Source: Aquipuribacter nitratireducens (GTDB taxonomy: Bacteria > Actinomycetota > Actinomycetes > Actinomycetales > JBBAYJ01). From it: a stretch of DNA of 64,000 nucleotides. The stretch covers positions 1 through 64,000 of the forward strand of contig NZ_JBBEOG010000001.1 of assembly GCF_037860835.1 (NCBI RefSeq), in the 5' to 3' direction. The position numbers and the translations under genes are program-made. The notes below the pieces were generated by a model that was not told where the DNA came from, ran no database searches, and saw nothing but the letters and a program-made list of their open reading frames with translations. This document shows, in pieces, positions 1 to 64,000 of the stretch. Each line of letters starts with the position of its first letter. Positions within the stretch are counted from its first letter, which is position 1.

Positions 1-281
1 TTCCCCGGCCTCAAGCGGCGCCTCGGCGCGTCACCTCCGCACCACACTCAATGGCGAAGAGCCGGTTTGCGCACCGGGAACTTCACTGCTTCCGGACCCT
101 GACCGCGGGTCGCTCGCCCTGACCCGCAGTCACCGCTCACGAGCGGTGAGGATCGTGACTCACCTCGCGCGTGAACCTCGCGAGGTTGCTTGGGCAATTT
201 GTCCCGCGACGTGAGTACCCGGCAGTACCGTCAGCACAACTGAGGGCCACAGCACCCTCTCGACAGGGGACGGGGTCCACG
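1..281. other. Non-coding left edge upstream of the surface-protein gene
   Basis: I see no supportable gene here. It contains the inverted repeat at 131-148 (listed separately) and the self-complementary decamer CCTCGCGAGG at 176-185. The stretch presumably carries the promoter of the LAxTG surface protein, but I found no convincing -35/-10 pair. Confidence 0.5.
131..148. repeat. Perfect 8-bp inverted repeat, possible operator
   Basis: CACCGCTC (131-138) and GAGCGGTG (141-148) are perfect reverse complements separated by AC. There is no T-run after it, so an operator is more likely than an intrinsic terminator. It lies about 130 bp before the ATG of the surface-protein gene. Confidence 0.4.
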
Positions 282-812
282 ATGTCAGGACAAGACGACG
301 GCATCGAGCGGCGTGGCGTGCTGAAGGGTGCCGTGGCAGTCGGCGGCGCCGCACTGTGGACCGTGCCCACGGCCCAGGTGATCGCCGTTAGCAGTGCCAG
401 CGCCCAGGCGACCAGCGCTGTCCCGACCGACATCACGTCTCCGCCCGTCGGGGGCACACCTGAGCCGTCCGTGACGACGACGCAACCGCCCACGTCACAC
501 CCCCCCACCTCCACCGGGTCCACCACTGCTCCGTCTGCGTCGGGCACGACCAAGATTCCGGACGGGGGAGTGTCCGGGAGCATGACGTCCGCCGCCCCTC
601 TCCCGACGTCGTCGACTGGGTCGCCGGCGAGCACGGTCGGCGGGTCGAGGTCTGACACCGGCGCTCTCGCTCGGACCGGTGTGTCGGTCGTCGGCGCGTC
701 GGTGCTCGGAGCAGGCCTCGTCGCTGCTGGCAGCGCCGCAGTCAAGGCCAGCGGAACCGGGCGGCACGCTCGTGAGCCCGGTGCTCCCCAGGTCGACGAC
801 CCCGAGGTGTGA
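282..812 (+). CDS. Secreted Ser/Thr/Pro-rich surface protein with LAxTG sortase signal
   Basis: A 176-residue exported protein. The N-terminus has a twin-arginine-like signal (RRGVLKG at residues 10-16), a hydrophobic core and an Ala-rich cleavage region ending near SASAQA. The middle is low-complexity Thr/Ser/Pro/Gly, like a cell-wall-spanning stalk. The C-terminus has LARTG (129-133), a hydrophobic stretch and a basic tail (GRHAR), which is the layout of a class E sortase substrate (LAxTG) in actinobacteria. I chose ATG 282 because it starts the signal peptide directly and has a purine-rich stretch upstream; the frame is open back to 171. No binding domain is visible, so its role beyond being wall-anchored is unknown. 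No sortase gene lies in the window. Confidence 0.7.
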   Translation: MSGQDDGIERRGVLKGAVAVGGAALWTVPTAQVIAVSSASAQATSAVPTDITSPPVGGTPEPSVTTTQPPTSHPPTSTGSTTAPSASGTTKIPDGGVSGSMTSAAPLPTSSTGSPASTVGGSRSDTGALARTGVSVVGASVLGAGLVAAGSAAVKASGTGRHAREPGAPQVDDPEV

Positions 813-997
813 GGTCCGGCGGCGACGGCCGGCGATGGTCGTCCGAACGCGAGACTCGCGGTCTCCGATGATGACGCAGTGCAGGACATATCGCCCCAGC
901 CCGCTCCTAACCACGTGCCGGGGTAAGGCTCTCGTCCGGTCCCAGTGGTCGTGCGTGGCTCCTGCCCGCGGCGGCGGCCGCCGCCGCCCTCGCCGTC

Positions 998-1576
998 GTG
1001 TTCGGGGTCCTCGCCCTCGATCTCGTCGCCGGCTACCCCTCCGGCGACCTCGTCCGCGACCCGGCGACGGTGACCGGCGCCCGGTGGTGGACCGGTGACG
1101 CGGCGATGCTCAACGCGACGGCGTGGGGGATCGCCGCCGCCCTCGGCACCTTCGTCGCCCACCTGCGGCCCGACCACCGTCGCGGCCTCCTGCTGTTCGC
1201 TGTGCTCTCGGCGGCGCTCATGGTCGACGACACACTCCAGACCAAGGAGCTCGTCGCCCGGGTCGAGATCCCCGAGGAGGTCGTGCTCGCCGGCTACGCG
1301 GTCGTGGCCCTCGTGACCGCGTGGCTGCTGCGCCCGGCCCGGACCGGCGCCGGAGGCTGGTGCCTGCTCGCGGCCGGCGGCCTCATCGGGCTCTCCGTCG
1401 TCGCTGACGTGCTGCGCGGGGAGAGCGCCCCGTCGCTCGTCCTCCTCGAGCTCGCCCCGCTGTTCGTCGGCACGGCCGTGTGGGCGTGCGTCCCGGTGCT
1501 CGTGCACGCGGCGCCGTCCGAGGGAGGACCTATCCTCGACGGGAACGTGTCGCCCCCCTCTCCGCAGGAGCCATGA
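998..1576 (+). CDS. Multi-pass membrane protein, 5' end uncertain
   Basis: About six hydrophobic segments separated by short loops; no family recognised. It overlaps mfd by 4 bases (its TGA lies in the ATGA at 1573), so the two are probably co-translated. The start is a problem: GTG 998 is the first ordinary start in frame, but it cuts into the first membrane segment. The same frame is open upstream to 911 and encodes WLLPAAAAAAALAVV just before residue 1. GTG codons at 945, 951 and 955 are all in other frames. A CTG start at 962, or a sequencing or real frameshift in the GC-rich run at 968-990, would explain this. Confidence 0.55.
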   Translation: MFGVLALDLVAGYPSGDLVRDPATVTGARWWTGDAAMLNATAWGIAAALGTFVAHLRPDHRRGLLLFAVLSAALMVDDTLQTKELVARVEIPEEVVLAGYAVVALVTAWLLRPARTGAGGWCLLAAGGLIGLSVVADVLRGESAPSLVLLELAPLFVGTAVWACVPVLVHAAPSEGGPILDGNVSPPSPQEP

Positions 1577-4500
1577 CCCTCACCGGCCTGCTGCCGGTCC
1601 TCACCGAGGACCCGGCCGTCACCGATCTGCTCGCCCTCGCCTCGCCCGACCGCGACGACGACGCGGGCGCCGTCGACCTCACGTGCGCCGAGGGCCTGCG
1701 CGCCCCGCTGCTCGCGGCCCTCACGCAGCACCGGCCGCTGCTCGTCGTCACCTCCACCGCTCGCGAGGCCGACGACGCCGTCCGCGCGCTGCGCAGCTTC
1801 CTCGAGCCGCGGATCCAGGACCAGGTCGTCGGCTTCCCCGCGTGGGAGACGCTGCCCCACGAGCGGCTCAGCCCCCGCAGCGACACCGTCGCCGAGCGCC
1901 TGCAGGTGCTGCGGCGCCTCGCCCACCCGGACGAGAACACGCCCGTCCGGGTCGTCGTCGCACCCGTCCGCTCGCTCATGCAGCCGTTCGCGGCCAACCT
2001 CGGCGACCTGCCCGAGACCCGCCTGCGGGTCGGGGACCGGGTCGACCTCGACGACCTCGTCCGCGGCCTCGTCGGCGCGGCCTACCACCGCGTCGACATG
2101 GTGGAGCGGCGCGGGGAGATGGCCGTCCGCGGCGGCATCGTCGACGTGTTCCCGCCCACCGCGCCGCACCCGGTCCGCGTCGAGCTGTGGGGCGACGAGG
2201 TCGAGGAGCTCCGCGAGTTCGCCGTCGCCGACCAGCGCAGCCTCGGGCCGGTCGAGGAGCTCGTCGCCCCGCCGTGCCGGGAGCTGCTCCTCACCGACGA
2301 CGTCCGCGCCCGCGCCGCCGAGCTCGCCCAGCGCCTGCCCGGCGCGCAGGAGATGCTCGAGAAGCTCGCCGAGGGCGCCGCCGTCGAGGGCATGGAGGCG
2401 TTCGTCCCCGTCCTCGTCGAGCGCATGACGACGCTGCTCGACGCCGTCCCCCGCGGCACCCTCGTCGTCACCGTCGAGCCCGCCCGCGTCGAGGGCCGCG
2501 CCGCCGACCTCATCGCGACGGGGGAGGAGTTCCTCGACGCCGCCTGGTCGAACGCGAGCGCCGGCGGCGCCACCCCGCTCGACCTCCGCGACTCCGGCCT
2601 CGCCACCGGTGCGTTCCGCACCGTCGAGGAGCTCCACGAGCACGCGACGACCCTCGGCCTGCCGTGGTGGAGCGCGACGACGCTCGCTGCCGACGCCGAG
2701 GTCCGTGACGTCCGCGACAACCGCCTCGTCACCGTGCCCGGCCGCGACGTCCACGGCTACCGCGGCGACCTCGACGCCGCCGCCACCGACCTCGCCGCCC
2801 ACGTGCGCGACGGCTGGCGCCTCGTCGCCGTCACCGAGGGCCACGGCCCCGCCGAGCACCTCGTGCAGGTCCTCGGCCGTGCGGACGTGCCCGCCCGCCT
2901 CGTCGACACGCTCACCGCGCCGCCCGAGCCCGGTGTCGTCCACGTGACGTGCGCGGAGGTCCTCCACGGCTTCGTCGGCGAGGAGCTCAAGGTCGCCCTC
3001 CTCACCGAGAGCGACCTCGCCGGGCAGCGCACGAGCACCCGCGACATGCGGAAGATGCCGTCGCGGCGCCGCAACGCCGTCGACCCCCTCACGCTGCAGC
3101 CCGGCGACTTCGTCGTCCACGAGCAGCACGGCATCGGCCGCTTCGTCGAGATGACGCAGCGCACCATCCAGGGCGCCACCCGCGAGTACCTCGTCCTGGA
3201 GTACGCGCCGAGCCGGCGCGGGCAGCCCGGCGACCGCGTCTTCGTCCCCACCGACGCCCTCGACCAGGTGAGCCGCTACGTCGGCGGCGAGACCCCGTCG
3301 CTGAACAAGATGGGCGGCGCGGACTGGCAGAAGGCGAAGGGCCGCGCCCGCAAGGCCGTCAAGCAGATCGCCGGGGAGCTCATCCAGCTGTACAGCGCCC
3401 GCATGGCGAGCGTCGGGCACGCCTTCGGCCCCGACACCGTGTGGCAGCGCGAGCTCGAGGACGCCTTCCCCTACACCGAGACCCCGGACCAGCTCGCGAG
3501 CATCGACGAGGTCAAGGCCGACATGGAGAAGAAGGTCCCGATGGACCGGCTCGTGTGCGGCGACGTCGGCTACGGCAAGACGGAGATCGCGCTCCGCGCG
3601 GCGTTCAAGGCCGTGATGGACGGCAAGCAGGTCGCCGTGCTCGTCCCCACGACGCTGCTCGTCCAGCAGCACCTGTCGACGTTCTCCGAGCGCTACGCCG
3701 GCTACCCGGTCGTCGTGCGTGCCCTGTCCCGCTTCAGCAGCGAGGCGGAGGCGAAGGCCGTCGTCGAGGGCGTCGCCGACGGCTCCGTCGACGTCGTCAT
3801 CGGCACCCACCGCCTGCTGTCCGGGTCCGTCCGGTTCAAGGACCTCGGGCTCGTCGTCATCGACGAGGAGCAGCGCTTCGGCGTCGAGCACAAGGAGCAG
3901 CTGAAGACACTCCGCACGAACGTCGACGTCCTCGCGATGTCCGCGACCCCGATCCCGCGCACGCTGGAGATGGCGGTCACGGGCATCCGGGAGATGTCGA
4001 CGCTCGCGACCCCGCCGGAGGAGCGGCACCCGATCCTCACGTACGTGGGCGCGCACGACGACCGGCAGGTCGGTGCCGCCATCCGCCGCGAGCTGCTCCG
4101 CGAGGGCCAGGTCTTCTACGTCCACAACCGCGTGCAGGACATCGACCGGGTCGCCGCGCACCTCGGCTCCCTCGTGCCCGACGCCCGCATCCGCGTCGCC
4201 CACGGGCAGATGGCGGAGAGCGAGCTCGAGCAGACCGTCGTCGACTTCTGGGAGCGCAAGTTCGACGTCCTCGTCTGCACGACGATCGTCGAGACCGGTC
4301 TCGACATCGCCAACGCCAACACCCTCATCGTCGACCGCGCCGAGCGCTTCGGCCTCAGCCAGCTCCACCAGCTGCGCGGACGCGTGGGGCGCGGTCGGGA
4401 GCGCGCGTACGCGTACTTCATGTGGAGCCCCGGCACCACCCTCACCGACACCGCCCACGACCGGCTGTCGACGATCGCGGCCAACACCGAGCTCGGTGCC

Positions 4501-5247
4501 GGCATGCAGGTGGCGATGAAGGACCTCGAGATCCGCGGTGCCGGCAACCTGCTCGGCGCGGAGCAGTCCGGGCACATCGAGGGCGTCGGGTTCGACCTCT
4601 ACCTCCGCATGGTCGCCGAGGCCGTCACCGAGTACCGGCAGTCCCTGGACGGGGAGCAGGTCGAGGAGGCCGTCGACACGACCCTCGACCTCCCCGTCGA
4701 CGCCTACCTGCCGCACGACTACGTGCCCGCGGAACGGCTCCGCCTCGACGCCTACCGGCGGCTCGCGACCGCGACGAGCGACGCGGAGGTCGACGAGGTC
4801 GCCGCCGACCTGCGCGACCGCTTCGGCGCCGACCCCGAGGGCCGGCTGCCGCAGCCGGTCGAGGCGCTGCTCGCCGTCGCGCGGCTGCGGGTGTTCCTGC
4901 GCGGCTACCGCCTCGGCGACGTCAGCGTCCAGGGCAAGTTCCTCCGCCTCGCGCCGGTCGACCTGCCGGAGTCGGCGCGCCTGCGCCTGGAGCGGCTGTA
5001 CCCGCGCACCATCGTCAAGCAGCAGATCAGTACCATCCTCGTGCCCCTGCCGGGGTCGACGCCGGGGCGGCCCGCCGCAGGCGCCACCTCCGACGACGGC
5101 ACGCACCTGCTCGGCTGGGTCCGCGACCTCGTGACCGCGGTCCTGCCGGAGCCGGTGCTCGACACGATCGACGTCACGAGCGACACCACGAGCGACCAGA
5201 GCAGCCAGAGCAGCCGGCCGGTGGCCACCGCCGCCGCGAAGGGATGA
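1573..5247 (+). CDS. mfd: Transcription-repair coupling factor Mfd
   Basis: A 1224-residue SF2 translocase that removes RNA polymerase stalled at DNA damage and recruits the UvrA excision machinery. In order: N-terminal UvrB-like region (about 1-480), RNA-polymerase-interacting domain with FVVHEQHGIGRF (from about residue 510), RecG-like motor with Walker A GDVGYGKTE (663-671), DEEQ box (764-767), the SATPIPRTLEMA motif, GRVGRGR in the second RecA lobe, and a C-terminal regulatory domain after about 1000. Length is typical for actinobacterial Mfd. ATG 1573 is preceded by CAGGAG and overlaps the upstream stop. The gene overlaps the following lipoprotein gene by 4 bases, so the block 998-5816 looks like one operon. 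Confidence 0.97.
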   Translation: MTLTGLLPVLTEDPAVTDLLALASPDRDDDAGAVDLTCAEGLRAPLLAALTQHRPLLVVTSTAREADDAVRALRSFLEPRIQDQVVGFPAWETLPHERLSPRSDTVAERLQVLRRLAHPDENTPVRVVVAPVRSLMQPFAANLGDLPETRLRVGDRVDLDDLVRGLVGAAYHRVDMVERRGEMAVRGGIVDVFPPTAPHPVRVELWGDEVEELREFAVADQRSLGPVEELVAPPCRELLLTDDVRARAAELAQRLPGAQEMLEKLAEGAAVEGMEAFVPVLVERMTTLLDAVPRGTLVVTVEPARVEGRAADLIATGEEFLDAAWSNASAGGATPLDLRDSGLATGAFRTVEELHEHATTLGLPWWSATTLAADAEVRDVRDNRLVTVPGRDVHGYRGDLDAAATDLAAHVRDGWRLVAVTEGHGPAEHLVQVLGRADVPARLVDTLTAPPEPGVVHVTCAEVLHGFVGEELKVALLTESDLAGQRTSTRDMRKMPSRRRNAVDPLTLQPGDFVVHEQHGIGRFVEMTQRTIQGATREYLVLEYAPSRRGQPGDRVFVPTDALDQVSRYVGGETPSLNKMGGADWQKAKGRARKAVKQIAGELIQLYSARMASVGHAFGPDTVWQRELEDAFPYTETPDQLASIDEVKADMEKKVPMDRLVCGDVGYGKTEIALRAAFKAVMDGKQVAVLVPTTLLVQQHLSTFSERYAGYPVVVRALSRFSSEAEAKAVVEGVADGSVDVVIGTHRLLSGSVRFKDLGLVVIDEEQRFGVEHKEQLKTLRTNVDVLAMSATPIPRTLEMAVTGIREMSTLATPPEERHPILTYVGAHDDRQVGAAIRRELLREGQVFYVHNRVQDIDRVAAHLGSLVPDARIRVAHGQMAESELEQTVVDFWERKFDVLVCTTIVETGLDIANANTLIVDRAERFGLSQLHQLRGRVGRGRERAYAYFMWSPGTTLTDTAHDRLSTIAANTELGAGMQVAMKDLEIRGAGNLLGAEQSGHIEGVGFDLYLRMVAEAVTEYRQSLDGEQVEEAVDTTLDLPVDAYLPHDYVPAERLRLDAYRRLATATSDAEVDEVAADLRDRFGADPEGRLPQPVEALLAVARLRVFLRGYRLGDVSVQGKFLRLAPVDLPESARLRLERLYPRTIVKQQISTILVPLPGSTPGRPAAGATSDDGTHLLGWVRDLVTAVLPEPVLDTIDVTSDTTSDQSSQSSRPVATAAAKG

Positions 5248-5816
5248 CCCGCCCCATGACCCGTCGCCCCGCCTCCCGCGCCGCCCGTGCTGCCCTCGGC
5301 AGCGCCACCGTCGCCGGTCTCGTGCTCGCCCTGTCGGCGTGCTCGGCCGCCGGCCCGCCCGGGGCGGCCGCCGTCGTCGACGGCGAGGTCGTGCCCGAGG
5401 GCGACGTCCGCGCCGTCCAGCAGGAGCTGCCCCCGGAGATCACCGGCGGGGCGCCCGTGCCGGTGCAGGACATCCTCGCGTTCTTCCTCGTCGAGGACAC
5501 GGTCCGCGACGTCGCCGCCGAGTACACCGGCGTCATCTCGACCGCCGACGTGCGCCCGCAGCTCGAGCAGGTCGTGGCGCAGTCCGGCGGGGAGCTCGGC
5601 GAGCTGTCCGAGCCCACCCTCGAGCTGTTCGCGACGAGCGCGATGCTCAACCAGATCCAGGCGACGGACGTCGCCCGCGAGGAGCTCGAGGCCCGCATCG
5701 AGGAGCTCGACGTCGAGGTGAACCCCCGCTACGGCAGCGTCGGCGACGGGCTGCAGGTGCTGCCGCCGGAGTACCCGTGGCTGCGCCCCGCCGGCGAGCT
5801 GCCCGTCGAGGGCTGA
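5244..5816 (+). CDS. Small lipoprotein, SurA/trigger-factor N-domain-like
   Basis: A 190-residue lipoprotein. A basic N-terminus is followed by a hydrophobic stretch and the lipobox LSAC, with the lipidated Cys at residue 33 (29 if the second ATG at 5256 is used). The mature part begins AAVVDGEVVPEGDV, resembling the start of SurA-like periplasmic chaperones, but the protein ends before any PPIase domain. In many actinobacteria a SurA-like protein sits between mfd and mazG, so position and sequence agree. The ATG lies inside the mfd stop (ATGA). A chaperone function is inferred from family resemblance only. Confidence 0.75.
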   Translation: MTRPMTRRPASRAARAALGSATVAGLVLALSACSAAGPPGAAAVVDGEVVPEGDVRAVQQELPPEITGGAPVPVQDILAFFLVEDTVRDVAAEYTGVISTADVRPQLEQVVAQSGGELGELSEPTLELFATSAMLNQIQATDVAREELEARIEELDVEVNPRYGSVGDGLQVLPPEYPWLRPAGELPVEG

Positions 5817-5832
5817 GCGCCCGGACCGGCAC

Positions 5833-5874
5833 CGCACCACCGACCGCACCACCGACCGCACCACCGATCGCACC
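5833..5874 (+). repeat. Intergenic 12-bp tandem repeat, 3.5 copies
   Basis: CGCACCACCGAC occurs at 5833-5844 and 5845-5856, CGCACCACCGAT at 5857-5868, then a half unit CGCACC. It fills most of the gap between the lipoprotein stop and the mazG ribosome-binding site. Copy number may vary between strains. Confidence 0.8.
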
Positions 5875-5890
5875 CGCCAGGAGCCCGCAC

Positions 5891-6622
5891 GTGACGACGC
5901 CGTCCGGCCGTGCGCTGCTCGACGCCGTCGCGGTCATGGACCGGCTCCGCAGCCCCGGCGGCTGCCCGTGGGACCGCGAGCAGACCCACGAGTCGCTCCT
6001 GCGCTACCTCGTGGAGGAGGCGTACGAGACCGTCGACGCGGTCGCCGCGCTCACGGCCGCCTCGACCTCCGACGACCCCGCCGCGCGGGCCGACGCCGAG
6101 CACGAGCTCGCGGAGGAGCTGGGGGACGTGCTCCTCCAGGTGCTGTTCCACGCGCGCGTCGCGCAGGAGCGCGGCGCCTTCGACGTCGACGACGTCGCGC
6201 GTCTCCTCGTCGCCAAGCTCGTGCGTCGGCACCCCCACGTGTTCGCCGACGAGGAGCAGGCGACGGGCGACGGCGTCCAGGCCCGCTGGGACGAGCTGAA
6301 GGCGGCGGAGAAGCCCGCCCGCGGTCCCGTCGACGGCATCCCGCGGCACCTGCCGGCGCTCGCCCGCACCGACAAGCTCCTCGCCCGCCTCGAGCGGGCC
6401 GGGCTCGACCCGGACGCGCTCGTCGTCCCCGAGCCCGCGGCCGGCACCGCGGCGCGCGACGCCGACGCCGAGGTCGGTCGCGTCCTGTTCGAGGTGGTCC
6501 GCTCCGCCCGCACCGCGGGCGTCGACCCCGAGGCCGCGCTGCGCGCGCACACCGACCGGGTCGAGCGCGCCGCGCGGGCCGTCCACAGCAGCGCCTCCGC
6601 CAGCGACGCCCCCGATACCTGA
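5891..6622 (+). CDS. mazG: Nucleoside triphosphate pyrophosphohydrolase MazG
   Basis: A 243-residue all-alpha NTP pyrophosphatase that hydrolyses (d)NTPs to NMP and pyrophosphate, a house-cleaning role. The family opening CPWDREQTH (25-33) and the metal-binding motifs EEAYE (42-46) and EELGD (75-79) are intact. The C-terminal third lacks a clear second catalytic site. GTG 5891 is preceded by CAGGAG at a good distance. It sits between mfd and eno, the usual actinobacterial order. Confidence 0.93.
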   Translation: MTTPSGRALLDAVAVMDRLRSPGGCPWDREQTHESLLRYLVEEAYETVDAVAALTAASTSDDPAARADAEHELAEELGDVLLQVLFHARVAQERGAFDVDDVARLLVAKLVRRHPHVFADEEQATGDGVQARWDELKAAEKPARGPVDGIPRHLPALARTDKLLARLERAGLDPDALVVPEPAAGTAARDADAEVGRVLFEVVRSARTAGVDPEAALRAHTDRVERAARAVHSSASASDAPDT

Positions 6623-6676
6623 GTACCGTTTCCGGATGGGGAGACCAGGAGCAGCGACGAGGAGGTCGGAGCGCAC

Positions 6677-8890
6677 GTGATCGGTGCTCGCCCCGTCCTC
6701 GACGGGCGCTACGAGCTCGGGGAGCCGCTCGGCAGCGGCGGCATGGCGGTCGTCCGCCGCGCCCGGGACCTCCGGCTGGGGCGCGAGGTCGCCGTCAAGC
6801 TCCTCTACCCCGAGGTCGCGATCGACCCCGAGGCGATGGCGGCGTTCCGCGCCGAGGCGATGTCCGCGGCCCGGCTCAACCACCCCGGGGTCGTCGCCGT
6901 GCACGACGTCGGGGAGGCCGTCGTCGACGGCGCCGCCCGCCCCTACCTCGTCATGGAGATGATCGAGGGGCAGCCGCTGTCGCACCTGCTCGTCGACGGC
7001 ACGCCCCTCACCGTCGAGAGGTCCCTCGAGATCGGCGTCGACGTCACGAGCGCACTCGCCCACGCCCACGAGCGCGGGCTCGTCCACCGCGACGTCACCC
7101 CCGGCAACCTCATGGTCCTGCGGGACGGCTCCGTGAAGGTCACCGACTTCGGCATCGCACGGGCCATGCCCGCCCTCGTCGTCGACGACAGCGAGGAGGA
7201 GTGGACGGAGGAGCTCGCCGAGGCCGGCTCCGGGTTCGGCAACGTCGCGTACCTCAGCCCGGAGCAGGCGCGACGCGGCTTCGTCGACGCCCGCTCCGAC
7301 CTGTACTCCGTCGGCTGCCTCCTCATGACGATGCTCACCGGCTACCCGCCGTTCCGCGGGTCGGCGAAGGACGTCGTCCGCCACCACCTCCGTACGCTCC
7401 CCCCGACGCCGTCGTCGCGGCGGCCCGGGCTCGTGCCCGCGCTCGACGTCATCGTCGGGCGCGCCCTGGAGAAGGACCCGTGGCAGCGGCCCCAGTCGGC
7501 CGCCGAGATGCGCCGCGACCTCCTGCAGGTGCTGAGCGAGATCGACGCTCCTGCGGCGTGGGCCGCGGGAGCGCACGGGCTCGCCACCGCCGTCGGCCCG
7601 CACGAGCCGCAGCGGCTGTCGGAGATCGTCGACCTCGCCACCCAGCCGGTCGACGCCGCGACCGGGCCGCTGGAGCCGGAGGACCTCGACGACGCGAACG
7701 GCGACGGCTCCGCCGTCGAGGCCGGTGCGACCGGGGGACCACTCGGTCCCGGTGGCACCGAGCCGTCCGGACCGCACGGCCCGGACGGGCGGGACGGCCG
7801 CGACGCCGACCAGGCCCGTGCCGCGGTCGCCGCCGGCACGGCCGCCGGAGCCGGGGCCGCGGGTGGCGCCGCCACGGGCTCCGCCGCGTCCGCCCGCGGG
7901 TCACGCCGCCGGCGCGCCCGCGCCGCCGCGGACCGCGCCCTGCACTCCCGGCGCGGGGCCCTCGCCATCGCCGCGATGGTCGCCCTCGTCCTCGTGAGCG
8001 TCGCCCTCGGCGTCCGCGCGTTCCAGACCGGCGACGAGCTCACCGCGACCGGCATCGTCGGGGCGCCCGTCGACGTGCCCCGCACCGCCGGTCTCACCGT
8101 CGAGGCGGCGACGGAACGGCTCACCTCCGCGGGGCTCGCCGTCGGCAACACCGAGACGCTGCCGAGCTCGGAGGTGCCGCGCGGCGCCGTCCTCGGCACC
8201 GACCCGTCGGCGGGGGAGACCGCACCCACCGGCACCGAGGTGGTCCTCATCATCTCGAGCGGCCCGGACTCCACGTCGGTGCCGAACCTGCGCGGGGACA
8301 CCCTCGCCCAGGCCCGGGACCGGCTCGCGCAGGCGCGGCTCGAGGTGGGGGAGGTCCTCGAGGTGCCGTCGACGTCCGCGCTCGGCACCGTCATAGAGTC
8401 CGACCCCGGCCTCGGCGAGCTGCAGCCGGAGGGCAGCGCCGTCAACCTCATCGTCGCGAGCGGCAGCAACCTCGTGCCGGCCGTCGTCGGGCTCGACCAG
8501 GGGGACGCCGTCGCGCAGGTGACGGGCGCCGGCTTCGAGGTGGAGGTCGTGGAGGAGCAGGCGCCGGACCGTCCGGGTCTCGTCATCGACATGCAGCCGG
8601 GTGCGGCGACCGACCAGCGGCTCGGCTCGACCGTCACCCTCGTCGTGTCCGCGAGCGCGAACAGCGCCCCGCTGCGGGTCACCGAGACCGCGCGCGCGAC
8701 GACGACGCAGCGCGCGACCGCCACGGCCACCGCCACGACGACCGCGACGGCCACCGCGACGACGACGGCCACCGCGACGACCACGGCGCTGCGCACGCTC
8801 ACGAGCACCGTCACCGCGACGAGCACCGTGACGACGACCGTCACCGAGCCGGGAGCGCCTGGTGACCCCGCCCCGCCCGCCGCGCCCTGA
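6677..8890 (+). CDS. PASTA-domain Ser/Thr protein kinase (PknB/Stk1 type)
   Basis: A 737-residue membrane kinase. The kinase domain (about 10-280) has a glycine loop GSGGMAVV, VAVK with Lys41, HRDVTPGNL (137-145), DFG (157-159) and AYLSPEQ. A charged linker leads to one membrane helix (about 427-447), then three PASTA-like repeats (about 458-655) that in this family bind peptidoglycan or lipid II, then an unusual Thr/Ala tail. Two oddities: the catalytic-loop Lys of HRDxKPxN is Thr141, and an acidic insert (DDSEEEWTEE) follows DFG. GTG 6677 follows AGGAGG at 6660-6665, and TACCGT at 6624-6629 is a candidate -10 box. Likely substrates are cell-wall and division proteins, by family knowledge. 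Confidence 0.92.
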   Translation: MIGARPVLDGRYELGEPLGSGGMAVVRRARDLRLGREVAVKLLYPEVAIDPEAMAAFRAEAMSAARLNHPGVVAVHDVGEAVVDGAARPYLVMEMIEGQPLSHLLVDGTPLTVERSLEIGVDVTSALAHAHERGLVHRDVTPGNLMVLRDGSVKVTDFGIARAMPALVVDDSEEEWTEELAEAGSGFGNVAYLSPEQARRGFVDARSDLYSVGCLLMTMLTGYPPFRGSAKDVVRHHLRTLPPTPSSRRPGLVPALDVIVGRALEKDPWQRPQSAAEMRRDLLQVLSEIDAPAAWAAGAHGLATAVGPHEPQRLSEIVDLATQPVDAATGPLEPEDLDDANGDGSAVEAGATGGPLGPGGTEPSGPHGPDGRDGRDADQARAAVAAGTAAGAGAAGGAATGSAASARGSRRRRARAAADRALHSRRGALAIAAMVALVLVSVALGVRAFQTGDELTATGIVGAPVDVPRTAGLTVEAATERLTSAGLAVGNTETLPSSEVPRGAVLGTDPSAGETAPTGTEVVLIISSGPDSTSVPNLRGDTLAQARDRLAQARLEVGEVLEVPSTSALGTVIESDPGLGELQPEGSAVNLIVASGSNLVPAVVGLDQGDAVAQVTGAGFEVEVVEEQAPDRPGLVIDMQPGAATDQRLGSTVTLVVSASANSAPLRVTETARATTTQRATATATATTTATATATTTATATTTALRTLTSTVTATSTVTTTVTEPGAPGDPAPPAAP
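8696..8845 (+). repeat. Low-complexity ACG/GCC repeat tract encoding a Thr/Ala tail
   Basis: Imperfect short repeats such as ACGGCCACCGCGACGACG encode an almost pure Thr/Ala run at the extracellular C-terminus of the kinase. It is a likely site of slippage and length variation. Confidence 0.7.
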
Positions 8891-8921
8891 GCACGGTGCA
8901 GGACGGGCGCGGCGGCGTCGG

Positions 8922-8927
8922 TAGGCT
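8922..8927 (+). promoter_or_regulatory. Candidate -10 box for eno
   Basis: TAGGCT fits the actinobacterial TANNNT consensus and lies about 75 bp before the enolase start, in the only gap between the kinase and eno. No good -35 box is visible. Confidence 0.35.
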
Positions 8928-8988
8928 CGGGTGCCGGTCGGGTACGCCCACCGCCGGAGCCCCCCGCTCACCGGCTCACGCCCCCTGA

Positions 8989-10287
<1,299 letters not shown>

Positions 10288-10302
10288 GGGCACCATCGGG
10301 GC

Positions 10303-10833
10303 ATGACGAGGAGCACGACGGCGCGCGGACGGGGGTCCCGCGCCCCGGTCCGCGCGCCCGCCCGGCAACCCGCCCGGGAGCCGGGCGGGCGCACGCGGCG
10401 CGTCGTCGTCCTCCTCGCCCTGGGCGTCGTGTTCGCCCTCGTCCTCGCCCCGCCCATGCGGCTGTTCGTCGAGCAGCAGCGCGACATCCGCGGGCTCCGC
10501 GCCGAGATCGCGCAGGGCGAGGCCGACGTCGCGGCCCTGCAGGAGCAGGTCGACCTGTGGCACGACGACGCCTACGTGGCCGCCCAGGCGCGCGAGCGGC
10601 TCGGCATGGTGCGCCCCGGGGAGGTCGGCTACGTCGTGCCCGCCCCGCCGGAGACCTCCGACGCCGCGGCCTCGGAGGACGTGCTCGAGCGGCCCGACGC
10701 CGCGCCCGAGGGCACGTGGTACGGGCGGCTGTGGTCGAGCGTCGAGGCCGTCGGTGCCGGCGCCGCGGGCGACCCCGTGCTCGACGCCCCGGTCGTGTCC
10801 GACTCCTCGACCACGCCCGCGACCGGTGACTGA
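10303..10833 (+). CDS. DivIC/FtsB-like septum formation initiator
   Basis: A 176-residue bitopic division protein. A basic cytoplasmic N-terminus (1-33) precedes one membrane helix (about 34-50), a short coiled coil (55-86) and the family signature ARERLGMVRPGE (96-107). The C-terminal acidic tail is variable in the family. By homology it joins the FtsQ/FtsL divisome sub-complex at the septum. Its end overlaps the GTG start of the DUF501 gene by 8 bases. Confidence 0.88.
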   Translation: MTRSTTARGRGSRAPVRAPARQPAREPGGRTRRVVVLLALGVVFALVLAPPMRLFVEQQRDIRGLRAEIAQGEADVAALQEQVDLWHDDAYVAAQARERLGMVRPGEVGYVVPAPPETSDAAASEDVLERPDAAPEGTWYGRLWSSVEAVGAGAAGDPVLDAPVVSDSSTTPATGD

Positions 10834-11326
10834 GCCGACCGGCGCCGCGGTCGACCCCGGCGACGTCGAGGCGGTGTCGGCGCAGCTCGGCCGGCCCGCC
10901 CGCGGTGTCGTCGCGGTCGCCCACCGCTGCCCGTGCGGGCGCCCCGACGTCGTGCGGACCGCCCCGCGCCTGCCCGACGGCACGCCCTTCCCGACCTCGT
11001 ACTACCTCACGTGCCCGCGAGCGACGGGTGCCGTCAGCACGCTGGAGTCCCAGGGGCTCATGCGGGAGATGACGGAGCGCCTCGGCGACGACGAGGAGCT
11101 CGCCGCCCGGTACCGGGCGGCCCACGAGCACTACCTCGCGCAGCGCGCCGAGCTCGGGGACGTGCCGGAGATCGACGGGGTGAGCGCCGGCGGCATGCCG
11201 ACGCGGGTGAAGTGCCTCCACGTGCTCGTCGCCCACGCCCTCGCGGCCGGGCCCGGCGTGAACCCGCTGGGCGACGAGGCCGTCGACGCGCTGCCGGAGT
11301 GGTGGGCCGACGGCCCCTGCGTCTAG
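10826..11326 (+). CDS. DUF501 domain protein
   Basis: A 166-residue conserved actinobacterial protein of unknown function, almost always between divIC and ppx. The Cys pair CPC (35-37) and the later segment TSYYLTCPRA suggest metal binding, which is inference. GTG 10826 overlaps the divIC stop and gives the usual family length; the longer frame from 10754 only reads antisense-like Pro/Arg sequence. Here ppx is displaced about 3 kb downstream by a toxin-antitoxin pair and two other genes, which suggests insertion between DUF501 and ppx. Confidence 0.85.
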   Translation: MTEPTGAAVDPGDVEAVSAQLGRPARGVVAVAHRCPCGRPDVVRTAPRLPDGTPFPTSYYLTCPRATGAVSTLESQGLMREMTERLGDDEELAARYRAAHEHYLAQRAELGDVPEIDGVSAGGMPTRVKCLHVLVAHALAAGPGVNPLGDEAVDALPEWWADGPCV

Positions 11327-11353
11327 GTAGACAGGAGGCTGCTCAGGTACCTT
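11321..11353 (+). promoter_or_regulatory. Operator-like repeat and -10 box of the vapBC module
   Basis: GTCTA-GG-TAGAC (11321-11332) is a perfect inverted repeat overlapping the DUF501 stop. TACCTT (11348-11353) fits a -10 box and ends exactly 6 bases before the vapB ATG, so the transcript would be leaderless. Antitoxin autorepression through the inverted repeat is inferred from how VapB families work. Confidence 0.45.
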
Positions 11354-11359
11354 GGTGGA

Positions 11360-11614
11360 ATGCCGCTGAGCATCAAGGATCCGGAGACGGACCGCCTCGT
11401 CCGCGAGCTGGCGGGCGTGACCGGTGAGAGCATCACGACTGCCGTGGCGAGGGCTGTCCAGGAGCGACTCGATCGCGTCAGAGCGTCTTCCCGCACCGCC
11501 GACCGGCGACGTGTGCTCACGGCCATCGCAGAGCGCGTCGCTGCGCTGCCCGTCGTCGATGACCGCCCGCAGGAGGAGCTCGTCCAGTACGACGAGCACG
11601 GGCTCCCCGTCTGA
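11360..11614 (+). CDS. vapB: VapB-type antitoxin (Rv0623-like)
   Basis: An 84-residue antitoxin. The opening MPLSIKDPETDRLVRELA and GESITTAV match the Rv0623 type of VapB, with an N-terminal DNA-binding part and a C-terminal toxin-neutralising tail (QEELVQYDEHGLPV). The only AGGAGG lies 22 bases upstream, too far for normal initiation, and the predicted -10 box is 6 bases away, favouring leaderless translation from ATG 11360. The stop codon shares one base with the toxin start (TGATG). Confidence 0.88.
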   Translation: MPLSIKDPETDRLVRELAGVTGESITTAVARAVQERLDRVRASSRTADRRRVLTAIAERVAALPVVDDRPQEELVQYDEHGLPV

Positions 11615-12003
11615 TGGTCGTCGACACCTCCGCGCTCGCGGCGATCCTCTTCGACGAGCCGGAGCGTGAGGTCTTCATCGGAGCGCTCGCCGAGGCCCCA
11701 CGAGTACTCGTCTCTACCGGGACGGTGCTGGAGGCGACGATGGTCGTCGAATCCAGGCTCGGGGAGCACGGTGGGCGCGAGCTCGATCTCTTCCTGCACC
11801 GCGCGGGCGCGGAGGTCGTCCCTCTGGACCACGAGCACGTCGAGCTCGCCCGGGAGGCCTGGCGACGTTTCGGCAAGGGCCGGCACCCCGCCGCCCTCAA
11901 CATGGGGGACCTGTTCTCCTACGCGCTCGCTCGCACTACGGGCGAACCGCTGCTGTTCAAGGGCGAGGACTTCTCGAGGAGCGACATCGTCTCCGCACTG
12001 TGA
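11614..12003 (+). CDS. vapC: VapC-type PIN-domain ribonuclease toxin
   Basis: A 129-residue PIN-domain toxin that in this family cleaves RNA (tRNA or rRNA) until bound by VapB. The acidic Mg-binding residues are all present: Asp4 (VVDTSAL), Glu40 (VLEATMV), Asp99 (NMGDLFSYA) and Asp119 in GEDFSRSD, so it looks active. Translation is coupled to vapB through the TGATG junction. Base composition is slightly less extreme than the neighbours, as often seen in mobile toxin-antitoxin modules. Confidence 0.92.
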   Translation: MVVDTSALAAILFDEPEREVFIGALAEAPRVLVSTGTVLEATMVVESRLGEHGGRELDLFLHRAGAEVVPLDHEHVELAREAWRRFGKGRHPAALNMGDLFSYALARTTGEPLLFKGEDFSRSDIVSAL

Positions 12004-12059
12004 CGCGGCGGACGACTGTCGCGGGTGTCGACGCCGCTGTGTGGGTACTCCTCCCGTCG

Positions 12060-12842
12060 ATGACCGAGCCCACGGACCCCGTGCCCCGCGACGTCGGCAC
12101 CGCCGAGCGCCTCGCCGGCCGCCTCGACCGGCCCATGAGCGTGCTCGGGCTCGTCTTCCTGCTCGTCGTCCTCGCCCAGGTCGTCGCGGAGGACCCGGGG
12201 CTCCAGCAGGTCCTCACCGTCGTCGGGTGGCTGCTGTGGGGCGTCTTCGTCGGCGAGTTCGTGCTCCGCGCGTGGGTGGCGAAGGACCAGAGGCGGTTCT
12301 GGCGGCGCAACTGGTGGCAGGTCGTGTTCCTCGCCGTGCCGTTCCTCCGCTTCGCCCGCGCCCTCACCCTGCTCCGCGTCACGCGCGCCGCGCGAGCCGG
12401 TGCCGTGCTGTCCGCCGCCGTCCGAGGCTCGCGCTCCGGCGGGCGGCTGCTGTCCGGGCGGGTGACGTGGCTCGCGCTCGTCACCGCCGTCGTCGTGCTC
12501 GCCGTGAGCCAGCTGCTCTACGTGCTCGGGTACTACGACTCCTACGCCGTCGCCCTGCACGAGAGCGCGCTCGCGACCGTCACCGGCACCGCGCTCGACG
12601 CCGAGGGCGCGTTCCCCCGCTCGCTCGAGGTCGTGCTCGCCGTGTACTCGGTCGTCGTGTTCGCCACCCTCGCCGGTGCGCTCGGGGCCTACTTCCTCGA
12701 CCGGCCGCGGGACCGGCCGCTCGACGGGCCCAGCGAGCGCAGCACCGACCGGGCCGCGTGGACCCCGCACATGCCGTGGACGCCCGGACCGGGCGGGGTC
12801 GCCGACGAGCAGAGCCAGACGCCCGGCAGCGGCGTGCGGTAG
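12060..12842 (+). CDS. Voltage-gated-channel-like membrane protein with degenerate pore
   Basis: A 260-residue protein resembling the six-helix ion-channel superfamily. Helices lie at about 26-44, 52-72 and 85-96; an S4-like Arg-rich segment RFARALTLLRVTRAAR runs 97-112; two pore helices flank 165-185. Where a K channel has TVGYGD, this has TVTGTAL, so a selective K filter is absent and conductance is doubtful. A GTG at 12000 inside the vapC stop gives 20 extra residues; I prefer ATG 12060, though neither has a good ribosome-binding site. The last 50 codons are antisense to the conserved 3' end of the convergent oxidoreductase gene. Confidence 0.7.
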   Translation: MTEPTDPVPRDVGTAERLAGRLDRPMSVLGLVFLLVVLAQVVAEDPGLQQVLTVVGWLLWGVFVGEFVLRAWVAKDQRRFWRRNWWQVVFLAVPFLRFARALTLLRVTRAARAGAVLSAAVRGSRSGGRLLSGRVTWLALVTAVVVLAVSQLLYVLGYYDSYAVALHESALATVTGTALDAEGAFPRSLEVVLAVYSVVVFATLAGALGAYFLDRPRDRPLDGPSERSTDRAAWTPHMPWTPGPGGVADEQSQTPGSGVR

Positions 12843-14194
12843 GGGTCCCAGCGGGGAACCGGCCGGGCGAGGACCTGCCACAGGCTCGTCGCGCCGACGG
12901 CGACGTCGCCGCCGACGTGCACGGGGTTGTCCCGCGCGAGCTGCGCGGCGGTCCGCACGTGCGTCGCCACGACTGTGTCGCGGAAGCCGGGCGCGTAGCG
13001 CTCGATGCGCCGCAGGATCGTCGCGGTGACGTCGACGTCGGACCCGGGCGGGACGTGGCAGTACGCCCACACCGGGTGCAGACCCGCCGGGGCGCGGCTG
13101 GCGTCGACGACGGACGGCTGCACGAGGAGGACGAACGGCTCGTCGGCGTGCCGGCCGTCGGCGACCTGCGCCTCGGCGTGCGCGACCTCCGCGGCGGGGC
13201 CGCCGAGGTGGACCGTGCCTGCCCGGCGGGCACGCGGGTCGGCCCAGGGGATGGGCTCGCTGGTGACGACGTGGAGGGTGCTCGCGCCCGGGCCGTACCG
13301 GTAGCGGCGCAGCGCCCGGCGGTACGACGCGGGGAGCCGGTCCCCGCCGAGGGTGTCGAGTTGGGCGGGGGAGAGGTCGAGGAGGACAGCGCGGGCGGGT
13401 GGCAGGTCCCGCAGGTCCCGCACCCACGCGCCGGTGCGGACGGTCGCGCCGCGCCGGCGGAGGTCGGCGACGACGGCGTCGGCGATGCCCTGGCTGCCGC
13501 CCTCGACGACCGGCCAGCCGACGGCCTGCCCGAGCACGGTGAGGAGCATCCCCGCCGCCGCGGGTGCCGTGGCGGCGACGGGGTGCTCGAGGCGCTGGGC
13601 GGTGTGGGCGGCGCTGCCGGTGAGGAGGGCAGCGGGGGCGCTGCCGCGGAACCGGGCGGCGAACACGCGCGGCCCGCCCGCGATCGCGAGGCCGAAGCGG
13701 GCGAGGGTGACGAGCGCCGCCGGGTCCGCCGGGACGCCCCGCAGCCGCGACGTGAGCGCGTCGGTGAGCGTGCGGGCGTCGTCGACGAGGGGCCCGACGA
13801 CGCGCCGCCACCGCTGCCCGTCACCGGGGTGGAGGTCGTCGAGGTCGACGACGGTGTCGTCGACGCGGCGGTGCAGCACCGCGAACCGGTCGCCCGCCAT
13901 GGCGTGCGCGAGCGGGATCTCGGGCTGCAGGAGCCGCACGCCGTGCGCCTGCAGGTCGAAGCCGGAGCCGTCCGGACCGCCGCCCGGCGCGAAGAAGGGG
14001 GCCGCGGCGGCGAGCGGGTGCGCCGCGGAGCACACGTCGTGGACGACGCCCGGCACGGTGAGCGCCGCGCTGCGGGTGCCCCCGCCGAGGGTGTCGGCCC
14101 CCTCGAGCACCTCGACGTCGAGACCCGCGCTCGCGAGCGTCCACGCGGCGGCGAGCCCGTTCGGTCCCGAGCCCACGACGACCGCGTCCCTCAC
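12689..14194 (-). CDS. NAD(P)/FAD-dependent oxidoreductase, phytoene-desaturase-like superfamily
   Basis: A 501-residue flavoprotein. The dinucleotide-binding motif VVVGSGPNGLAAA (5-17) and EGADTLGGGTRS give a CrtI/amine-oxidase-type fold. The C-terminal cofactor motif GPGVHGMCGVHAA is also present. The substrate is unknown; proteins of this group are annotated as carotenoid-type oxidoreductases, but no carotenoid gene is nearby, so that role is unsupported. GTG 14194 starts 38 bp from the divergent ppx start. The 3' end overlaps the convergent channel gene by 154 bp. Confidence 0.85.
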   Translation of the reverse strand: MRDAVVVGSGPNGLAAAWTLASAGLDVEVLEGADTLGGGTRSAALTVPGVVHDVCSAAHPLAAAAPFFAPGGGPDGSGFDLQAHGVRLLQPEIPLAHAMAGDRFAVLHRRVDDTVVDLDDLHPGDGQRWRRVVGPLVDDARTLTDALTSRLRGVPADPAALVTLARFGLAIAGGPRVFAARFRGSAPAALLTGSAAHTAQRLEHPVAATAPAAAGMLLTVLGQAVGWPVVEGGSQGIADAVVADLRRRGATVRTGAWVRDLRDLPPARAVLLDLSPAQLDTLGGDRLPASYRRALRRYRYGPGASTLHVVTSEPIPWADPRARRAGTVHLGGPAAEVAHAEAQVADGRHADEPFVLLVQPSVVDASRAPAGLHPVWAYCHVPPGSDVDVTATILRRIERYAPGFRDTVVATHVRTAAQLARDNPVHVGGDVAVGATSLWQVLARPVPRWDPYRTPLPGVWLCSSATPPGPGVHGMCGVHAARSVLRSLGPSSGRSRGRSRK

Positions 14195-14232
14195 CCGCCC
14201 AGCCTCGCAGCCGGGCTGGGAGGATGCGCACC

Positions 14233-15174
14233 GTGACCCGGGTAGCCGCCGTCGACTGCGGGACCAACTCGATCCGCCTCCTCGTCACCGACCTCGACTC
14301 GGCCTCCGGCCGGCAGGACGACGTCGATCGCCGCATGCGGATCGTGCGGCTCGGGGAGGGCGTCGACGCCACCGGCCGGCTGTCCGACGCCGCGCTCGCC
14401 CGGACGTTCGCCGCGGTCGAGGAGTACGCGGCGCTCGTGCGGGACCTCGGCGCGGAGGCGGTGCGGTTCGTCGCGACGAGCGCGTCCCGCGACGCGTCGA
14501 ACGCGAGCGTCTTCGTCGACGGCGTCCGCGAGCGGCTCGGCGTCGAGCCGGAGGTCGCGACGGGCGCGGCGGAGGCGCGGTTGTCGTTCGTCGGCGCCGT
14601 CCGCGAGCTCGTCGGGACGGTGGCGGGCCCGTACTGCGTCGTCGACATCGGCGGCGGCTCCACCGAGGTGGTCGTCGGGTCCGGCGACCTCGCCGCACCG
14701 CTGCAGGGCCGCTCGGTCGACGTCGGCTGCGTCCGGCTCACCGAGCGGCACCTGCGCTCCGACCCGCCGACGCCGGAGGAGGTGGCGGCGGCCCGCGCCG
14801 ACGTCGAGGCCGCCCTCGACGTCGTCGAGCGCGACGTCGACCTCACCGGCGTCCGGTGCCTCGTCGGGCTCGCCGGGTCGGTGACGACCGTCACCGCCGA
14901 GGCCCTCGGCCTCGCGACCTACGACAGCGACCGCATCCACGGCGCCGAGCTCACGGTCGACGACCTCGTCGGCGCCGGACGGCGGCTGCTGCACGCCGAC
15001 CGGGCGACCCGGGCGGCCCGCGGCTTCATGCACCCGGGCCGCGTCGACGTCATCGGCGCCGGGGCGCTCGTGTGGGAGGCCGTGCTCGAGCGCGTCCGCG
15101 CGCGCAGCGGCGTCGTGACGGCGCGGGCGAGCGAGCACGACATCCTCGACGGGATCGCGTGGTCGTGCGTGTGA
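14233..15174 (+). CDS. Ppx/GppA family exopolyphosphatase
   Basis: A 313-residue member of the sugar-kinase/actin/Hsp70 ATPase fold that hydrolyses polyphosphate or pppGpp. Visible motifs: AAVDCGTNSIRLL near the N-terminus, FVATSASRDASN, VVDIGGGSTEVVVG (phosphate loop) and LAGSVTTVTA. I chose GTG 14233 because GGGAGG (14217-14222) is 10 bases upstream, whereas ATG 14224 lies immediately against it. It is the short, two-domain form usual in actinobacteria. Confidence 0.93.
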   Translation: MTRVAAVDCGTNSIRLLVTDLDSASGRQDDVDRRMRIVRLGEGVDATGRLSDAALARTFAAVEEYAALVRDLGAEAVRFVATSASRDASNASVFVDGVRERLGVEPEVATGAAEARLSFVGAVRELVGTVAGPYCVVDIGGGSTEVVVGSGDLAAPLQGRSVDVGCVRLTERHLRSDPPTPEEVAAARADVEAALDVVERDVDLTGVRCLVGLAGSVTTVTAEALGLATYDSDRIHGAELTVDDLVGAGRRLLHADRATRAARGFMHPGRVDVIGAGALVWEAVLERVRARSGVVTARASEHDILDGIAWSCV

Positions 15175-15195
15175 CGCCCCCGAGGGCCACAACGC

Positions 15196-15242
15196 TAGAC
15201 GCTGAACGATCGTTCGACTAGCATGCTGAACATGCGTTCAGC
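15196..15242 (+). promoter_or_regulatory. tetR promoter with two operator-like palindromes
   Basis: TAGACG (15196-15201), a 17-bp spacer and TAGCAT (15219-15224) form a good promoter. A perfect 12-bp palindrome GAACGATCGTTC (15204-15215) sits inside the spacer. A second inverted repeat, GCTGAAC-ATGC-GTTCAGC (15225-15242), covers the predicted start site and the ATG. TetR binding would block both promoter recognition and initiation. The -10 box ends 7 bases before ATG 15232, so a leaderless transcript is expected. Confidence 0.7.
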
Positions 15243-15876
15243 GTCGGCCCGGGCGACTCGCGACGACGACGTCACGACGCGGGCGCGGATCCGCGACGCC
15301 GCCCTCGTCCGCTTCGGTCGCGACGGTGTCGCCGCGACCGGCGTCCGCGCGGTCGCCGCCGACGCCGGGGTGTCGGCGGGCCTCGTGCTCCACCACTTCG
15401 GCAGCAAGGACGGCCTCCGTCGCGCCTGCGACGAGCACGTCGCCACGGTCATCCGGGAGATCAAGGAGGCGCAGGCCGAGGACCCGATGGGCAGCATGGA
15501 CGGCTGGGTGCAGAAGGTGCACGAGCTGGACTGGCTGCGCGACTACCTCGCGCGCGAGCTCACCGAGGGCGGCGAGCTCGCGGCGACGCTGTTCGCCGAC
15601 CTCTCCCGCGACGCCGAGGCCTACCTGGCCCGCTGGGAGCAGCACGGTCTCGTGCGGCCCAGCGACGACCCGGCGGTTCGCGCCGCCTACCTCACCGCCA
15701 CCTCGCTCGGGATGCTCGTGCTCCGGCCCCTGCTCGCCCGACATCTCGGCGTGCCGGACGGCCCGGACGTGCTCGTGCACGTGAGCCGCTCGGCCATGGA
15801 CCTCTACACCCACGGTCTGTTCGCAGACCCCGCCGTCGGCGAGCAGCTGGCGGCGAAGCTCCAGGAGGGCTCGTGA
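15232..15876 (+). CDS. TetR family repressor of the adjacent ABC exporter
   Basis: A 214-residue regulator. The helix-turn-helix VRAVAADAGVSAGLVLHHFG (38-57) and the following SKDGL are typical TetR; the rest is the ligand-binding dimer domain. ATG 15232 is chosen over ATG 15223 because the predicted transcript starts there. The gene overlaps the exporter ATPase start by 4 bases (GTGA), so repressor, ATPase and permease form one autoregulated operon. The inducer is probably a compound the exporter removes; its identity cannot be read from sequence. Confidence 0.9.
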   Translation: MRSASARATRDDDVTTRARIRDAALVRFGRDGVAATGVRAVAADAGVSAGLVLHHFGSKDGLRRACDEHVATVIREIKEAQAEDPMGSMDGWVQKVHELDWLRDYLARELTEGGELAATLFADLSRDAEAYLARWEQHGLVRPSDDPAVRAAYLTATSLGMLVLRPLLARHLGVPDGPDVLVHVSRSAMDLYTHGLFADPAVGEQLAAKLQEGS

Positions 15877-16868
15877 GCACCCACAGGACCACCGGCACCA
15901 CCCCCGCGATCCGCACGCGGGCACTGACGAAGACCTACGGCACGCACCGCGGCCTCAGCGGACTCGACCTCGACGTCGAGCGGGGCGAGGTGCTCGGCTT
16001 CATCGGTCCCAACGGGGCCGGCAAGTCGACGACCATCCGCCTGCTCCTCGACCTCCTGCGGCCCACCAGCGGCACCGTCGAGGTGCTGGGGCAGGACCCG
16101 CGCACCGGCGGTGCCGGCCTGCGACGGCGCATCGGCTACCTCGCGGGCGACCTCGTGCTGCCCGAGCGGATGACGGGCGCCCGCGTCGTCGACCTGCTGA
16201 CGACGCTGTCCGGCGCGCGCGGCGACGCGACCGTCCGGCGCCGGGTGCTCGACCTCGCCGAGCGGCTCGACCTCGACCTCTCCCGGCCGTCGCGCACCCT
16301 GTCGAAGGGCAACCGGCAGAAGATCGGCATCGTGCAGGCGTTCGTGCACGACCCGGAGCTGCTCGTGCTCGACGAGCCGACGAGCGGCCTCGACCCGCTC
16401 GTGCAGCAGACGTTCCACGCCCTCGTCCGCGAGGCGGCCGCCCGCGGCGCGACCGTCTTCATGAGCTCGCACATCATCAGCGAGGTCGAGCAGACCGCGG
16501 ACCGGGTCGCGGTCCTCCGCGAGGGCCGCCTCATCGCGCTCGCGACCGTCCCCGAGCTGCGGGCCCGCTCCTCCCGTCACGTCGAGGTCGAGGTCGACGC
16601 CGGCGCGGGCGTCGGCCCCGACGCGCTCGCCGCCGACCTCGCGCTGCAGGGTGCGGCGGTCCGGCCCGCGGTCCACGGCGGCACCCGCGTCGCCGGGGAG
16701 TTCCCGGGCGAGCCCGCCGACCTCGTCGCCCGCCTCGCCGCCGCGCCGTGGCGGGAGTCCCTGCGCGACCTCGTCGCCGAGGCGCCGGACCTGGAGGCGG
16801 CCGTCCTCCGCTTCTACGCCCCGTCGAGCGCTGCCGACCGGCAGCCGGGAGAGCAGGTGCCCGCATGA
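15873..16868 (+). CDS. ABC exporter ATP-binding subunit
   Basis: A 331-residue ATPase of the drug/antibiotic ABC-2 export class. Walker A GPNGAGKS (45-52), signature LSKGN, Walker B LLVLDEP and the switch His in SSHIISEVE are all present, and a C-terminal regulatory extension follows about residue 225. It is translationally coupled to tetR upstream and to the permease downstream (ATGA at 16865). Confidence 0.93.
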
Positions 16869-17740
16869 CCACCACGCCCGCCGGACCCACGACCCAGCCC
16901 GCGCCGCCCGCGCCCCGCACGCCGACGAGCCCCTGGCCGGCGCGGCCCCGCCCCCGCGGCCTGCCGCTGCTCGCGACGGGCCTGCGCCAGCGGGCGCGCG
17001 GCCTCCTGCTGTGGTCGCTCGGCCTCGCCGCCGTCGTCCTCATGTACCTGCCGCTGTACCCGTCGATCGCGACGACCCTGCAGGAGCAGGTGTCGGCGAT
17101 GCCGGAGGGTGTCGTCGCCGCCTTCGGCATGGGCGAGACCGACCCCGCCGGCTACGCCCAGACGACGGTCTACGGGTTGCTCGGTGCCGTCCTCGTCATC
17201 GTCTTCGCCGTGACCGGGAGCAGCCGGCTCGTCGCCGCCGAGGAGGAGTCGGGTCTGCTCGAGCTCTACCTGTCCCACGGCGTCTCGCGTCAGCGGGTGC
17301 TCGCCGAGCGGGCGCTGCTGCTCCTGCTCGAGCTCGTCGTGCTCACCGCGGTCGTCGTCACCCTCACCCTCGTCCTCGGCCCCGGCGCCGACCTCGGCTT
17401 CGACGCTCCCCAGGTCCTCGCGGCCGGTGCGGGACTGCTCGGCATCGGGGTGCTCGTCGGCGGCGTCGGCCTGGGCGTGGGCGCCATGACCGGCAGCCGC
17501 GGCCTCGCGACGGGCGCCGCCGCGCTCGCCGGAGTCGGCGGCTACCTCGCCAACGTCGTCGCCGACATCGCCGACCTGCCGTGGCTCGAGCGGCTGTCCG
17601 CTTTCCACTGGGCCTACGGCCACGAGCCGCTGCGGGCCGGGTTCGACGGCGACGGCGCGGTCCTCCTGCTGTACGGCGTCGCGGCCCTCGCGTACGCGGT
17701 GGGTGCGGTGGTGCTCGCGCGGCGGGACGTGGGCGTCTGA
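16865..17740 (+). CDS. ABC-2 type exporter permease
   Basis: A 291-residue membrane subunit. A Pro-rich cytoplasmic N-terminus (1-32) precedes about six membrane helices; the loop [20 protein letters not shown] after the second helix is the typical cytoplasmic coupling element of ABC-2 permeases (EESG). Start ATG 16865 lies inside the ATPase stop. With the ATPase it makes a small, TetR-controlled efflux pump. Confidence 0.88.
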
Positions 17741-17775
17741 ACGACCTCGGCCCACCGCCACCGCGAGCCCGTGCG

Positions 17776-18534
17776 GTGGACCTCGAGGCGCTCGAGCGCG
17801 ACATCGTCGGCTGCCGTGCGTGCCCGCGTCTGGTCGCCTGGCGCGAGCACGTCGCCGCCACCCGGCGCGCCGCCTTCGCCGACCAGGAGTACTGGGGCCG
17901 GCCCGTCCCCGGCTTCGGGGACCCGGCCGCGTCGCTGCTCGTCCTCGGGCTCGCGCCCGCGGCGCACGGCGCCAACCGCACCGGGCGGGTCTTCACCGGC
18001 GACCGCTCCGGCGACTTCCTCTTCGCGGCGCTGCACCGGACGGGCTGGGCGAACCAGCCGACGAGCGTGTCCGTCGACGACGGCCTGCGGCTGTCCGGGG
18101 CGTGGGTGACGGCGTCGGTGCGCTGCGCCCCGCCCGCCAACGCACCGACGCCCGCGGAGCGGGAGGCGTGCGCGCCGTGGCTCGACGCGGAGGTGCGGCT
18201 CCTCGCCCCGACGCTTCGCGCGGTCGTCGTGCTCGGGGCGTTCGGGTGGCAGCAGGGGCTCGGGACGTTCTCACGGCTCGGCTGGCAGGTGCCGCGACCG
18301 CGGCCCCGCTTCGCCCACGGGGCGCGGGTCAAGCTGCCGCCCGGACCGGCCGCGCCGCCGGAGGCGCGGCCGCTCACGCTCCTCGGCAGCTACCACGTGA
18401 GCCAGCAGAACACCTTCACCGGACGCCTCACGGAGCGGATGCTCGACGACGTCCTCCTCACCGCTCGTGTGGCGGGAGCGGGGACAGAACCGGACGGACC
18501 CGTCCCCACCGGGTCAGACCGCGGTGACGTGTGA
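17776..18534 (+). CDS. Iron-sulfur uracil-DNA glycosylase, family 5 (UdgB) type
   Basis: A 252-residue base-excision-repair enzyme that removes deaminated bases, mainly uracil, from DNA. Four Cys residues (13, 16, 117, 132) are placed to bind a 4Fe-4S cluster. Motif A is GLAPAAHG (58-65), with Ala-His in place of the catalytic acid found in other families, as in family 5. The C-terminal motif is [11 protein letters not shown] 17776 is the only plausible start after the permease stop, though it lacks a clear ribosome-binding site; it begins 35 bp downstream of the permease. Confidence 0.88.
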
Positions 18535-18568
18535 CGACACTGCGCAGGTAGTTGCGGCGTTTCCCGGG

Positions 18569-18587
18569 CGGTCACCCCCTGTGACCG
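18569..18587 (+). promoter_or_regulatory. Inverted repeat at the GGDEF-EAL start
   Basis: CGGTCAC (18569-18575) and GTGACCG (18581-18587) are perfect 7-bp arms with a CCCCT spacer. It covers one candidate GTG start and could be an operator or a translation-blocking hairpin. Confidence 0.35.
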
Positions 18588-21340
18588 TGTTGACTCCGAG
18601 CGTGGGATTCCCCTGGCCGGCACCGGCACTCCTCGTGCCCCCGTCCGGGATGGCCGTGGCGCTGCTGCCGCCGGGCCCGACCCGCACGACGCTGTGGGTG
18701 CTCCTCGCGCTCGTCTGCGTCGTCGCGGTGTGGGGCGGTCGCTGGCAGGGCCGGGTCCAGCCGTGGCGGTGGCTCGCCGCCGGTCTCCTCCTGCTCGTCG
18801 TGAGCGAGGTGCTCCGCGGGGCGGCGCTCCCCGAGGCCGCGTCGGGGACCTCGCTGGCGCTCCTCGTCCGCCTCACCGCCTACCTCCCGCTGCTGGTCGG
18901 GGCCCTCGCCGTCACCGAGGCCGCGCCGCGACGCTCCGGCGGCTGGGTCGTGCTCGACGCGACGATCGTCGTGTGCGCCGTCCTCGCGCTCACCGTCCTC
19001 GTCCTCGCCGACGGCCGCTCCGACGGCCTGCCGCTGCTCGTCCTGCCCGTCCTCGACGTCGTCGTGCTCGTGTGCGCGGTGCCCGTGCTCGCCCCGGCCG
19101 CCCGCGGCCCGTCCCAGCTGCTGCTCGTCGCCGGCCTGCTGGGGATCGTCGTCACCGACACGCTCGTCCTCCTCGGGGCGACCTTCGACCGGGTGACGGG
19201 CCCCGGCGCGGCCGGGACGCTGCTCGCCTCGCTCGTCCTCCTCGCCCTGGCCGCCCGGCACCCGAGCGCGGCGCTCCTGCACCGCCTCGCCGCGCAGCGC
19301 GCGGCCCGGCTGCTCGACGGTGGCGACCGCCCCGAGGGCGAGCGCCGCGTCAGCCCGCGCCGGCTGCTCCTGCTCGCCGTCGGTCTCGTCGCGGCGCCCC
19401 TGCTGCTGTTCGCGGGCATCCTCGACCTGTTGCCGCGCACCGCCCGCCCCGCGCTCGTGCTCGCCTTCGTCGTCTTCGCCCTCGCGGCGCTCCGCCTCGC
19501 GCACCTCGTCGCCGAGCTCGTCCGCCACGACGCCGAGCACGCCGCCCACCGTCGCTTCTCCGCCGCGTTCGACCGCTCGCCCGGCGGTCTCGGGCTCGTC
19601 GCGGTCTCGGGCCCGGACGCCGGGTGCCTCGTCGAGGTCAACGCGAGCCTGTGCCACGTGCTCGGGCGGGGGTCGTGGGAGCTCGTCGGCGTGCCGGTGA
19701 CGGCCCTCGTGCACCCCGACGACGACGCCGGCGCCGAGTCGGTCCGGGCGGCGCTCGACGCGGTGTCGGGGCGTCGCGGGGAGCCGCCGGTCGACGACAG
19801 CGGTGCGGTGACCGTGCGGCTCGCCGCCGCCGGTCGGCCCCGCTGGGCGACCCTCGACCTCGCGCCGCTGTCGGGCGGGTCGCGGCGCAGTGGCCCGGAC
19901 GGGCTCGCCGTCCTCCAGGTCGACGACGTCACCGAACGCGTCGACACCGAGGCGCAGCTCGCCCGGCAGGCCCGGCGCGACCCGCTCACCGGGCTGTCGA
20001 ACCGCCTCGACCTCCTCGAGGTCCTCGCCGCGCACCTTCGGCAGCACGACGACGGCGGTCCGGCCGTCGCGGTCCTCCTGCTCGACCTCGACCGGTTCAA
20101 GCTCGTGAACGACGCCCACGGGCACGCCGTCGGCGACGAGCTGCTCGTCGAGGTCGCCGACCGGCTGCGCCGGCTGCGCGTCGACCTCGTCGCGCGGCTC
20201 GGCGGGGACGAGTTCGCCGTCGTCGTCCGCGTCGACCAGGAGGACCAGCTGCGGGGGCTGCTCCGGCGCGTCCACCGCCTCCTCGAGCCGGTCGTGCGGC
20301 TGAGCCGCGGGGACGTCGTCGTGTCCGCGAGCATCGGCGTGGTCGTGCGGGACGAGCGGGCCGACGCCCCCGGCGCTCCGGACGCCGAGGGCCTCCTGCG
20401 CCAGGCCGACATCGCGATGTACCGGGCGAAGGCCGACGGCGGGCAGCGGCACGTGACGTTCGGGCACCGGCTGCAGGCCGACGTCGAGACCCGTCACGAG
20501 GTGGAGAACGAGCTGCGCTCCGCCCTCACGCGCGGGGGTCTCCGGGTCGTCTACCAGCCGGTCGTCGACCTCACCGACGGGCGGGTCGTCGCGCACGAGG
20601 CCCTCGTCCGGCTGGTCCGTCGGGTGCAGGGCGTGACGGTCGGACCGAGCGAGTTCCTCGAGGTCGCCGAGGAGTCCGGCCTCGTCACCGGCATGGGCGG
20701 GTTCGTCATGGCGACGGCCGTCGGGACGGCCGCCCGCGACCACCTCGGCCGGCGGATGGCGGTCAACGTGAGCGGGCGCGAGCTCGCCGAGCCCGACTTC
20801 GCCGGGACGGTCCTGCGTCGCCTCGACCGGGCGGGGCTCGCACCGTCCCGGCTCACCGTCGAGGTGACGGAGTCCGCGGTCGTCCCGTGGCTCGACGGGG
20901 TCGTGCCGCAGCTGGAGACGCTGCGGCTGGAGGGCGTCGAGGTCGCGCTCGACGACTTCGGCACCGGCTACTCCAGCCTCACCCACCTGCGGGCGCTCCC
21001 CGTCGACGTCGTGAAGATCGACCGGTCGTTCGTCGACCGCGTCGTCGTCGACGGACCCGACCGGCGCATCGTCGCCGCCGTCGCCGAGCTCGTCCAGGGG
21101 CTCGGCCTGTCGACCGTCGCGGAGGGCATCGAGACACGCGCCCAGCACGAGGTCGTCCGGCTCCTCGGCTGCCGCTACGGGCAGGGCTACCTCTACGGTC
21201 GTCCTGCGCCCGGCCTGGCGGGCGCGACGACGGCACCCTGGGCCACGACCGGCCGGGGCGCCGCCCCCGTAGCCCAACCGGCAGAGGCAGGCGCCTTAAA
21301 AGCGCAGCAGTACGGGTTCGAGTCCCGTCGGGGGCACTGA
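18581..21340 (+). CDS. Membrane GGDEF-EAL protein whose frame runs through a tRNA gene
   Basis: A 919-residue cyclic-di-GMP enzyme. An N-terminal membrane region of about nine helices (to about residue 310) is followed by a PAS-like domain (about 324-463), GGDEF (541-545) and EAL (673-675). The synthase motif is intact but no inhibitory RxxD site precedes it. The phosphodiesterase motifs EVTES, DDFGTGYSS, VKID and AEGIET are also intact, so both activities are possible. The frame has no stop before the tRNA at 21263-21336 and ends just after it, so the last 25 residues are tRNA-encoded. The start is ambiguous: GTG 18581, GTG 18602 and ATG 18650 are all possible; GTG 18581 overlaps an inverted repeat (18569-18587). 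Confidence 0.85.
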   Translation: MTVLTPSVGFPWPAPALLVPPSGMAVALLPPGPTRTTLWVLLALVCVVAVWGGRWQGRVQPWRWLAAGLLLLVVSEVLRGAALPEAASGTSLALLVRLTAYLPLLVGALAVTEAAPRRSGGWVVLDATIVVCAVLALTVLVLADGRSDGLPLLVLPVLDVVVLVCAVPVLAPAARGPSQLLLVAGLLGIVVTDTLVLLGATFDRVTGPGAAGTLLASLVLLALAARHPSAALLHRLAAQRAARLLDGGDRPEGERRVSPRRLLLLAVGLVAAPLLLFAGILDLLPRTARPALVLAFVVFALAALRLAHLVAELVRHDAEHAAHRRFSAAFDRSPGGLGLVAVSGPDAGCLVEVNASLCHVLGRGSWELVGVPVTALVHPDDDAGAESVRAALDAVSGRRGEPPVDDSGAVTVRLAAAGRPRWATLDLAPLSGGSRRSGPDGLAVLQVDDVTERVDTEAQLARQARRDPLTGLSNRLDLLEVLAAHLRQHDDGGPAVAVLLLDLDRFKLVNDAHGHAVGDELLVEVADRLRRLRVDLVARLGGDEFAVVVRVDQEDQLRGLLRRVHRLLEPVVRLSRGDVVVSASIGVVVRDERADAPGAPDAEGLLRQADIAMYRAKADGGQRHVTFGHRLQADVETRHEVENELRSALTRGGLRVVYQPVVDLTDGRVVAHEALVRLVRRVQGVTVGPSEFLEVAEESGLVTGMGGFVMATAVGTAARDHLGRRMAVNVSGRELAEPDFAGTVLRRLDRAGLAPSRLTVEVTESAVVPWLDGVVPQLETLRLEGVEVALDDFGTGYSSLTHLRALPVDVVKIDRSFVDRVVVDGPDRRIVAAVAELVQGLGLSTVAEGIETRAQHEVVRLLGCRYGQGYLYGRPAPGLAGATTAPWATTGRGAAPVAQPAEAGALKAQQYGFESRRGH
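21263..21336 (+). tRNA. tRNA with UAA anticodon, short variable loop
   Basis: A 74-base cloverleaf. The acceptor stem GCCCCCG (21263-21269) pairs perfectly with CGGGGGC (21329-21335), and the discriminator is A. The T-arm ACGGG-TTCGAGT-CCCGT is perfect. The anticodon loop CTTAAAA places TAA at positions 34-36 (reads UUA, leucine); the anticodon stem has four pairs plus one G-A mismatch at its top. CCA is not encoded. Bacterial tRNA-Leu normally has a long variable arm of about 85-90 bases in total; here the variable loop is only five bases, so leucine identity is not assured. It lies wholly inside the GGDEF-EAL reading frame on the same strand. Confidence 0.8.
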
Positions 21341-21402
21341 GCCGTCCCGGTTCTCATCGTCGTCTCATCCGCGCGGCCCAGGCCGCCCGGGGGTCGGCCA
21401 GG

Positions 21403-21408
21403 TACGCT
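21403..21408 (+). promoter_or_regulatory. Candidate -10 box for the Bax-inhibitor-1 gene
   Basis: TACGCT fits TANNNT and would give a leader of about 75 bases with GGAGGG just before ATG 21489. No clear -35 box. Confidence 0.35.
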
Positions 21409-21488
21409 GATCACCTCGGGAACCCGCGGACACGCTGGGGTGTTACCGAGATGGTGGGCCGTCCCGGCCCGCGACCTGGAGGGAGACC

Positions 21489-22304
21489 ATGCGCAGCAAC
21501 AACCCCGCGTTCTCGCGGAACGAGGCGTTCACCCGCGGTGGGTACGCCACCTTCGACGTCCAGACGCCGTCGGCGGACCAGCTCGAGGACCAGTACTCGA
21601 TGCCCTCGCCGGTGCGCGAGCGGGCGATGACGCTCGAGGACGTCGTCACCCGCACGGGCATCATGTTCGCGGTCCTCCTCGCCACGGCGGTGCCGACCTT
21701 CTGGGGTCTCGTCACCGGAGCGATCGGGCTCGGTACCGGCTTCCTCCTGACCTTCGGCGGCATGATCGCGGGACTCGTCCTCGGTCTCGTCATCTCCTTC
21801 TCGAAGAAGGTCCGCCCCGGCCTCATCGTCACCTACGCCGCCATCGAAGGTCTCTTCGTCGGCGGCATCAGCGCCATCTACACGCTGCGGTTCGGTGACG
21901 GGCTCGTCGGGCAGGCCGTGCTCGGCACGCTGGTCGCCTTCGGCGCGATGCTGGTCGCGTACCAGACCGGTCTCATCCGGGCGACGGGGCGCTTCCGGAA
22001 GATCCTCATCATCGCGACGATGGGGTACCTGGCCCTCGGCCTCATCAACCTCGTCAGCGTCTTCGTCTTCAACCAGCCCTCGATCTGGTTCGACACCGGC
22101 ATCCTCGGTATCGGCCTCTCGCTGCTCGGGGTCACGCTCGCCTCGCTGTTCCTCGTCCTCGACTTCGACTTCGTCGAGCAGGGCATCCGGAACCAGCTCC
22201 CTCAGCGGTACGCCTGGAGCGCCGCGTTCGGTCTCGTCGTCACGCTCATCTGGCTGTACCTCGAGATCCTGCGCCTGCTCGCCATCCTCCGCGGCTCCGA
22301 GTGA
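21489..22304 (+). CDS. Bax inhibitor-1/YccA family membrane protein
   Basis: A 271-residue protein with a hydrophilic N-terminus (1-55) and seven membrane helices. The C-terminal part (DFDFVEQGI, then YAWSAAFGLVVTLIWLYLEILRLL) is characteristic of the actinobacterial branch. Relatives leak Ca2+ or protons in a pH-dependent way; the bacterial role is not settled. GGAGGG lies 7 bases before ATG 21489. It stands alone after the tRNA gene. Confidence 0.9.
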   Translation: MRSNNPAFSRNEAFTRGGYATFDVQTPSADQLEDQYSMPSPVRERAMTLEDVVTRTGIMFAVLLATAVPTFWGLVTGAIGLGTGFLLTFGGMIAGLVLGLVISFSKKVRPGLIVTYAAIEGLFVGGISAIYTLRFGDGLVGQAVLGTLVAFGAMLVAYQTGLIRATGRFRKILIIATMGYLALGLINLVSVFVFNQPSIWFDTGILGIGLSLLGVTLASLFLVLDFDFVEQGIRNQLPQRYAWSAAFGLVVTLIWLYLEILRLLAILRGSE

Positions 22305-22340
22305 GCCGTCGGGCCACAGCCTGACGCACCACCACGACCC

Positions 22341-22652
22341 GTGCTGCCCCAGCCCCGCTCCGCCGCCGAGGCGGTCGAGCGGGAGGCGGCACGGGTCGTG
22401 GCGCGTCTGGACGCCTTGTCGCCGACCCGCGTCCCCGTCGACGTCGTCCGGCCGTGGGTGCAGGATCTCGCCGACGTCGTCCGCGCCGCCGAGGGCCTGC
22501 CCCCGCACGCGGTGCCCGACCTCGCGCCGCACGGGTGGGCGGACCTCGTCCGCGTGGTCGTCGGCGACCTCGTGCTGCTGGACCCGGCGGACGAGGAGCC
22601 GTGGTGGCAGGTCCGTGAGCTGCTCGAGGGCCTGCGCCGGGCGCTCCCCTAG
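22341..22652 (+). CDS. Small hypothetical protein
   Basis: A 103-residue acidic/hydrophobic protein with no signal peptide or membrane helix and no family I recognise. It has good actinobacterial codon usage (third-position GC) and follows the Bax-inhibitor gene by 36 bp. The stop codon interlocks with that of the convergent GNAT gene (CTAG), which supports it as a real gene end. No ribosome-binding site precedes GTG 22341. Confidence 0.5.
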   Translation: MLPQPRSAAEAVEREAARVVARLDALSPTRVPVDVVRPWVQDLADVVRAAEGLPPHAVPDLAPHGWADLVRVVVGDLVLLDPADEEPWWQVRELLEGLRRALP

Positions 22653-23263
22653 AAGTCGAGGCGCATGACGACGCGGCGCTTCGTCGGGTGGCTGACGCGC
22701 TCGAAGCCCGCGGCCGCGAACACGCCCGCCGTGCCGACGAACACCTCGCCCCACGTCACCTCCTGGCCCGGCTCGGTGAGCATGGGGTACGCCTCGACGG
22801 CGGTCGCGCCGTGGCGTCTCGCGTGCTCGGCGGCGGCCGAGGCGAGCGGGTACATGAGCCCGCGCCCGCGGTGGCCCGCGCGCACGGTGAAGCACGTGAC
22901 CGCCCACACCGTGTCGTCGTCGCGGTCCTCGTGCCGGTCCTTCCACGGGATGCGGAACTGCGGCGAGAAGAGCTTCGGGTAGGCGGTCCGCGGCTCGACG
23001 GCCACCCACGCGACGGGCTCGTCGCCGAGGTAGGCGACGAGCCCGCTCGTCTGCGTCGCGTCGGGGTCGTCGCAGCCGGTGCCGACCCGGAGCATCTCCT
23101 CGCGCTCCTCCGGCTCGGTGTCGCGCCACAGCCAGCCCGGTACCTTGAACCGCTGGCACAGGCAGCGCGACGGGTACCCGCGCTCGCCGAACACGGCGAG
23201 CACGTCGTCGAAGGGCACGTCGTTCGCCGGCACCACCCGGACGTCGGGAACCGTGCGAGGCAT
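22649..23263 (-). CDS. GNAT family N-acetyltransferase
   Basis: A 204-residue acyl-CoA-dependent transferase. The acetyl-CoA loop TVRAGHRGRGLMYPLA is clear, preceded by the strand VWAVTCF. An N-terminal Cys-containing segment PSRCLCQRFK marks a subfamily seen in actinobacteria. ATG 23263 (MPRTVPDV) is preferred: the longer frame to 23413 would translate the tandem repeats at 23309-23464. Substrate unknown. Confidence 0.85.
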   Translation of the reverse strand: MPRTVPDVRVVPANDVPFDDVLAVFGERGYPSRCLCQRFKVPGWLWRDTEPEEREEMLRVGTGCDDPDATQTSGLVAYLGDEPVAWVAVEPRTAYPKLFSPQFRIPWKDRHEDRDDDTVWAVTCFTVRAGHRGRGLMYPLASAAAEHARRHGATAVEAYPMLTEPGQEVTWGEVFVGTAGVFAAAGFERVSHPTKRRVVMRLDF

Positions 23264-23308
23264 GCAGGCGACGCTACGCGCGGGCACCGACGGTCGGGCC
23301 TGCGCCAC

Positions 23309-23464
23309 CAACCACTGTCCCGCAGGGGTTGTAGCGCCGGATCGGCCGGATTCGCGTCGACAACCCCAGTCCCGCAGGGGTTGTAGCGCCGGATCGGCCG
23401 GATTCACGTCCACAATCCCTGTCCCGCAGGGCTTATGGCGCCGGATCGGCCGTCTCGGCGGCTA
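23309..23464. repeat. Three tandem 52-bp units of an intergenic repeat family
   Basis: Units at 23309-23360, 23361-23412 and 23413-23464 are exactly 52 bp apart; the first two are nearly identical, the third diverged, and a degenerate fragment continues to about 23495. Each unit has a hairpin, CAACCCC with GGGGTTG around CCCGC, followed by TAGCGCCGGATCGGCCG. A related, inverted copy is at 25112-25190, beyond the regulator gene. Confidence 0.85.
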
Positions 23465-23671
23465 CACCCGCTGCGCCGCAGGGGGTGTGGTCGCGGACTC
23501 CCGGGCGGGCGGCCCGCCGCGGAGGCGCTCCGAGTCCCTGTGCGCGAGGCGGTCGAGGACGGCGAGTCCGTCCACCGCCGCCCGGACGACGCCGTCACGG
23601 CGCGCGTCGGCCCCTCCGAGGGCGACGAGGACCGCGACGAAGGACGTCACGAGTACCAGCGTGGCGAGCAC
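23462..23671 (-). CDS. Small single-pass membrane protein, possible
   Basis: A 69-residue reading frame starting at GTG 23671, one base after the stop of the upstream gene, so translation would be coupled. It begins with one hydrophobic helix (LATLVLVTSFVAVLVALGG) and a charged tail. ATG 23725 is an alternative start but would overlap the upstream gene by 53 bases. The 3' end touches the repeat array. No family recognised. Confidence 0.4.
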   Translation of the reverse strand: MLATLVLVTSFVAVLVALGGADARRDGVVRAAVDGLAVLDRLAHRDSERLRGGPPARESATTPPAAQRV

Positions 23672-23672
23672 G

Positions 23673-24002
23673 TCACACCCCGCTCGCGGCGAGCGAGCGC
23701 GACCCACCGGGGACGGGCAGCCCACCTCGCCCGCGCAGCGTCGCGACGTGCGCCCGCACCGTCGTGTCGTCGAGGAGCGCGGGGCACAGGCCGCCGAGGA
23801 TGCGGTGCGCCCGGGCGAACCGGCGCACGAGCACGACGCCGGGATCGCCCGTCGTCGGGCCGAGCGAGGCGCCGGCGGCGGCCTCGAGGTCGAGGACGAC
23901 GGACTCGAGCCCGGGGGCGTGCGCTCCGTCGACCGCGAGGTCGAGCTCGCCGACGACGGTCGCGAGCTCGTCGAGCGCCAGGGAGATGGGGGTGGTGGTC
24001 AT
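23673..24002 (-). CDS. Hypothetical protein, 109 residues
   Basis: A small, mostly helical, acidic protein with no motif I recognise; the segment RRFARAHRILGGLCP is the most distinctive part. ATG 24002 lies 8 bases after AGGAGG; ATG 24008 is too close to it. It is divergent from the GlxA-type regulator (118 bp apart), so the regulator may control it together with the membrane peptide downstream. Function unknown. Confidence 0.6.
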   Translation of the reverse strand: MTTTPISLALDELATVVGELDLAVDGAHAPGLESVVLDLEAAAGASLGPTTGDPGVVLVRRFARAHRILGGLCPALLDDTTVRAHVATLRGRGGLPVPGGSRSLAASGV

Positions 24003-24120
24003 GGTCATCGCCTCCTGTCGTGCCACACGTGGGTGGCGTGGGACCAGGGTCCGCCGGTGGCGCCGCCCGGACGAGTGGCTGGACTGCCCATGCGCGCCAA
24101 GTTTCTGCCACACTGGCCGG

Positions 24121-25086
24121 ATGCTGCGGAACGTGGTCGCGCTCGTCTACGACGGGGTGGGGTCCTTCGGCCTGGGGGTCGTCTCCGAGGTGTTCGGCTA
24201 CGACCGGTCGGCCGACGGGCTGCCGGTCTACGACTTCGCCGTCGCCGCCGCGGAGCCCGGTCCCGTGCGGACCGACACCGGCCTGCGGATCGTGGTCGAG
24301 CACGGTCTCGAGCGGGTCGAGCAGGCCGACCTCGTGTGCGTGCTCGGGTGGGAGCGCGGCGACGCGGACCTGCCGGAGGCCCTGCTCCAAGCCCTGCGCG
24401 ACACCGTCGCCCGCGGCGGCAAGATCATGAGCCACTGCAGCGGCGCGTTCGTCGTGGCGGCCTCGGGCCTGCTCGACGGCCGGCGCGTCGCGACGCACTG
24501 GATGCACGCCGACGAGCTCGCGCGCCGCTATCCGCAGGTGAGCGTGGACCGCGACGTCCTCTACGTCGACGACGACCCGATCTACAGCAGCGCCGGGACG
24601 GCTGCCGGCATCGACACGTGCCTGTACCTGCTGCGCCAGGAGCACGGGGCGGCGGTCGCGAACGACGTCGCCCGGCGGATGGTCGTCCCGCCGTACCGGG
24701 AGGGCGGGCAGGCGCAGTACGTCACCGCCGCCGTGCCCGAGGTCGACGACACGTCGTGCCTGCGCGAGACGCTCGTGTGGGCGCAGGAGCACCTCGAGGA
24801 GGACCTCAGCGTCGACCAGATGGCGGCGAGGTCCCTGATGTCGCCCCGCAGCTTCGCGCGCCACTTCCGCGCCGCGACGGGGTCGACACCCCACGCGTGG
24901 CTGCTCGGGCAGCGGATGTCGCGGGCGCAGCAGCTGCTCGAGACGACCGACCTGCCGGTGGAGGAGGTGGCGCGCCGCAGCGGGCTCGGCGCCGCGACGA
25001 CACTGCGGCACCACTTCTCGCAGCGACTCGGCACGTCACCGCAGGCGTACCGGCGGACGTTCCGGGGGCTCGCCGCGGCCGGCTGA
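24121..25086 (+). CDS. GlxA family transcriptional regulator (DJ-1/PfpI plus AraC domains)
   Basis: A 321-residue regulator. Residues 1-170 form a class I glutamine-amidotransferase-like (DJ-1/PfpI) sensor domain with SHCSGAF (Cys106 at the nucleophile elbow). The C-terminal 100 residues carry two AraC-type helix-turn-helix motifs (MAARSLMSPRSFARHFR and VEEVARRSGLGAATTLRHHF). ATG 24121 starts the conserved RNVVALVYDGV. The effector is not predictable. It sits on a small island bordered on both sides by the same repeat family. Confidence 0.92.
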   Translation: MLRNVVALVYDGVGSFGLGVVSEVFGYDRSADGLPVYDFAVAAAEPGPVRTDTGLRIVVEHGLERVEQADLVCVLGWERGDADLPEALLQALRDTVARGGKIMSHCSGAFVVAASGLLDGRRVATHWMHADELARRYPQVSVDRDVLYVDDDPIYSSAGTAAGIDTCLYLLRQEHGAAVANDVARRMVVPPYREGGQAQYVTAAVPEVDDTSCLRETLVWAQEHLEEDLSVDQMAARSLMSPRSFARHFRAATGSTPHAWLLGQRMSRAQQLLETTDLPVEEVARRSGLGAATTLRHHFSQRLGTSPQAYRRTFRGLAAAG

Positions 25087-25111
25087 GGCGGGCTGCGTGC
25101 CGCGCCTACCC

Positions 25112-25190
25112 CAACCGCTGTTCCACAGGGGTTGTAGACGCGATTCGGCGATCTCGGCGCTACAACCCCTGCGGCGCAGGAGGGGTAGGC
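25112..25190. repeat. Inverted copy of the intergenic repeat, likely bidirectional terminator
   Basis: GGGGTTGTAG (25127-25136) and CTACAACCCC (25160-25169) are perfect 10-bp arms about 23 bases apart, preceded by CAACCGCTGTTCCACAG and followed by a partial second hairpin. It lies between the convergent regulator and thiolase genes, a natural place for a two-way terminator. Confidence 0.75.
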
Positions 25191-25231
25191 GGCAGGCGGC
25201 AGGCGGGTCGTGGGTGGCCCTGGTGGGCCTG

Positions 25232-26455
25232 TCAGCTGAGGCGCTCGTACACCACGGCCATGCCCTGACCGCCGCCGACGCACATCGTCTCCAGGCCGAT
25301 GGTGCCGTCGGTGACCCGCAGGGCGTTGAGCAGCGTCGTCGTGATCCGAGCGCCCGTGGCACCGAACGGGTGGCCGTAGGCGATCGCGCCGCCGTGCACG
25401 TTGAGCCTCTCCTCGTCGACCCCGAGCTCGTCGGCGCTCGCGAGCACCTGGGAGGCGAAGGCCTCGTTGATCTCGACGAGGTCGACGTCGGACATCGTGA
25501 GGCCCGCCCGCTCCAGCGCCTGCCGGCTCGCCTCGACCGGGCCGAGGCCCATGATCTCCGGGCTCAGCGCCGACACGCCGGTCGACACGACCCGGGCGAG
25601 CGGCTGCAGGCCGTGGGCGTGGGCGAAGTCGGCGGACGTCACGACGAGCGCGGCGGCGCCGTCGTTGAGGGCGCAGCAGTTGCCGGCCGTCACCGTCCCC
25701 GTCGCCCGGAACACCGGCTGCAGGGACGCGACCTTCTCGTACGTCACGCCGGCGCGCGGTCCGTCGTCGGTGGAGACCACGCCACCCGAGGGGGTCGTCA
25801 CGGGGGTGATCTCCGCGGCGACGTGGCCGGCGGCGATCGCGGCCTCGGCGCGGTTCTGGCTCGTGACGCCCCAGTGGTCCTGCCGCTCGCGGCTGATGCC
25901 CCGCAGGTGGGCGACGTTCTCCGCCGTCTGCCCCATCGCGATGTAGACGTCCGGCAGGGCGCCGTCCTCGCGCGGGTCGTGCCAGTCGGCGTCGAGCTCG
26001 GCGGTGCGGGCCGTGCGGTCCCGCGCCTCGGTGAAGCGGGGGTTCATGACGTCCGCGCCGAACAGGTCCGAGCCGGACACGCCCCGGTAGCGGGAGATGC
26101 ACTCGACGCCCGCGGAGACGAAGGCGTGCCCCTCCCCGGCGCGGATCGCGTGCATCGCCATCCGCGTGGTCTGCACGCTGGAGGAGCAGAACCGGTTGAC
26201 GGTCGTGCCGGGCAGGCCGTCGTGCCCGAGAAGCACCGCCACGACGCGGGCGAGGTTCGTGCCGTGCTCGCCCGACGGTTCCGCGCAGCCGAGCATGAGG
26301 TCGTCGAGCTCCGCCACCGACAGCCCGGGCACCGCCTCGAGCGCCGCGCCCACGACCTGCGCGGCGAGGTCGTCCGGGCGGACGTCGACGAGCGAGCCCT
26401 TGCGGGCCCGGCCGATGGGGGAGCGGGTCGCGGAGACGACGACGGCGTCGGTCAT
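25232..26455 (-). CDS. Acetyl-CoA C-acyltransferase (thiolase)
   Basis: A 407-residue thiolase of the FadA type that cleaves 3-ketoacyl-CoA or condenses acetyl-CoA units. The acyl-accepting Cys90 lies in VNRFCSSSVQ, the second site contains GHPFGATGAR, and the proton-transfer Cys lies in CVGGGQGMA. ATG 26455 is 22 bp after the SGNH gene, which together with the MBL-fold gene reads in the same direction. No other beta-oxidation gene is nearby. Confidence 0.94.
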   Translation of the reverse strand: MTDAVVVSATRSPIGRARKGSLVDVRPDDLAAQVVGAALEAVPGLSVAELDDLMLGCAEPSGEHGTNLARVVAVLLGHDGLPGTTVNRFCSSSVQTTRMAMHAIRAGEGHAFVSAGVECISRYRGVSGSDLFGADVMNPRFTEARDRTARTAELDADWHDPREDGALPDVYIAMGQTAENVAHLRGISRERQDHWGVTSQNRAEAAIAAGHVAAEITPVTTPSGGVVSTDDGPRAGVTYEKVASLQPVFRATGTVTAGNCCALNDGAAALVVTSADFAHAHGLQPLARVVSTGVSALSPEIMGLGPVEASRQALERAGLTMSDVDLVEINEAFASQVLASADELGVDEERLNVHGGAIAYGHPFGATGARITTTLLNALRVTDGTIGLETMCVGGGQGMAVVYERLS

Positions 26456-26476
26456 GCGGGCAGCCTAGCCCGCTCG

Positions 26477-26492
26477 GTTACCCACCGGTAAC
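26477..26492 (-). terminator. Short hairpin at the SGNH gene end
   Basis: GTTACC and GGTAAC are perfect 6-bp arms with a CACC loop, overlapping the TAA stop of the SGNH hydrolase gene. It may be a weak terminator or an operator before the thiolase gene. Confidence 0.3.
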
Positions 26493-27443
26493 AACAGGGT
26501 GGAGCGTCACGGTGAGCGCCCCGACGGCGACGGGCACGACGTGTGCCATCACGCGCCGGTACCCCTCGGCGGAGGGGTGGAAGCGGTCCTCGCTGAAGAG
26601 CACGGACGGGTCGGCGCGCAGGTCGTCGGCGAGGACGGCCCGCAGGTCGACCGGGTGCCCGCCGGCGTTGAGCACCGCGGCGGCCTGCGCGGTGGCGAGC
26701 TGCCGGGACCAGCGCCCGCCGAGCGCGCGCAGGGGCTGGGCGACCTGCGTGATCGTCCCCAGGTCCGGGGTCGTGCCGACGACGACGTGCGTGCCGAGCG
26801 CGACGAGGCGGGCGACCGTCGCGCGCAGCAGGGCCGCCGCCTGGCCGGCGGGGACCCGGCGCTGGACGTCGTTGCCGCCGACGATGACGAGGACGACGTC
26901 CGGGCGGGCGACACGCTCGAGCAGCCGGTCGGTCTGTCCCTCGAGCTCCGCCGACACCGCGCCCGACCGCGTGGAGACCGTGAGCTCGACCTGCCGTCCG
27001 AGCGCGGCCGCGACCCCGGTGGCGAGCAGCACCCCGGGGGTGCCGGCGGGGGAGTCCGCTCCCACCCCGGCCGCCGCGGAGTCGCCGAGGACCCCGACGA
27101 GCACCGGGTCGTCCTCGAACAGGCCGTCGTCCGGGACGCGCCCGGCGAGGTCGTAGCGCCCGTCGAGCGCGTGGGCGGCGGGCATCCGCGGCTCGATCCA
27201 CCGCTTCGCCATGCGCGCTTCTGCCACCAGCACGCCGACGCCGGTCACGCCGAGCAGGGTGAGGCCACCGCCGCCGAGGGCGACGGTCCGCGTGAGCCGG
27301 CGCAGGCCGGGCCGGGCGGTGCCCATGCCGGCCGGTATCGGCTCCACGAGCACCGGACGTGAGCGGACGGCGGGCAGGACCACTCGTGAGGACCAGCCGC
27401 TGACCAGCGCGTTCACGGCCTTCGCGGCCTCGTCGGCGTTCAC
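26478..27443 (-). CDS. Membrane-anchored SGNH/GDSL hydrolase
   Basis: A 321-residue esterase-like protein. One membrane helix (about 53-76) anchors the protein; the catalytic fold starts at about 113 with VLGDSAAAG (Ser122). The oxyanion Gly/Asn block is GGNDV and the Asp-His pair is DRFHPSAEGY. All active-site blocks are intact. Substrate unknown; lipids or acylated glycans are typical. GTG 27443 overlaps the upstream MBL gene stop by 4 bases. Confidence 0.9.
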   Translation of the reverse strand: MNADEAAKAVNALVSGWSSRVVLPAVRSRPVLVEPIPAGMGTARPGLRRLTRTVALGGGGLTLLGVTGVGVLVAEARMAKRWIEPRMPAAHALDGRYDLAGRVPDDGLFEDDPVLVGVLGDSAAAGVGADSPAGTPGVLLATGVAAALGRQVELTVSTRSGAVSAELEGQTDRLLERVARPDVVLVIVGGNDVQRRVPAGQAAALLRATVARLVALGTHVVVGTTPDLGTITQVAQPLRALGGRWSRQLATAQAAAVLNAGGHPVDLRAVLADDLRADPSVLFSEDRFHPSAEGYRRVMAHVVPVAVGALTVTLHPVVTGG

Positions 27444-28192
27444 GCGGCCGCCTCGCGTGCGGCGCGACGCTCGTGGCGGTGCAGGCGCCGCTCCTGGCGG
27501 CGGACCCTCGCGCGGACCCGCTCGCGGGCGCGGTCCCGGATCTCCGGACCGTGCGTGAAGGCCGCGACGGTGTAGTCGAGATCGGTGAGGGCGTGGACCG
27601 TGCGCAGCGACAGCGGGTAGTCGTGGCAGACGACGGGGGACAGCCCGGCGAGGCGGCCGGCGACGTGGACGAGGACGTCGCCGGTGATGAGCACCCCGGA
27701 CGGTTCGTGCAGCAGCGAGACGTGGCCGGGGGTGTGGCCGGGGGTGTGGACGACGCGGAGGCCCCCGGCGACGTCGAGGACCTCGCCGTCGTGCAGCTCG
27801 ACGTCGACCCGGACCGGGTCGTACGTCGCCTGCGTCCAGCGCTCCAACCAGCGCGCGAGCCGGTAGCGCCGGTCGCTTCCGGGGGAGCGGCCCGTCTCGA
27901 GCACACCCGCGTCGGCGGTGTGCGCATGCACCTGCGCGCCCTGCGCCGCCCAGCCCGCCGCGCCGCCGGCGTGGTCGGCGTGCGCGTGGGTGAGGAGGAG
28001 GCGGCGGACGTCCTGCGGGGCCTTCCGCATGGCCGCGAGACCCGCGGTGAGCGCGGGGACGCTCGTGGCGTAGCCGGCGTCGACGAGGGTGACCGAGCCG
28101 TCCGGCTCGGCGAAGGCGTAGGAGTTGACGAGGTCGAAGCGCGCCGTCGGCAGGCGCCACACGCCCTGCCCGACCTCGACCGCCCCGCTCAC
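27440..28192 (-). CDS. Metallo-beta-lactamase-fold hydrolase
   Basis: A 250-residue metal-dependent hydrolase. The signature THAHADHAGG binds the two metals, with further ligands at TPGHTPGHVS and ITGDVLVH. The glyoxalase II / lactonase-like group fits best; substrate unknown. I chose GTG 28192 because the fold begins at VEVGQGVWRLP; ATG 28255 would add 21 residues of unconserved sequence. It is divergent from the cystathionine beta-synthase gene. Confidence 0.87.
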   Translation of the reverse strand: MSGAVEVGQGVWRLPTARFDLVNSYAFAEPDGSVTLVDAGYATSVPALTAGLAAMRKAPQDVRRLLLTHAHADHAGGAAGWAAQGAQVHAHTADAGVLETGRSPGSDRRYRLARWLERWTQATYDPVRVDVELHDGEVLDVAGGLRVVHTPGHTPGHVSLLHEPSGVLITGDVLVHVAGRLAGLSPVVCHDYPLSLRTVHALTDLDYTVAAFTHGPEIRDRARERVRARVRRQERRLHRHERRAAREAAA

Positions 28193-28303
28193 CGTCCCAG
28201 CGTAAGGAGCGCCCCGGACACGTGCCGCCGGAACGGCGCGGGAGCGGAGGGGCATCGGTGTCCGACCCGGTGGCGTCGGGGCGTGTCCGGGGCCTCTGCC
28301 ACG

Positions 28304-29716
28304 ATGGGGCCCGTGCGCTACGCCAGCTCGGTCGTCGACCTCGTCGGCGGGACCCCGCTCGTCCGTCTCAACCGCGTCACGCACGGGCTGTGGGAGGGGG
28401 CCGCGCACGGTGACGGCCCGCTCGTCCTCGCGAAGGTCGAGTACCTCAACCCCGGCGGCAGCGTGAAGGACCGGATCGCGCTCAAGATGGTCCTCGCCGC
28501 GGAGGAGTCCGGGGCCCTGCAGCCCGGCGGCACGATCGTCGAGCCGACGAGCGGCAACACGGGCGTCGGGCTCGCGCTCGTCGCCCAGCAGCGCGGCTAC
28601 CGCTGCGTCTTCGTGTGCCCGGACAAGGTGAGCGAGGACAAGCGCAACGTCCTGCGCGCGTACGGCGCCGAGGTCGTCGTGTGCCCGACGGCGGTCGAGC
28701 CGAGCCACCCCGACTCCTACTACTCGGTCTCCGACCGGCTCGCGCGGGAGCTGCCCGGCGGCTGGAAGCCCGACCAGTACTCCAACCCGGCCGGTCCGGC
28801 GAGCCACTACGAGACGACGGGCCCGGAGATCTGGGACGACACCGAGGGGCGCATCACCCACTTCGTGTGCGGCGTCGGCACCGGTGGCACCATCACCGGC
28901 ACCGGGCGCTACCTCAAGGAGCAGTCCGGCGGCGCGGTGCAGGTTGTCGGCGTCGACCCGGAGGGGTCGGTGTACTCCGGCGGGACGGGACGGCCGTACC
29001 TCGTCGAGGGCGTCGGTGAGGACTTCTGGCCGACGGCGTACGACCCGTCCGTGCCCGACGAGATCGTCGCGGTCTCCGACGGCGACTCCTTCCACATGAC
29101 CCGGCGGCTGGCGCGCGAGGAGGGCCTGCTCGTCGGCGGCTCGTGCGGGATGGCGGCGGTCGGCGCGCTCCGCGTCGCCCAGCGCCTCGCCGAGGAGGGG
29201 CACCCGGACGCCGTCGTCGTCGTCCTGCTGCCCGACAGCGGCCGCGGCTACCTGTCCAAGATCTTCGACGACCGGTGGATGGCGTCCTACGGCTTCCTCG
29301 GCGGCGGGAACGGCGACCGGACCGCGGCCGACGTGCTGCGGGCGAAGGCCGGCGACCTGCCGGCGCTCGTCCACACCCACCCGAACGAGACGGTCCGCGA
29401 CGCGATCGAGATCCTGCGGGAGTACGGCGTCTCGCAGATGCCCGTCGTCAAGGCCGAGCCGCCGGTCACCTCCGGCGAGGTCGCGGGCGCGGTCAGCGAG
29501 GAGCACCTGCTCGAGCGGGTCTTCACCGGTCGCGCGTCGCTCGCGGACCCCGTCGAGAAGCACATGGACTCCCCGCTCCCGCTCATCGGCGCCGGGGAGT
29601 CCCTCGACGCGCTGCGGGAGGCGCTCACCCTCGCCGACGCCGTCCTCGTCGTCGGCGACGGCAAGCCCGAGGGCGTGCTCACGCGCCTCGACCTGCTCGG
29701 CTTCCTCGCCCGGTGA
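28304..29716 (+). CDS. Cystathionine beta-synthase
   Basis: A 470-residue PLP enzyme. The catalytic domain carries Lys55 in GGSVKDR, the substrate loop TSGNTG and the PLP-phosphate loop GTGGTITG. Two CBS domains follow (about 340-470; e.g. DAIEILREYGVSQMPVV), so this is cystathionine beta-synthase rather than plain cysteine synthase. No haem domain is present. It would condense serine with homocysteine; the matching cystathionine gamma-lyase-type enzyme is at 38447. The stop overlaps the following PHP gene by 4 bases. GTG 28313 is an alternative start. Confidence 0.93.
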   Translation: MGPVRYASSVVDLVGGTPLVRLNRVTHGLWEGAAHGDGPLVLAKVEYLNPGGSVKDRIALKMVLAAEESGALQPGGTIVEPTSGNTGVGLALVAQQRGYRCVFVCPDKVSEDKRNVLRAYGAEVVVCPTAVEPSHPDSYYSVSDRLARELPGGWKPDQYSNPAGPASHYETTGPEIWDDTEGRITHFVCGVGTGGTITGTGRYLKEQSGGAVQVVGVDPEGSVYSGGTGRPYLVEGVGEDFWPTAYDPSVPDEIVAVSDGDSFHMTRRLAREEGLLVGGSCGMAAVGALRVAQRLAEEGHPDAVVVVLLPDSGRGYLSKIFDDRWMASYGFLGGGNGDRTAADVLRAKAGDLPALVHTHPNETVRDAIEILREYGVSQMPVVKAEPPVTSGEVAGAVSEEHLLERVFTGRASLADPVEKHMDSPLPLIGAGESLDALREALTLADAVLVVGDGKPEGVLTRLDLLGFLAR

Positions 29717-30984
29717 CGGACGGTCCGACCGCATCGGCGGGCGCGCTCCTCCTGCGGCCGGCCTCGCGCGGGGAGGAGCCGCGTGCCGGTGCCTCGCGCG
29801 CGAGCGGCCTCCTCGCGACGGCGCACGCCGACCTCGTGCGCGGCACGACCCTCCTGCACGCCGACCTCCACAACCACACCGACCTGTCCGACGGCGCCGG
29901 GCACGCCGACGACGCCTTCGCGTGCATGCGCGCCGCGGGCCTCGACGCGGCGGCGCTCACCGACCACGCCGGATTCGCGGACGCGGGCGCGCTCGCCCGC
30001 GTCCGCGAGGTCGTGCCGTGGGCGGGCATGCCCGTGAAGACGATCGAGCAGGCGGACTTCCTCCGCGCGACCGAGATCGCGGACGCCTTCGACGACCCGG
30101 GCGGCTTCACCGCCGTCCGCGGGTTCGAGTGGACGACCCCGCACCTGGGGCACGTCAACGTGTGGTTCTCCGAGGACTGGCTGCCCCCGGACGACCGCGT
30201 CGGGATCGCGGGGCTCCACGACTGGCTGCTCGGGTCGCGCTCCGGCGACGACGCCCTGTTCGGGCTCAACCACCCCGGTCGCGAGCCGCTGCGCTTCGAC
30301 GGCTTCCGCCACGAGCCCCGACTCACCGACCGCATGGTGAGCATCGAGGTCTTCAACCGCGACGACGACTACCTGTTCGAGGGCTACCGGCTCGGGCAGG
30401 CGAGCCCGCTGCTGGAGTGCCTCGACGCCGGCTGGCGGCCCGGTCTGCTCGGGGTGTCCGACGAGCACGGCCGCCGCTGGGGCTTCGAGCCCGGCCGCGG
30501 CCGCGCCGGGCTGTGGGTGCGCTCGTGGGACCGCGGGGGGCTGCGGGAGGCGCTGCTCGCGCGGCGCTTCTTCGCCACGCGGGAGCCGGGGCTCCGGCTG
30601 GACTGCGTCGTCGCCGCCGGTGACGGTGCGGGGCGGGCGGCTCGCATGGGCGGCACGCTCGCGGTCCCGGCCGGTACCCGCGAGCTCGCGGTGACCATCG
30701 ACTGCGAGGTGCCGCCGGACGTCGCGACCGACCGGCTCGAGGTCCAGGTCCTCACCCGCGGCATCACCGTCCCGACGGTGCTGGCGACCGCCCCGCTCCG
30801 CTCCGGTGAGGTGGGCGAGGTCACCGTCGGGCTCCAGGGCGACTGGGACGCCGAGGAGGTGCCGTGGCTCGTCGTCCGCGTCGCCGACCCCACGATGCGG
30901 AACCTGCAGCCCGGCCCCGCCGGCCACCCGGCGAACAACCGCGCGCTCGCCTACGCCAGCCCCGTGCAGCTCGTCGCCGCCTGA
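29713..30984 (+). CDS. CehA/McbA-like PHP-fold metallohydrolase
   Basis: A 423-residue PHP-superfamily phosphoesterase-like protein. The metal-binding motif LLHADLHNHTDLSDG lies near residue 54; further ligand positions lie in ALTDHAG, GLNHPG and GVSDEHGRRWGF. The C-terminal 110 residues look like a separate beta-rich domain. GTG 29713 overlaps the cystathionine beta-synthase stop (GTGA), so the two genes are translated together, but no metabolic link is obvious. Substrate unknown. Confidence 0.82.
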   Translation: MTDGPTASAGALLLRPASRGEEPRAGASRASGLLATAHADLVRGTTLLHADLHNHTDLSDGAGHADDAFACMRAAGLDAAALTDHAGFADAGALARVREVVPWAGMPVKTIEQADFLRATEIADAFDDPGGFTAVRGFEWTTPHLGHVNVWFSEDWLPPDDRVGIAGLHDWLLGSRSGDDALFGLNHPGREPLRFDGFRHEPRLTDRMVSIEVFNRDDDYLFEGYRLGQASPLLECLDAGWRPGLLGVSDEHGRRWGFEPGRGRAGLWVRSWDRGGLREALLARRFFATREPGLRLDCVVAAGDGAGRAARMGGTLAVPAGTRELAVTIDCEVPPDVATDRLEVQVLTRGITVPTVLATAPLRSGEVGEVTVGLQGDWDAEEVPWLVVRVADPTMRNLQPGPAGHPANNRALAYASPVQLVAA

Positions 30985-31007
30985 CAGACCGCGCCGAGGT
31001 GCGGGTC

Positions 31008-31045
31008 ATCCTCAGCAGGCTGATGATCGGGAGGTCGTCGACCTC
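31008..31045 (+). promoter_or_regulatory. Two stacked hairpins in the heliorhodopsin leader
   Basis: Hairpin 1 is ATCcTCAGC-AG-GCTGAtGAT (31008-31027, one mismatch). Hairpin 2 is GAGGTC-GTC-GACCTC (31031-31045), directly touching the ribosome-binding site GGGAGG (31046-31051). Neither has a T-run. No -10 box is recognisable in the 71-base gap after the PHP gene, so these could be attenuator, operator or RNA-level control elements. Confidence 0.45.
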
Positions 31046-31055
31046 GGGAGGACCC

Positions 31056-31874
31056 ATGACCGCCGACCACGTCACCGAGAGCCCCGCGGGGGCGGAGGCG
31101 GGCCACGACCCGTCCGGCTCCACCGGCTCGCTGCGCGGGCTGCGGCGCGACAACCTCGTCGCGGCCGCGCTGCACGCCGTCCAGGCGGTCGTCGTGCTCG
31201 TGCTCGCCACCGACTTCACGCTGCCCGTCACGGCGTCCTACCTCGCGGGGCCGCCGGGGTCCGGGCGGTACGAGACCGTCACGCTCTTCGACTCGCCGCT
31301 CGCGCTCGGGGTGGCGCTGTTCCTCGTGCTGTCGGCGTTCTTCCACGTCCTCGTGTCCCTGCCGGGCGTGCACGAGCGGTACCTGCGCGGGCTCGTCGAC
31401 CACCACAACTACTACCGGTGGGTCGAGTACTCCCTGTCGGCGTCGGTCATGGTCGTGCTCATCGCCCAGCTGACGGGGATCGCGGACGCCGCGGCGCTGA
31501 TCGGGCTGTTCGCCGTCAACGCGTCGATGATCCTGTTCGGCTGGCTGCAGGAGCGCTACGAGGAGCCGGGGAACGGCCGCTGGCTGCCGTTCGTCATGGG
31601 CAGCGCCGTCGGGATCGTGCCGTGGCTCGCGATCCTGCTGTACGTCGTGGCGCCCGGCTCGGAGTCCGGCGCCGCACCTCCGGACTTCGTCTACGCGATC
31701 ATCGTGTCGCTGTTCGTCTTCTTCAACGTCTTCGCCGTCGTCCAGGCCCTGCAGTACGCCCGCGTCGGCCCGTGGCGGCGCTACGTCGTGGGGGAGCGGA
31801 CGTACATCGTCCTGAGTCTGACGGCGAAGTCGGCGCTCGCGTGGCAGGTGTTCGGCGGGACGCTCGCGGGCTGA
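31056..31874 (+). CDS. Heliorhodopsin
   Basis: A 272-residue seven-helix retinal protein. Helices lie at about 34-53, 82-101, 119-141, 144-163, 178-199, 210-235 and 248-270. The diagnostic third helix reads NYYRWVEYSLSASVM, with Glu124 at the counterion position; the seventh carries Lys258 (LSLTAKSALAWQVFGG) for the retinal Schiff base, with Ser254 one turn before. His40 and His97 match the conserved histidines of the family. Heliorhodopsins insert with the N-terminus inside and are long-photocycle light sensors or modulators rather than ion pumps, with exceptions. ATG 31056 follows GGGAGG. No retinal-forming gene (blh/brp, crtY) is in the window, so chromophore must come from elsewhere. Confidence 0.95.
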   Translation: MTADHVTESPAGAEAGHDPSGSTGSLRGLRRDNLVAAALHAVQAVVVLVLATDFTLPVTASYLAGPPGSGRYETVTLFDSPLALGVALFLVLSAFFHVLVSLPGVHERYLRGLVDHHNYYRWVEYSLSASVMVVLIAQLTGIADAAALIGLFAVNASMILFGWLQERYEEPGNGRWLPFVMGSAVGIVPWLAILLYVVAPGSESGAAPPDFVYAIIVSLFVFFNVFAVVQALQYARVGPWRRYVVGERTYIVLSLTAKSALAWQVFGGTLAG

Positions 31875-31916
31875 GCCCGCGCGGCCGGGCCGCACGCGGC
31901 GCGGCAGACTCCGGTC

Positions 31917-32999
31917 GTGACCGAGCCCGTCGTCCAGGCCCCCGCCCGACCGGAGGCGCCGGGCGCGCACCCCGCGCAGGGGTGGACGCTGCTGATGCTC
32001 GGGATCACGCTGTTCGTCGTCAACGCCGGCGTGTCCCGGCTCGCGCTCACCAACGGCGCCGACCCCGTCCCGCTCGCCGCCGTCCGGATCGCGGGGACGG
32101 CGTTCGTGCTCCTCGTCGCGCTGCTCGTGACCGGGCGCGGCGCGCGGCTGCGGCTGTCGTGGCGGGAGCTGCCGCTGCTCGTCGGGTACGGCCTCGGCGG
32201 GGTCGCGCTCGTGCAGGTCAGCTACTTCGTCGCCATCCAGCGGCTGCCGATCGGGCTCGCGCTGCTCCTGGAGTACCTCGCGCCGCTGCTCGTCGCGCTC
32301 GCGGCCCGGTTCCTCCTCCGCGAGCGGGTGAGCGCGCTGCTGTGGCCGGCGCTCGCGCTGTCGCTCGGCGGGCTCGCCCTCGCCCTCGGGCTCGGCGGCG
32401 ACGTGTCGCTCGACCCGGTCGGTGTGGGCGCCGGGCTCGTCGCGGCGGCGTCGTTCGCGACGTACTTCCTCCTCGGCGAGCGCATCGTCCGCACGCGCGA
32501 CGCCCTGTCGACGACGTTCTGGGGCTTCGCGATCCCCGGCGTCCTCGTGCTCGCGGTCGTGCCGTGGACGAGCCTGCCCGGCTGGACGACGCACCCGGTC
32601 GAGCTGCCCGCGGCGATCGGCTCGGGCGAGGTCGCGCTCGCGCTCGTCGTCGCGTGGGTCGTCGTGCTCGGCACCCTGTCGCCGTTCGCGGCGGAGACCG
32701 CGGCGCTGCGGTGGATCCCGGCGACGGTCGTCACCGTCGTCGCGACCCTCGAGCCCGTCGGCGCCGCGGTCCTCGCGTGGTGGTGGTTCGACGAGTCGCT
32801 GACGACCCTGCAGGTCGTCGGCTTCGTCCTCGTGCTCGCGGGCGTCGTGCTCGCGCTGTTCTCGCGTGCGGCCCCAGCGCCGCGATCGCGGCGTCCCGTG
32901 TCCGAAGCAGCGTCTACGTTTTCGTCTACACCGCGCGTATCCTCGGCTCATGGAGACGAAGGGCGCGACGACGATCCGGGTGCGCCGCGACGTCCGTGA
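31917..32999 (+). CDS. EamA/DMT family transporter
   Basis: A 360-residue permease with ten predicted helices in two repeated EamA halves. Substrates of the family are metabolites such as amino acids; none can be assigned. It begins 42 bp after the heliorhodopsin stop on the same strand, so the two may be co-transcribed. The last helix ends near residue 320; the remaining 40 residues are unrelated Ser/Arg/Pro sequence read out of frame into the antitoxin promoter and the first 50 bases of its gene. Confidence 0.88.
   Translation: MTEPVVQAPARPEAPGAHPAQGWTLLMLGITLFVVNAGVSRLALTNGADPVPLAAVRIAGTAFVLLVALLVTGRGARLRLSWRELPLLVGYGLGGVALVQVSYFVAIQRLPIGLALLLEYLAPLLVALAARFLLRERVSALLWPALALSLGGLALALGLGGDVSLDPVGVGAGLVAAASFATYFLLGERIVRTRDALSTTFWGFAIPGVLVLAVVPWTSLPGWTTHPVELPAAIGSGEVALALVVAWVVVLGTLSPFAAETAALRWIPATVVTVVATLEPVGAAVLAWWWFDESLTTLQVVGFVLVLAGVVLALFSRAAPAPRSRRPVSEAASTFSSTPRVSSAHGDEGRDDDPGAPRRP
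32911..32943 (+). promoter_or_regulatory. Promoter and direct repeats of the pemK-type module
   Basis: CGTCTAC is repeated at 32911-32917 and 32923-32929, 12 bases apart, a good spacing for a ribbon-helix-helix antitoxin. TATCCT (32938-32943) is a -10 box ending 6 bases before ATG 32950, so the transcript is probably leaderless. The GTCTAC half-site also resembles the vapBC inverted repeat GTCTA/TAGAC. Confidence 0.45.
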
Positions 33000-33228
33000 T
33001 CGGCTCAACCACCTGAAGGACGCTCGTCAGATGTCGTTGAACGAGCTCCTCACCGCGGCCTTGGACAGACTCGAGGAGGCGGACTTCTGGCGTCGTCAAC
33101 GGGAGGCCCATGCCGCCGTTCTCGCCGACCCCGAGCTGCGCGAGCGCGCCGAAGCGGAGCGGTCGATCTGGGACGGCGTCGTGACCGACGGTCTCGACCT
33201 GGTCGACGACGACGAGCGGACACCCTGA
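32950..33228 (+). CDS. Type II antitoxin, ribbon-helix-helix type
   Basis: A 92-residue antitoxin. The N-terminus TTIRVRRDVRDRLNHL and MSLNELLTAALDRL form a ribbon-helix-helix DNA-binding domain; the acidic C-terminus would wrap the toxin. It lies directly before the PemK-type toxin, whose GTG follows the antitoxin stop with no gap. Its start lies within the 3' end of the EamA gene. Confidence 0.87.
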   Translation: METKGATTIRVRRDVRDRLNHLKDARQMSLNELLTAALDRLEEADFWRRQREAHAAVLADPELRERAEAERSIWDGVVTDGLDLVDDDERTP

Positions 33229-33585
33229 GTGCCACGAGCGGGGGTCGGGCTTCCGCGACGTGGCGACATCTGGCACCTCGACCTGGGCACGCCCATCGGT
33301 CACGAAGCAGGCGCCCGACGCTTCGCCCTCGTCGTCAGCGTCGACGCCCAGAACCGCTTCGGCCTGGCCGCAATCTGCCCGATCACGACGACGGCACTGG
33401 GCTACCCCAGTCACGTCGAGATCGACAAGGGCACCGCGGGCATGTCGGCGATCTGCTACGTGCAGGTCGAGCAGCTCCGCACGGTGTCGACCGACCGGTT
33501 CGAGACCTTCAAGGGCGTCCTGGACCCGGTGCGGATGAACGACGTGGAGCAGATCATGCGTTGGGTGCTGGGTCTCGGCCGCTGA
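33229..33585 (+). CDS. PemK/MazF-type endoribonuclease toxin
   Basis: A 118-residue toxin with the MazF fold. The N-terminal RRGDIWHLDL and the strand RRFALVVSVD are family hallmarks, as is the later ICYVQVEQLRTVS. MazF-type toxins cleave mRNA, tRNA or rRNA at short sequences. Start GTG 33229 is immediately after the antitoxin TGA. The pair is complete and looks functional. Confidence 0.9.
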   Translation: MPRAGVGLPRRGDIWHLDLGTPIGHEAGARRFALVVSVDAQNRFGLAAICPITTTALGYPSHVEIDKGTAGMSAICYVQVEQLRTVSTDRFETFKGVLDPVRMNDVEQIMRWVLGLGR

Positions 33586-33617
33586 CAGCTGCCGACAGCT
33601 CGCCTCGCCCCTCGACC

Positions 33618-34310
33618 TCAGCCCTCCGGCAGCTGCGCCCGCGCGACCCCCTGACCGTGGGCGGCCATGTCGTAGCCGACCTGGCAGAACCCGTGGTTGC
33701 AGTACCCGTGCGGGTTCTTCTGGAGGTACTGCTGGTGGTAGTCCTCGGCGTAGAAGAACTCGCCCGCGTCGGTGGCCGGGAGGATCTCCGTCGAGATCTG
33801 CCCGTACCCCTCCGCCTGCAGCGCTCGCTGGTAGCGCTCGCGGGAGTCGCGGGCGGCGGCGAGCTGCGCGTCGGTCGTCGTGAAGATCGCCGACCGGTAC
33901 TGCGTACCGACGTCGTTGCCCTGCCGGTTCGGGGTCGTCGGGTCGTGGTTCTCCCAGAACTCCTTGAGGAGCCGTTCGAGCGGGACGACGGCGGGGTCGA
34001 ACACGACGAGGGCGGTCTCCGTGTGGCCGGTGCGCCCGGTCGTCGTCTCCTCGTACGTCGGGTTCGGCGTGTAGCCGCCCATGTAGCCGACGGCCGTCGT
34101 GTGGACGCCGTCGAGGCGCCAGAAGATCCGCTCCGCGCCCCAGAAGCAGCCCATCGCGACGTACAGGACCTCGTGACCCTCCGGCCACGGCGGGGTCATG
34201 GGCGTGCCCTTGACGAGGTGCCGGCCGGGCACCGTGACGGGCGTCGCCCGCCCGGGCAGGGCCTGGTCGCGCGTGACGGGGGTGGTGGTCTTCCGGGTGC
34301 CGAACAGCAT
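33618..34310 (-). CDS. msrA: Peptide-methionine (S)-S-oxide reductase MsrA
   Basis: A 230-residue repair enzyme that reduces methionine S-sulfoxide in proteins. The catalytic Cys55 is in GCFWGAE; resolving cysteines are in the tail [12 protein letters not shown]. The N-terminal 40 residues are an extension also common in actinobacterial MsrA. ATG 34310 gives the expected length; the longer frame reads Arg/Pro shadow sequence of the divergent gene. Confidence 0.96.
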
Positions 34311-34423
34311 GCGTCCTCCACGGTCGCGGTGCGGGTGTCTCGCTGCCACCGTGCACAACCGGTCGCGGGCCGCGGACGTTCCCGACCTCGGGTTCCGTCC
34401 CGCCCGTGTGGTGGGATGACGGG

Positions 34424-35146
34424 ATGGCGGAGCCGAGGGGGCCGGGGGCGGCGTGGGTGGTCGTCCCGGCGCTCGCCTGCGCTGTCGTCGTCGCCCTCGC
34501 CGTCCTCGTCGGTCCGGTCCCGCTCTCGGGCGACAGCCCGCTCGACCGGCTCCGGCCGGCACCGGTCGCCGGTGAGGCGCCCGACGAGGAGCCCGCGGCG
34601 GACGCCGTCGGTGCCGACGCGCTCGAGGCGCCGCCGACGGACGGGATCCCCGTCGAGGTCGTCGTCGGGCTCCTCGTCACCATCGTCTGCCTCGCCCTGC
34701 TCGCGCGCGCCGTGCTGCGCGCCGCCCGCCGCCCCGCCGACGACGACGAGGAGGCGCCGGACGCCGCCGACGAGACCGTCGACGCGCTCGACGACGCGGC
34801 CGTCGCCGAGGCGGCCCGGCAGGGGCTCCTGCGCCTGCACGACGTGCCGCCGGACCGGGCGGCGGACGTCGTCGTCGCGTGCTGGGTGGAGCTCGAGCTC
34901 GCCGCCGGTGCCGCGGGCGCGGCCAGACGGTGGACCGACACCCCGACGGACTTCGCCGACCGGCTCGCCGCGGCCGCGCCCGGCCTCGACCGCCCGGCGC
35001 TCGACGGACTGCGACGCACGTACAGCCGGGTCCGCTTCGGCGGGCCGGGGTCACCGGAGCGGCACGTGACCCGCGAGGAGGTCGACGAGGCCCGGGTCGC
35101 TCTCTCGGGGCTCCTCGGGGCCCTCGGCACGGGACGACGCACGTGA
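34424..35146 (+). CDS. DUF4129 domain membrane protein
   Basis: A 240-residue protein with two membrane helices (about 12-33 and 78-100) and a C-terminal helical domain of the DUF4129 type, containing [24 protein letters not shown] and TPTDFADRL. It opens a five-gene operon in which each gene except one overlaps its neighbour by 4 bases. DUF4129 proteins regularly accompany MoxR ATPases and DUF58 proteins and may help assemble or protect envelope complexes; the function is not established. Confidence 0.85.
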
Positions 35147-35577
35147 GGGAGCCGCGCCCGTCCGCGGGTCCGCTGCGGTGGCTCGCCCCGTCCCCGGGAC
35201 GCCTCGCCGGGGCGCTCGTCGCCGCCGCGGCCACCGCGGCGCTCTGCTGGTTCGTCGGGGTCGGACCGGCGCGGGCGGCGGGACTGTGCGCCGCGGTCGC
35301 GCTGCTCGTCCTCGTGACGCGGTTCGAGGACTCCGCCGACGACTCGTGGCCCGCGCCCCCGGCCCCCCGCACGCGTCCCGGCCGGCAGGAGGCCGCCCTC
35401 GCGCTCCGGCAGCTCGAGGGCGCCCGCACCGACACCGGGGACCGGGCGCTCGTCGGCGAGCGCCTCGAGCGCCTCGAGCGCCTCGAGCGCCTCGGTCCGT
35501 TCGCGACGAGCGACACCACGCTCGCCGCCGACGTCCGCTCGGCGGTCGGCAGCCGCGACAGGAGGACCACGCCGTGA
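35143..35577 (+). CDS. Small two-helix membrane protein of the MoxR operon
   Basis: A 144-residue protein with two hydrophobic helices in residues about 17-60 and a charged C-terminal half. Four identical 9-bp units GAGCGCCTC (35458-35493) encode LERLERLERL, a short heptad-like coil. It is joined to both neighbours by GTGA overlaps. Equivalent small membrane genes are common in this operon type, but I cannot name a family. Confidence 0.75.
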   Translation: MREPRPSAGPLRWLAPSPGRLAGALVAAAATAALCWFVGVGPARAAGLCAAVALLVLVTRFEDSADDSWPAPPAPRTRPGRQEAALALRQLEGARTDTGDRALVGERLERLERLERLGPFATSDTTLAADVRSAVGSRDRRTTP

Positions 35578-36578
35578 CCACCGACACCGGCTCCGCGGAC
35601 GACCGGGCGCTGCCCGCGGCGGAGGTCACCCGGCTCGCGGGCGCGGTCCTCGACGCCGTCGGCACCGCCGTCGTCGGCATGCGGGACCCCCTGCGGCTCG
35701 CGCTCGCCGCGGTCCTCGCCGGCGGGCACGTGCTGTTCGAGGACGTGCCCGGTCTCGGCAAGACGCTCGCCGCGCGCAGCCTCGCCGCCGCGCTCGGTCT
35801 CCGCTTCGCACGGCTCCAGTGCACCCCGGACCTGCTGCCGTCCGACGTCACCGGCGCCTACGTCTACGACCCCGCGACCCACGAGTTCGTGTTCCGGCCC
35901 GGTCCCGTGTTCACGGGGCTCCTGCTCGCCGACGAGGTCAACCGGACGTCGCCGAAGACCCAGGCCGCGCTCCTCGAGGCGATGCAGGAGGGGCAGGTCA
36001 CCGTCGAGGGCACGACCACCCCGCTGCCGCGCCCGTTCCACGTGCTCGCGACGGCGAACCCCGTCGAGTACGAAGGCACGTACCCGCTGCCGGAGGCGCA
36101 GCTCGACCGGTTCCTCGTCCGCCTCGCCGTCGGGTACCCCACGACCGCGCACGAGACCGACGTCCTCCTGCGCCGGGTCCGGCGCCGGCAGGAGGCCGTC
36201 GACGTCGCGCAGGTCGTCGACGCCGCCACCGTCCGCCGCATGCAGGCCGGCGTGGAGGCCGTCGACGTCGACCCCGACGTGGCGGCCTACTGCGTCGCCC
36301 TCGCCGCGGCGACCCGCGCCCACTCCGCCGTGGAGGTCGGCGCCTCCCCGCGCGGCAGCCTCGGGCTCCTGCTCGTCGCCCGCGCGCTCGCCGTGCTCGG
36401 CGGCCGCACCGTCGTGCTGCCGGAGGACGTGAAGACGGCCGCGCCCGCCGTCCTCGAGCACCGGCTCACCCTGGGCGTGCAGACGTGGAGCGGGACCGTG
36501 GGCCCCGCCGACGTCGTCCGGGACGTGCTCGCCGCCGTACCCGCCCCGGCGACGGTCCCTGCCGCGTCGCGGCGCTGA
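35574..36578 (+). CDS. MoxR family AAA+ ATPase
   Basis: A 334-residue AAA+ ATPase. Walker A is DVPGLGKT (57-64), Walker B LLLADEVNR, sensor 1 LATANPVEYEG and the MoxR hallmark TYPLPEAQLDRF follow. MoxR ATPases act as chaperones for partner proteins with von-Willebrand-like or DUF58 domains, and the next gene is such a partner. GTG 35574 overlaps the preceding stop. Confidence 0.95.
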   Translation: MTTDTGSADDRALPAAEVTRLAGAVLDAVGTAVVGMRDPLRLALAAVLAGGHVLFEDVPGLGKTLAARSLAAALGLRFARLQCTPDLLPSDVTGAYVYDPATHEFVFRPGPVFTGLLLADEVNRTSPKTQAALLEAMQEGQVTVEGTTTPLPRPFHVLATANPVEYEGTYPLPEAQLDRFLVRLAVGYPTTAHETDVLLRRVRRRQEAVDVAQVVDAATVRRMQAGVEAVDVDPDVAAYCVALAAATRAHSAVEVGASPRGSLGLLLVARALAVLGGRTVVLPEDVKTAAPAVLEHRLTLGVQTWSGTVGPADVVRDVLAAVPAPATVPAASRR

Positions 36579-36585
36579 GTCCGAC

Positions 36586-37917
36586 GTGACCGGGGCGGAG
36601 GCGACCTGGCGGGCGACGGCCGCACTGCGTCGTGCCCTCGTGCTCGGCGTCGGGGGCCTCGCCGGCGGACTCGCCCTCGGCCTGCCCGAGCTCGCCGTCC
36701 TCTCCGTCCCGTTCCTCCTCCACGGGGCGCTCGCCCTGCGACCACGGCCCCGGGTCGCGGCGGCCGTCGTCGTGCACGCGCCCCGGACCGCGGCGGTCGA
36801 CGAACCCGTCGACGTCGCGCTCACGGTGCCCGCGGCGCCCGGTGGCGACCTCGCCGTCGTGCGGACCCCGGACGGGCCCCTCGCCCTCGCCCTGCCCGAG
36901 CGGGGCGCCCGGCGGCTCACGAGCAGCGTCGTCCCGACGACCTGGGGCCGTCGCACCCTCGCCCGGGCGGACACGCTGCTCGCCGCCGCCGACGCCCACC
37001 TGCTCGTGGGTCCGACCCAGGGGCAGGTCCGCGACGTCCTCGTCGTGCCCGCCGTGCCGCCCGCCGCGGCCGGTCCCCTCCCGCCGCACGCGACGACCGT
37101 CGTCGGGGCCCACCGCACCCGCCGCACCGGGGACGGCAGCGACCTCCACACCGTCGACGCGTTCCGGCCCGGGGACCGGCTGCGCCACGTCGACTGGAAG
37201 GCCACGGCTCGACGCGGCCAGCACCCGGGCGGCCTGCGCCTCCACGTGCGCCGGACCTCGGTCGACGCCGACGGGGACGTCGTCCTCCTCCTCGACACCC
37301 GCGGCGACCTCGGCACCGACGTCGCCACCTGGTCCGTGCCCGCGGTCCTCCAGGGCGGTGCCGTCGCACCGGGCAGCAGCCTCGACCTCACCGTGACGAC
37401 CGCGGCAGGGCTGGCTGCGGCGCACCTCGAGGCGGGGGACCGCGTCGGCACCGTCGACCTCACCGTCCCCGCCGCGTCCGTCCGGCGGGGCGCCGGCCGG
37501 CGGCACCTGCGGCGACTGCGGGCCGCGCTCGCCGGCACGGCCGCGAGCGGCACCGCGGTCGGCGGACGGGCCGGGTACGCGGGCGGGCCGCTGCCGAGGC
37601 GGCTCCTCGAGCAGGCGCCGGCGCGCGCGCTCGTCGTGCTCCTCTCCCCGTTCCTCGACGACCGGGTCGCCGACCTGGCCCTCGCGCTCGCCCGGCACGG
37701 CCGAGCCGTGGTCGGCGTCGACTGCCTGCCCGGCGGGCTGCGACCGGACCGGTCGTCGGCGCTCGGGCCCCTCGCGCTGCGCCTCGTGCTCGCGGAACGC
37801 GAGGCCCGGCTCGCGGCGCTCCGGGCAGCCGGCGTACCGGTCCTGGCCGCCGACGCCGACCTGCCCGCCGCGACCCGCCGACTGGTGCGCGACCGGATCC
37901 GCGCGGCGGCGCGATGA
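36586..37917 (+). CDS. DUF58 domain protein
   Basis: A 443-residue partner of MoxR. Two N-terminal membrane helices (about 15-50) precede a beta domain, then the DUF58 core motif FRPGDRLRHVDWKATAR, followed by a von-Willebrand-like segment (VVLLLDTRG). GTG 36586 is 7 bases after the moxR stop; the stop overlaps the next gene (ATGA). Likely a membrane complex with MoxR and DUF4129 proteins; specific role unknown. Confidence 0.92.
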   Translation: MTGAEATWRATAALRRALVLGVGGLAGGLALGLPELAVLSVPFLLHGALALRPRPRVAAAVVVHAPRTAAVDEPVDVALTVPAAPGGDLAVVRTPDGPLALALPERGARRLTSSVVPTTWGRRTLARADTLLAAADAHLLVGPTQGQVRDVLVVPAVPPAAAGPLPPHATTVVGAHRTRRTGDGSDLHTVDAFRPGDRLRHVDWKATARRGQHPGGLRLHVRRTSVDADGDVVLLLDTRGDLGTDVATWSVPAVLQGGAVAPGSSLDLTVTTAAGLAAAHLEAGDRVGTVDLTVPAASVRRGAGRRHLRRLRAALAGTAASGTAVGGRAGYAGGPLPRRLLEQAPARALVVLLSPFLDDRVADLALALARHGRAVVGVDCLPGGLRPDRSSALGPLALRLVLAEREARLAALRAAGVPVLAADADLPAATRRLVRDRIRAAAR

Positions 37918-38396
37918 GCGCCACCGGGTCCGAGCACACGACGCAGCGGGTGCCCGCGGGCACGGGGCCGCACGTGTCCGCGCTGCTCCCGCGCGGGGTG
38001 CTCGTCGCCGCCACGGTCCTCGCCGTGGCCGCTCAGGTCGTGGGTCGGGAGTGGCCGGGCGGCCCGCTGCCGGCGCTGGTCCCGGTCCTGCTCGCGCTCC
38101 TCCTCGCCGGCCGCCCCGGCCTGCCCCTCGGCACCCTCGTCGTCGGGGGTCCCGTCCTCCTGGCCCTCGTGGCGGGGGACGGCCTCACCGGCGGTGACGC
38201 CGCACGGGACAGCGTCACGCTGCTCGGCTGCCACCTCGCCCACCTCGCCGCCGCGCTCGCGGCGGTGCTCCCCGCGGGCACGCGCCTCGAGGTCGACGCC
38301 CTCGCGCCGACGTGGCGGCGGTTCCTCCTCGTGCAGGGAGTCGCCCAGGCGGTGCTCGTCCTGGCGGTGATCGTCGCGACCCTTCCCGTCGCCTGA
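37914..38396 (+). CDS. Hypothetical four-helix membrane protein
   Basis: A 160-residue protein with about four hydrophobic helices and short loops, ending the MoxR operon. The ATG lies inside the DUF58 stop codon, so it belongs to the operon. No family recognised. Confidence 0.75.
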   Translation: MSATGSEHTTQRVPAGTGPHVSALLPRGVLVAATVLAVAAQVVGREWPGGPLPALVPVLLALLLAGRPGLPLGTLVVGGPVLLALVAGDGLTGGDAARDSVTLLGCHLAHLAAALAAVLPAGTRLEVDALAPTWRRFLLVQGVAQAVLVLAVIVATLPVA

Positions 38397-38446
38397 ATCG
38401 TCCGTCGTCGTGCTGCGTCGGGAAGGCCCGGGCCGGAGGTCCTCCT

Positions 38447-39691
38447 GTGCGTCGTTACGCTCCACCGGTGAGCAGGACCCCCGGCTTCTCGACCCGCGCG
38501 ATCCACGTCGGCTCCGAGCCCGACCCGGCGACGGGCTCGGTGATCCCGCCGATCTACCAGACCTCCACCTACGCCCAGGACGGGGTGGGCGGGCTGCGCA
38601 CCGGACTCGGCGTGGGCTACGAGTACAGCCGCTCGGGCAACCCCACCCGCACGGCCTTCGAGAGCGCGTTCGCGGCGGTCGAGACGGCCGGGGAGGAGCC
38701 GACCCGGGCCCTGTCCTTCGCGTCCGGTCTCGCCGCGGAGGACGCCGTCGTCCGCACCCTCACCCGGCCCGGGGACCACGTCGTGCTGCCCGGCGACGCC
38801 TACGGCGGCACGTACCGGCTCTTCGCCCGCGTCGCCGAGCCGTGGGGCGTCGCGTTCGACACCGCGCCGAGCAGCGACGTCGACGCCGTCCGCGCCGCCG
38901 TGCAGCCCGGCCGCACCCGGTTCGTGTGGGTCGAGACCCCGACGAACCCGCTGCTCGGGATCACCGACATCGCCGCCGTCGCCGCGGTCGCCCACGAGGC
39001 GGGCGCGCTGCTCGTCGTCGACAACACCTTCGCGACGCCGTACCTGCAGAACCCCCTCGAGCTCGGCGCCGACGTCGTCGTCCACTCGACGACGAAGTAC
39101 GTCGGCGGGCACAGCGACGTCGTCGGCGGCGCCCTCGTCGTCCGCGCCGCCGGCGCCGCCGGGGCGGTCACCGACCCGCACACGAGCGAGCCGCTCGCGG
39201 ACCGGCTCGCGTGGCACCAGAACGCGATGGGCGCGGTGTCGGGGCCGTTCGACGCGTGGCTCACGCTGCGCGGCCTCAAGACCCTCGCGGTGCGGATGGA
39301 GCGGCACAGCGCCTCCGCCGCACAGGTCGCGCAGTTCCTCGTCGACCACCCGGCGGTGTCCGACGTGCTGTACCCGGGCCTGCCCGGCCACCCGGGCCAC
39401 GACGTCGCCGCGCGGCAGATGCGCCTGCCGGGCGGGATGGTGAGCTTCCGGCTGCGCCGCGGCCGCGACGCCGCCCTCAAGACGTGCGCCTCCACGGGCG
39501 TCTTCACCCTCGCCGAGAGCCTCGGTGGCATCGAGTCGCTCATCGAGCACCCGGGCGCCATGACGCACGCCTCCGTCGCGGGCTCGCCGCTGGAGGTGCC
39601 GGACGACCTCGTCCGGCTGTCGGTCGGGCTCGAGGACGTCGACGACCTCCTCGCCGACCTCGACGCGGCGCTCGCCGCCGCGTCGGCGTGA
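38447..39691 (+). CDS. Cystathionine gamma-synthase/gamma-lyase family PLP enzyme
   Basis: A 414-residue trans-sulfuration enzyme. The opening FSTRAIHVG, PPIYQTSTY, YEYSRSGNPTR and the PLP-lysine motif HSTTKYVGGHSD define the family; gamma-synthase and gamma-lyase cannot be separated by eye. With the cystathionine beta-synthase at 28304 it would complete homocysteine-to-cysteine conversion. I chose GTG 38447 because GGAGG (38435-38439) lies 7 bases before it; GTG 38468 is an alternative closer to the conserved start but has no ribosome-binding site. Confidence 0.93.
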   Translation: MRRYAPPVSRTPGFSTRAIHVGSEPDPATGSVIPPIYQTSTYAQDGVGGLRTGLGVGYEYSRSGNPTRTAFESAFAAVETAGEEPTRALSFASGLAAEDAVVRTLTRPGDHVVLPGDAYGGTYRLFARVAEPWGVAFDTAPSSDVDAVRAAVQPGRTRFVWVETPTNPLLGITDIAAVAAVAHEAGALLVVDNTFATPYLQNPLELGADVVVHSTTKYVGGHSDVVGGALVVRAAGAAGAVTDPHTSEPLADRLAWHQNAMGAVSGPFDAWLTLRGLKTLAVRMERHSASAAQVAQFLVDHPAVSDVLYPGLPGHPGHDVAARQMRLPGGMVSFRLRRGRDAALKTCASTGVFTLAESLGGIESLIEHPGAMTHASVAGSPLEVPDDLVRLSVGLEDVDDLLADLDAALAAASA

Positions 39692-39707
39692 GCGACCCGC
39701 GCCCCAC

Positions 39708-41108
39708 GTGACGTCCCTGCGGGTCTGCGTCGACGTCGGCTCGACGTGGACGAAGGGCCTCCTCGTGGACGTCGGCGACGGCAGCGGCGGCGACGGCGAC
39801 GGCGACGGTAGCCACGGCCCGGACCGGCTCCTGCCGACGCTCGACGCGGCCGACGGCGTGCTGCGGTCCCCGGGCGTCGTCGCGACCGCGCAGCACCGCA
39901 CGACCCTCGACACCGACGTCATGGACGGCGTCGCCGGTGTCGTCGCGCAGCTCGGGCACGCCGTCGGCGCGCACCCGGTGGCCTTCGGCCAGCCGCTCGT
40001 CTGCTCCTCCGCCGGGGGCGGGCTGCGGCTCGGGGTCGTCGGCTACGAGCGCGTGGTCACCGCCGAGGCCGCGCGCCGGGCCGCGGTGTCCGCCGGCGGC
40101 CGGGTCGTCCACCTCGCGTCGGGCCGGCTGCAGCCCGACGACGTCGCGGCGCTCGTCGCCGCACGGCCGGACGTCGTCGTCCTCACGGGAGGCACCGACG
40201 GCGGCGACGGCGAGGTGCTGCTCGCGAACGCGACCGCACTCGCCCCGGCGCTCGCGGCCGCCGGGCTCCCCGTCGTGCTCGCCGGCAACGCCGACGTCGC
40301 TCCCGAGGCCGAGGGGGCCCTCGCCGCGACCGGCGTGCGGGTCACCCGGGTGGGCAACGTGCTGCCCCGCATCGGCGACCTGCGGCCGGGACCCGCTCGG
40401 GCCGCCGTCCGGGAGGCGTTCCTCCGGCACGTCATCGGCGGTGAACGGCTGTCGCGCGGGCGGGGCTTCGACCGGCTCGTCCTCGCCGCCACCCCGGACG
40501 CCGTCCTCGCCGGCGTCGAGCAGCTCGCCCGCCGCTTCCCCGGCGGGGTCCTCGTCGTCGACGTCGGCGGCGCGACGACGGACGTGTACTCCGTGCTGTC
40601 CCAGCCCGCGGTCGACGCGGCCGACGACGACGTCGCCGGCACCGAGGGCGCGGCCCGGACCGTCGAGGGCGACCTCGGCATGCGGTGGTCCGCGCCCGGC
40701 GTCCTCGACGCCGCCGCCACGGAGCGGCTCGACGTGCCGCGCCTGCGGGACGACGCGGTCGTCGACGCCGTCGGGGCGCTCGCCGCGCGACCGGACCACG
40801 TGCCCGTCGACCCGGCCGGCGAGCACCTCGACACCGCCGTCGCCACTGGCGCCGCCGTCACCGCCGTCCGCCGGCACGCGCGCCCCGGCGCGCCCGGCGG
40901 GCCGGGCCGGCCGCTGCGCGACGTCGAGCTCCTCGTCGGCTCCGGCGGGGTGCTGCGCCACGGCGACGCCGCACGGGCGCGGGCCGTGCTCGGGGCGGTC
41001 CTCGACGACCACGCCGGCGCGTGGCACGTGCCCGACGCCGCGGTGCCCGTCGTCGACCGGGACTACGTCCTGTGCGCGCTCGGGCTGCTCGCCCTCGCCC
41101 GCGCCTGA
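39708..41108 (+). CDS. MutL/GlmL family protein (glutamate mutase-associated ATPase)
   Basis: A 466-residue protein of the actin-like ATPase fold. Motifs are CVDVGSTWTKGLLVD at the N-terminus and VVDVGGATTDVYSV in the second half. MutL proteins accompany the B12-dependent glutamate or ornithine/lysine aminomutases and probably maintain them, but neither mutase subunit is in the window. A Gly/Asp run (GDGSGGDGDGDGS) encoded by repeats at 39774-39811 interrupts the N-terminal domain. It follows the transsulfuration gene by 16 bp. Confidence 0.85.
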   Translation: MTSLRVCVDVGSTWTKGLLVDVGDGSGGDGDGDGSHGPDRLLPTLDAADGVLRSPGVVATAQHRTTLDTDVMDGVAGVVAQLGHAVGAHPVAFGQPLVCSSAGGGLRLGVVGYERVVTAEAARRAAVSAGGRVVHLASGRLQPDDVAALVAARPDVVVLTGGTDGGDGEVLLANATALAPALAAAGLPVVLAGNADVAPEAEGALAATGVRVTRVGNVLPRIGDLRPGPARAAVREAFLRHVIGGERLSRGRGFDRLVLAATPDAVLAGVEQLARRFPGGVLVVDVGGATTDVYSVLSQPAVDAADDDVAGTEGAARTVEGDLGMRWSAPGVLDAAATERLDVPRLRDDAVVDAVGALAARPDHVPVDPAGEHLDTAVATGAAVTAVRRHARPGAPGGPGRPLRDVELLVGSGGVLRHGDAARARAVLGAVLDDHAGAWHVPDAAVPVVDRDYVLCALGLLALARA

Positions 41109-41131
41109 CCGGCCCGGGCAGCCCGCCGGTC

Positions 41132-41137
41132 TATCGT
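41132..41137 (+). promoter_or_regulatory. Candidate -10 box of the glycopolymer operon
   Basis: TATCGT fits TANNNT and lies 22 bases before GTG 41160, leaving room for the ribosome-binding site GAGGAGG (41148-41154). Confidence 0.4.
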
Positions 41138-41159
41138 GGCCGGTCGTGAGGAGGGCGGA

Positions 41160-43019
41160 GTGACCAGCGAGCAGCAGGTCCGCCGCGGCAGCACGTTCGT
41201 GCGGTGGTGGACCGGGCCGACCAAGGCCGTCCTCGACGCCGTCGTCCTCGTGGGGTCGGTGCTCCTCACCATCACGGCCCGCCTCGACCTCACGATCGCG
41301 TCGACGATCGACCCGGTCGGGCTCACGTGGTACCTCGTCGCGGTCGTCGGCACCCTGCTGGCGGTCGGCACCGCCGTCGTCTACCGCGGGCAGTACCGGT
41401 ACGGCTCGTTCGAGGAGATCAGCGTCCTCGCCGTCGTCGTCGGCATGACCTCGGTCGTCGGGCTCGCCTTCGCCGTCCTCGGTCCGCAGCCGCGCGTCGT
41501 CCCACTGTCGGTGCCGGTCGTGTCGTCCGCCATCGCCCTCATCGGCATGGCGGGCCTGCGCTGGATCGGCCGGCGGGCCATCGACGCCCAGTCGGCGCCC
41601 GGCCGCGATACCGAGCGCGTCCTCGTGCTGGGCGCGGGCGAGAGCGGCTACCAGGTGATCCGGGCGATGCTCAAGGACCCGACGAGCCCGTTCCGGCCCG
41701 TCGGGCTCATCGACGACGACCCGGGCAAGCGGAACCTCCGCATCGAGGGCGTCCGCGTGCTCGGCACCACGGCACAGCTCGCGGACCTCGCCCGGCGCAC
41801 GAGCGCCACCACCGTCGTGCTCGCGGTCCGCACCGCCTCCGCGGCCGACGTCCGCCACCTCACGGCCACCAGCCGCGCGGCCGGCCTCCGGCTGCTGAGC
41901 GTGCCGTCGACCGAGCGGATGCTCGGCAGCCAGATCGAGCTCGGCGACATCCGCGCGCTCACGGTCGAGGACCTCCTCGGCCGGCACCAGATCTCCACCG
42001 ACGTCCACGAGATCGCCATGTACCTGACGGGCCGCCGGGTCCTCGTCACCGGCGCGGGCGGGTCCATCGGCTCCGAGCTGTGCCGGCAGATCCACGCCTT
42101 CCACCCCGCGGCGCTCGTCATGCTCGAGCGGGACGAGTCCGCGCTCCACGCCGTCCAGCTGAGCATCGAGGGGCACGCCCTGCTCGACGACGGCAACCTC
42201 GTGCTCGCCGACATCCGCGACCCCGACCGCCTCCGCGAGGTCTTCGCCGAGCACCGTCCGGACGTCGTCTTCCACGCCGCCGCGCTCAAGCACCTGCCGC
42301 TCGTCGAGGCCCACCCCGGCGAGGCCGTGCAGAGCAACGTGTGGGGCACCCTCAACGTGCTGCGGGCGGCGAAGGAGAGCGGCGTCGAGCGGTTCATCAA
42401 CATCTCGACCGACAAGGCCGCCGACCCCACGAGCGTCCTCGGGTGGTCGAAGCGGATCGCGGAGCGCCTCACGGCCGAGTTCGCCCGCGACGGCTCCCGC
42501 TACATGAGCGTGCGCTTCGGCAACGTGCTCGGCAGTCGCGGCTCCGTGCTCCACACGTTCGCCGACCAGGTCGCCCGCGGCGGGCCCGTCACCATCACCG
42601 ACCGCCGCGTCACCCGCTACTTCATGACCGTCCCCGAGGCGGTCGAGCTCGTCATCCAGTGCGGGGCCATCGGCGGCGCCGGGGAGAGCCTCGTCCTCGA
42701 CATGGGCGAGCCGGTCCTCATCGCCGAGATCGCCGCCCGCATCGCCGACCTCGCGGGCGCCACGGTCGAGGTCGTCGAGACGGGGCTGCGGCCGGGCGAG
42801 AAGCTCCACGAGGACTTGATCGGCGCCGAGGAGGTCGGGACCCGCCGGTCCCACCCCCTCATCACGCACGTGCCGGTGCCCCCCCTGCCGCCCGGCACGG
42901 TGACCGGGCTCGACCCGCACCGGCCCCGCGAGGAGGTGGTCGCCGCGCTTCGGTCGGTGTCGGAGCACGGCCTGCCCGGTGCCGCGGGCTCGCCCGGGCT
43001 GGAGGTCAGCGCGACGTGA
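41160..43019 (+). CDS. FlaA1/CapD-type nucleotide-sugar 4,6-dehydratase, membrane-bound
   Basis: A 619-residue enzyme. Four N-terminal helices (to about 135) lead to a nucleotide-binding module VLGAGESGYQVIRAM and then the catalytic short-chain dehydrogenase domain starting VTGAGGSIGSELCRQI (about 299). The active-site stretch ISTDKAADPTSVLGWSK is the WbpM/CapD type, which converts UDP-GlcNAc to a 4-keto-6-deoxy sugar, the precursor of QuiNAc, FucNAc or bacillosamine. GTG 41160 has GAGGAGG 5 bases before it. It opens a four-gene operon (41160-46152) with overlapping stops and starts. Confidence 0.93.
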   Translation: MTSEQQVRRGSTFVRWWTGPTKAVLDAVVLVGSVLLTITARLDLTIASTIDPVGLTWYLVAVVGTLLAVGTAVVYRGQYRYGSFEEISVLAVVVGMTSVVGLAFAVLGPQPRVVPLSVPVVSSAIALIGMAGLRWIGRRAIDAQSAPGRDTERVLVLGAGESGYQVIRAMLKDPTSPFRPVGLIDDDPGKRNLRIEGVRVLGTTAQLADLARRTSATTVVLAVRTASAADVRHLTATSRAAGLRLLSVPSTERMLGSQIELGDIRALTVEDLLGRHQISTDVHEIAMYLTGRRVLVTGAGGSIGSELCRQIHAFHPAALVMLERDESALHAVQLSIEGHALLDDGNLVLADIRDPDRLREVFAEHRPDVVFHAAALKHLPLVEAHPGEAVQSNVWGTLNVLRAAKESGVERFINISTDKAADPTSVLGWSKRIAERLTAEFARDGSRYMSVRFGNVLGSRGSVLHTFADQVARGGPVTITDRRVTRYFMTVPEAVELVIQCGAIGGAGESLVLDMGEPVLIAEIAARIADLAGATVEVVETGLRPGEKLHEDLIGAEEVGTRRSHPLITHVPVPPLPPGTVTGLDPHRPREEVVAALRSVSEHGLPGAAGSPGLEVSAT

Positions 43020-44083
43020 GCGGGCTCGTCCCCTCGCTCGGTCTCGGCCTGCTCGCGGCCGTCGTCACCGCCGCCCTGTGCCCGCTGCTGCCGGGGCTGC
43101 TGCGCCGCGCCCACCTCCTCGACGCCCCCGGCGACCGGTCGTCGCACACGGTCCCGACCCCGCGAGGCGGCGGGCTCGCCGTGCTCGCCGGCGCCGTGGT
43201 GGCAGCGGTGGCGGCGCTCGCCCTCGGTCCGGCCGTGCCGGTCCTCGCGGGCGGCTGGGTCCCGGCGCTCGCCGCGGTCGGGGTCGCCGCCGGCCTCATC
43301 GGCCTCGTCGACGACGCCCGCGGCCTGCCGCCGGGGCTCCGCGCGGTCCTCCAGCTCCTCGTCGGCACGGGTGCGGGGCTGCTCGTCGTCGCGCTCGACG
43401 GCGTCAGCTGGGTGTGGGTGCCGGTCGCGGCCGTCGCGCTCGCCGCGTACGTCAACGCCGTCAACTTCATGGACGGCCTCAACACGGTGACGGGCCTCCA
43501 CGCCGTCGTCACGGGCGTCGCCTTCGCCGTCATGGGCGTGGTCGCGGACGCCACCGGCCCGGCGGACACCGAGTGGCTGCTGCCGGCGGGGCTCGTCGTC
43601 GCCGGTGTCGGGCTCGGGTTCCTGCCGTTCAACGGGCTCTCGGGCGGGCCCGCCCGGCTGTTCCTCGGCGACGTCGGCTCCTACGGCCTCGGCGCGATGA
43701 TCGCGTTCCTCGCGGGCGCCGGCTTCCTCACCGGCCTGCCGCTGGAGATGGCGCTGGCCCCGCTCGTCGTGTGGCTCGCCGACACCGCGCACACCCTGGT
43801 CCTGCGCATGGCCGCGGGGGAGCGGTGGTACCTGCCGCACCGCACGCACGCCTACCAGCGCCTCACCGACGCCGGCTGGTCCCACCGCCAGGTCGGGGTC
43901 GCCGCCGCGGGGGCCACGGCGCTCGCCGCGGTCGTCGCCACGCTCGTCGCGCAGGACGCTCTCGTGTGGCGGCTCGTCGGCGCCGTCGCCCTCGTCCTGC
44001 TCGGCTGGGCGTGGGTCAAGCTGCCCGCGTGGCTCGGTCACCCCTCGCCCTGGGGCGCGGTCGCCCGCGCCCGGCGCGGCTGA
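43016..44083 (+). CDS. WecA/MraY-like polyprenyl-phosphate sugar-1-phosphate transferase
   Basis: A 355-residue membrane enzyme with about ten helices. The catalytic Asp motif is NAVNFMDGLN, with FLGDVGSYGLG and the sugar-recognition HRTHAYQRLT loop. Such enzymes start glycopolymer synthesis by moving a HexNAc-1-phosphate to undecaprenyl phosphate; the HRxHxYQRL loop is typical of those using QuiNAc/FucNAc-type donors, which suits the dehydratase upstream. GTG 43016 overlaps that gene's stop. Confidence 0.92.
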   Translation: MSGLVPSLGLGLLAAVVTAALCPLLPGLLRRAHLLDAPGDRSSHTVPTPRGGGLAVLAGAVVAAVAALALGPAVPVLAGGWVPALAAVGVAAGLIGLVDDARGLPPGLRAVLQLLVGTGAGLLVVALDGVSWVWVPVAAVALAAYVNAVNFMDGLNTVTGLHAVVTGVAFAVMGVVADATGPADTEWLLPAGLVVAGVGLGFLPFNGLSGGPARLFLGDVGSYGLGAMIAFLAGAGFLTGLPLEMALAPLVVWLADTAHTLVLRMAAGERWYLPHRTHAYQRLTDAGWSHRQVGVAAAGATALAAVVATLVAQDALVWRLVGAVALVLLGWAWVKLPAWLGHPSPWGAVARARRG

Positions 44084-44101
44084 GGGGTCGGGCCCGCCGC
44101 C

Positions 44102-45301
44102 GTGCGCGTCACGCTGCTCACCCACTACTACGAGCCCGAGGTCGGGGCGCCGCAACGGCGCTGGGCGGCGTTCGTGCCGCGGCTGGTCGCCGCCGGGCTC
44201 GACGTCACGGTCGTCACGACCGTTCCGCACTACCCCGTCGGCCGGGCCGCGCCCGGCGCGCCGGGCCCGGGGCGCGGCGTCGGCCGCCACGGCGAGACGG
44301 TCGTCCGCGTGCGCTACCTGCCGTACGACGGGGCCCGGGGGCGACGGGCGCTCGACCAGCTGCGCGTCGCGCTCGCGTCGGTGGCGCCCGCGGTGCGGTC
44401 ACGGCCCGACGTCGTCGTCGCGACCGTGCCGGGCCTGCCGACGCTCGCCGCCGGCCGCCTCGTCGCGACGCTCGCCCGCGCCCGGCTCGTCGTCGAGATG
44501 CGCGACGCGTGGCCGGACCTCCTCGACGACGCCGGCACCGGCCCGGCCGCCGTCCGCGGGGTCGTCCGTCGCGTCGTGACCGCGCTGCAGCGCTCCGCCG
44601 ACGCCGTCGTCGCCGTCAGCGAGCGCTTCGCCGCCCGGCTCGCCGCGCGCGGCGTCCGGCGGGCCGTCCACGTCGCGAACGGCACCGACCTCGCCCTCGT
44701 CCCGCCGCTGCCGCGCCCCGACCCGCCCGCCGCCGGCGAGCCGCTGCGGGTCCTGTACGCCGGGACGGTGGGGGAGAGCCAGGCCGTCCACCTCGCCGTG
44801 CGGGCCGTCGGGCTGTGCCCGCCCGGCACGGTGACGCTGACCGTCGTCGGGCACGGCGCCGCGCTGCCGCTCGTCCACGCCGAGCGCGACCGGCTGCCCG
44901 ACCCCGCGGCCGTCACCGTCCTGCCGCCGACGGACCCGGACGGGGTGCGGTCGCTCCTCGCCACCCACCACACGGCCCTCGTCACGCTGCGGGACTGGCC
45001 CTCGTTCACCGCCACCGTGCCGTCGAAGCTCTACGAGCTGCTCGCCGTCGGCCGGCACGTGAGCGCGGTCGTCGCGGGGGAGGCCGCCGACGTCGCCGTG
45101 GCGGCCGGCGGCGCCGACGTCGTCGCGCCCGAGGACCCCGCGGCGCTCGCGGCGCTGTGGCAGGCGCTGCACGACGACCCCACCCGGCTGGTCGTCGGGG
45201 AGGCGCCGCGCCGCTGGGTGGCGGCGCACGCGGACGACCCCGTCCTCGCCGACCGCTACCGCGACCTGCTCCGGTCCCTCGCGGGGGAGCGGTCGGCGTG
45301 A
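44102..45301 (+). CDS. Glycosyltransferase family 4
   Basis: A 399-residue GT-B enzyme, WbuB-like. The N-terminal motif THYYEPEVGAPQRRW, then VVEMRDAWPDLL and RVLYAGTVGESQAVHLA, are typical of transferases that add the second sugar onto lipid-linked HexNAc. It follows the WecA-like gene by 18 bp and overlaps the next gene by 4 bases. Confidence 0.9.
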   Translation: MRVTLLTHYYEPEVGAPQRRWAAFVPRLVAAGLDVTVVTTVPHYPVGRAAPGAPGPGRGVGRHGETVVRVRYLPYDGARGRRALDQLRVALASVAPAVRSRPDVVVATVPGLPTLAAGRLVATLARARLVVEMRDAWPDLLDDAGTGPAAVRGVVRRVVTALQRSADAVVAVSERFAARLAARGVRRAVHVANGTDLALVPPLPRPDPPAAGEPLRVLYAGTVGESQAVHLAVRAVGLCPPGTVTLTVVGHGAALPLVHAERDRLPDPAAVTVLPPTDPDGVRSLLATHHTALVTLRDWPSFTATVPSKLYELLAVGRHVSAVVAGEAADVAVAAGGADVVAPEDPAALAALWQALHDDPTRLVVGEAPRRWVAAHADDPVLADRYRDLLRSLAGERSA

Positions 45302-46152
45302 GCGGCTGGGTCGTGCTCGGGGGCAGCGGCTTCGTCGGCGCCGCGGTGCTGGCCGCCGCCCGGGCCGCCGGGCACGACGCCCGGGCGCTGCCGGCGCCCC
45401 GGCTCGTCGCCCCGGTCGGGTCGGCGCCGCAGGACCTCCTCGCCCTCGCGCGCGGCCCCGCGGCGACGCTCGCGCCGCAGGTGGCGGGAGCCGACGTCGT
45501 CGTCAACGCCGCGGGCCTCGCGACCCCGGGCGCGCCCGCGTCACCGGAGCTCACCGGCGCCGACGCGCTGCTGCCGGGCGTCGTCGTCCTCGCGGCCGGC
45601 GCGGCCGGGGTGCCGCGGGTCGTCCACCTGTCCTCGGCCGCCGTGCAGGGCGAGCGCGCCGTCCTCGACGCCTCCGACGTGCTCGACCCGCGCACGCCCT
45701 ACGCACGGGCCAAGGCCGACGGCGAGCGGGTCGTCGCGCTCGCACGCGCCCACGTCGCGTCGCGGGTGGTGCTCGCCCGGGCGACCAGCGTGCAGGGCAC
45801 GGGCCGGGGGACGACCGAGCAGCTCGCCCGGCTCGCGCGCTCGCCCCTGTCGAGCGTCGCCGGAGCCGGCGACGACCCCGTACCCGTGACGAGCGCCGAG
45901 GGCCTCGGTCGCTGGGTCGTGGGGCTCGCGACGGCCGACGACCCGCCGGCGGTCGCGCTGCAGCCCGGCGAGGGCTGGACCACGGCCTCGCTCCTGCGCC
46001 ACCTCGGCGGGCGGGAGCCGCACCACCTGCCGGTGCCCCTCGCCCGCGCCCTGGTGCGGGTCGGCTACGCCACGAGCCGGCTGCTCGGCGGCCGGGGTCG
46101 CGCGGCCGTGCGGCGCGTCGAGCTCGTGTGGTTCGGCCAGCGGCAGGTGTGA
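45298..46152 (+). CDS. NAD-dependent epimerase/reductase
   Basis: A 284-residue extended short-chain dehydrogenase with the Rossmann motif VLGGSGFVGAAVL and the active-site YARAKADGE (YxxxK). Such proteins reduce or epimerise the 4-keto sugar made by CapD-type dehydratases (for example to QuiNAc or FucNAc), which fits its place in the same operon. Final product is inferred. Confidence 0.82.
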   Translation: MSGWVVLGGSGFVGAAVLAAARAAGHDARALPAPRLVAPVGSAPQDLLALARGPAATLAPQVAGADVVVNAAGLATPGAPASPELTGADALLPGVVVLAAGAAGVPRVVHLSSAAVQGERAVLDASDVLDPRTPYARAKADGERVVALARAHVASRVVLARATSVQGTGRGTTEQLARLARSPLSSVAGAGDDPVPVTSAEGLGRWVVGLATADDPPAVALQPGEGWTTASLLRHLGGREPHHLPVPLARALVRVGYATSRLLGGRGRAAVRRVELVWFGQRQV

Positions 46153-46171
46153 ACCGACGCGCGCCGACCCG

Positions 46172-46900
46172 TCAGCTCCGCGCGAGGGACATCGCTTCGA
46201 GGTGCTGCAGGAGCGCCTCGTAGTAGCCGCCCACGTAGTGGTAGTGGTCGAGGCCCCACTTGTGGTCGGGGTCGGCGACGACGACGTCGTCGGGCGCCTG
46301 CCACTGCTCGCCGCCGAAGGCCGTCGCGAGGGCGTCGTACATGACGGCGAGGCGGCCGTTGACCCGCTCCGCGCGCTCCAGGGCCTCGTCGTCGAAGCGG
46401 GCGTCGCCCACGGCCCGCGTCGCGAACAGCGCCCGGTGGACCACGACGCGCACGTCGGGCATCCGGGCCCGCAGCCGCGGCGCCGCCCGCGACACGGCGT
46501 CGGTGAACAGCTCGACGCGCTCGTCGGAGTCGACGTCCGCGCCGGGAGTGGCGGTGAGCCGGCTCCGCAGCGACGTCTCCGCGAGGTGCGTGGAGTACGT
46601 GACGACCGTGCCGTCGAGCCGCGCGAGGCGGAAGCGCTCGTCGATGAGGTCGACGAGGAGGACGTCCGGTCCCGTCGCGGCCGCGCGCTGGAGCACGGTC
46701 TTGTCGAGGTCGGACTGCACCATGCGCGCCCGCCACCCCTCGAGCGGGCGCAGGGCCTCGAGGCTCGGCACCGCCTTCACCGGGGGTCGCACCTGCGACA
46801 CCCACGACGTCCGCGCCCAGTACCCGGCGAGGTCGAGGGCGTGCGGGCGGTGCTCGAACGTGTCCCGCGACACGCACGAGCCGATGACGGCGACCTTCAC
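46172..46900 (-). CDS. DUF6270 protein, SGNH-like
   Basis: A 242-residue protein beginning VAVIGSCVSRDTF (3-15), the DUF6270 hallmark and reminiscent of an SGNH nucleophile block (GSC in place of GDS). Near the end is a Tyr/His-rich DHYHYVGGYYEALL. Such proteins occur in polysaccharide loci, where they may add or remove acyl groups; this is inference. GTG 46900 lies 11 bp downstream of the giant glycosyltransferase stop; a GAGG there serves as ribosome-binding site. Confidence 0.72.
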   Translation of the reverse strand: MKVAVIGSCVSRDTFEHRPHALDLAGYWARTSWVSQVRPPVKAVPSLEALRPLEGWRARMVQSDLDKTVLQRAAATGPDVLLVDLIDERFRLARLDGTVVTYSTHLAETSLRSRLTATPGADVDSDERVELFTDAVSRAAPRLRARMPDVRVVVHRALFATRAVGDARFDDEALERAERVNGRLAVMYDALATAFGGEQWQAPDDVVVADPDHKWGLDHYHYVGGYYEALLQHLEAMSLARS

Positions 46901-46910
46901 GGGGCCCGCC

Positions 46911-49900
46911 TCAGCCCTCGGGCCCGAACAGGCTCCGGCAGAACGCGGTCATGGTCTCCTCCGGGTCGAACAGCTGCGCAGCCGTCCGACGGTAGCCCTC
47001 CCGCGCCCTCGCCGCCGCCGTGTCGTCCTCGAGCACCCCGACGGCCCTGTCGACGAGCGCGTCTACGGACGCCGACACCCACGACGGCGGGTACACGCGG
47101 TCCGCGCCGGGCCACGCGAGCAGGAGCGGGACGGCGCCACTGGCGGCGCCGTCGGCGACCGTGAGGTGGAAGGACTCGTGGTCGCTCGTCGACAGGACGA
47201 AGCCGACCTGCCGGTACCACTGCGGCATCTCGCCGAAGCCGTCGAGGTGGACCGCCCCCGCGAGCCGCGGGTCCTCGGTGAGGCGGGCGAGCTGTCCCTC
47301 GTACCAGGCGAGCTCGTCGGGCCGGTCCTTCATCCACGGGTAGTCCTCGGGTCGCTTGCCCCGCACCCGCAGGACGACGTCGTGGCCGCGCTCGCGGATC
47401 CCGGCGACGACGTCGAGGGCGAGGTCGAGCCGCTTCGCGCGTGGCGTCATGCCGACGAAGCCGATCGTGCGGGCCGCCTCCGGGGTCTTGTCGAGCCGGA
47501 GCGCGGCGACGTCGACGTAGTTCGGCACGACGCTCGTGCGGGCGGCGTCGAGACCGAGCCGCAGCGTCACGACGTCCCGCACGTGCGGGCCGACGAACAT
47601 GACGTCGTCGAAGCGGTCGAGCCGCACGGCCGCGAGGAGGTTCGAGCGCAGCTCCTGCGCGTGGAGCCGGCCGACGAGCCGCTGCCCGGGCCGCACCCGG
47701 CGGCTGTACCAGGCGGCGTTGCCGAGCAGCCACTCGCACAGCACGACGTCGGCCTGCCCGAGGAGCTCCTCGCTGCGGGCGGCGTCGTGCTGGTTGTGGC
47801 CCTGCCAGCGGTCCTCGAGCACCTCGTGGCCCTCGGCGCGCAGGCGGGCGAGGAGCGGCTCCGCGAACTTGAGGTCGTGGCCGGCGACGAGCACCCGGTG
47901 CGGGCGGGGCCGCACCTCGAGCCGGTCGCGCGGGGCGGGCGTGGCGTGGTGCAGCACGACGGGGGACCGCTCGTCGCCGGGGACGAGCAGGCGCGGGCCG
48001 GTGGGCGCGGCCAGGGCGTCCGCCCCGTCGGGACCGAGGCCGAGGCCCTCGCCCGCGGGCGAGGCGGGGTCGACGACGAGGGGCGTCGTGCGGGTGACGG
48101 GCCGTCGGTCGACGACGACGTCGCGACCCACGGCGCGTGCGACGTGGAGGACGTCCTCCACGAGCGTCTCCGGCCAGGTGAGGACGTCGTCGGCGCCGGC
48201 CTCGAGCCGGGCGGCGTCGGCCGGGGCCTCGTCGGGGGCGACCAGCCGGATCCCCGACATCGCCGCGACCTGCGCCACCGTCGGGTCGGGCGCGGGTGTG
48301 GCGAGCGCGGTCGGGTGCACCGTCTGCCGGAGCACGGCCTCGACGACCGCGGTGTCGACCCGGTCGACGACGAGGGTGCACGGCGGGGCCGCCGGCCCCT
48401 CGACGGCGAGGCCGACCGTCCGGGCGACGTGGGCGAGGCGGTGGCCCACGAGGTGCGCGCGGTGGACGGCGCGGAACATCGCGAGGGCGTCGACGAGCCG
48501 CTCGTGCGGCTCGTCGTGCCAGCGATGCAGGACCGCGGCGGCCTCGGTCCGGTCGGCGACGACGGGGAAGTCGTCGCCGAGGGTCTCGACGACCCCGCGG
48601 CCTCGCCCGCTCAGCACCGCCGCGCCGCTCGCGGCGATCTCGACGACCCGGCGGCTGAACATCGTGGGGGAGTCGGTGACGGAGTTGACGTTGAGGTGGA
48701 CGGGGTGGTGCCGGTACGCCTCGACCATCGCGTCGTACGGCAGCCCGCCCCGCACGGCGCCCGAGAAGCGCTCGGGGAAGTGGTACGGGCTGTCGGGGTG
48801 CAGCAGCTGCCGGTCGTAGACCGTGAGCCCGACCTCGGCGGCGGCGTCGAGGAGGTCGTCGAGCTCGGCCGACCGGTCGGGGTAGCGGTCGCCGTAGTAC
48901 GTGCCGGCGTACGCGACGAAGGAGTCGAGCGGCTGCGTGGCGACGGGCCGGTGGAGGAGCGGCTGCGCGGCGAACGGCAGCGACGACACCGTCCGGTTGA
49001 GGGTGCCCGGCTCGCGCATGTACCGACGGATCATCGTCGCGTCGGTGGTGAGGACGTGGTCGAACAGGGCGGCGGCCGGCGCGAAGCGCCGGTAGTGGAC
49101 GGGGTCCTCCTTGTTCCAGAACACCGTGGGGACACCCCGCTCCCGGCACGCCTCGACGAGCTCGGCGAGCCGGTCGAGGCCGGTGTCCTCGTAGCAGCCG
49201 ACGAGCTTCGTCCACGCGCCGCCGTTGCCCTCCCACGCCGACTCGACGAGCAGCAGGTCGAGGCCGTCGAGCACGTCGCCGGTGTCGCCGGGCACGAGGC
49301 GGACCGGCTGCACCTCCGCGCCGAAGGTGTCGGTGGTGAAGCGGTCGGCGACGAGCCCGACCCGCAGGTCCGCGAGCGGTCGACCCGGCTGTGCACCGGT
49401 GCCGACGGTGACGAGCGCGTCGTGGACCGCCGCGACCCGCGCCGCGGTGCTCTGCCACGAGCGGTGCTCGACGACCCACGCCCGGCCCCGCCGGCCGGTC
49501 TCCGCCCGCAGCGTCCCGTCGCGCAGGTACGGCTCGAGCGCGTCGGCGAGCGAGCCGGCGTCGTCGGGAGCCGCGAGGCTGCCCGTCGTGCCGTCCTGCG
49601 TGTAGACGACGTGCGGCGCGACGGACGTCACGACGAGCGGGCGGGCCGTCGCGAGCGCCTCGAGCGGCTTGAGCGCGGACACGAGCTCGGTGACGGCGAG
49701 CGAGCGGCGGGGCACCGCGACGACGTCGAACAGGTGCATGAGCCGGCGCGCCTGGACGTGGTCGACGCGGCCGGTGAACGTCACGTGACCCTGCAGCCCG
49801 AGCGCGGCGGTCCGCTCCCGCAGCCGCGGGCCCTCCTTGCCGTCGCCGACGAGGAGCAGGTGGAGGGGCACGCCCCGCTCACGCAGGAGCGCCACGGCGT

Positions 49901-51014
49901 CGAGCAGCACGTCGAGGCCCTCGTACTGGACGAAGCTGCCCGCGTAGCCGACGACCGGCACACCCGGGGGCAGGTCGACCCCGGTCGGGCCGAGGTCGAC
50001 CCGGTCGAGCGGGGCGTAGTCGTCGACGTCGACGCTGTTGGGGGCGAGCGAGATCCGATCCGCGTCGACGCCGCGGCGGACGAGCTCGTCCTTCACCTGC
50101 TCGGTGATCGCGAGGACGTGGTCGGCCTCGCGGGCGCACAGCGCCTCGAGGTCCCGCTGGAGGCGGAACATCTCGCTGTCGGCGTAGCCGGGGTTCGCCG
50201 ACGCGCCCGTCACCTCCCACAGGCCGCGGACCTCGTAGACGAACGGCACACCGAGCCGGCGCGCGGCGATGAGGCCGGCGAGGCCCGTCGTGTAGTTGGA
50301 CGCCGCGTGCACGACGCCGGCGCGGTGCGCCCGGGCCTCGCGTGCCACGAGGTCGGCGCTGACGGCGAGGTACTCGAGGAACTGGTCCCGCTGCCGGTCG
50401 GCGCCGGGGGTGAGGACGAGGGTGGCGCCGTCGAGCGGCACGACGCGGCGCTCCGCCCGCCCCACGCCCTCGACCTCGTCCCACGGGAAGCCGGGCCGCG
50501 TGACGACGCGGACGTCCCGCCCGAGCCCGGCGAGGGCGCTCGTGAGCCCGCCGGTGCGCTGGGCGTAGCCGTTGCTGAGGTGCGGCGGCGCGGAGTACGC
50601 GACGTAGACGACGGCGTCGCGGCGCGGGGAGTACAGCGCGGCGTGCTGGCGCGGCGGCACCGGGACGGCCTCCGGGCGCAGCCCGTGCAGGCCCCGCACG
50701 TGCGCGAGGAGGGCCTCGGCGGGCCGGTTGTCCCGGACGTCGGCGTACGTGACGTCGGCGAGGACGGTCGCCGCCCCGGTGAGGTCGCCGTGCTCGGTGA
50801 GGACGGCGCGGGCGGCCGCCAGGGTCGCGCGGAGCTCCGGCGGCAGGGGTCGGTCGACGCGCCGGCGCCGGACCACCGGGGCGGGGCGCGCGCCGAGCAG
50901 CCGCGTCCGCAGCCGCTCCCGCACGCGCCACAGCCGGCGGCGCAGCGGGTACGAGCGGCGGACCGCCTCCCGGAGCAGGTCGGTGGCGCCGGATCGGCGG
51001 GCGACGTCCCGCAC
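46911..51014 (-). CDS. Giant three-module glycosyltransferase (GT4 – CgeB-like – GT-B)
   Basis: A protein of 1367 residues or more. Module 1 (about 136-520) is a GT4: AYSAPPHLSNGYAQRT, YEVRGLWE, VGYAGSFVQYEGLDVLL, ALKPLEALA. Module 2 (about 545-850) is CgeB/DUF3880-like: VFWNKEDPVHYRRF and MFSRRVVEIAASGAAVLSG. Residues 860-1030 look like a decayed GT-A region. Module 3 (about 1038-1367) is another GT-B: VLVAGHDLKFAEPLL, GRLHAQEL, GFVGMTPRAKRLDLALD. Together these suggest a polymerising or multi-step transferase for the repeat unit. The start is uncertain: GTG 51014 is the first ordinary start; an ATC codon at 51098 has an ideal AGGAG 7 bases upstream; GTG 51260 is too close to the divergent gene. 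Confidence 0.85.
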   Translation of the reverse strand: MRDVARRSGATDLLREAVRRSYPLRRRLWRVRERLRTRLLGARPAPVVRRRRVDRPLPPELRATLAAARAVLTEHGDLTGAATVLADVTYADVRDNRPAEALLAHVRGLHGLRPEAVPVPPRQHAALYSPRRDAVVYVAYSAPPHLSNGYAQRTGGLTSALAGLGRDVRVVTRPGFPWDEVEGVGRAERRVVPLDGATLVLTPGADRQRDQFLEYLAVSADLVAREARAHRAGVVHAASNYTTGLAGLIAARRLGVPFVYEVRGLWEVTGASANPGYADSEMFRLQRDLEALCAREADHVLAITEQVKDELVRRGVDADRISLAPNSVDVDDYAPLDRVDLGPTGVDLPPGVPVVGYAGSFVQYEGLDVLLDAVALLRERGVPLHLLLVGDGKEGPRLRERTAALGLQGHVTFTGRVDHVQARRLMHLFDVVAVPRRSLAVTELVSALKPLEALATARPLVVTSVAPHVVYTQDGTTGSLAAPDDAGSLADALEPYLRDGTLRAETGRRGRAWVVEHRSWQSTAARVAAVHDALVTVGTGAQPGRPLADLRVGLVADRFTTDTFGAEVQPVRLVPGDTGDVLDGLDLLLVESAWEGNGGAWTKLVGCYEDTGLDRLAELVEACRERGVPTVFWNKEDPVHYRRFAPAAALFDHVLTTDATMIRRYMREPGTLNRTVSSLPFAAQPLLHRPVATQPLDSFVAYAGTYYGDRYPDRSAELDDLLDAAAEVGLTVYDRQLLHPDSPYHFPERFSGAVRGGLPYDAMVEAYRHHPVHLNVNSVTDSPTMFSRRVVEIAASGAAVLSGRGRGVVETLGDDFPVVADRTEAAAVLHRWHDEPHERLVDALAMFRAVHRAHLVGHRLAHVARTVGLAVEGPAAPPCTLVVDRVDTAVVEAVLRQTVHPTALATPAPDPTVAQVAAMSGIRLVAPDEAPADAARLEAGADDVLTWPETLVEDVLHVARAVGRDVVVDRRPVTRTTPLVVDPASPAGEGLGLGPDGADALAAPTGPRLLVPGDERSPVVLHHATPAPRDRLEVRPRPHRVLVAGHDLKFAEPLLARLRAEGHEVLEDRWQGHNQHDAARSEELLGQADVVLCEWLLGNAAWYSRRVRPGQRLVGRLHAQELRSNLLAAVRLDRFDDVMFVGPHVRDVVTLRLGLDAARTSVVPNYVDVAALRLDKTPEAARTIGFVGMTPRAKRLDLALDVVAGIRERGHDVVLRVRGKRPEDYPWMKDRPDELAWYEGQLARLTEDPRLAGAVHLDGFGEMPQWYRQVGFVLSTSDHESFHLTVADGAASGAVPLLLAWPGADRVYPPSWVSASVDALVDRAVGVLEDDTAAARAREGYRRTAAQLFDPEETMTAFCRSLFGPEG

Positions 51015-51031
51015 CCCCGCGGGGGTGCGGG
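51008..51031. repeat. Perfect 24-bp palindrome
   Basis: CCCGCACCCCCG followed by its exact reverse complement CGGGGGTGCGGG. It covers the GTG at 51014 of the giant glycosyltransferase; on the transcript it would form a very stable 12-bp stem that hides this start or, if translation starts further upstream, lies within the coding region. Confidence 0.85.
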
Positions 51032-51338
51032 CGGCGAGGCGCGCGAGACCGCTGCCGGCCGGGCGCGGGGACGGCGTGGGGCGGGGCGCGGTGTCGATCG
51101 TCGTGCTCCTCGGGCTCCGGGCGGCGCCGGGACTGCGCCCGGCCGGTGCCGGGGGGCCGCGTCCTGTGCCGTCACGGGTCGTGGTGCGTCCTCCCGGGTG
51201 CCCAGTATGGGCGCCTCGTGGCGTCCCGGACGCCTCCGCGCACGCGTGTAGCCTCGCCACGGCACGGCCGGGCAGGTGCCGCGCGCCCGCGCGCGGCCCG
51301 CCGAGGCCTCCCCCGCGCACTGAGAGGACGACCCTGAC
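51015..51338. other. Divergent control region between the glycosyltransferase and wecC
   Basis: A 324-bp gap containing part of the 24-bp palindrome, the AGGAG/ATC alternative start region of the minus-strand gene (51096-51110) and a candidate plus-strand -10 box TAGCCT (51249-51254). A GAGAGGACGAC stretch ends at 51333, just before wecC, and acts as its ribosome-binding site. No additional gene is supported. Confidence 0.5.
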
Positions 51339-52610
51339 ATGCAGGAACTCGGGACCATCGCGGTCATCGGGCTCGGCTACATCGGCCTGCCGACGGCCGC
51401 CGCCATCGCCGCGCGCGGCCACCGCGTCGTGGGCGTGGACGTCAACGAGAGCACCGTCTCGGCGGTCTCGGAGGGTCGTGTCCCGTTCGTCGAGCCCGAC
51501 CTCGGGGGAGTCGTCGAGAAGGCGGTCGCCGACGGCCTGCTGACGGCGACCACCGAGATGCCGGAGGCCGACGCGTACGTCGTCGCCGTCCCGACGCCGT
51601 TCCTCGACGACAAGTCCGCCGACCTGTCGTACATCAAGGCCGCGAGCGAGGCCATCGCCCCCCGCCTGCGGGGCGGGGAGATCGTCATCCTCGAGTCGAC
51701 GTCGCCGCCCGGCGCCACCGAGCAGATGGGGGAGTGGCTGCTCGCCGCCCGCCCCGACCTCGCCGTCGCCGGCACCGGCGACGGCCGCCCGGAGGTGTTC
51801 CTCGCCCACTGCCCCGAGCGGGTCCTGCCCGGCCGGATCATGGTGGAGATCGTCGAGAACGACCGGGTCATCGGGGGCGTGACGCCGGCGTGCGCCGAGC
51901 GCGCCGCCGACGTCTACCGCATCTTCTGCCGCGGCGAGCTCCTCACGACCGACGCCCGCACCGCCGAGCTGTGCAAGCTCGTCGAGAACAGCTTCCGCGA
52001 CGTCAACATCGCCTTCGCCAACGAGCTCGCGGGCATCTGCGACGAGCTCGGCATCGACGTGTGGCGCCTCATCGAGCTCGCGAACCGCCACCCGCGCGTC
52101 AACATCCTCAAGCCCGGTCCCGGCGTCGGCGGGCACTGCATCGCCGTCGACCCGTGGTTCATCGTCGCCGCGGCCCCGGGGCGCTCCGCCCTCATCCGCC
52201 AGGCCCGCGAGACGAACGACGCGCGCCCGGCGCAGGTCGTCGACAAGGTCCGCGCCGCCCTGCCCGAGGGTCGCAGCGCGACCGTCGCGGCGCTCGGGCT
52301 CGCGTTCAAGGCCGACGTCGACGACCTGCGGGAGTCCCCGGCGCTCCACGTCGCCGGGGAGATCGCCGACATGCTGGGCGAGGAGGGCACGCTGGTCGCC
52401 GTCGAGCCGCACGTCGAGGCGCTGCCCCGCTCGCTCGCCAACCGCCGCAACGTCGAGCTCGCCGACCTGTCCACCGCCCTCGAGCGCGCGGACGTCCTCG
52501 TGCTCCTCGTCGACCACAAGGAGTTCGCGGGCGTCGACGCCGGGCAGATCGGCGGCAAGGCCGTCGTCGACACCCGGGGGCAGTGGCGCCACGTGGTGGC
52601 AGCGCGATGA
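51339..52610 (+). CDS. wecC: UDP-N-acetyl-D-mannosamine dehydrogenase
   Basis: A 423-residue NAD-dependent enzyme that oxidises UDP-ManNAc twice to UDP-ManNAcA. The N-terminal AVIGLGYIGLPTA binds NAD; the catalytic Cys267 is in GPGVGGHCIAVDPWF; the middle motif VENSFRDVNIAFANEL is present. The GGHCIAVDPWF form points to the ManNAc rather than the glucose enzyme. Its stop overlaps the start of wecB (ATGA), the gene for the preceding step. Confidence 0.95.
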   Translation: MQELGTIAVIGLGYIGLPTAAAIAARGHRVVGVDVNESTVSAVSEGRVPFVEPDLGGVVEKAVADGLLTATTEMPEADAYVVAVPTPFLDDKSADLSYIKAASEAIAPRLRGGEIVILESTSPPGATEQMGEWLLAARPDLAVAGTGDGRPEVFLAHCPERVLPGRIMVEIVENDRVIGGVTPACAERAADVYRIFCRGELLTTDARTAELCKLVENSFRDVNIAFANELAGICDELGIDVWRLIELANRHPRVNILKPGPGVGGHCIAVDPWFIVAAAPGRSALIRQARETNDARPAQVVDKVRAALPEGRSATVAALGLAFKADVDDLRESPALHVAGEIADMLGEEGTLVAVEPHVEALPRSLANRRNVELADLSTALERADVLVLLVDHKEFAGVDAGQIGGKAVVDTRGQWRHVVAAR

Positions 52611-53776
52611 GCGAGCCGGGGGGCGCGCCGAAGCGGGTCATGCTCGTCTACGGCACGCGGCCGGAGGCCATCAAGATGGCCCCGCTCGTGCCGGCGCTCC
52701 GCGAGGCGCCCGGCCTCGAGCCGGTCGTCGCGGTCACGGGCCAGCACCGGGAGATGCTCGACCAGGTCAACGACCTGTTCGGGATCGTCCCCGACCACGA
52801 TCTCAACATCATCCAGCCGCGGCAGACCCTCGTCGACGTCACCGTCAAGGCCCTCACCGGCCTCTCGGACGTGCTGAGGGCCGACCGCCCGGACCTCGTC
52901 GTCGTCCAGGGCGACACCACGACGAGCACCGTGGCGGCGCTCGCCGCCGCGTACGAGCAGGTCCCCGTCGCGCACGTCGAGGCCGGGCTGCGGACGCACA
53001 ACCGGTACTCGCCGTTCCCCGAGGAGATCAACCGGCGGGTGACGGGCCAGCTCGCCAACCTCCACCTCGCCCCCACCGCGACGAGCCGGGCGAACCTGCT
53101 CCGCGAGGGCGTCGACCCCGCCGACGTCGCCGTCACCGGTAACACCGTCATCGACGCCCTCCTCGGGGTGGTCGGCCGCGGCGCCGACCTCACCGACCCC
53201 GCCCTCACGTGGCTCAACGACGACCCGCGGCGCGTTCTCCTCGTCACCACGCACCGCCGGGAGTCGTGGGGCGAGCCGATGGCGGCGGTCGCCCGCGGCC
53301 TCGCGCGGATCGCGCGGGACTTCCCCGACCTCGCCGTCGTCATCCCCCTGCACCGCAACCCGGTCGTCCGCGAGGTCGTCATGCCCGCGGTCGAGGGGCT
53401 GCCGAACGTCACCGTCCTCGAGCCGCTGGAGTACGCGGAGTTCGCGCGGGTCATGAACCGGGCCCACGTCGTCCTCACCGACTCCGGCGGCGTCCAGGAG
53501 GAGGCCCCGAGCCTCGGCAAGCCCGTGCTCGTCATGCGCGAGAACACGGAGCGGCCCGAGGCCGTCGAGGCGGGCACGGTCCGGCTCATCGGCACGGACG
53601 AGGACCGGGTGGTCGACGAGGTGTCGCTCCTGCTGCGCGACGAGGGCGCCTACGCCGCCATGGCGAACGCCGTCAACCCCTACGGCGACGGGCACGCGGC
53701 CGAGCGCTCCGTGGCCGCGATGGCGCAGCTGCTCGGCACGGGCTCGCGGGTCGCGGACTTCGCCCCCGAGTCCTGA
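52607..53776 (+). CDS. wecB: UDP-N-acetylglucosamine 2-epimerase
   Basis: A 389-residue non-hydrolysing epimerase that makes UDP-ManNAc from UDP-GlcNAc, the substrate of WecC. Motifs: VYGTRPEAIKMAPLV, VQGDTTTST, HVEAGLRTHNRYSPFPEE, TTHRRESWG and LTDSGGVQEEAPSLGKP. It is translationally coupled to wecC, so the pair supplies ManNAcA to the polymer. Confidence 0.96.
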   Translation: MSEPGGAPKRVMLVYGTRPEAIKMAPLVPALREAPGLEPVVAVTGQHREMLDQVNDLFGIVPDHDLNIIQPRQTLVDVTVKALTGLSDVLRADRPDLVVVQGDTTTSTVAALAAAYEQVPVAHVEAGLRTHNRYSPFPEEINRRVTGQLANLHLAPTATSRANLLREGVDPADVAVTGNTVIDALLGVVGRGADLTDPALTWLNDDPRRVLLVTTHRRESWGEPMAAVARGLARIARDFPDLAVVIPLHRNPVVREVVMPAVEGLPNVTVLEPLEYAEFARVMNRAHVVLTDSGGVQEEAPSLGKPVLVMRENTERPEAVEAGTVRLIGTDEDRVVDEVSLLLRDEGAYAAMANAVNPYGDGHAAERSVAAMAQLLGTGSRVADFAPES

Positions 53777-53800
53777 CGCCCCGGGGCGCCGGAGTCAGGA
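53771..53800. terminator. Bidirectional hairpin between wecB and the ABC-transporter gene
   Basis: TCCTGAC (53771-53777) and GTCAGGA (53794-53800) are perfect arms enclosing a second GC hairpin GCCCC-GGGGC. Both convergent stop codons lie in the arms. No T-run on either strand, as is common in actinobacterial terminators. Confidence 0.55.
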
Positions 53801-54646
53801 TCGCTCGACGACGGCGCTGAAGCTGCGGTCGAGGCCGACGACGGGCCCCGGCAGGCGCGGGGCCTCGCGACGGGTGCCGGCGCGGAAGTGGCGCCAGCCG
53901 GCGTTGTAGTCCTTGTACGCCCCGAGGACCTCCTCGGTGGGCCCGTCGAGGCGCAGCTCCCCGTCGTGGATCCACATCGTGCGGGTGCACGTGTCCTCGA
54001 CCGCCGCGAGGGTGTGGCTCACGAGGAACACCGTGCCGGCCTCGGCCTGCAGCTGGCGGATGCGCTCCTGGCTGCGTTCGCGGAACTCGGCGTCGCCGGT
54101 GTTGAGGGCCTCGTCGATGAGGAGCACCTCCGGGACCTTCGCCGTCGCGATGGCGAACTTGAGGCGGGACCCCATGCCCGCGCTGTACGTGCGCATGGGC
54201 CGGTAGATCGCGTCGCCGATGCCGGAGAACTCGGCGATCTCGTCCTTGCGCTCGCGGATCTCCTTCGGCGTCATGCCGATGGCGAGGCAGCCGAGCTCGA
54301 TGTTCCGCTCGCCCGACAGGTTGGGGAGCAGGGCGGCGTTGACCCCGAGCAGGGTGGGGGTGGCGCTCGCCCACACCGCGCCACCGCTCACGGGGCTGAG
54401 CCCGGCGATGGCACGGAGGAACGTGCTCTTGCCGGAGCCGTTGCGCCCGACGATGCCGACGGCCTCGCCGCGGTGGACGACGGCGGAGATGCCCTTGAGC
54501 GCCTCGACCCGCTGCCGGGTGGTGCCGCGGCGCCGCCTGCCGTCGCCGCCGTGGCGGCCGACCTGGACCTCGAACGTCACCCGGAGGTCGTCGACGACGA
54601 CGGTGGGCGGGGAGCCGCCGGTGCGGCGGGAGGTGCGCTCACTCAC
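53795..54646 (-). CDS. Polysaccharide ABC exporter ATP-binding subunit (TagH/Wzt type)
   Basis: A 283-residue ATPase. Walker A VGRNGSGKST (66-75), the polysaccharide-exporter signature YSAGMGSRLKFAIA, Walker B VLLIDEALNTGD, and VSHTLAAVED. The Q-loop region LLGVNAALLPNLSGERNIELG is typical of teichoic-acid and O-antigen exporters. It lacks the long C-terminal carbohydrate-binding domain of some Wzt proteins. ATG 54646 overlaps the permease stop by 8 bases. Confidence 0.94.
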   Translation of the reverse strand: MSERTSRRTGGSPPTVVVDDLRVTFEVQVGRHGGDGRRRRGTTRQRVEALKGISAVVHRGEAVGIVGRNGSGKSTFLRAIAGLSPVSGGAVWASATPTLLGVNAALLPNLSGERNIELGCLAIGMTPKEIRERKDEIAEFSGIGDAIYRPMRTYSAGMGSRLKFAIATAKVPEVLLIDEALNTGDAEFRERSQERIRQLQAEAGTVFLVSHTLAAVEDTCTRTMWIHDGELRLDGPTEEVLGAYKDYNAGWRHFRAGTRREAPRLPGPVVGLDRSFSAVVERS

Positions 54647-55523
54647 GGGAGTACACCTCCTCCGCGCGCCAGAACGCGAGGAAGCCGAGGACGGTGAGGA
54701 CGAGGGCCCAGGCGGTGCCGAGCAGCCAGTACCGGGCGTCGCTGACGGTCTGGTAGAGGACGGCGTCCCGGGCCAGCGTGAGGTAGATGTGCACCGGGTT
54801 GAGCTCGAGCACCGCGAGCAGACCGGGCTGGTCGGCGGCGAGGCGGCGGATGTCGAAGAAGACGCCGGAGGCGTACAGCCACAGCCGCAGGAGGAACGGG
54901 ATCAGCTGCCCGACGTCGTTGACCTGCGCGGTCAGGCGCGCGGCGAAGAACGCGACCCCGAGGTTGAACAGCGTGACGAGCACGAGCACCGGCACGAGCA
55001 GCAGCCAGTGCCACGTGACGGGCGACACGGGCGGGGAGATGAGGACGACGACGAGCATGACGCCGACCGCGGGCAGGAAGCCCAGCGCCTGCCGGACGAC
55101 GAGGCCGATGGGCAGCGCGGCCCGGGGGAAGGCGAGGACCTGGATCATCCGCCGGTTGCCCGTCACCGCGCGGGCGCCCTCCGACACCGCGCGCGCCGTG
55201 TACTGGTAGAGGAAGATCCCGATGACGAGGAAGCCGATGAAGTCCTCGACCTGGTCCGACGTCCCGAGCAGCAGCCCGAAGATCAGGTAGTACGCCAGCC
55301 CGAGCAGCAGCGGGTTGAGCACGAGCCACAGCGGCCCCAGCCGGTCCTGGGCGGTGTTCGACGCGAGGCCGGAGCGTGCCGTCGACAGGATGAAGTGCCG
55401 CCGGTCCCACAGCTGCGCGAGGTACACCCCGAGGGAGGGCCGCCGGCCCACGGGACGCAGGCCGTGCTCGCGGCCGAGCGCGGCGAGCTCCTCGCTCGTC
55501 ACGCGGTCACCGGCGGACGCCAT
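54639..55523 (-). CDS. Polysaccharide ABC exporter permease (TagG/Wzm type)
   Basis: A 294-residue ABC-2 permease with six helices after a cytoplasmic N-terminus. RLGPLWLVLNPLLLGLAYYL and the later LNPVHIYLTLARDAVL are typical of TagG/Wzm. With the ATPase it would carry the lipid-linked polymer across the membrane. ATG 55523 overlaps the upstream glycosyltransferase stop by 17 bases. Confidence 0.94.
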   Translation of the reverse strand: MASAGDRVTSEELAALGREHGLRPVGRRPSLGVYLAQLWDRRHFILSTARSGLASNTAQDRLGPLWLVLNPLLLGLAYYLIFGLLLGTSDQVEDFIGFLVIGIFLYQYTARAVSEGARAVTGNRRMIQVLAFPRAALPIGLVVRQALGFLPAVGVMLVVVLISPPVSPVTWHWLLLVPVLVLVTLFNLGVAFFAARLTAQVNDVGQLIPFLLRLWLYASGVFFDIRRLAADQPGLLAVLELNPVHIYLTLARDAVLYQTVSDARYWLLGTAWALVLTVLGFLAFWRAEEVYSRE

Positions 55524-57072
55524 GGGCCCAGACCTCCTCGTACACCTGCCGGTAGACCGCGGCGTTGGCGGTCCACGTCCTGTCGCGACCCACCCGTTCC
55601 CGCGCGTGCGCCCCGAGCCTACGGCGTGTCGCGGGGTCGGTGAGGCGCGCGAGGGCGTCGGCGAGGGCGGCCGGGTCCTCCGGGGCGACGACGAGCCCCT
55701 CGACGCCGTCGTCGGCGAACTCCCGCAGCGCCGGCAGGTCGCTGAGCACGAGCGGCAGGCCCGCCGCCATCGCCTCGGCGGGCTTGAGGGGGGTGACGAG
55801 GCGGCAGACGGGCGTGTCGGTGCGGGGCACGACGAAGACGTCGAGGGCGGCGAGGTGCGCCGGCACCTGCTCCTTCGGCACCCGCCCGGGCAGGACGAGC
55901 CTCGCCCCGGCCGGCAGCTCGCGGCCGAGCCGGGCGAGGCGCGGGGCGTCGTCGCCGGCGCCGACGAGGAGGACCGTGACCGCGGTGCCCGAGCCGGCGA
56001 GCCGGGCCGCGGCGGCGAGGAGCACGTCGAAGCCCTCGTAGTCGACGAGGCTCGACACGCTGCCGACGACGTAGTCGTCCGGGCCGATGCCGAGCGCCCG
56101 CCGGGTGGCGTCCCGGTCGGCACGCCGCGCGGCCTCGTCGGCCCCGCGCGCGAGGAGGTCGTCGTCGACGGCGTTCGGCACGAGGCGGATGTCCCCACGG
56201 CCCGTCCGCGCGGCGAGGTCGTCGCGCATCCCCGCCCCGATCGTGAGGGCGGCGTCGGCGTGCTGGACGGCGAACTCCTCCTGCGCACGGAACAGCGCGT
56301 ACCGGTCGCTGTCGCGGGCACCGGGACCCGTCCGCTGCGCCCACGTCTCCTCCAGCACCCCGCGGACCTCGTAGACGACCGGCAGGCCGAGCCGGCGCCC
56401 GACGTGGAGCGCGGCGAGGGCGTTCGGCCAGTGGCTGTGGGCGTGGAGCAGGTCGGCGCCGGTGTCGCGCGCGAGCCGCTCGAGCGCGTCGAGCCAGCGC
56501 CGCAGCCGGGCCTCGGCGTCGAACGGGAGGGTCCGGGGCAGGAGCCGGTGGTAGGGGATCCCGTCGACGACGTCAAGGGCGGGGCCCGGGAGGCGTCCCA
56601 CCGTCGCGGGGTAGCCGAGCGGGGTGGCGGCGGCGACCTCGACGTCGGCCTGCGCGCGCTGCACGCGCAGGACTGCCTGCGTGCGCTGGGTGTACCCGCT
56701 GCGGGTGTGCGGCAGGGAGTTCGTCACGACGTGGAGGACGCGCCGGCCCCCGCCGCTCGCGGGGGACGCGGGCGTGGTGTCGGGGCGCCACCGCGCCGCT
56801 GCCAGCTCCGCGGCGAGGCGCCGGCGCAGCCGCGAGGCCGCCGGTGCCAGCGCCACGGCCTCCTCCCAGCGGCCGGCGTGCCAGGCGGCGCGGGCGGCGG
56901 CCAGGGCCGGTGCCCCGGCGCTGCCGTCGCTCAGCCGCGGTGCGAGCCGGTCCGCGACGGCGGCGAGGGGACCGGCCCGGCGCAGCGCCCGGAGCACCAC
57001 CTCGGGCTCCTGGGTCGCGCGGGAGAGCACGGCGCTGCCCCACAGCAGCAGCCGGTCGGGGGCGGCTGGCAC
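55507..57072 (-). CDS. Glycosyltransferase family 4 with N-terminal extension
   Basis: A 521-residue GT-B enzyme. About 110 N-terminal residues, helical and Ala-rich, precede VLHVVTNSLPHTRSGYTQRT, then YEVRGVLEE, VGSVSSLVDYEGFDVLL and TPLKPAEAMA. The order and motifs closely parallel module 1 of the giant transferase (SNGYAQRT, YEVRGLWE), so the two are paralogues. GTG 57072 has no clear ribosome-binding site. It is the first gene of a three-gene operon with the exporter. Confidence 0.9.
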   Translation of the reverse strand: MPAAPDRLLLWGSAVLSRATQEPEVVLRALRRAGPLAAVADRLAPRLSDGSAGAPALAAARAAWHAGRWEEAVALAPAASRLRRRLAAELAAARWRPDTTPASPASGGGRRVLHVVTNSLPHTRSGYTQRTQAVLRVQRAQADVEVAAATPLGYPATVGRLPGPALDVVDGIPYHRLLPRTLPFDAEARLRRWLDALERLARDTGADLLHAHSHWPNALAALHVGRRLGLPVVYEVRGVLEETWAQRTGPGARDSDRYALFRAQEEFAVQHADAALTIGAGMRDDLAARTGRGDIRLVPNAVDDDLLARGADEAARRADRDATRRALGIGPDDYVVGSVSSLVDYEGFDVLLAAAARLAGSGTAVTVLLVGAGDDAPRLARLGRELPAGARLVLPGRVPKEQVPAHLAALDVFVVPRTDTPVCRLVTPLKPAEAMAAGLPLVLSDLPALREFADDGVEGLVVAPEDPAALADALARLTDPATRRRLGAHARERVGRDRTWTANAAVYRQVYEEVWAHGVRR

Positions 57073-57126
57073 CGGGCAAGGAAACCACAGCGGGCGCGTG
57101 CTCCCGGGCGGAGCCGGAGGCGCTGG

Positions 57127-57132
57127 TACGTT
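57127..57132 (+). promoter_or_regulatory. Candidate -10 box before the FkbM gene
   Basis: TACGTT fits TANNNT in the 141-bp gap between divergent genes, giving a leader of about 75 bases. No strong -35 box. Confidence 0.35.
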
Positions 57133-57213
57133 GCCCGGGACCGCGGGCGGCGCACGGTGGCCTGGAGGGCGCGGGTGGACACGCGACGAGGCAGTCGGCC
57201 TGGAGGTCCGGTG

Positions 57214-59814
57214 GTGGAGCAGGGGACCGGAGCGGTCGCCGCGGGTCTGACGACCGTCCGCGCCGACGGCGTCGAGTACCTCATGGCGCTGCCGGACCGC
57301 GGCACGGACTACATCCAGCGCTCCATCGCCGACACCGGCGCCCCCTACGAGGCGCGCATGCTCCGGGCGATGGCGCAGTGGGCGGGTGAGGGCGACCTCG
57401 TCGTCGACGCCGGGGCGAACGTCGGCAACCACACGGTGTTCCTCGCGGCGGTCCGCGGCTGCCGGGTCCTCGCGATCGAGCCGGACCCGCACCTGTGCGC
57501 CGCGGTCGAGCGGTCCGTCGCGGCGAACGACCTCGCCCACCTCGTCCGCGTCGAGTGCGCCGGGCTCGGCGCCGAGGCCGGGCTGGGGCGCCTCGTCGTC
57601 GGGTCCGGTGCGAACGTCGGCGCGCAGCGGCTCGAGGTGGGCGACGGCGGCGTGCCCGTGACGACGCTCGACGCCCTCCTCGCCGGCGAGGCCGTGCACG
57701 TCGTCAAGATCGACGTCGAGGGCATGGAGTGGGAGGTGCTCCGCGGGGCGGAGCGCACGCTCGCCGAGCACCGGCCCGTGCTGTTCGTCGAGGCCGCCGA
57801 GCCGGGCGGCCTCGCGCGCCTGTCGGCGTGGCTGCGCGAGCGCGGCTACGCCTACGTCGACACGTTCAACGCCACGCCCACCCACCTGTTCGTCCGCGAC
57901 GACCACCCGCGGCTGCTGCCCGAGCTCATCGAGCGGCACGAGCGCGCCGTCCGGGACCGGCTCGAGCTGGAGGCACGCTCGCGCAGCGCCGAGCAGCGCC
58001 TCGCGGTGGCGCGTCGCGCGCTCGCCCGTCCGCGCGTGCCCGCGGACGGCGCTGTCGGCGACGGCGCTCCCGGCGACGGCGGCGCGAGCGTGTCGACGGC
58101 TGCGGCCCTCGGGCGCCACGCGCAGGAGCGGCTCCGCGCGGCTCTCGGGCGCGAGGAGCGTGCGCTCGTGGCCCTGCGGGAGGCCGTCGGCGAGGTCGAA
58201 CGCCTCGTCGAGGAGTCCGAGCGGCAGCGCGCCGACCTCGAGCGCGCGGCCCACCGGCTCGCGACCCTCCGCCGCTCCCGGCTGCTGCGCTCGGCGGCCG
58301 CGCTGCGCCGGACCGGCAGCGCCCGCGACGTCGTGACGCTGCCCGCCCGCCTGCTCCGGGCGATGCGACCGGTGGCCGTCCCGGCGCCCGCCGCGACGGT
58401 CGCCGGGGCGCCGCCGACGTCCCGGGCCGTGCCGCAGGGCGCGCGCGGGGGCACGAGCACCCGTGAGGTCGACGAGCGGCTCGCGGTGCTCGCGACGACC
58501 ATCGCGGCCGGACCCAGGAGCGACGGTCCCGACGGGCCGCGGGTCGCCGTGGTCGCGGCCGCGTCCGTCGGCGGGGTGCTCGCCCCGGCGTGCGCGCTCA
58601 CCATGCTGTCGCAGGGGGGGTGGCGCGACGAGGTGGCGCTCGCCTCGCCCGAGCTCGTCGTCGTCGCGGGCACCGGCGCGCCCGCGTACGGCGGGTGGCC
58701 CGACGCCGAGGGCGTCGAGCTGCTCGCGTGGGCCGGGCCGGCGGGCGTGCCGGTCGTCCACTGGCGGGGGAGCGACGACCCGCCCGTGTGGGTGCAGGCG
58801 GTGCCCGCGACGCTCGACCTGCCCCCCGCGGTGGACCTGCACGTTCACGGCCCCGTCGCCGCGTCCCCCCGCGCGCGGACCGGGGTCGTCGTCGTCGGCG
58901 CCGGGCCCGACGCCGAGGTGCTGCGGGACCGGGTCGAGGCCGCGGGCGCCGCGGCGCGCCTCCTCGCACCGGCCATGCGGCTGGACCCCGGCGTGGGCCG
59001 CAAGACGGCGGTGATCGTGATCCACCCGTCCGTCGGACCGCACGCCGACCAGCTCGTCGTCCAGGCGCTCGCCTGCGGCGCCGCCGTCGTCGCCGAGCGG
59101 CACGGCGGTGCCCTCGACGACCTCCTCGCCGACGTGCTCGCGGGTGACAGCACCCCTGGCCGGCTCGCCGCGCTCGCCGCCGACGACCGTCGACGAGCCG
59201 TCCAGCGCGCACGGGCCCTCACCGCCGTGGCGCACGACCACACGGGCCTCAGGCGCCTGCAGCAGCTGGCCGCGGCCGCGGGTGCGGCTCTTCCGGCGCC
59301 CTCCGGCGCACGCGTCCTCGCGCTCCTCGCGCCGCCGGACGCGGCCGCCGCCGAGCGGCTCGTCGCGACCGTCGCGCGGCAGGCGGACGTCCGGGTGCCG
59401 GTCGTCGCCCTCGCCGCCGGCGACGCCGCCCGCGTGCTGTCCGAGGGCCTGCCCGACGCCGTGGTGCTCGGAGAACCCGACGACGTGGCCGCGGTGGTGG
59501 CCGAGCGGCTGCTCGTCGACGTGGACCTCGTGGCCGTGCTCCACGAGGACGACCGCTACGGCGAGGACTACCTGTCCGGGCTGGCGCTGGGTCGGCTGTG
59601 CTCCGACGGCGAGGTGTTCGGCAAGGCCGACCCCGGCGCGCCCGACTTCGTCGTCGCCCGCCGGCTCCCGGTCCGCCGCTCGGCCACCGCTGCCGGGTAC
59701 GCCCACCACGTCGACTGGGCGGACGCGCTGCTGCGGCGGGACGACGCCGAGATCGTGTCGGGACGGTGCGTCGTGCTCGACGCGGAGGGCTACCAGCAGG
59801 GGGTCGATCGATGA
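57214..59814 (+). CDS. FkbM methyltransferase fused to coiled coil and GT-like domains
   Basis: An 866-residue fusion. Residues about 25-220 are an FkbM-type SAM methyltransferase: VVDAGANVGNHTVFLA (64-79) and VKIDVEGMEWEVLRGAE. Residues about 230-370 are a charged coiled coil. The rest has two GT-like parts: a GT-B-like half (about 430-690) and a C-terminal piece with LHEDDRYGEDYLSGLALG that resembles the DDDDWYGPHHLREL site of the GT-A gene at 63142 but with altered acids. It may O-methylate sugars of the polymer, for instance to stop chain growth. TGGAGG lies 7 bases before GTG 57214; GTG 57211 is equally possible. Confidence 0.8.
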   Translation: MEQGTGAVAAGLTTVRADGVEYLMALPDRGTDYIQRSIADTGAPYEARMLRAMAQWAGEGDLVVDAGANVGNHTVFLAAVRGCRVLAIEPDPHLCAAVERSVAANDLAHLVRVECAGLGAEAGLGRLVVGSGANVGAQRLEVGDGGVPVTTLDALLAGEAVHVVKIDVEGMEWEVLRGAERTLAEHRPVLFVEAAEPGGLARLSAWLRERGYAYVDTFNATPTHLFVRDDHPRLLPELIERHERAVRDRLELEARSRSAEQRLAVARRALARPRVPADGAVGDGAPGDGGASVSTAAALGRHAQERLRAALGREERALVALREAVGEVERLVEESERQRADLERAAHRLATLRRSRLLRSAAALRRTGSARDVVTLPARLLRAMRPVAVPAPAATVAGAPPTSRAVPQGARGGTSTREVDERLAVLATTIAAGPRSDGPDGPRVAVVAAASVGGVLAPACALTMLSQGGWRDEVALASPELVVVAGTGAPAYGGWPDAEGVELLAWAGPAGVPVVHWRGSDDPPVWVQAVPATLDLPPAVDLHVHGPVAASPRARTGVVVVGAGPDAEVLRDRVEAAGAAARLLAPAMRLDPGVGRKTAVIVIHPSVGPHADQLVVQALACGAAVVAERHGGALDDLLADVLAGDSTPGRLAALAADDRRRAVQRARALTAVAHDHTGLRRLQQLAAAAGAALPAPSGARVLALLAPPDAAAAERLVATVARQADVRVPVVALAAGDAARVLSEGLPDAVVLGEPDDVAAVVAERLLVDVDLVAVLHEDDRYGEDYLSGLALGRLCSDGEVFGKADPGAPDFVVARRLPVRRSATAAGYAHHVDWADALLRRDDAEIVSGRCVVLDAEGYQQGVDR

Positions 59815-59849
59815 AGGGACCAGCGGCGACCTCGGGGGAGACGGTGTGA
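59811..59849 (+). CDS. 12-codon ORF linking two genes
   Basis: The reading frame MKGPAATSGETV starts at ATG 59811 inside the FkbM stop (ATGA) and ends with TGA overlapping the next gene's GTG (GTGTGA). A G-rich stretch (CAGGGGGT) is a suitable ribosome-binding site. Ribosomes finishing the FkbM gene could re-initiate here and hand over to the next gene. The peptide itself is probably not functional. Confidence 0.4.
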   Translation: MKGPAATSGETV

Positions 59850-60331
59850 ACGCGACGAGCGTGCGGCGCGCGGCGGTGGTCGCAGTGACGCTGGCCGTCG
59901 CCGCGGCCTGCGTGGTCCTGCTCGGCGCGACGGGCTGGCTCCTCGCCGTCGAGGTCCTCGTGCTCGGGGTCGTCGTCGACCTGTCCCTCCTGCTGCGCGC
60001 CGAGCGGCGTGCCGCCGCCGCGCGCCACCGTGCCCGCGAGGCCGCCCGTCGCGCGTCGGACCAGCAGCGTGCCGCCACCGCGGAGTCCCTCGCCGAGACC
60101 CGGTCGGGGGTCGAGGCGCTCGACCGGCGTCTCGACGCGCTCGCCGACCGCCTCGCCGAGGTCGCGGCCGCCGTGCGGGAGGTCGGCCTCGTCTCGGACC
60201 GTCTCGAGACGGGCCTCCGCCGGGTCGACGACCAGTGCGTGTCCCTGCGGCTCGAGGTCGACCGGGCGACGGCCGCGATCGCCGACCGCGCCGAGCTCCT
60301 CGAGGCCGCCGAGGGCACCGAGCGGGCGTGA
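59846..60331 (+). CDS. Bitopic membrane protein with long coiled coil
   Basis: A 161-residue protein with two close hydrophobic helices (about 10-52) and an Ala/Arg/Glu-rich helical tail (55-155) with heptad spacing. GGGGAG lies 6 bases before GTG 59846. It could be a length-control or scaffolding factor of the glycosyltransferase complex, like other coiled-coil proteins in polymer loci, but this is speculation. It overlaps the next gene by 4 bases. Confidence 0.7.
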   Translation: MNATSVRRAAVVAVTLAVAAACVVLLGATGWLLAVEVLVLGVVVDLSLLLRAERRAAAARHRAREAARRASDQQRAATAESLAETRSGVEALDRRLDALADRLAEVAAAVREVGLVSDRLETGLRRVDDQCVSLRLEVDRATAAIADRAELLEAAEGTERA

Positions 60332-61701
60332 ACGGGGACCCGAGGCCCGGCGTCACGGTCGTCGTGCCGTGCTACCAGGCGGGCGGCACGGTCCTGGAGT
60401 GCCTGGAGTCGCTGCGGCACCAGCGCCTGCCCCGCGCGGCCTTCGACGTGGTCGTCATCCACAACGGCCCCCCCGACCCGGCCGAGCAGCTCGTGCGGCG
60501 CATGGCCCGCCGGTACCCGACGTTCGGGCTCACCCAGCGCCGGTCACCGGAGGGCGCCGCGGCCGCCCGCAACGTCGGGATCGAGGCGAGCGACCGCGAG
60601 CACGTGACGTTCGTCGACCACGACGACGTCGTGACCCCCAACTACCTCCGCGGTCTCCTCGAGGCGGCAGGCCCCGGCGTCGTCGCCACGGCCCAGCTCG
60701 CCGACCGCGACCCCCGGGGCGGGGCGCTGCCGGAGTCCGACCTGTCGCGGGCGCTGCGCGCCGCCGCCGGGCACGAGCGCCAGGTCGGCTCCCTGCCGCA
60801 GGTCATCGGGTACTCCGTCGGCAAGCTCGTCCCCCGCGCGTGGCTCGACACGGTCCGCTTCGACCCCTCGCTGCGCAGCGGGGAGGACGTCGAGTTCTAC
60901 CACCGCCTCTTCCGCGACCACCCGGCGCGGCTCCTCGTCACCCCGCCCGGCGAGGACTGCACGTACGTGCGGACGGTGCGGACTGGCTCCCTCGGGCGCC
61001 GCGAGGTCTCGTGGGGGTTCAGCGTCGAGGAGCGGCTCGCCGTCGTGGCGCGCCTCCATGCCGCCCGGGACCCCGACCGCGCGCCGGGGCCGCTCCTCGC
61101 GACGGCGCTCGCCGGTCAGGCCTGGCACATGAACCGCTACCTGCGCCTGCACCCGCAGGACCGCACGACCGTCGTCGACGCCGTCCTCGACCTCGGCGTC
61201 ACGTACTTCCCGTTCCCGTCCCTCAACCGCTCCATGGCGCGCGCCGCGACCCTCGCCTACCGGTTCTCGCCCTACGCCGGGCCCGCGCACGAACCCCTCG
61301 TCCGGCTGCTCGAGGAGCGCGGTGAGGTGCACGACGTCCTGCAGGCCGACCTCGACGGGCACCACCCGCCGTCGTGGCAGTGGCGCGACCGCACCAACCG
61401 CCACCTCGACGAGCGGGTCCTGCTCGCCGTCACCGACCCGGCCGACCGCTCACCCGCGGCCGTCGAGGCGTACGTCGAGCGGCTCGTCGAGGCAGTGCGG
61501 GAACGCGCGGCGCGCAAGCGGTACGACACGCTCGTCTGCACGACGGAGCGGGTCGAGGACGTCCTCGCCTGCCGGCGGCTCCGCGGGATCCTCCCGGGCG
61601 TCCGATGGGTGTGCCTCGACGCCGGGCCGGCGTCGGACCCCTCGCTCGACCGCGCGGACCTCGCCGAGGTCGACGACCTCGTCGTGGCGGGCGCGGACTA
61701 G
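60328..61701 (+). CDS. Glycosyltransferase family 2
   Basis: A 457-residue GT-A transferase. The N-terminus VTVVVPCYQAGGTVLECLES binds the nucleotide sugar; the metal site is VDHDD; the acceptor side has RSGEDVEFYHRL. The C-terminal 200 residues are an additional helical domain. GTG 60328 overlaps the previous stop. The end interlocks with the convergent GT2 gene by 4 bases. Confidence 0.9.
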   Translation: MNGDPRPGVTVVVPCYQAGGTVLECLESLRHQRLPRAAFDVVVIHNGPPDPAEQLVRRMARRYPTFGLTQRRSPEGAAAARNVGIEASDREHVTFVDHDDVVTPNYLRGLLEAAGPGVVATAQLADRDPRGGALPESDLSRALRAAAGHERQVGSLPQVIGYSVGKLVPRAWLDTVRFDPSLRSGEDVEFYHRLFRDHPARLLVTPPGEDCTYVRTVRTGSLGRREVSWGFSVEERLAVVARLHAARDPDRAPGPLLATALAGQAWHMNRYLRLHPQDRTTVVDAVLDLGVTYFPFPSLNRSMARAATLAYRFSPYAGPAHEPLVRLLEERGEVHDVLQADLDGHHPPSWQWRDRTNRHLDERVLLAVTDPADRSPAAVEAYVERLVEAVRERAARKRYDTLVCTTERVEDVLACRRLRGILPGVRWVCLDAGPASDPSLDRADLAEVDDLVVAGAD

Positions 61702-63137
61702 GCGCTCACCGGGACGTCGACGGCGTGGACGTCGAGGTCCTCGCCACGGAACCACCGGCCCCCGGAGACGGCGGAGACGACGTCGTCACCCGGCGTGGCG
61801 CTGCCGCTGAGCCGCCTCGCCCGGTTGAGCGCTGCGACCCGGTGCACCCGCAGGCCGGGGTCGACGGCCCCACCGACGGTCGCGGCGAGCAACCCGAGGT
61901 CGGTGCGCACCATGGTGTCGACGACCCGCTCGAGGGCCTGGGGACCGAGCCGGGCACCGGCCGGCAGCCTCGTGACGAACGGGACCGCCGGGTCGGTGCC
62001 GGCCATGGCGTCCGGACCGTCGACGAGGACGAAGCGGGGGTCGGCCCTCACGTACTCGCGCACGAGCCGGAACGGCATGCGGTCGTCCCGCAGCGGGGAC
62101 CAGCGCCCCTCGTCCAGGGTGCGCCACGGCCCGGCCAGGCGGACCTGGAAGTCGTGGAGCGGGCCGCCCGCCACCGCGAGGAGGGTGGCGACGAGCGCGT
62201 CGACGCCGGACGGGTCGATGCAGTGAGCGGTGACGTCGACGCCGACCGCGACGACCGGGACGTCCCACAGCGGCCCCTGCGCACGGCGCCGGAACCGCGG
62301 GAGCGGCATGCGCTGCGCGACGTGGGGGCGGTTGTAGGCGATCACCCGCTCCTTCGTCGTCATGACGGTGGACGGACCGAGGTGGAAGGCCGCCGCGCGC
62401 GGCTCCGGCACGAACACCGCACCCTGGTTGTACAGCCGGTAGCCGGCCTCGGAGTCCTCGGCGAGCTTGAGCGAGACGTCGAGCCCGCCCGACGCCGCGA
62501 GGAGGTCGGCCCGCACCGACGCCGTCGCGCCCACGAGGACGCGGAAGGCGTCCCACCCCGCCTCCGCGAGACCGCACGTCCGGTCGACGATGGCCTCGAT
62601 CCAGTCGTGGGGCAGGCGGGGCACCGACGCGTCGACGAGCGCCTCCTCCTGCCCGGCCCGCACGCGCCGGACGACCTCCGCCGGCGTGGCGAGGGGAGCG
62701 TCGACGAACCGCTTGTACCCGAGGGTCACGACGTCGTCGGCCACCTCGTGCCAGCGGACCTGCGCCTCGACGTGCTCCCGGAACGGCAGCATGTCGGAGT
62801 CGAGCCACAGCACGACCTCGCCGGTCGCGTGCTCCGCGCCGGTCTGCCGGGCCGCCGCGCTGCCCCAGCCGTGGCGGGGGTCGGTCGCGACGACGCGGGT
62901 GCCGGCCGGCCGCGGGCCGGCGAGCCGGACCGGCACCGCGCCGCCGTCGTCCACCACGAGCACCTCGAGGAGGTCCTGCGGGTAGCTCTGCTCCGACAGC
63001 GCCGCGAGCGTCAGGGGCAGGGTGTCCGCGCAGTCGTACGCCGGGACCACGACGCTGACGGTCCGCCGGGGCGTCCACCGCCCGAGCTCCGGTGGCCGGA
63101 GGCTGCGCCAGTCGTTGCGGAAGACGGGACCCGTCAC
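61698..63137 (-). CDS. Glycosyltransferase family 2 with C-terminal extension
   Basis: A 479-residue GT-A enzyme. VSVVVPAYDCADTLPLTLAALS opens the fold; the metal-binding site is WLDSDML; LKLAEDSEAGYRLYNQGA is the acceptor-site ED motif. The last 200 residues form a further domain unlike the GT-A core. GTG 63137 is 4 bp downstream of the next gene's stop, so the two are probably one operon reading leftward. Confidence 0.9.
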   Translation of the reverse strand: MTGPVFRNDWRSLRPPELGRWTPRRTVSVVVPAYDCADTLPLTLAALSEQSYPQDLLEVLVVDDGGAVPVRLAGPRPAGTRVVATDPRHGWGSAAARQTGAEHATGEVVLWLDSDMLPFREHVEAQVRWHEVADDVVTLGYKRFVDAPLATPAEVVRRVRAGQEEALVDASVPRLPHDWIEAIVDRTCGLAEAGWDAFRVLVGATASVRADLLAASGGLDVSLKLAEDSEAGYRLYNQGAVFVPEPRAAAFHLGPSTVMTTKERVIAYNRPHVAQRMPLPRFRRRAQGPLWDVPVVAVGVDVTAHCIDPSGVDALVATLLAVAGGPLHDFQVRLAGPWRTLDEGRWSPLRDDRMPFRLVREYVRADPRFVLVDGPDAMAGTDPAVPFVTRLPAGARLGPQALERVVDTMVRTDLGLLAATVGGAVDPGLRVHRVAALNRARRLSGSATPGDDVVSAVSGGRWFRGEDLDVHAVDVPVSA

Positions 63138-63141
63138 GGCG

Positions 63142-64000
63142 TCAGACCCACCGGCGGTCGTCGTCCGCGTCCGTCATCGCGGGCCCCCCGGCCCGCCCCC
63201 ACGTCTGGTGGTAGGCGCGGTCGAGGAAGTAGTCGACGCCCGGGTCCCACGTGTGCCCGTCGCGGGACCGGCGCAGGACCATGTTGTGGGCGTGGGTGCG
63301 GTAGATCGTCGCGCCGGCCGCCGTCGCGGCGGCGAGGAGGCCGGCGTCGACGCCGCTGGCGAGGGACGGGAACCCGCCGAGGTCCTCGACCGTCTCGCGG
63401 CGGGCGGTGATGGTGCCCCCGGCGACGTGGGTCGTCGGCAGCTCGTTGACGGACTGCCGGGCGACCGTGACGTCGAGCGCCTCGAGGTGGACGAACTCCG
63501 CGTTGCAGCCGACGACGGCGGCGCCGCTGGTGGTGAGGGCGGTGCGGAGCTCGCGGAGGTGGTGCGGGCCGTACCAGTCGTCGTCGTCCCACTTCGTCAC
63601 GAGGTCGGTGCCGGCCCGCCGCACCGCCGCCGTGAGGACGTCCCCGAAGACCTCGTCGGCGCCGTGGACCGCGACGTCGGCGGCGAGCCCGGAGTCGTCG
63701 AGCGCCCCGCGGGCGTCGTCCGGCAGCCGCTCGACGCCGTGGAGCGCGATCACGAGGACCGGCCGGACCCCACGCTGGCCCGCCACCTGCTCGACGGCGT
63801 GCCGGAGCATGCCCGGTCGGCGGGAGCACAGCACGACCCCGACCTCGGGCTCGGGTCCTGCCGGCGCCGCCCGCTCCACCGCACGGCGGAGCCGGATGCT
63901 GTGGGTCTCCCGCTCCAGCGGGGCCCACGGCCCCGGGGCCCGTCCGACGAGCCGCGCGAGCGGGCGACCGAGCAGGTGCTCGGCCCACCGGGGGAGGGGC
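63142..64000 (-). CDS. Glycosyltransferase, GT-A type, 5' end beyond the window
   Basis: At least 285 residues; the frame is open to the right edge, so the true start lies outside (GTG 63879 is only an internal codon). Motifs: VGVVLCSRRPGMLRHAVEQV, the metal site KWDDDDWYGPHHLREL and TITARRETVEDLGGFPS. The DDDDxYG form marks a subgroup seen in actinobacterial glycan loci and resembles the decayed C-terminus of the FkbM fusion. It ends the visible locus. Confidence 0.82.
   Translation of the reverse strand, partial: PLPRWAEHLLGRPLARLVGRAPGPWAPLERETHSIRLRRAVERAAPAGPEPEVGVVLCSRRPGMLRHAVEQVAGQRGVRPVLVIALHGVERLPDDARGALDDSGLAADVAVHGADEVFGDVLTAAVRRAGTDLVTKWDDDDWYGPHHLRELRTALTTSGAAVVGCNAEFVHLEALDVTVARQSVNELPTTHVAGGTITARRETVEDLGGFPSLASGVDAGLLAAATAAGATIYRTHAHNMVLRRSRDGHTWDPGVDYFLDRAYHQTWGRAGGPAMTDADDDRRWV

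Follow-up and report, generated by a model that had tools for sequence, protein, structure and literature searches.

Heliorhodopsins (HeRs) are ascribed a general sensory role (PMC8612252), and regulation by protein contact has been described for two targets. One is glutamine synthetase, in the case of the actinobacterial, subfamily-1-like AbHeR (PMC9529153), and the other is an ABC exporter, as in the OcHeR-OmrDE pair of Ornithinimicrobium cerasi, where an actinobacterial HeR adjoins the exporter gene (PMC11109279). HeR 48C12, represented by the structures 6su3, 6uh3 and 9ljj, also has a glutamine synthetase gene nearby. HeR and actinorhodopsin occur together in genomes of Rhodoluna and Aquiluna, most of which lack blh (PMC12422013).

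The gene analysed here lies in a window of 64 kb, the whole stretch of DNA considered, which corresponds to positions 1-64000 of contig C1 in a 3.83-Mb genome (G000, 99% complete) with one HeR copy. Like AbHeR, it encodes an actinobacterial HeR with subfamily-1 features, but no glutamine synthetase gene adjoins it, and its neighbours also differ from those of 48C12. As with OcHeR, an exporter gene adjoins it, although the exporter is here an EamA/DMT permease that stays in place when HeR is absent. As in Rhodoluna and Aquiluna, HeR and a type-1 pump are found in one actinobacterial genome, but this genome has blh.

Identity of the heliorhodopsin gene

The HeR open reading frame (31056-31874, forward strand) begins with ATG, encodes 272 residues and is preceded at 31042-31055, as read from the sequence, by a Shine-Dalgarno-like GGGAGGA and its spacer. 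The preliminary description had recognised an HeR by the motifs RWVEYS with Glu124 and LTAKSA with Lys258, and profile and structure-based comparisons agree. The protein matches PF18761 over profile positions 1-242 of 242 (324.8 bits, E 3.9e-97; cut-off 26.7) and NCBIfam NF038020 'heliorhodopsin HeR' (318.9 bits; cut-off 100), and against the type-1 rhodopsin family PF01036 it scores 20.7 bits, under the cut-off of 24.6. A PDB search returned the three 48C12 entries at E values of 5e-87 to 1e-86. Residues 25-270 align with 48C12 over 246 residues with zero gaps at a constant offset of 17, the N-terminal tail being 17 residues longer than that of 48C12. The two residues on whose alignment the preliminary assignment had been made to depend both fall where expected, Glu124 on the counterion Glu107 in helix 3 and Lys258 on the Schiff-base Lys241 in helix 7. 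All of His23, His80, Glu149, Trp105, Tyr108 and Asn138 of 48C12 are also retained, the two histidines as H40 and H97. Of the five positions separating Kovalev subfamily 1 (PMC9529153), four agree (Ile142, Pro172, Leu202 and Gln213) and the fifth differs, Ala168 of 48C12 being Val185 here.

In a maximum-likelihood tree of 89 HeRs, the window protein and that of a congener (G002) are sisters (100, starred), and the pair falls within a clade of 14 actinomycete rows that is likewise starred (98). The pN/pS of HeR between these two genomes is 0.30, with similar values for its neighbours, and the gene is, to judge from such sequence comparison, under purifying selection. The inverted topology of 48C12, with a cytoplasmic N-terminus, is expected from the gapless homology. 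By all these comparisons the gene encodes a genuine heliorhodopsin, an ordinary member of the actinobacterial 48C12-like group.

Retinal supply and type-1 rhodopsins

As the preliminary description had stated, neither a blh/brp nor a lycopene cyclase gene is present within the 64-kb window; the copies of this genome are on other contigs. A single-copy gene for Blh/Brp, which we take to be the beta-carotene 15,15'-dioxygenase that supplies retinal, is located at C4:180888-181718 (PF15461, E 2.5e-26, 93.4 bits, above cut-off; TIGR03753, 108.9 bits, cut-off 95.25), with no carotenoid genes recognised near it among the proteins scanned. The same contig carries a full-length lycopene cyclase gene (C4:68531-69649; PF05834, 217 bits), the product of which shows 44-46% identity to Streptomyces genes annotated 'lycopene cyclase family protein' but scores under the stricter NCBIfam cut-offs, so that its lycopene cyclase product is putative. 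A cyclase of the CrtYc/d type (TIGR03462) was also sought and gave no match in the genus, the cyclase being of the PF05834 type instead. Genes for phytoene synthase (PSY), CrtI-type desaturases and a prenyl diphosphate synthase are grouped on contig C10. Thus of the two sources previously proposed for retinal, the rest of the genome and the environment, the former is borne out by the presence of Blh, a CrtY-type cyclase, PSY and CrtI, and the latter is not. On this gene content the cell is equipped to make its own retinal, and the absence of retinal genes is merely local.

Two further features of the pathway were noted. A second CrtI/CrtD-like desaturase is encoded beside a CruG/HpnB-like glycosyltransferase and a CruF-like carotenoid hydratase (C10:15440-19096, in locus L128), a cluster probably devoted to a glycosylated carotenoid alongside the beta-carotene branch. 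Since a CrtI-type enzyme sits with the CruF-like and glycosyltransferase genes, other pigments probably receive a share of the carotenoid flux. Blh (in G000, the C4 copy at L104:8715-9866) is unusually divergent among the three congeners compared, G000, G001 and G002, at 57-64% identity where phytoene synthase reaches 81-88%.

The genome-wide search that had been proposed for blh/brp, crtY and type-1 rhodopsin genes also yielded a type-1 rhodopsin (C12:74462-75145) bearing the proton-pump motif R-D-T-E (RYVDWLLTVPLLLLE), for which the best PDB matches are of the xanthorhodopsin/Gloeobacter-rhodopsin type. As predicted from its sequence, this rhodopsin can draw on the same retinal as HeR. All three congeners carry both Blh and a type-1 rhodopsin. 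That of G002 (locus L108, G002:C7:65913-66602) has only 30% identity to the copy in G000 and an N-D-Q motif, and its best PDB matches include KR2-type sodium pumps, so that a DTE pump and a sodium-pump-like NDQ rhodopsin contrast within one genus.

Among 297 genomes sampled evenly from the order, HeR has a patchy distribution (22 genomes), and 17 genomes carry Blh. Both occurred in 6 genomes (odds ratio 9, p 6e-4, relatedness ignored), and Blh was not detected in 16 of the 22 HeR-bearing genomes, all but one of these 16 being listed as at least 99% complete. Rhodoluna and Aquiluna show the same pattern of HeR without blh (PMC12422013). As a rule, then, HeR bearers of the order lack a known retinal-forming gene, and the question of the chromophore source concerns those species and not the genome of the window.

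Genomic neighbourhood and a natural empty site

Upstream of HeR on the same strand lie genes for cystathionine beta-synthase (CBS, 28304-29716; TIGR01137, 639.5 bits) and, adjacent to HeR, a CehA/McbA-type PHP metallohydrolase of 423 residues (29713-30984; NF038032, 85.9 bits, cut-off 80). Downstream are the EamA/DMT-family permease of 360 residues (31917-32999, forward strand; PF00892, E 2.1e-28), which is probably independent of HeR, and the peptide-methionine sulfoxide reductase MsrA on the reverse strand (33618-34310; PF01625, E 8.4e-59). CBS and MsrA, both within 4 kb of HeR, are retained in all three congeners, with MsrA syntenic in G001 and G002. G002 shares the order PHP-HeR-EamA. No HeR was found anywhere in the genome of G001, in which the block CBS-PHP-EamA-MsrA is contiguous and 73 bp separate the PHP stop from the EamA start, a clean empty site. 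The presence or absence of HeR thus concerns one exact segment flanked by the same gene on either side, and the best reading of the three genomes compared is an older neighbourhood that has either acquired HeR or lost it.

Between EamA and MsrA, the region 32953-33585 encodes a PemK/MazF toxin (PF02452, E 1.6e-22) and has a small ORF resembling an antitoxin gene, neither of which was found at the corresponding sites of the two congeners. A near-palindrome, CTCAGCAGGCTGAT, is located between PHP and HeR (31011-31024), and at about the same place G002 has a perfect palindrome, CTCAGCATGCTGAG. A regulatory palindrome CTCAGC..GCTGAG upstream of HeR was considered and rejected, its genome-wide frequency not being above that of the reversed control. 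The copy upstream of the G002 HeR is the sole exact one in that genome, and the upstream regions of other HeR genes lack the palindrome.

The EamA permease and its start

The preliminary description had correctly placed an EamA permease gene 42 bp downstream of HeR on the same strand; its product scores below the cut-offs of both TIGR00950 and RhtA. The gap (31875-31916) contains a GC-rich hairpin (-20 kcal/mol in isolation) with no T run, and neither a consensus sigma-70 promoter nor a terminator was found in it. The EamA start has the form CAGACT-N6-GTG, with the hexamer 12 nt before the GTG and, unlike the HeR start, no Shine-Dalgarno sequence. The hexamer is retained in both congeners (CAGACT, CACACT). 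In actinobacterial leaderless transcripts, such a hexamer is the -10 element of promoters initiating at the start codon. Among 127 called genes of G000, taken from the window and loci L104, L113, L128 and L162, the hexamer [TC]ANN[CA]T lies at exactly -12 of the start in 13 and at -13 in 4 more, compared with 0-2 genes at any other position. Most likely, to go by this motif, EamA has its own promoter inside the 42-bp gap. Genes with the -12/-13 signature include those for EamA, Blh and phytoene synthase.

The suggestion that EamA is a functional partner of HeR finds no support beyond the genus. EamA follows HeR in G002, but it was the first downstream gene at 0 of 61 other HeR loci outside the genus, a count from simple-script gene calling in which single misses are possible. 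The count is based on EamA not being among the families matched by at least two of the 62 members scanned, the window's own being one. A tblastn search with the window EamA found no relative at any HeR locus outside the genus. Among the loci compared, the order EamA-after-HeR is confined to this genus, and the recurrence across lineages that a HeR-partner operon requires was not observed. Selection on EamA was also compared: its pN/pS is 0.30 between HeR-bearing genomes and 0.50 in pairs involving the HeR-free one, but this shift says nothing about HeR because PHP shifts likewise (0.30 versus 0.44).

A probable sensor independent of its neighbours

We consider it reasonably probable that this HeR is an ordinary self-contained light sensor with retinal from the cell's own Blh, a slow, non-pumping photocycle and a contact partner probably encoded elsewhere. 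That it might instead depend on environmental retinal, or function as an unliganded opsin, could be supposed from a window devoid of any retinal gene, from the absence of Blh in most HeR genomes of the order, and from the retinal auxotrophy inferred for many HeR-bearing Luna-1 bacteria (PMC12422013). We regard this as quite unlikely for a genome that has Blh, lycopene cyclase, PSY and CrtI and encodes a second rhodopsin likewise needing retinal, and for a protein in which Lys258 and most other checked 48C12 positions are retained. A role in a light or oxidative-stress response of the local block (MsrA, CBS, PHP), for example in light-dependent repair of oxidised methionine, would fit the conserved proximity of MsrA and CBS and the ties of HeRs elsewhere to redox genes (PMC8612252). 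It appears improbable, however, with MsrA on the opposite strand, an identical block in the HeR-free G001, and other HeR loci lacking such linkage apart from one weak MsrA match.

Another idea is that of HeR as a light switch of the adjacent exporter, joined to it by one transcript and by binding in the membrane, like OcHeR-OmrDE. The short same-strand gap, which may allow read-through, the close and conserved order in G002 and the precedent of an HeR stimulating an adjacent exporter (PMC11109279) speak for it. Yet G001 keeps EamA in place without HeR, so EamA holds its position independently of HeR, and in all three species a -10 element of the leaderless type precedes EamA itself. The gene was not found next to HeR at the loci compared outside the genus, nor is EamA included in the ten recurrent HeR partner groups described (PMC11109279), and we consider such a switch unlikely. 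A variant in which HeR was inserted, in this genus, before a pre-existing EamA/DMT exporter and now renders it light-regulated seems very unlikely; if true, such an exporter would add a class to the HeR partners described so far. More generally, the adjacent genes are poor partner candidates, since the block does not change when HeR is missing.

In the self-contained sensor that we favour, Blh would convert beta-carotene to retinal, which would be bound at Lys258. Light would isomerise the bound retinal and drive a slow photocycle without pumping, and HeR would then signal to a partner that it contacts in the cytoplasm or membrane, probably one encoded elsewhere and not the adjacent EamA. Energy capture would fall to the separate DTE-motif type-1 rhodopsin sharing the retinal pool.

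As a single gene, this is a routine, expected HeR in an actinobacterium able to make retinal. The three congeners, of which two have HeR and the third a clean empty site, all carry Blh and a type-1 rhodopsin and constitute a natural experiment in which HeR function is testable without confounding by retinal supply.

What the first reader, a model, noticed from the sequence alone, without database searches (positions are those of the whole stretch)
57214..60331. FkbM methyltransferase fused to coiled coil plus a second coiled-coil protein
A methyltransferase tied to a coiled coil and followed by a membrane coiled-coil protein recalls chain-length rulers such as WbdD, where a terminating enzyme measures polymer length with a coil. 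The parts here come from different families, so it would be an independent solution.
Basis: inference. Interest (0 to 1): 0.6.

Follow-up and report, generated by a model that had tools for sequence, protein, structure and literature searches.

The report
Coiled-coil methyltransferase in wall-glycan cluster
A high-GC bacterium carries, inside a gene cluster for a cell-wall sugar polymer, a methyl-adding enzyme joined to a coiled coil and a broken sugar-transferase, followed by a small membrane coiled-coil protein; it probably docks methylation onto the polymer-building machine, and whether it also measures polymer length is open.

Summary
The 161-aa second protein (59846-60331) is a membrane segment plus coil of no recognised family. 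Both lie in a wall-glycan cluster (WecA-type initiator, WecB/WecC, Wzm/Wzt, LytR-CpsA-Psr). The WbdD comparison is partly supported: methyltransferase-coil-GT is a published format (Klebsiella O7 ORF6; Gram-positive WsaE is MT-GT-GT), so the idea is not an independent invention, though FkbM-coil-GT was not found in the papers searched. The cap-reading domain that marks terminator systems is missing: Wzt is 283 aa and the genome has no Wzt_C; in Klebsiella O2a such a transporter needs no cap. A better-shaped ruler candidate lies just outside the window: C1:64378-65565, membrane hairpin + variable-length helical spacer + distal Methyltransf_24 domain, a family in 50 of 246 genomes sampled from the class. 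Most likely the pair is a scaffolded glycan O-methylation unit (0.5); a length-ruler role is possible (0.2).

The parts
57211..59814 (+). 867-aa FkbM-coil-degenerate GT protein (P1)
57406..57852 (+). FkbM methyltransferase domain (aa 66-214), SAM motif D66-x-G-A-N-x-G and KIDVEG motif conserved
57913..58026 (+). first helix of the coil region (aa 235-272), weak heptad signal
58096..58314 (+). second, longer coil helix (aa 296-368)
59056..59628 (+). degenerate, truncated glycosyltransferase relative (aa 616-806), HEDDRYG in place of DDDDxYG
59846..60331 (+). 161-aa membrane segment (aa 5-54) plus coiled coil (P2), no family hit in Pfam or NCBIfam
60328..61701 (+). GT2 glycosyltransferase whose start overlaps the P2 stop
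61698..63137 (-). GT2 glycosyltransferase
63142..64000 (-). GT-A glycosyltransferase with DDDDWYG motif (gene runs to C1:64305, outside the window)
55507..57090 (-). GT4 glycosyltransferase, divergent from P1 (start approximate)
54639..55523 (-). Wzm-type ABC permease
53795..54646 (-). Wzt-type ATPase, 283 aa, no Wzt_C domain
52607..53776 (+). WecB (UDP-GlcNAc 2-epimerase)
51339..52610 (+). WecC (UDP-ManNAc dehydrogenase)
46911..51014 (-). 1367-aa GT4 / CgeB-like / GT4 protein
43016..44083 (+). WecA/MraY-like initiating transferase (PF00953)

Best explanation
P1 and P2 are non-polymerising subunits of the cytoplasmic complex that builds a ManNAcA-containing wall glycopolymer exported by a Wzt without cap-binding domain. 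Shown by sequence: FkbM domain with intact SAM motifs, coil, degenerate GT tail, membrane-coil partner in the same tight operon, cluster content. Inferred: the coils of P1 and P2 pair or bundle at the membrane; the degenerate GT tail serves as a docking domain for the active glycosyltransferases; FkbM adds an O-methyl group to a sugar of the chain while it is still lipid-linked; chain length is set mainly by coupling of extension and export, as in Klebsiella O2a, not by the methyl group.
For: FkbM hits and conserved SAM/KIDVEG residues. Cluster content: PF00953 initiator, WecB/WecC, Wzm/Wzt, several GTs, LytR-CpsA-Psr at C1:65697-66671. P1-P2 gap 31 nt, P2/GT overlap 4 nt. Coil statistics. GT tail homologous but lacking the C-terminal ~75 aa and the DDDD motif of its relatives. 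CBM-less Wzt and the O2a precedent. FkbM-coil joined to other GT tails in G530 and G603, which fits a docking module. In the published systems the coil protein also serves as membrane scaffold for the complex.
Against: No interaction data. The AF2 model of the P1 tail has pLDDT about 30-40 over most of its length, so its fold is not shown; 'pseudo-GT' rests on alignment. Of 126 columns invariant in six GT relatives P1's tail keeps 30, no more than five shuffled copies (25-35), so by that count nothing is retained. P2 has no convincing relatives, and small TM+coil ORFs near related loci are rare (1 of 17, 2 of 48, control 0 of 26). O-methylation of the polymer is not shown.
Confidence: 0.5

Rival explanations
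1. WbdD/ORF6-O7-like terminator and ruler: FkbM caps the non-reducing end by O-methylation once the chain spans the P1 (and/or P2) coil, ending polymerisation.
For: Same order of parts as Klebsiella O7 ORF6 (methyltransferase-coil-GT-GT) and an ABC-exporter cluster; membrane coil partner in the operon; Gram-positive precedent WsaE, whose methylation was chain-length independent in vitro, leaving room for an extra length factor.
Against: No CBM on Wzt or elsewhere in the genome; coil broken by a Pro/Gly linker; the GT modules attached to it are degenerate; FkbM domains are common outside such fusions (FkbM in 130 of 246 genomes).
Confidence: 0.2
2. The length-measuring protein is the neighbour at C1:64378-65565 (membrane hairpin, ~135-aa helical spacer, distal Methyltransf_24 domain); P1 and P2 are accessory.
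For: Topology: membrane end, spacer, distal methyltransferase. Family in 17 of 297 order genomes and 50 of 246 class genomes. TM end to SAM motif 88-185 aa in 14 of 17 readable members, with conserved ends. Wzt+Wzm in 6 of 17 order loci against 1 of 21 FkbM-centred control loci. Present in 3 of 3 FkbM-coil-GT clusters seen (window, G530, G603).
Against: Wzt+Wzm in only 2 of 48 class loci. Spacer-length variation can be drift; most members fail a simple heptad filter and 3 of 17 have no membrane segment. Substrate unknown.
Confidence: 0.2
3. P1 is a decaying fusion: only the FkbM domain matters, and coil and GT tail are relics.
For: Truncated, motif-poor tail; no P1 relative in the two other genomes of the genus held.
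Against: Coding-like third-position G+C along the whole ORF and a tight operon; no stop inside; FkbM-coil-GT recurs elsewhere.
Confidence: 0.1

Closest known systems
Klebsiella pneumoniae O7 ORF6 (methyltransferase-kinase-CBM-coil-GT2-GT2; PMC11231755)
   Same: N-terminal methyltransferase, central coil, C-terminal GT modules, Wzm/Wzt cluster
   Different: ORF6 has a kinase and a CBM of its own and working GT2 modules; P1 is FkbM type, has no kinase or CBM hit, and its GT part is degenerate
E. coli O9a WbdD (PMC3482155)
   Same: methyltransferase plus coil in an ABC-exporter pathway
   Different: WbdD has MT 1-210, kinase 211-459, coil region 460-708; Wzt of terminated systems carries a CBM; WbdD not among PDB sequence hits of P1
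Geobacillus stearothermophilus WsaE (PMC2943079)
   Same: Gram-positive, methyltransferase + two GT modules in one protein, Wzm/Wzt export
   Different: no coil mentioned in the passages read; both GT domains active; methyl cap reported
Klebsiella O1/O2a pathway (PMC11231755)
   Same: ABC transporter without CBM
   Different: no methyltransferase-coil protein mentioned in the passages read
   Same: FkbM, coil, GT tail; near a TM-coil-Methyltransf_24 gene
   Different: other GT tails; no Wzm/Wzt match in the fetched flanks

Membership tests
Coiled-coil glycan terminator/ruler (WbdD, WbbB, ORF6-O7 class) | ABC-exporter (Wzm/Wzt) dependent assembly | tested here: met
Coiled-coil glycan terminator/ruler (WbdD, WbbB, ORF6-O7 class) | catalytic terminator domain at one end of an extended coil, away from membrane/polymerase modules | tested here: inconclusive
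   FkbM, then helices of 38 and 73 residues split by a linker, then degenerate GT
Coiled-coil glycan terminator/ruler (WbdD, WbbB, ORF6-O7 class) | carbohydrate-binding domain on Wzt that reads the cap | tested here: not met
   positive control: L108 Wzt (407 aa) does show Wzt_C
Coiled-coil glycan terminator/ruler (WbdD, WbbB, ORF6-O7 class) | coil length sets polymer length | not testable with these tools
   needs mutants and polymer sizing
WbdD family proper | sequence homology to WbdD methyltransferase/kinase | tested here: not met
   PDB sequence searches with P1 and with A3 list no WbdD; Pfam shows no kinase
FkbM methyltransferase family | Pfam and NCBIfam scores over curated cut-offs, SAM motif | tested here: met
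CgeB-like + GT-A (DDDDxYG) two-part glycosyltransferase | sequence homology | tested here: met
   aa 616-806, with shuffle control
CgeB-like + GT-A (DDDDxYG) two-part glycosyltransferase | conserved motifs and complete C-terminus | tested here: not met
   HEDDRYG, FWNKEDP lost, last ~75 aa absent; retained invariants not above shuffles

The most novel reading that the evidence does not exclude
A Gram-positive wall-glycan length ruler built from two membrane-anchored coils (P2 and the 64378 protein with its distal Methyltransf_24 domain) and an FkbM-coil-pseudo-glycosyltransferase that docks on the polymerase, working with a cap-blind Wzt, i.e. length measurement without cap-gated export.
Probability: 0.15. 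Interest if true: 0.7.

Novelty: new variant of a known kind. Interest (0 to 1): 0.42.

Why it matters
How Gram-positive bacteria set the length of ABC-exported glycans is little understood (own judgement); for WsaE an additional length factor was proposed. A recurrent family with membrane end, variable helical spacer and distal methyltransferase, next to FkbM-coil-GT fusions, gives concrete genes whose spacer can be lengthened or shortened in a laboratory strain to test whether coil rulers exist outside Gram-negative O antigens, and whether they need a cap-reading transporter.

Tried and rejected
Full-length P1 against the order failed twice; replaced by the C-terminal and N-terminal parts. 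Mixed alignment A2 with window paralogues was misaligned and dropped. The idea that P2 is the N-terminal half of the 64378 protein: BLAST E 0.004, coil only, not accepted as homology. P2 relatives in 396 order genomes were coil-type or membrane-type look-alikes, judged by eye on 7 of the 15 loci given. Invariant-column counting as proof of GT homology was rejected because shuffles score alike; hhalign with shuffles was used instead. A general FkbM partnership with TM-coil-MT24 was rejected: 2 of 48 class loci and 0 of 17 order loci have FkbM nearby. FkbM survey: the listing was cut; of 22 listed matches with frames of 540 aa or more (own excluded) 21 were fetched in 20 regions (G464:C154 left out); 2 of 20 regions hold FkbM-coil-GT. 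In one search, L094, L106 and L109 were dropped because the motif pattern missed them. Foldseek of the P1 model gave only generic methyltransferases at E 1e-4 to 1e-3. P1 has no match in the phage records.

Literature: 'not found' for FkbM-coil-GT rests (0 papers each) and for teichuronic/coiled-coil/methyltransferase (0), in an open-licence library only. Read: PMC11231755 (passages, section 11 part 1, section 13 part 1), PMC3482155 (passages), PMC2943079 (passages). Hagelueken 2015 is not held.

Full report
What is there. The window is the first 64 kb of contig C1 (772,822 bases) of a 3.83-Mb genome in 26 contigs, G+C about 72-81% along the window. The finding covers two genes. P1 (57211-59814, +, 867 aa) has a FkbM methyltransferase domain at aa 66-214; the D-x-G-A-N-x-G and KIDVEGMEWE motifs are invariant in the alignment of seven FkbM proteins, P1 included. 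The AlphaFold2 model (7 sequences) is confident over roughly aa 45-215, shows helices at 235-272 and 296-368, and is unreliable over most of the stretch beyond about aa 370. A home-made heptad score with 2000 shuffles supports the second helix (4 shuffles reach the mean score), the first only weakly (37), and the coil of P2 strongly (0).

The missed half. P1 continues for about 450 residues after the coil. Positions 616-806 align with a family of two-part glycosyltransferases found in other genomes (L027, L028, L029, L100, L102, L093): hhalign score 77, E 1.5e-9, against at most 22.7 for 60 shuffles and 23.7 for 16 other window proteins. In P1 the FWNKEDP-type segment and roughly 80 residues of the first part are lost, the DDDDxYG motif reads HEDDRYG, and the last ~75 residues are absent. 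Counting invariant columns gave no more than shuffled sequences (30 against 25-35 of 126), so the family's hallmark residues are gone while local homology remains. Third-position G+C stays 0.88-0.99 along the ORF, so the tail looks translated. I infer a pseudo-glycosyltransferase docking domain.

P2 (59846-60331, +, 161 aa) starts 31 nt after P1 and overlaps the next GT gene by 4 nt. It has one hydrophobic stretch, aa 5-54, long enough for a hairpin, and a coil to the end; no Pfam or NCBIfam hit. A search of 396 genomes of the order gave only weak matches besides itself (83 of 396 genomes at E 0.01, own included).

Surroundings. CapD-type dehydratase (41160), PF00953 initiator (43016), GTs, WecC (51339), WecB (52607), Wzt and Wzm (53795-55523), GT4, P1, P2, two GT2, a DDDD-type GT (63142-64305), then outside the window a membrane-coil-Methyltransf_24 protein (C1:64378-65565) and a LytR-CpsA-Psr protein (65697-66671). 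This reads as a complete lipid-linked, ABC-exported, wall-attached, ManNAcA-containing glycopolymer pathway; the attachment and sugar content are inferences from families.

Test of the ruler idea. Terminator/ruler systems described in PMC11231755 put the terminator at the far end of a coil, and in all terminated examples Wzt has a carbohydrate-binding module; the O1/O2a transporter lacks it, length there follows from coupling with export, and the O1 cap only diversifies. Here Wzt shows the ATPase domain but no Wzt_C, and Wzt_C is absent from the genome (0 of 1; the search rang in 3 of 14 control genomes). The comparison therefore fails on a defining feature. [quoted passage not shown]

How unusual. 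In a PF05050 survey of 246 class genomes 130 had FkbM. Of 20 long-frame regions fetched, two hold FkbM-coil-GT genes: G530 (two tandem, 1034 and 1046 aa) and G603 (1125 aa). Their GT tails differ from that of P1, so FkbM-coil looks like a module attached to different tails. All three FkbM-coil-GT clusters, the window's included, also hold a membrane-coil-Methyltransf_24 gene: 4.6 kb after the end of P1 here, 4.7 kb away in G530, adjacent in G603. The converse is not true: FkbM (by the three queries used) lies near it in 0 of 17 order loci and 2 of 48 class loci.

The neighbour family. The 64378-type protein occurs in 17 of 297 order genomes and 50 of 246 class genomes, own genome included in both. 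Of 17 readable members, 14 have a membrane segment and 88-185 residues between it and the SAM motif (three loci missed by the pattern); ends are conserved, the middle varies in length. Wzt and Wzm lie near it in 6 of 17 order loci, 2 of 48 class loci (the 50 class genomes less the own and G138), and 1 of 21 FkbM-centred control loci; a relative of GT61698 in 1 of 17, 19 of 48 and 1 of 21. It is the better-shaped ruler candidate, but the variation in spacer length could be drift and the class-level link with Wzm/Wzt is thin. In G136 a 132-aa membrane-coil ORF without a methyltransferase lies head to head with it (L094), recalling P2; such ORFs are otherwise rare (1 of 17, 2 of 48, control 0 of 26).

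Verdict. Ordinary parts in an uncommon combination: most likely a scaffolded O-methylation unit of a wall-glycan assembly complex (0.5), possibly a ruler (0.2).

Noticed in passing
C1:64378-65565 (L002:378-1565, -), just beyond the window: Membrane hairpin + helical spacer + Methyltransf_24 protein; spacer length varies between relatives while both ends are conserved.
   Followed up: yes
window 46911-51014 (-): 1367-aa protein with GT4, intact CgeB-like part (hhalign E 2.9e-60), a stretch that no longer looks like the DDDD GT-A, then a second GT4; degenerate GT-A modules seem recurrent (also L093:6808-8421).
   Followed up: partly
L094:8713-9111 (-): 132-aa membrane-coil ORF without catalytic domain, head to head with a membrane-coil-Methyltransf_24 gene.
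   Followed up: partly
window 46172-46900 (-): DUF6270 protein (PF19786 E 1.4e-51) inside the glycan cluster; a relative (1e-21) lies near the Methyltransf_24 gene in L102.
   Followed up: no
C1:66949-71222 (L002), downstream of the window: Consecutive secreted-looking proteins with repeated 'YNSVTGRQVLVNLF'-like units.
   Followed up: no
window 32950-33585 (+): Two small adjacent genes that look by eye like a ribbon-helix-helix antitoxin and a MazF/PemK-like toxin; not searched.
   Followed up: no
L108:13925-15148 (-): Wzt of 407 aa with a Wzt_C domain in the locus whose membrane-coil-Methyltransf_24 protein has the shortest spacer (88 residues).
   Followed up: no
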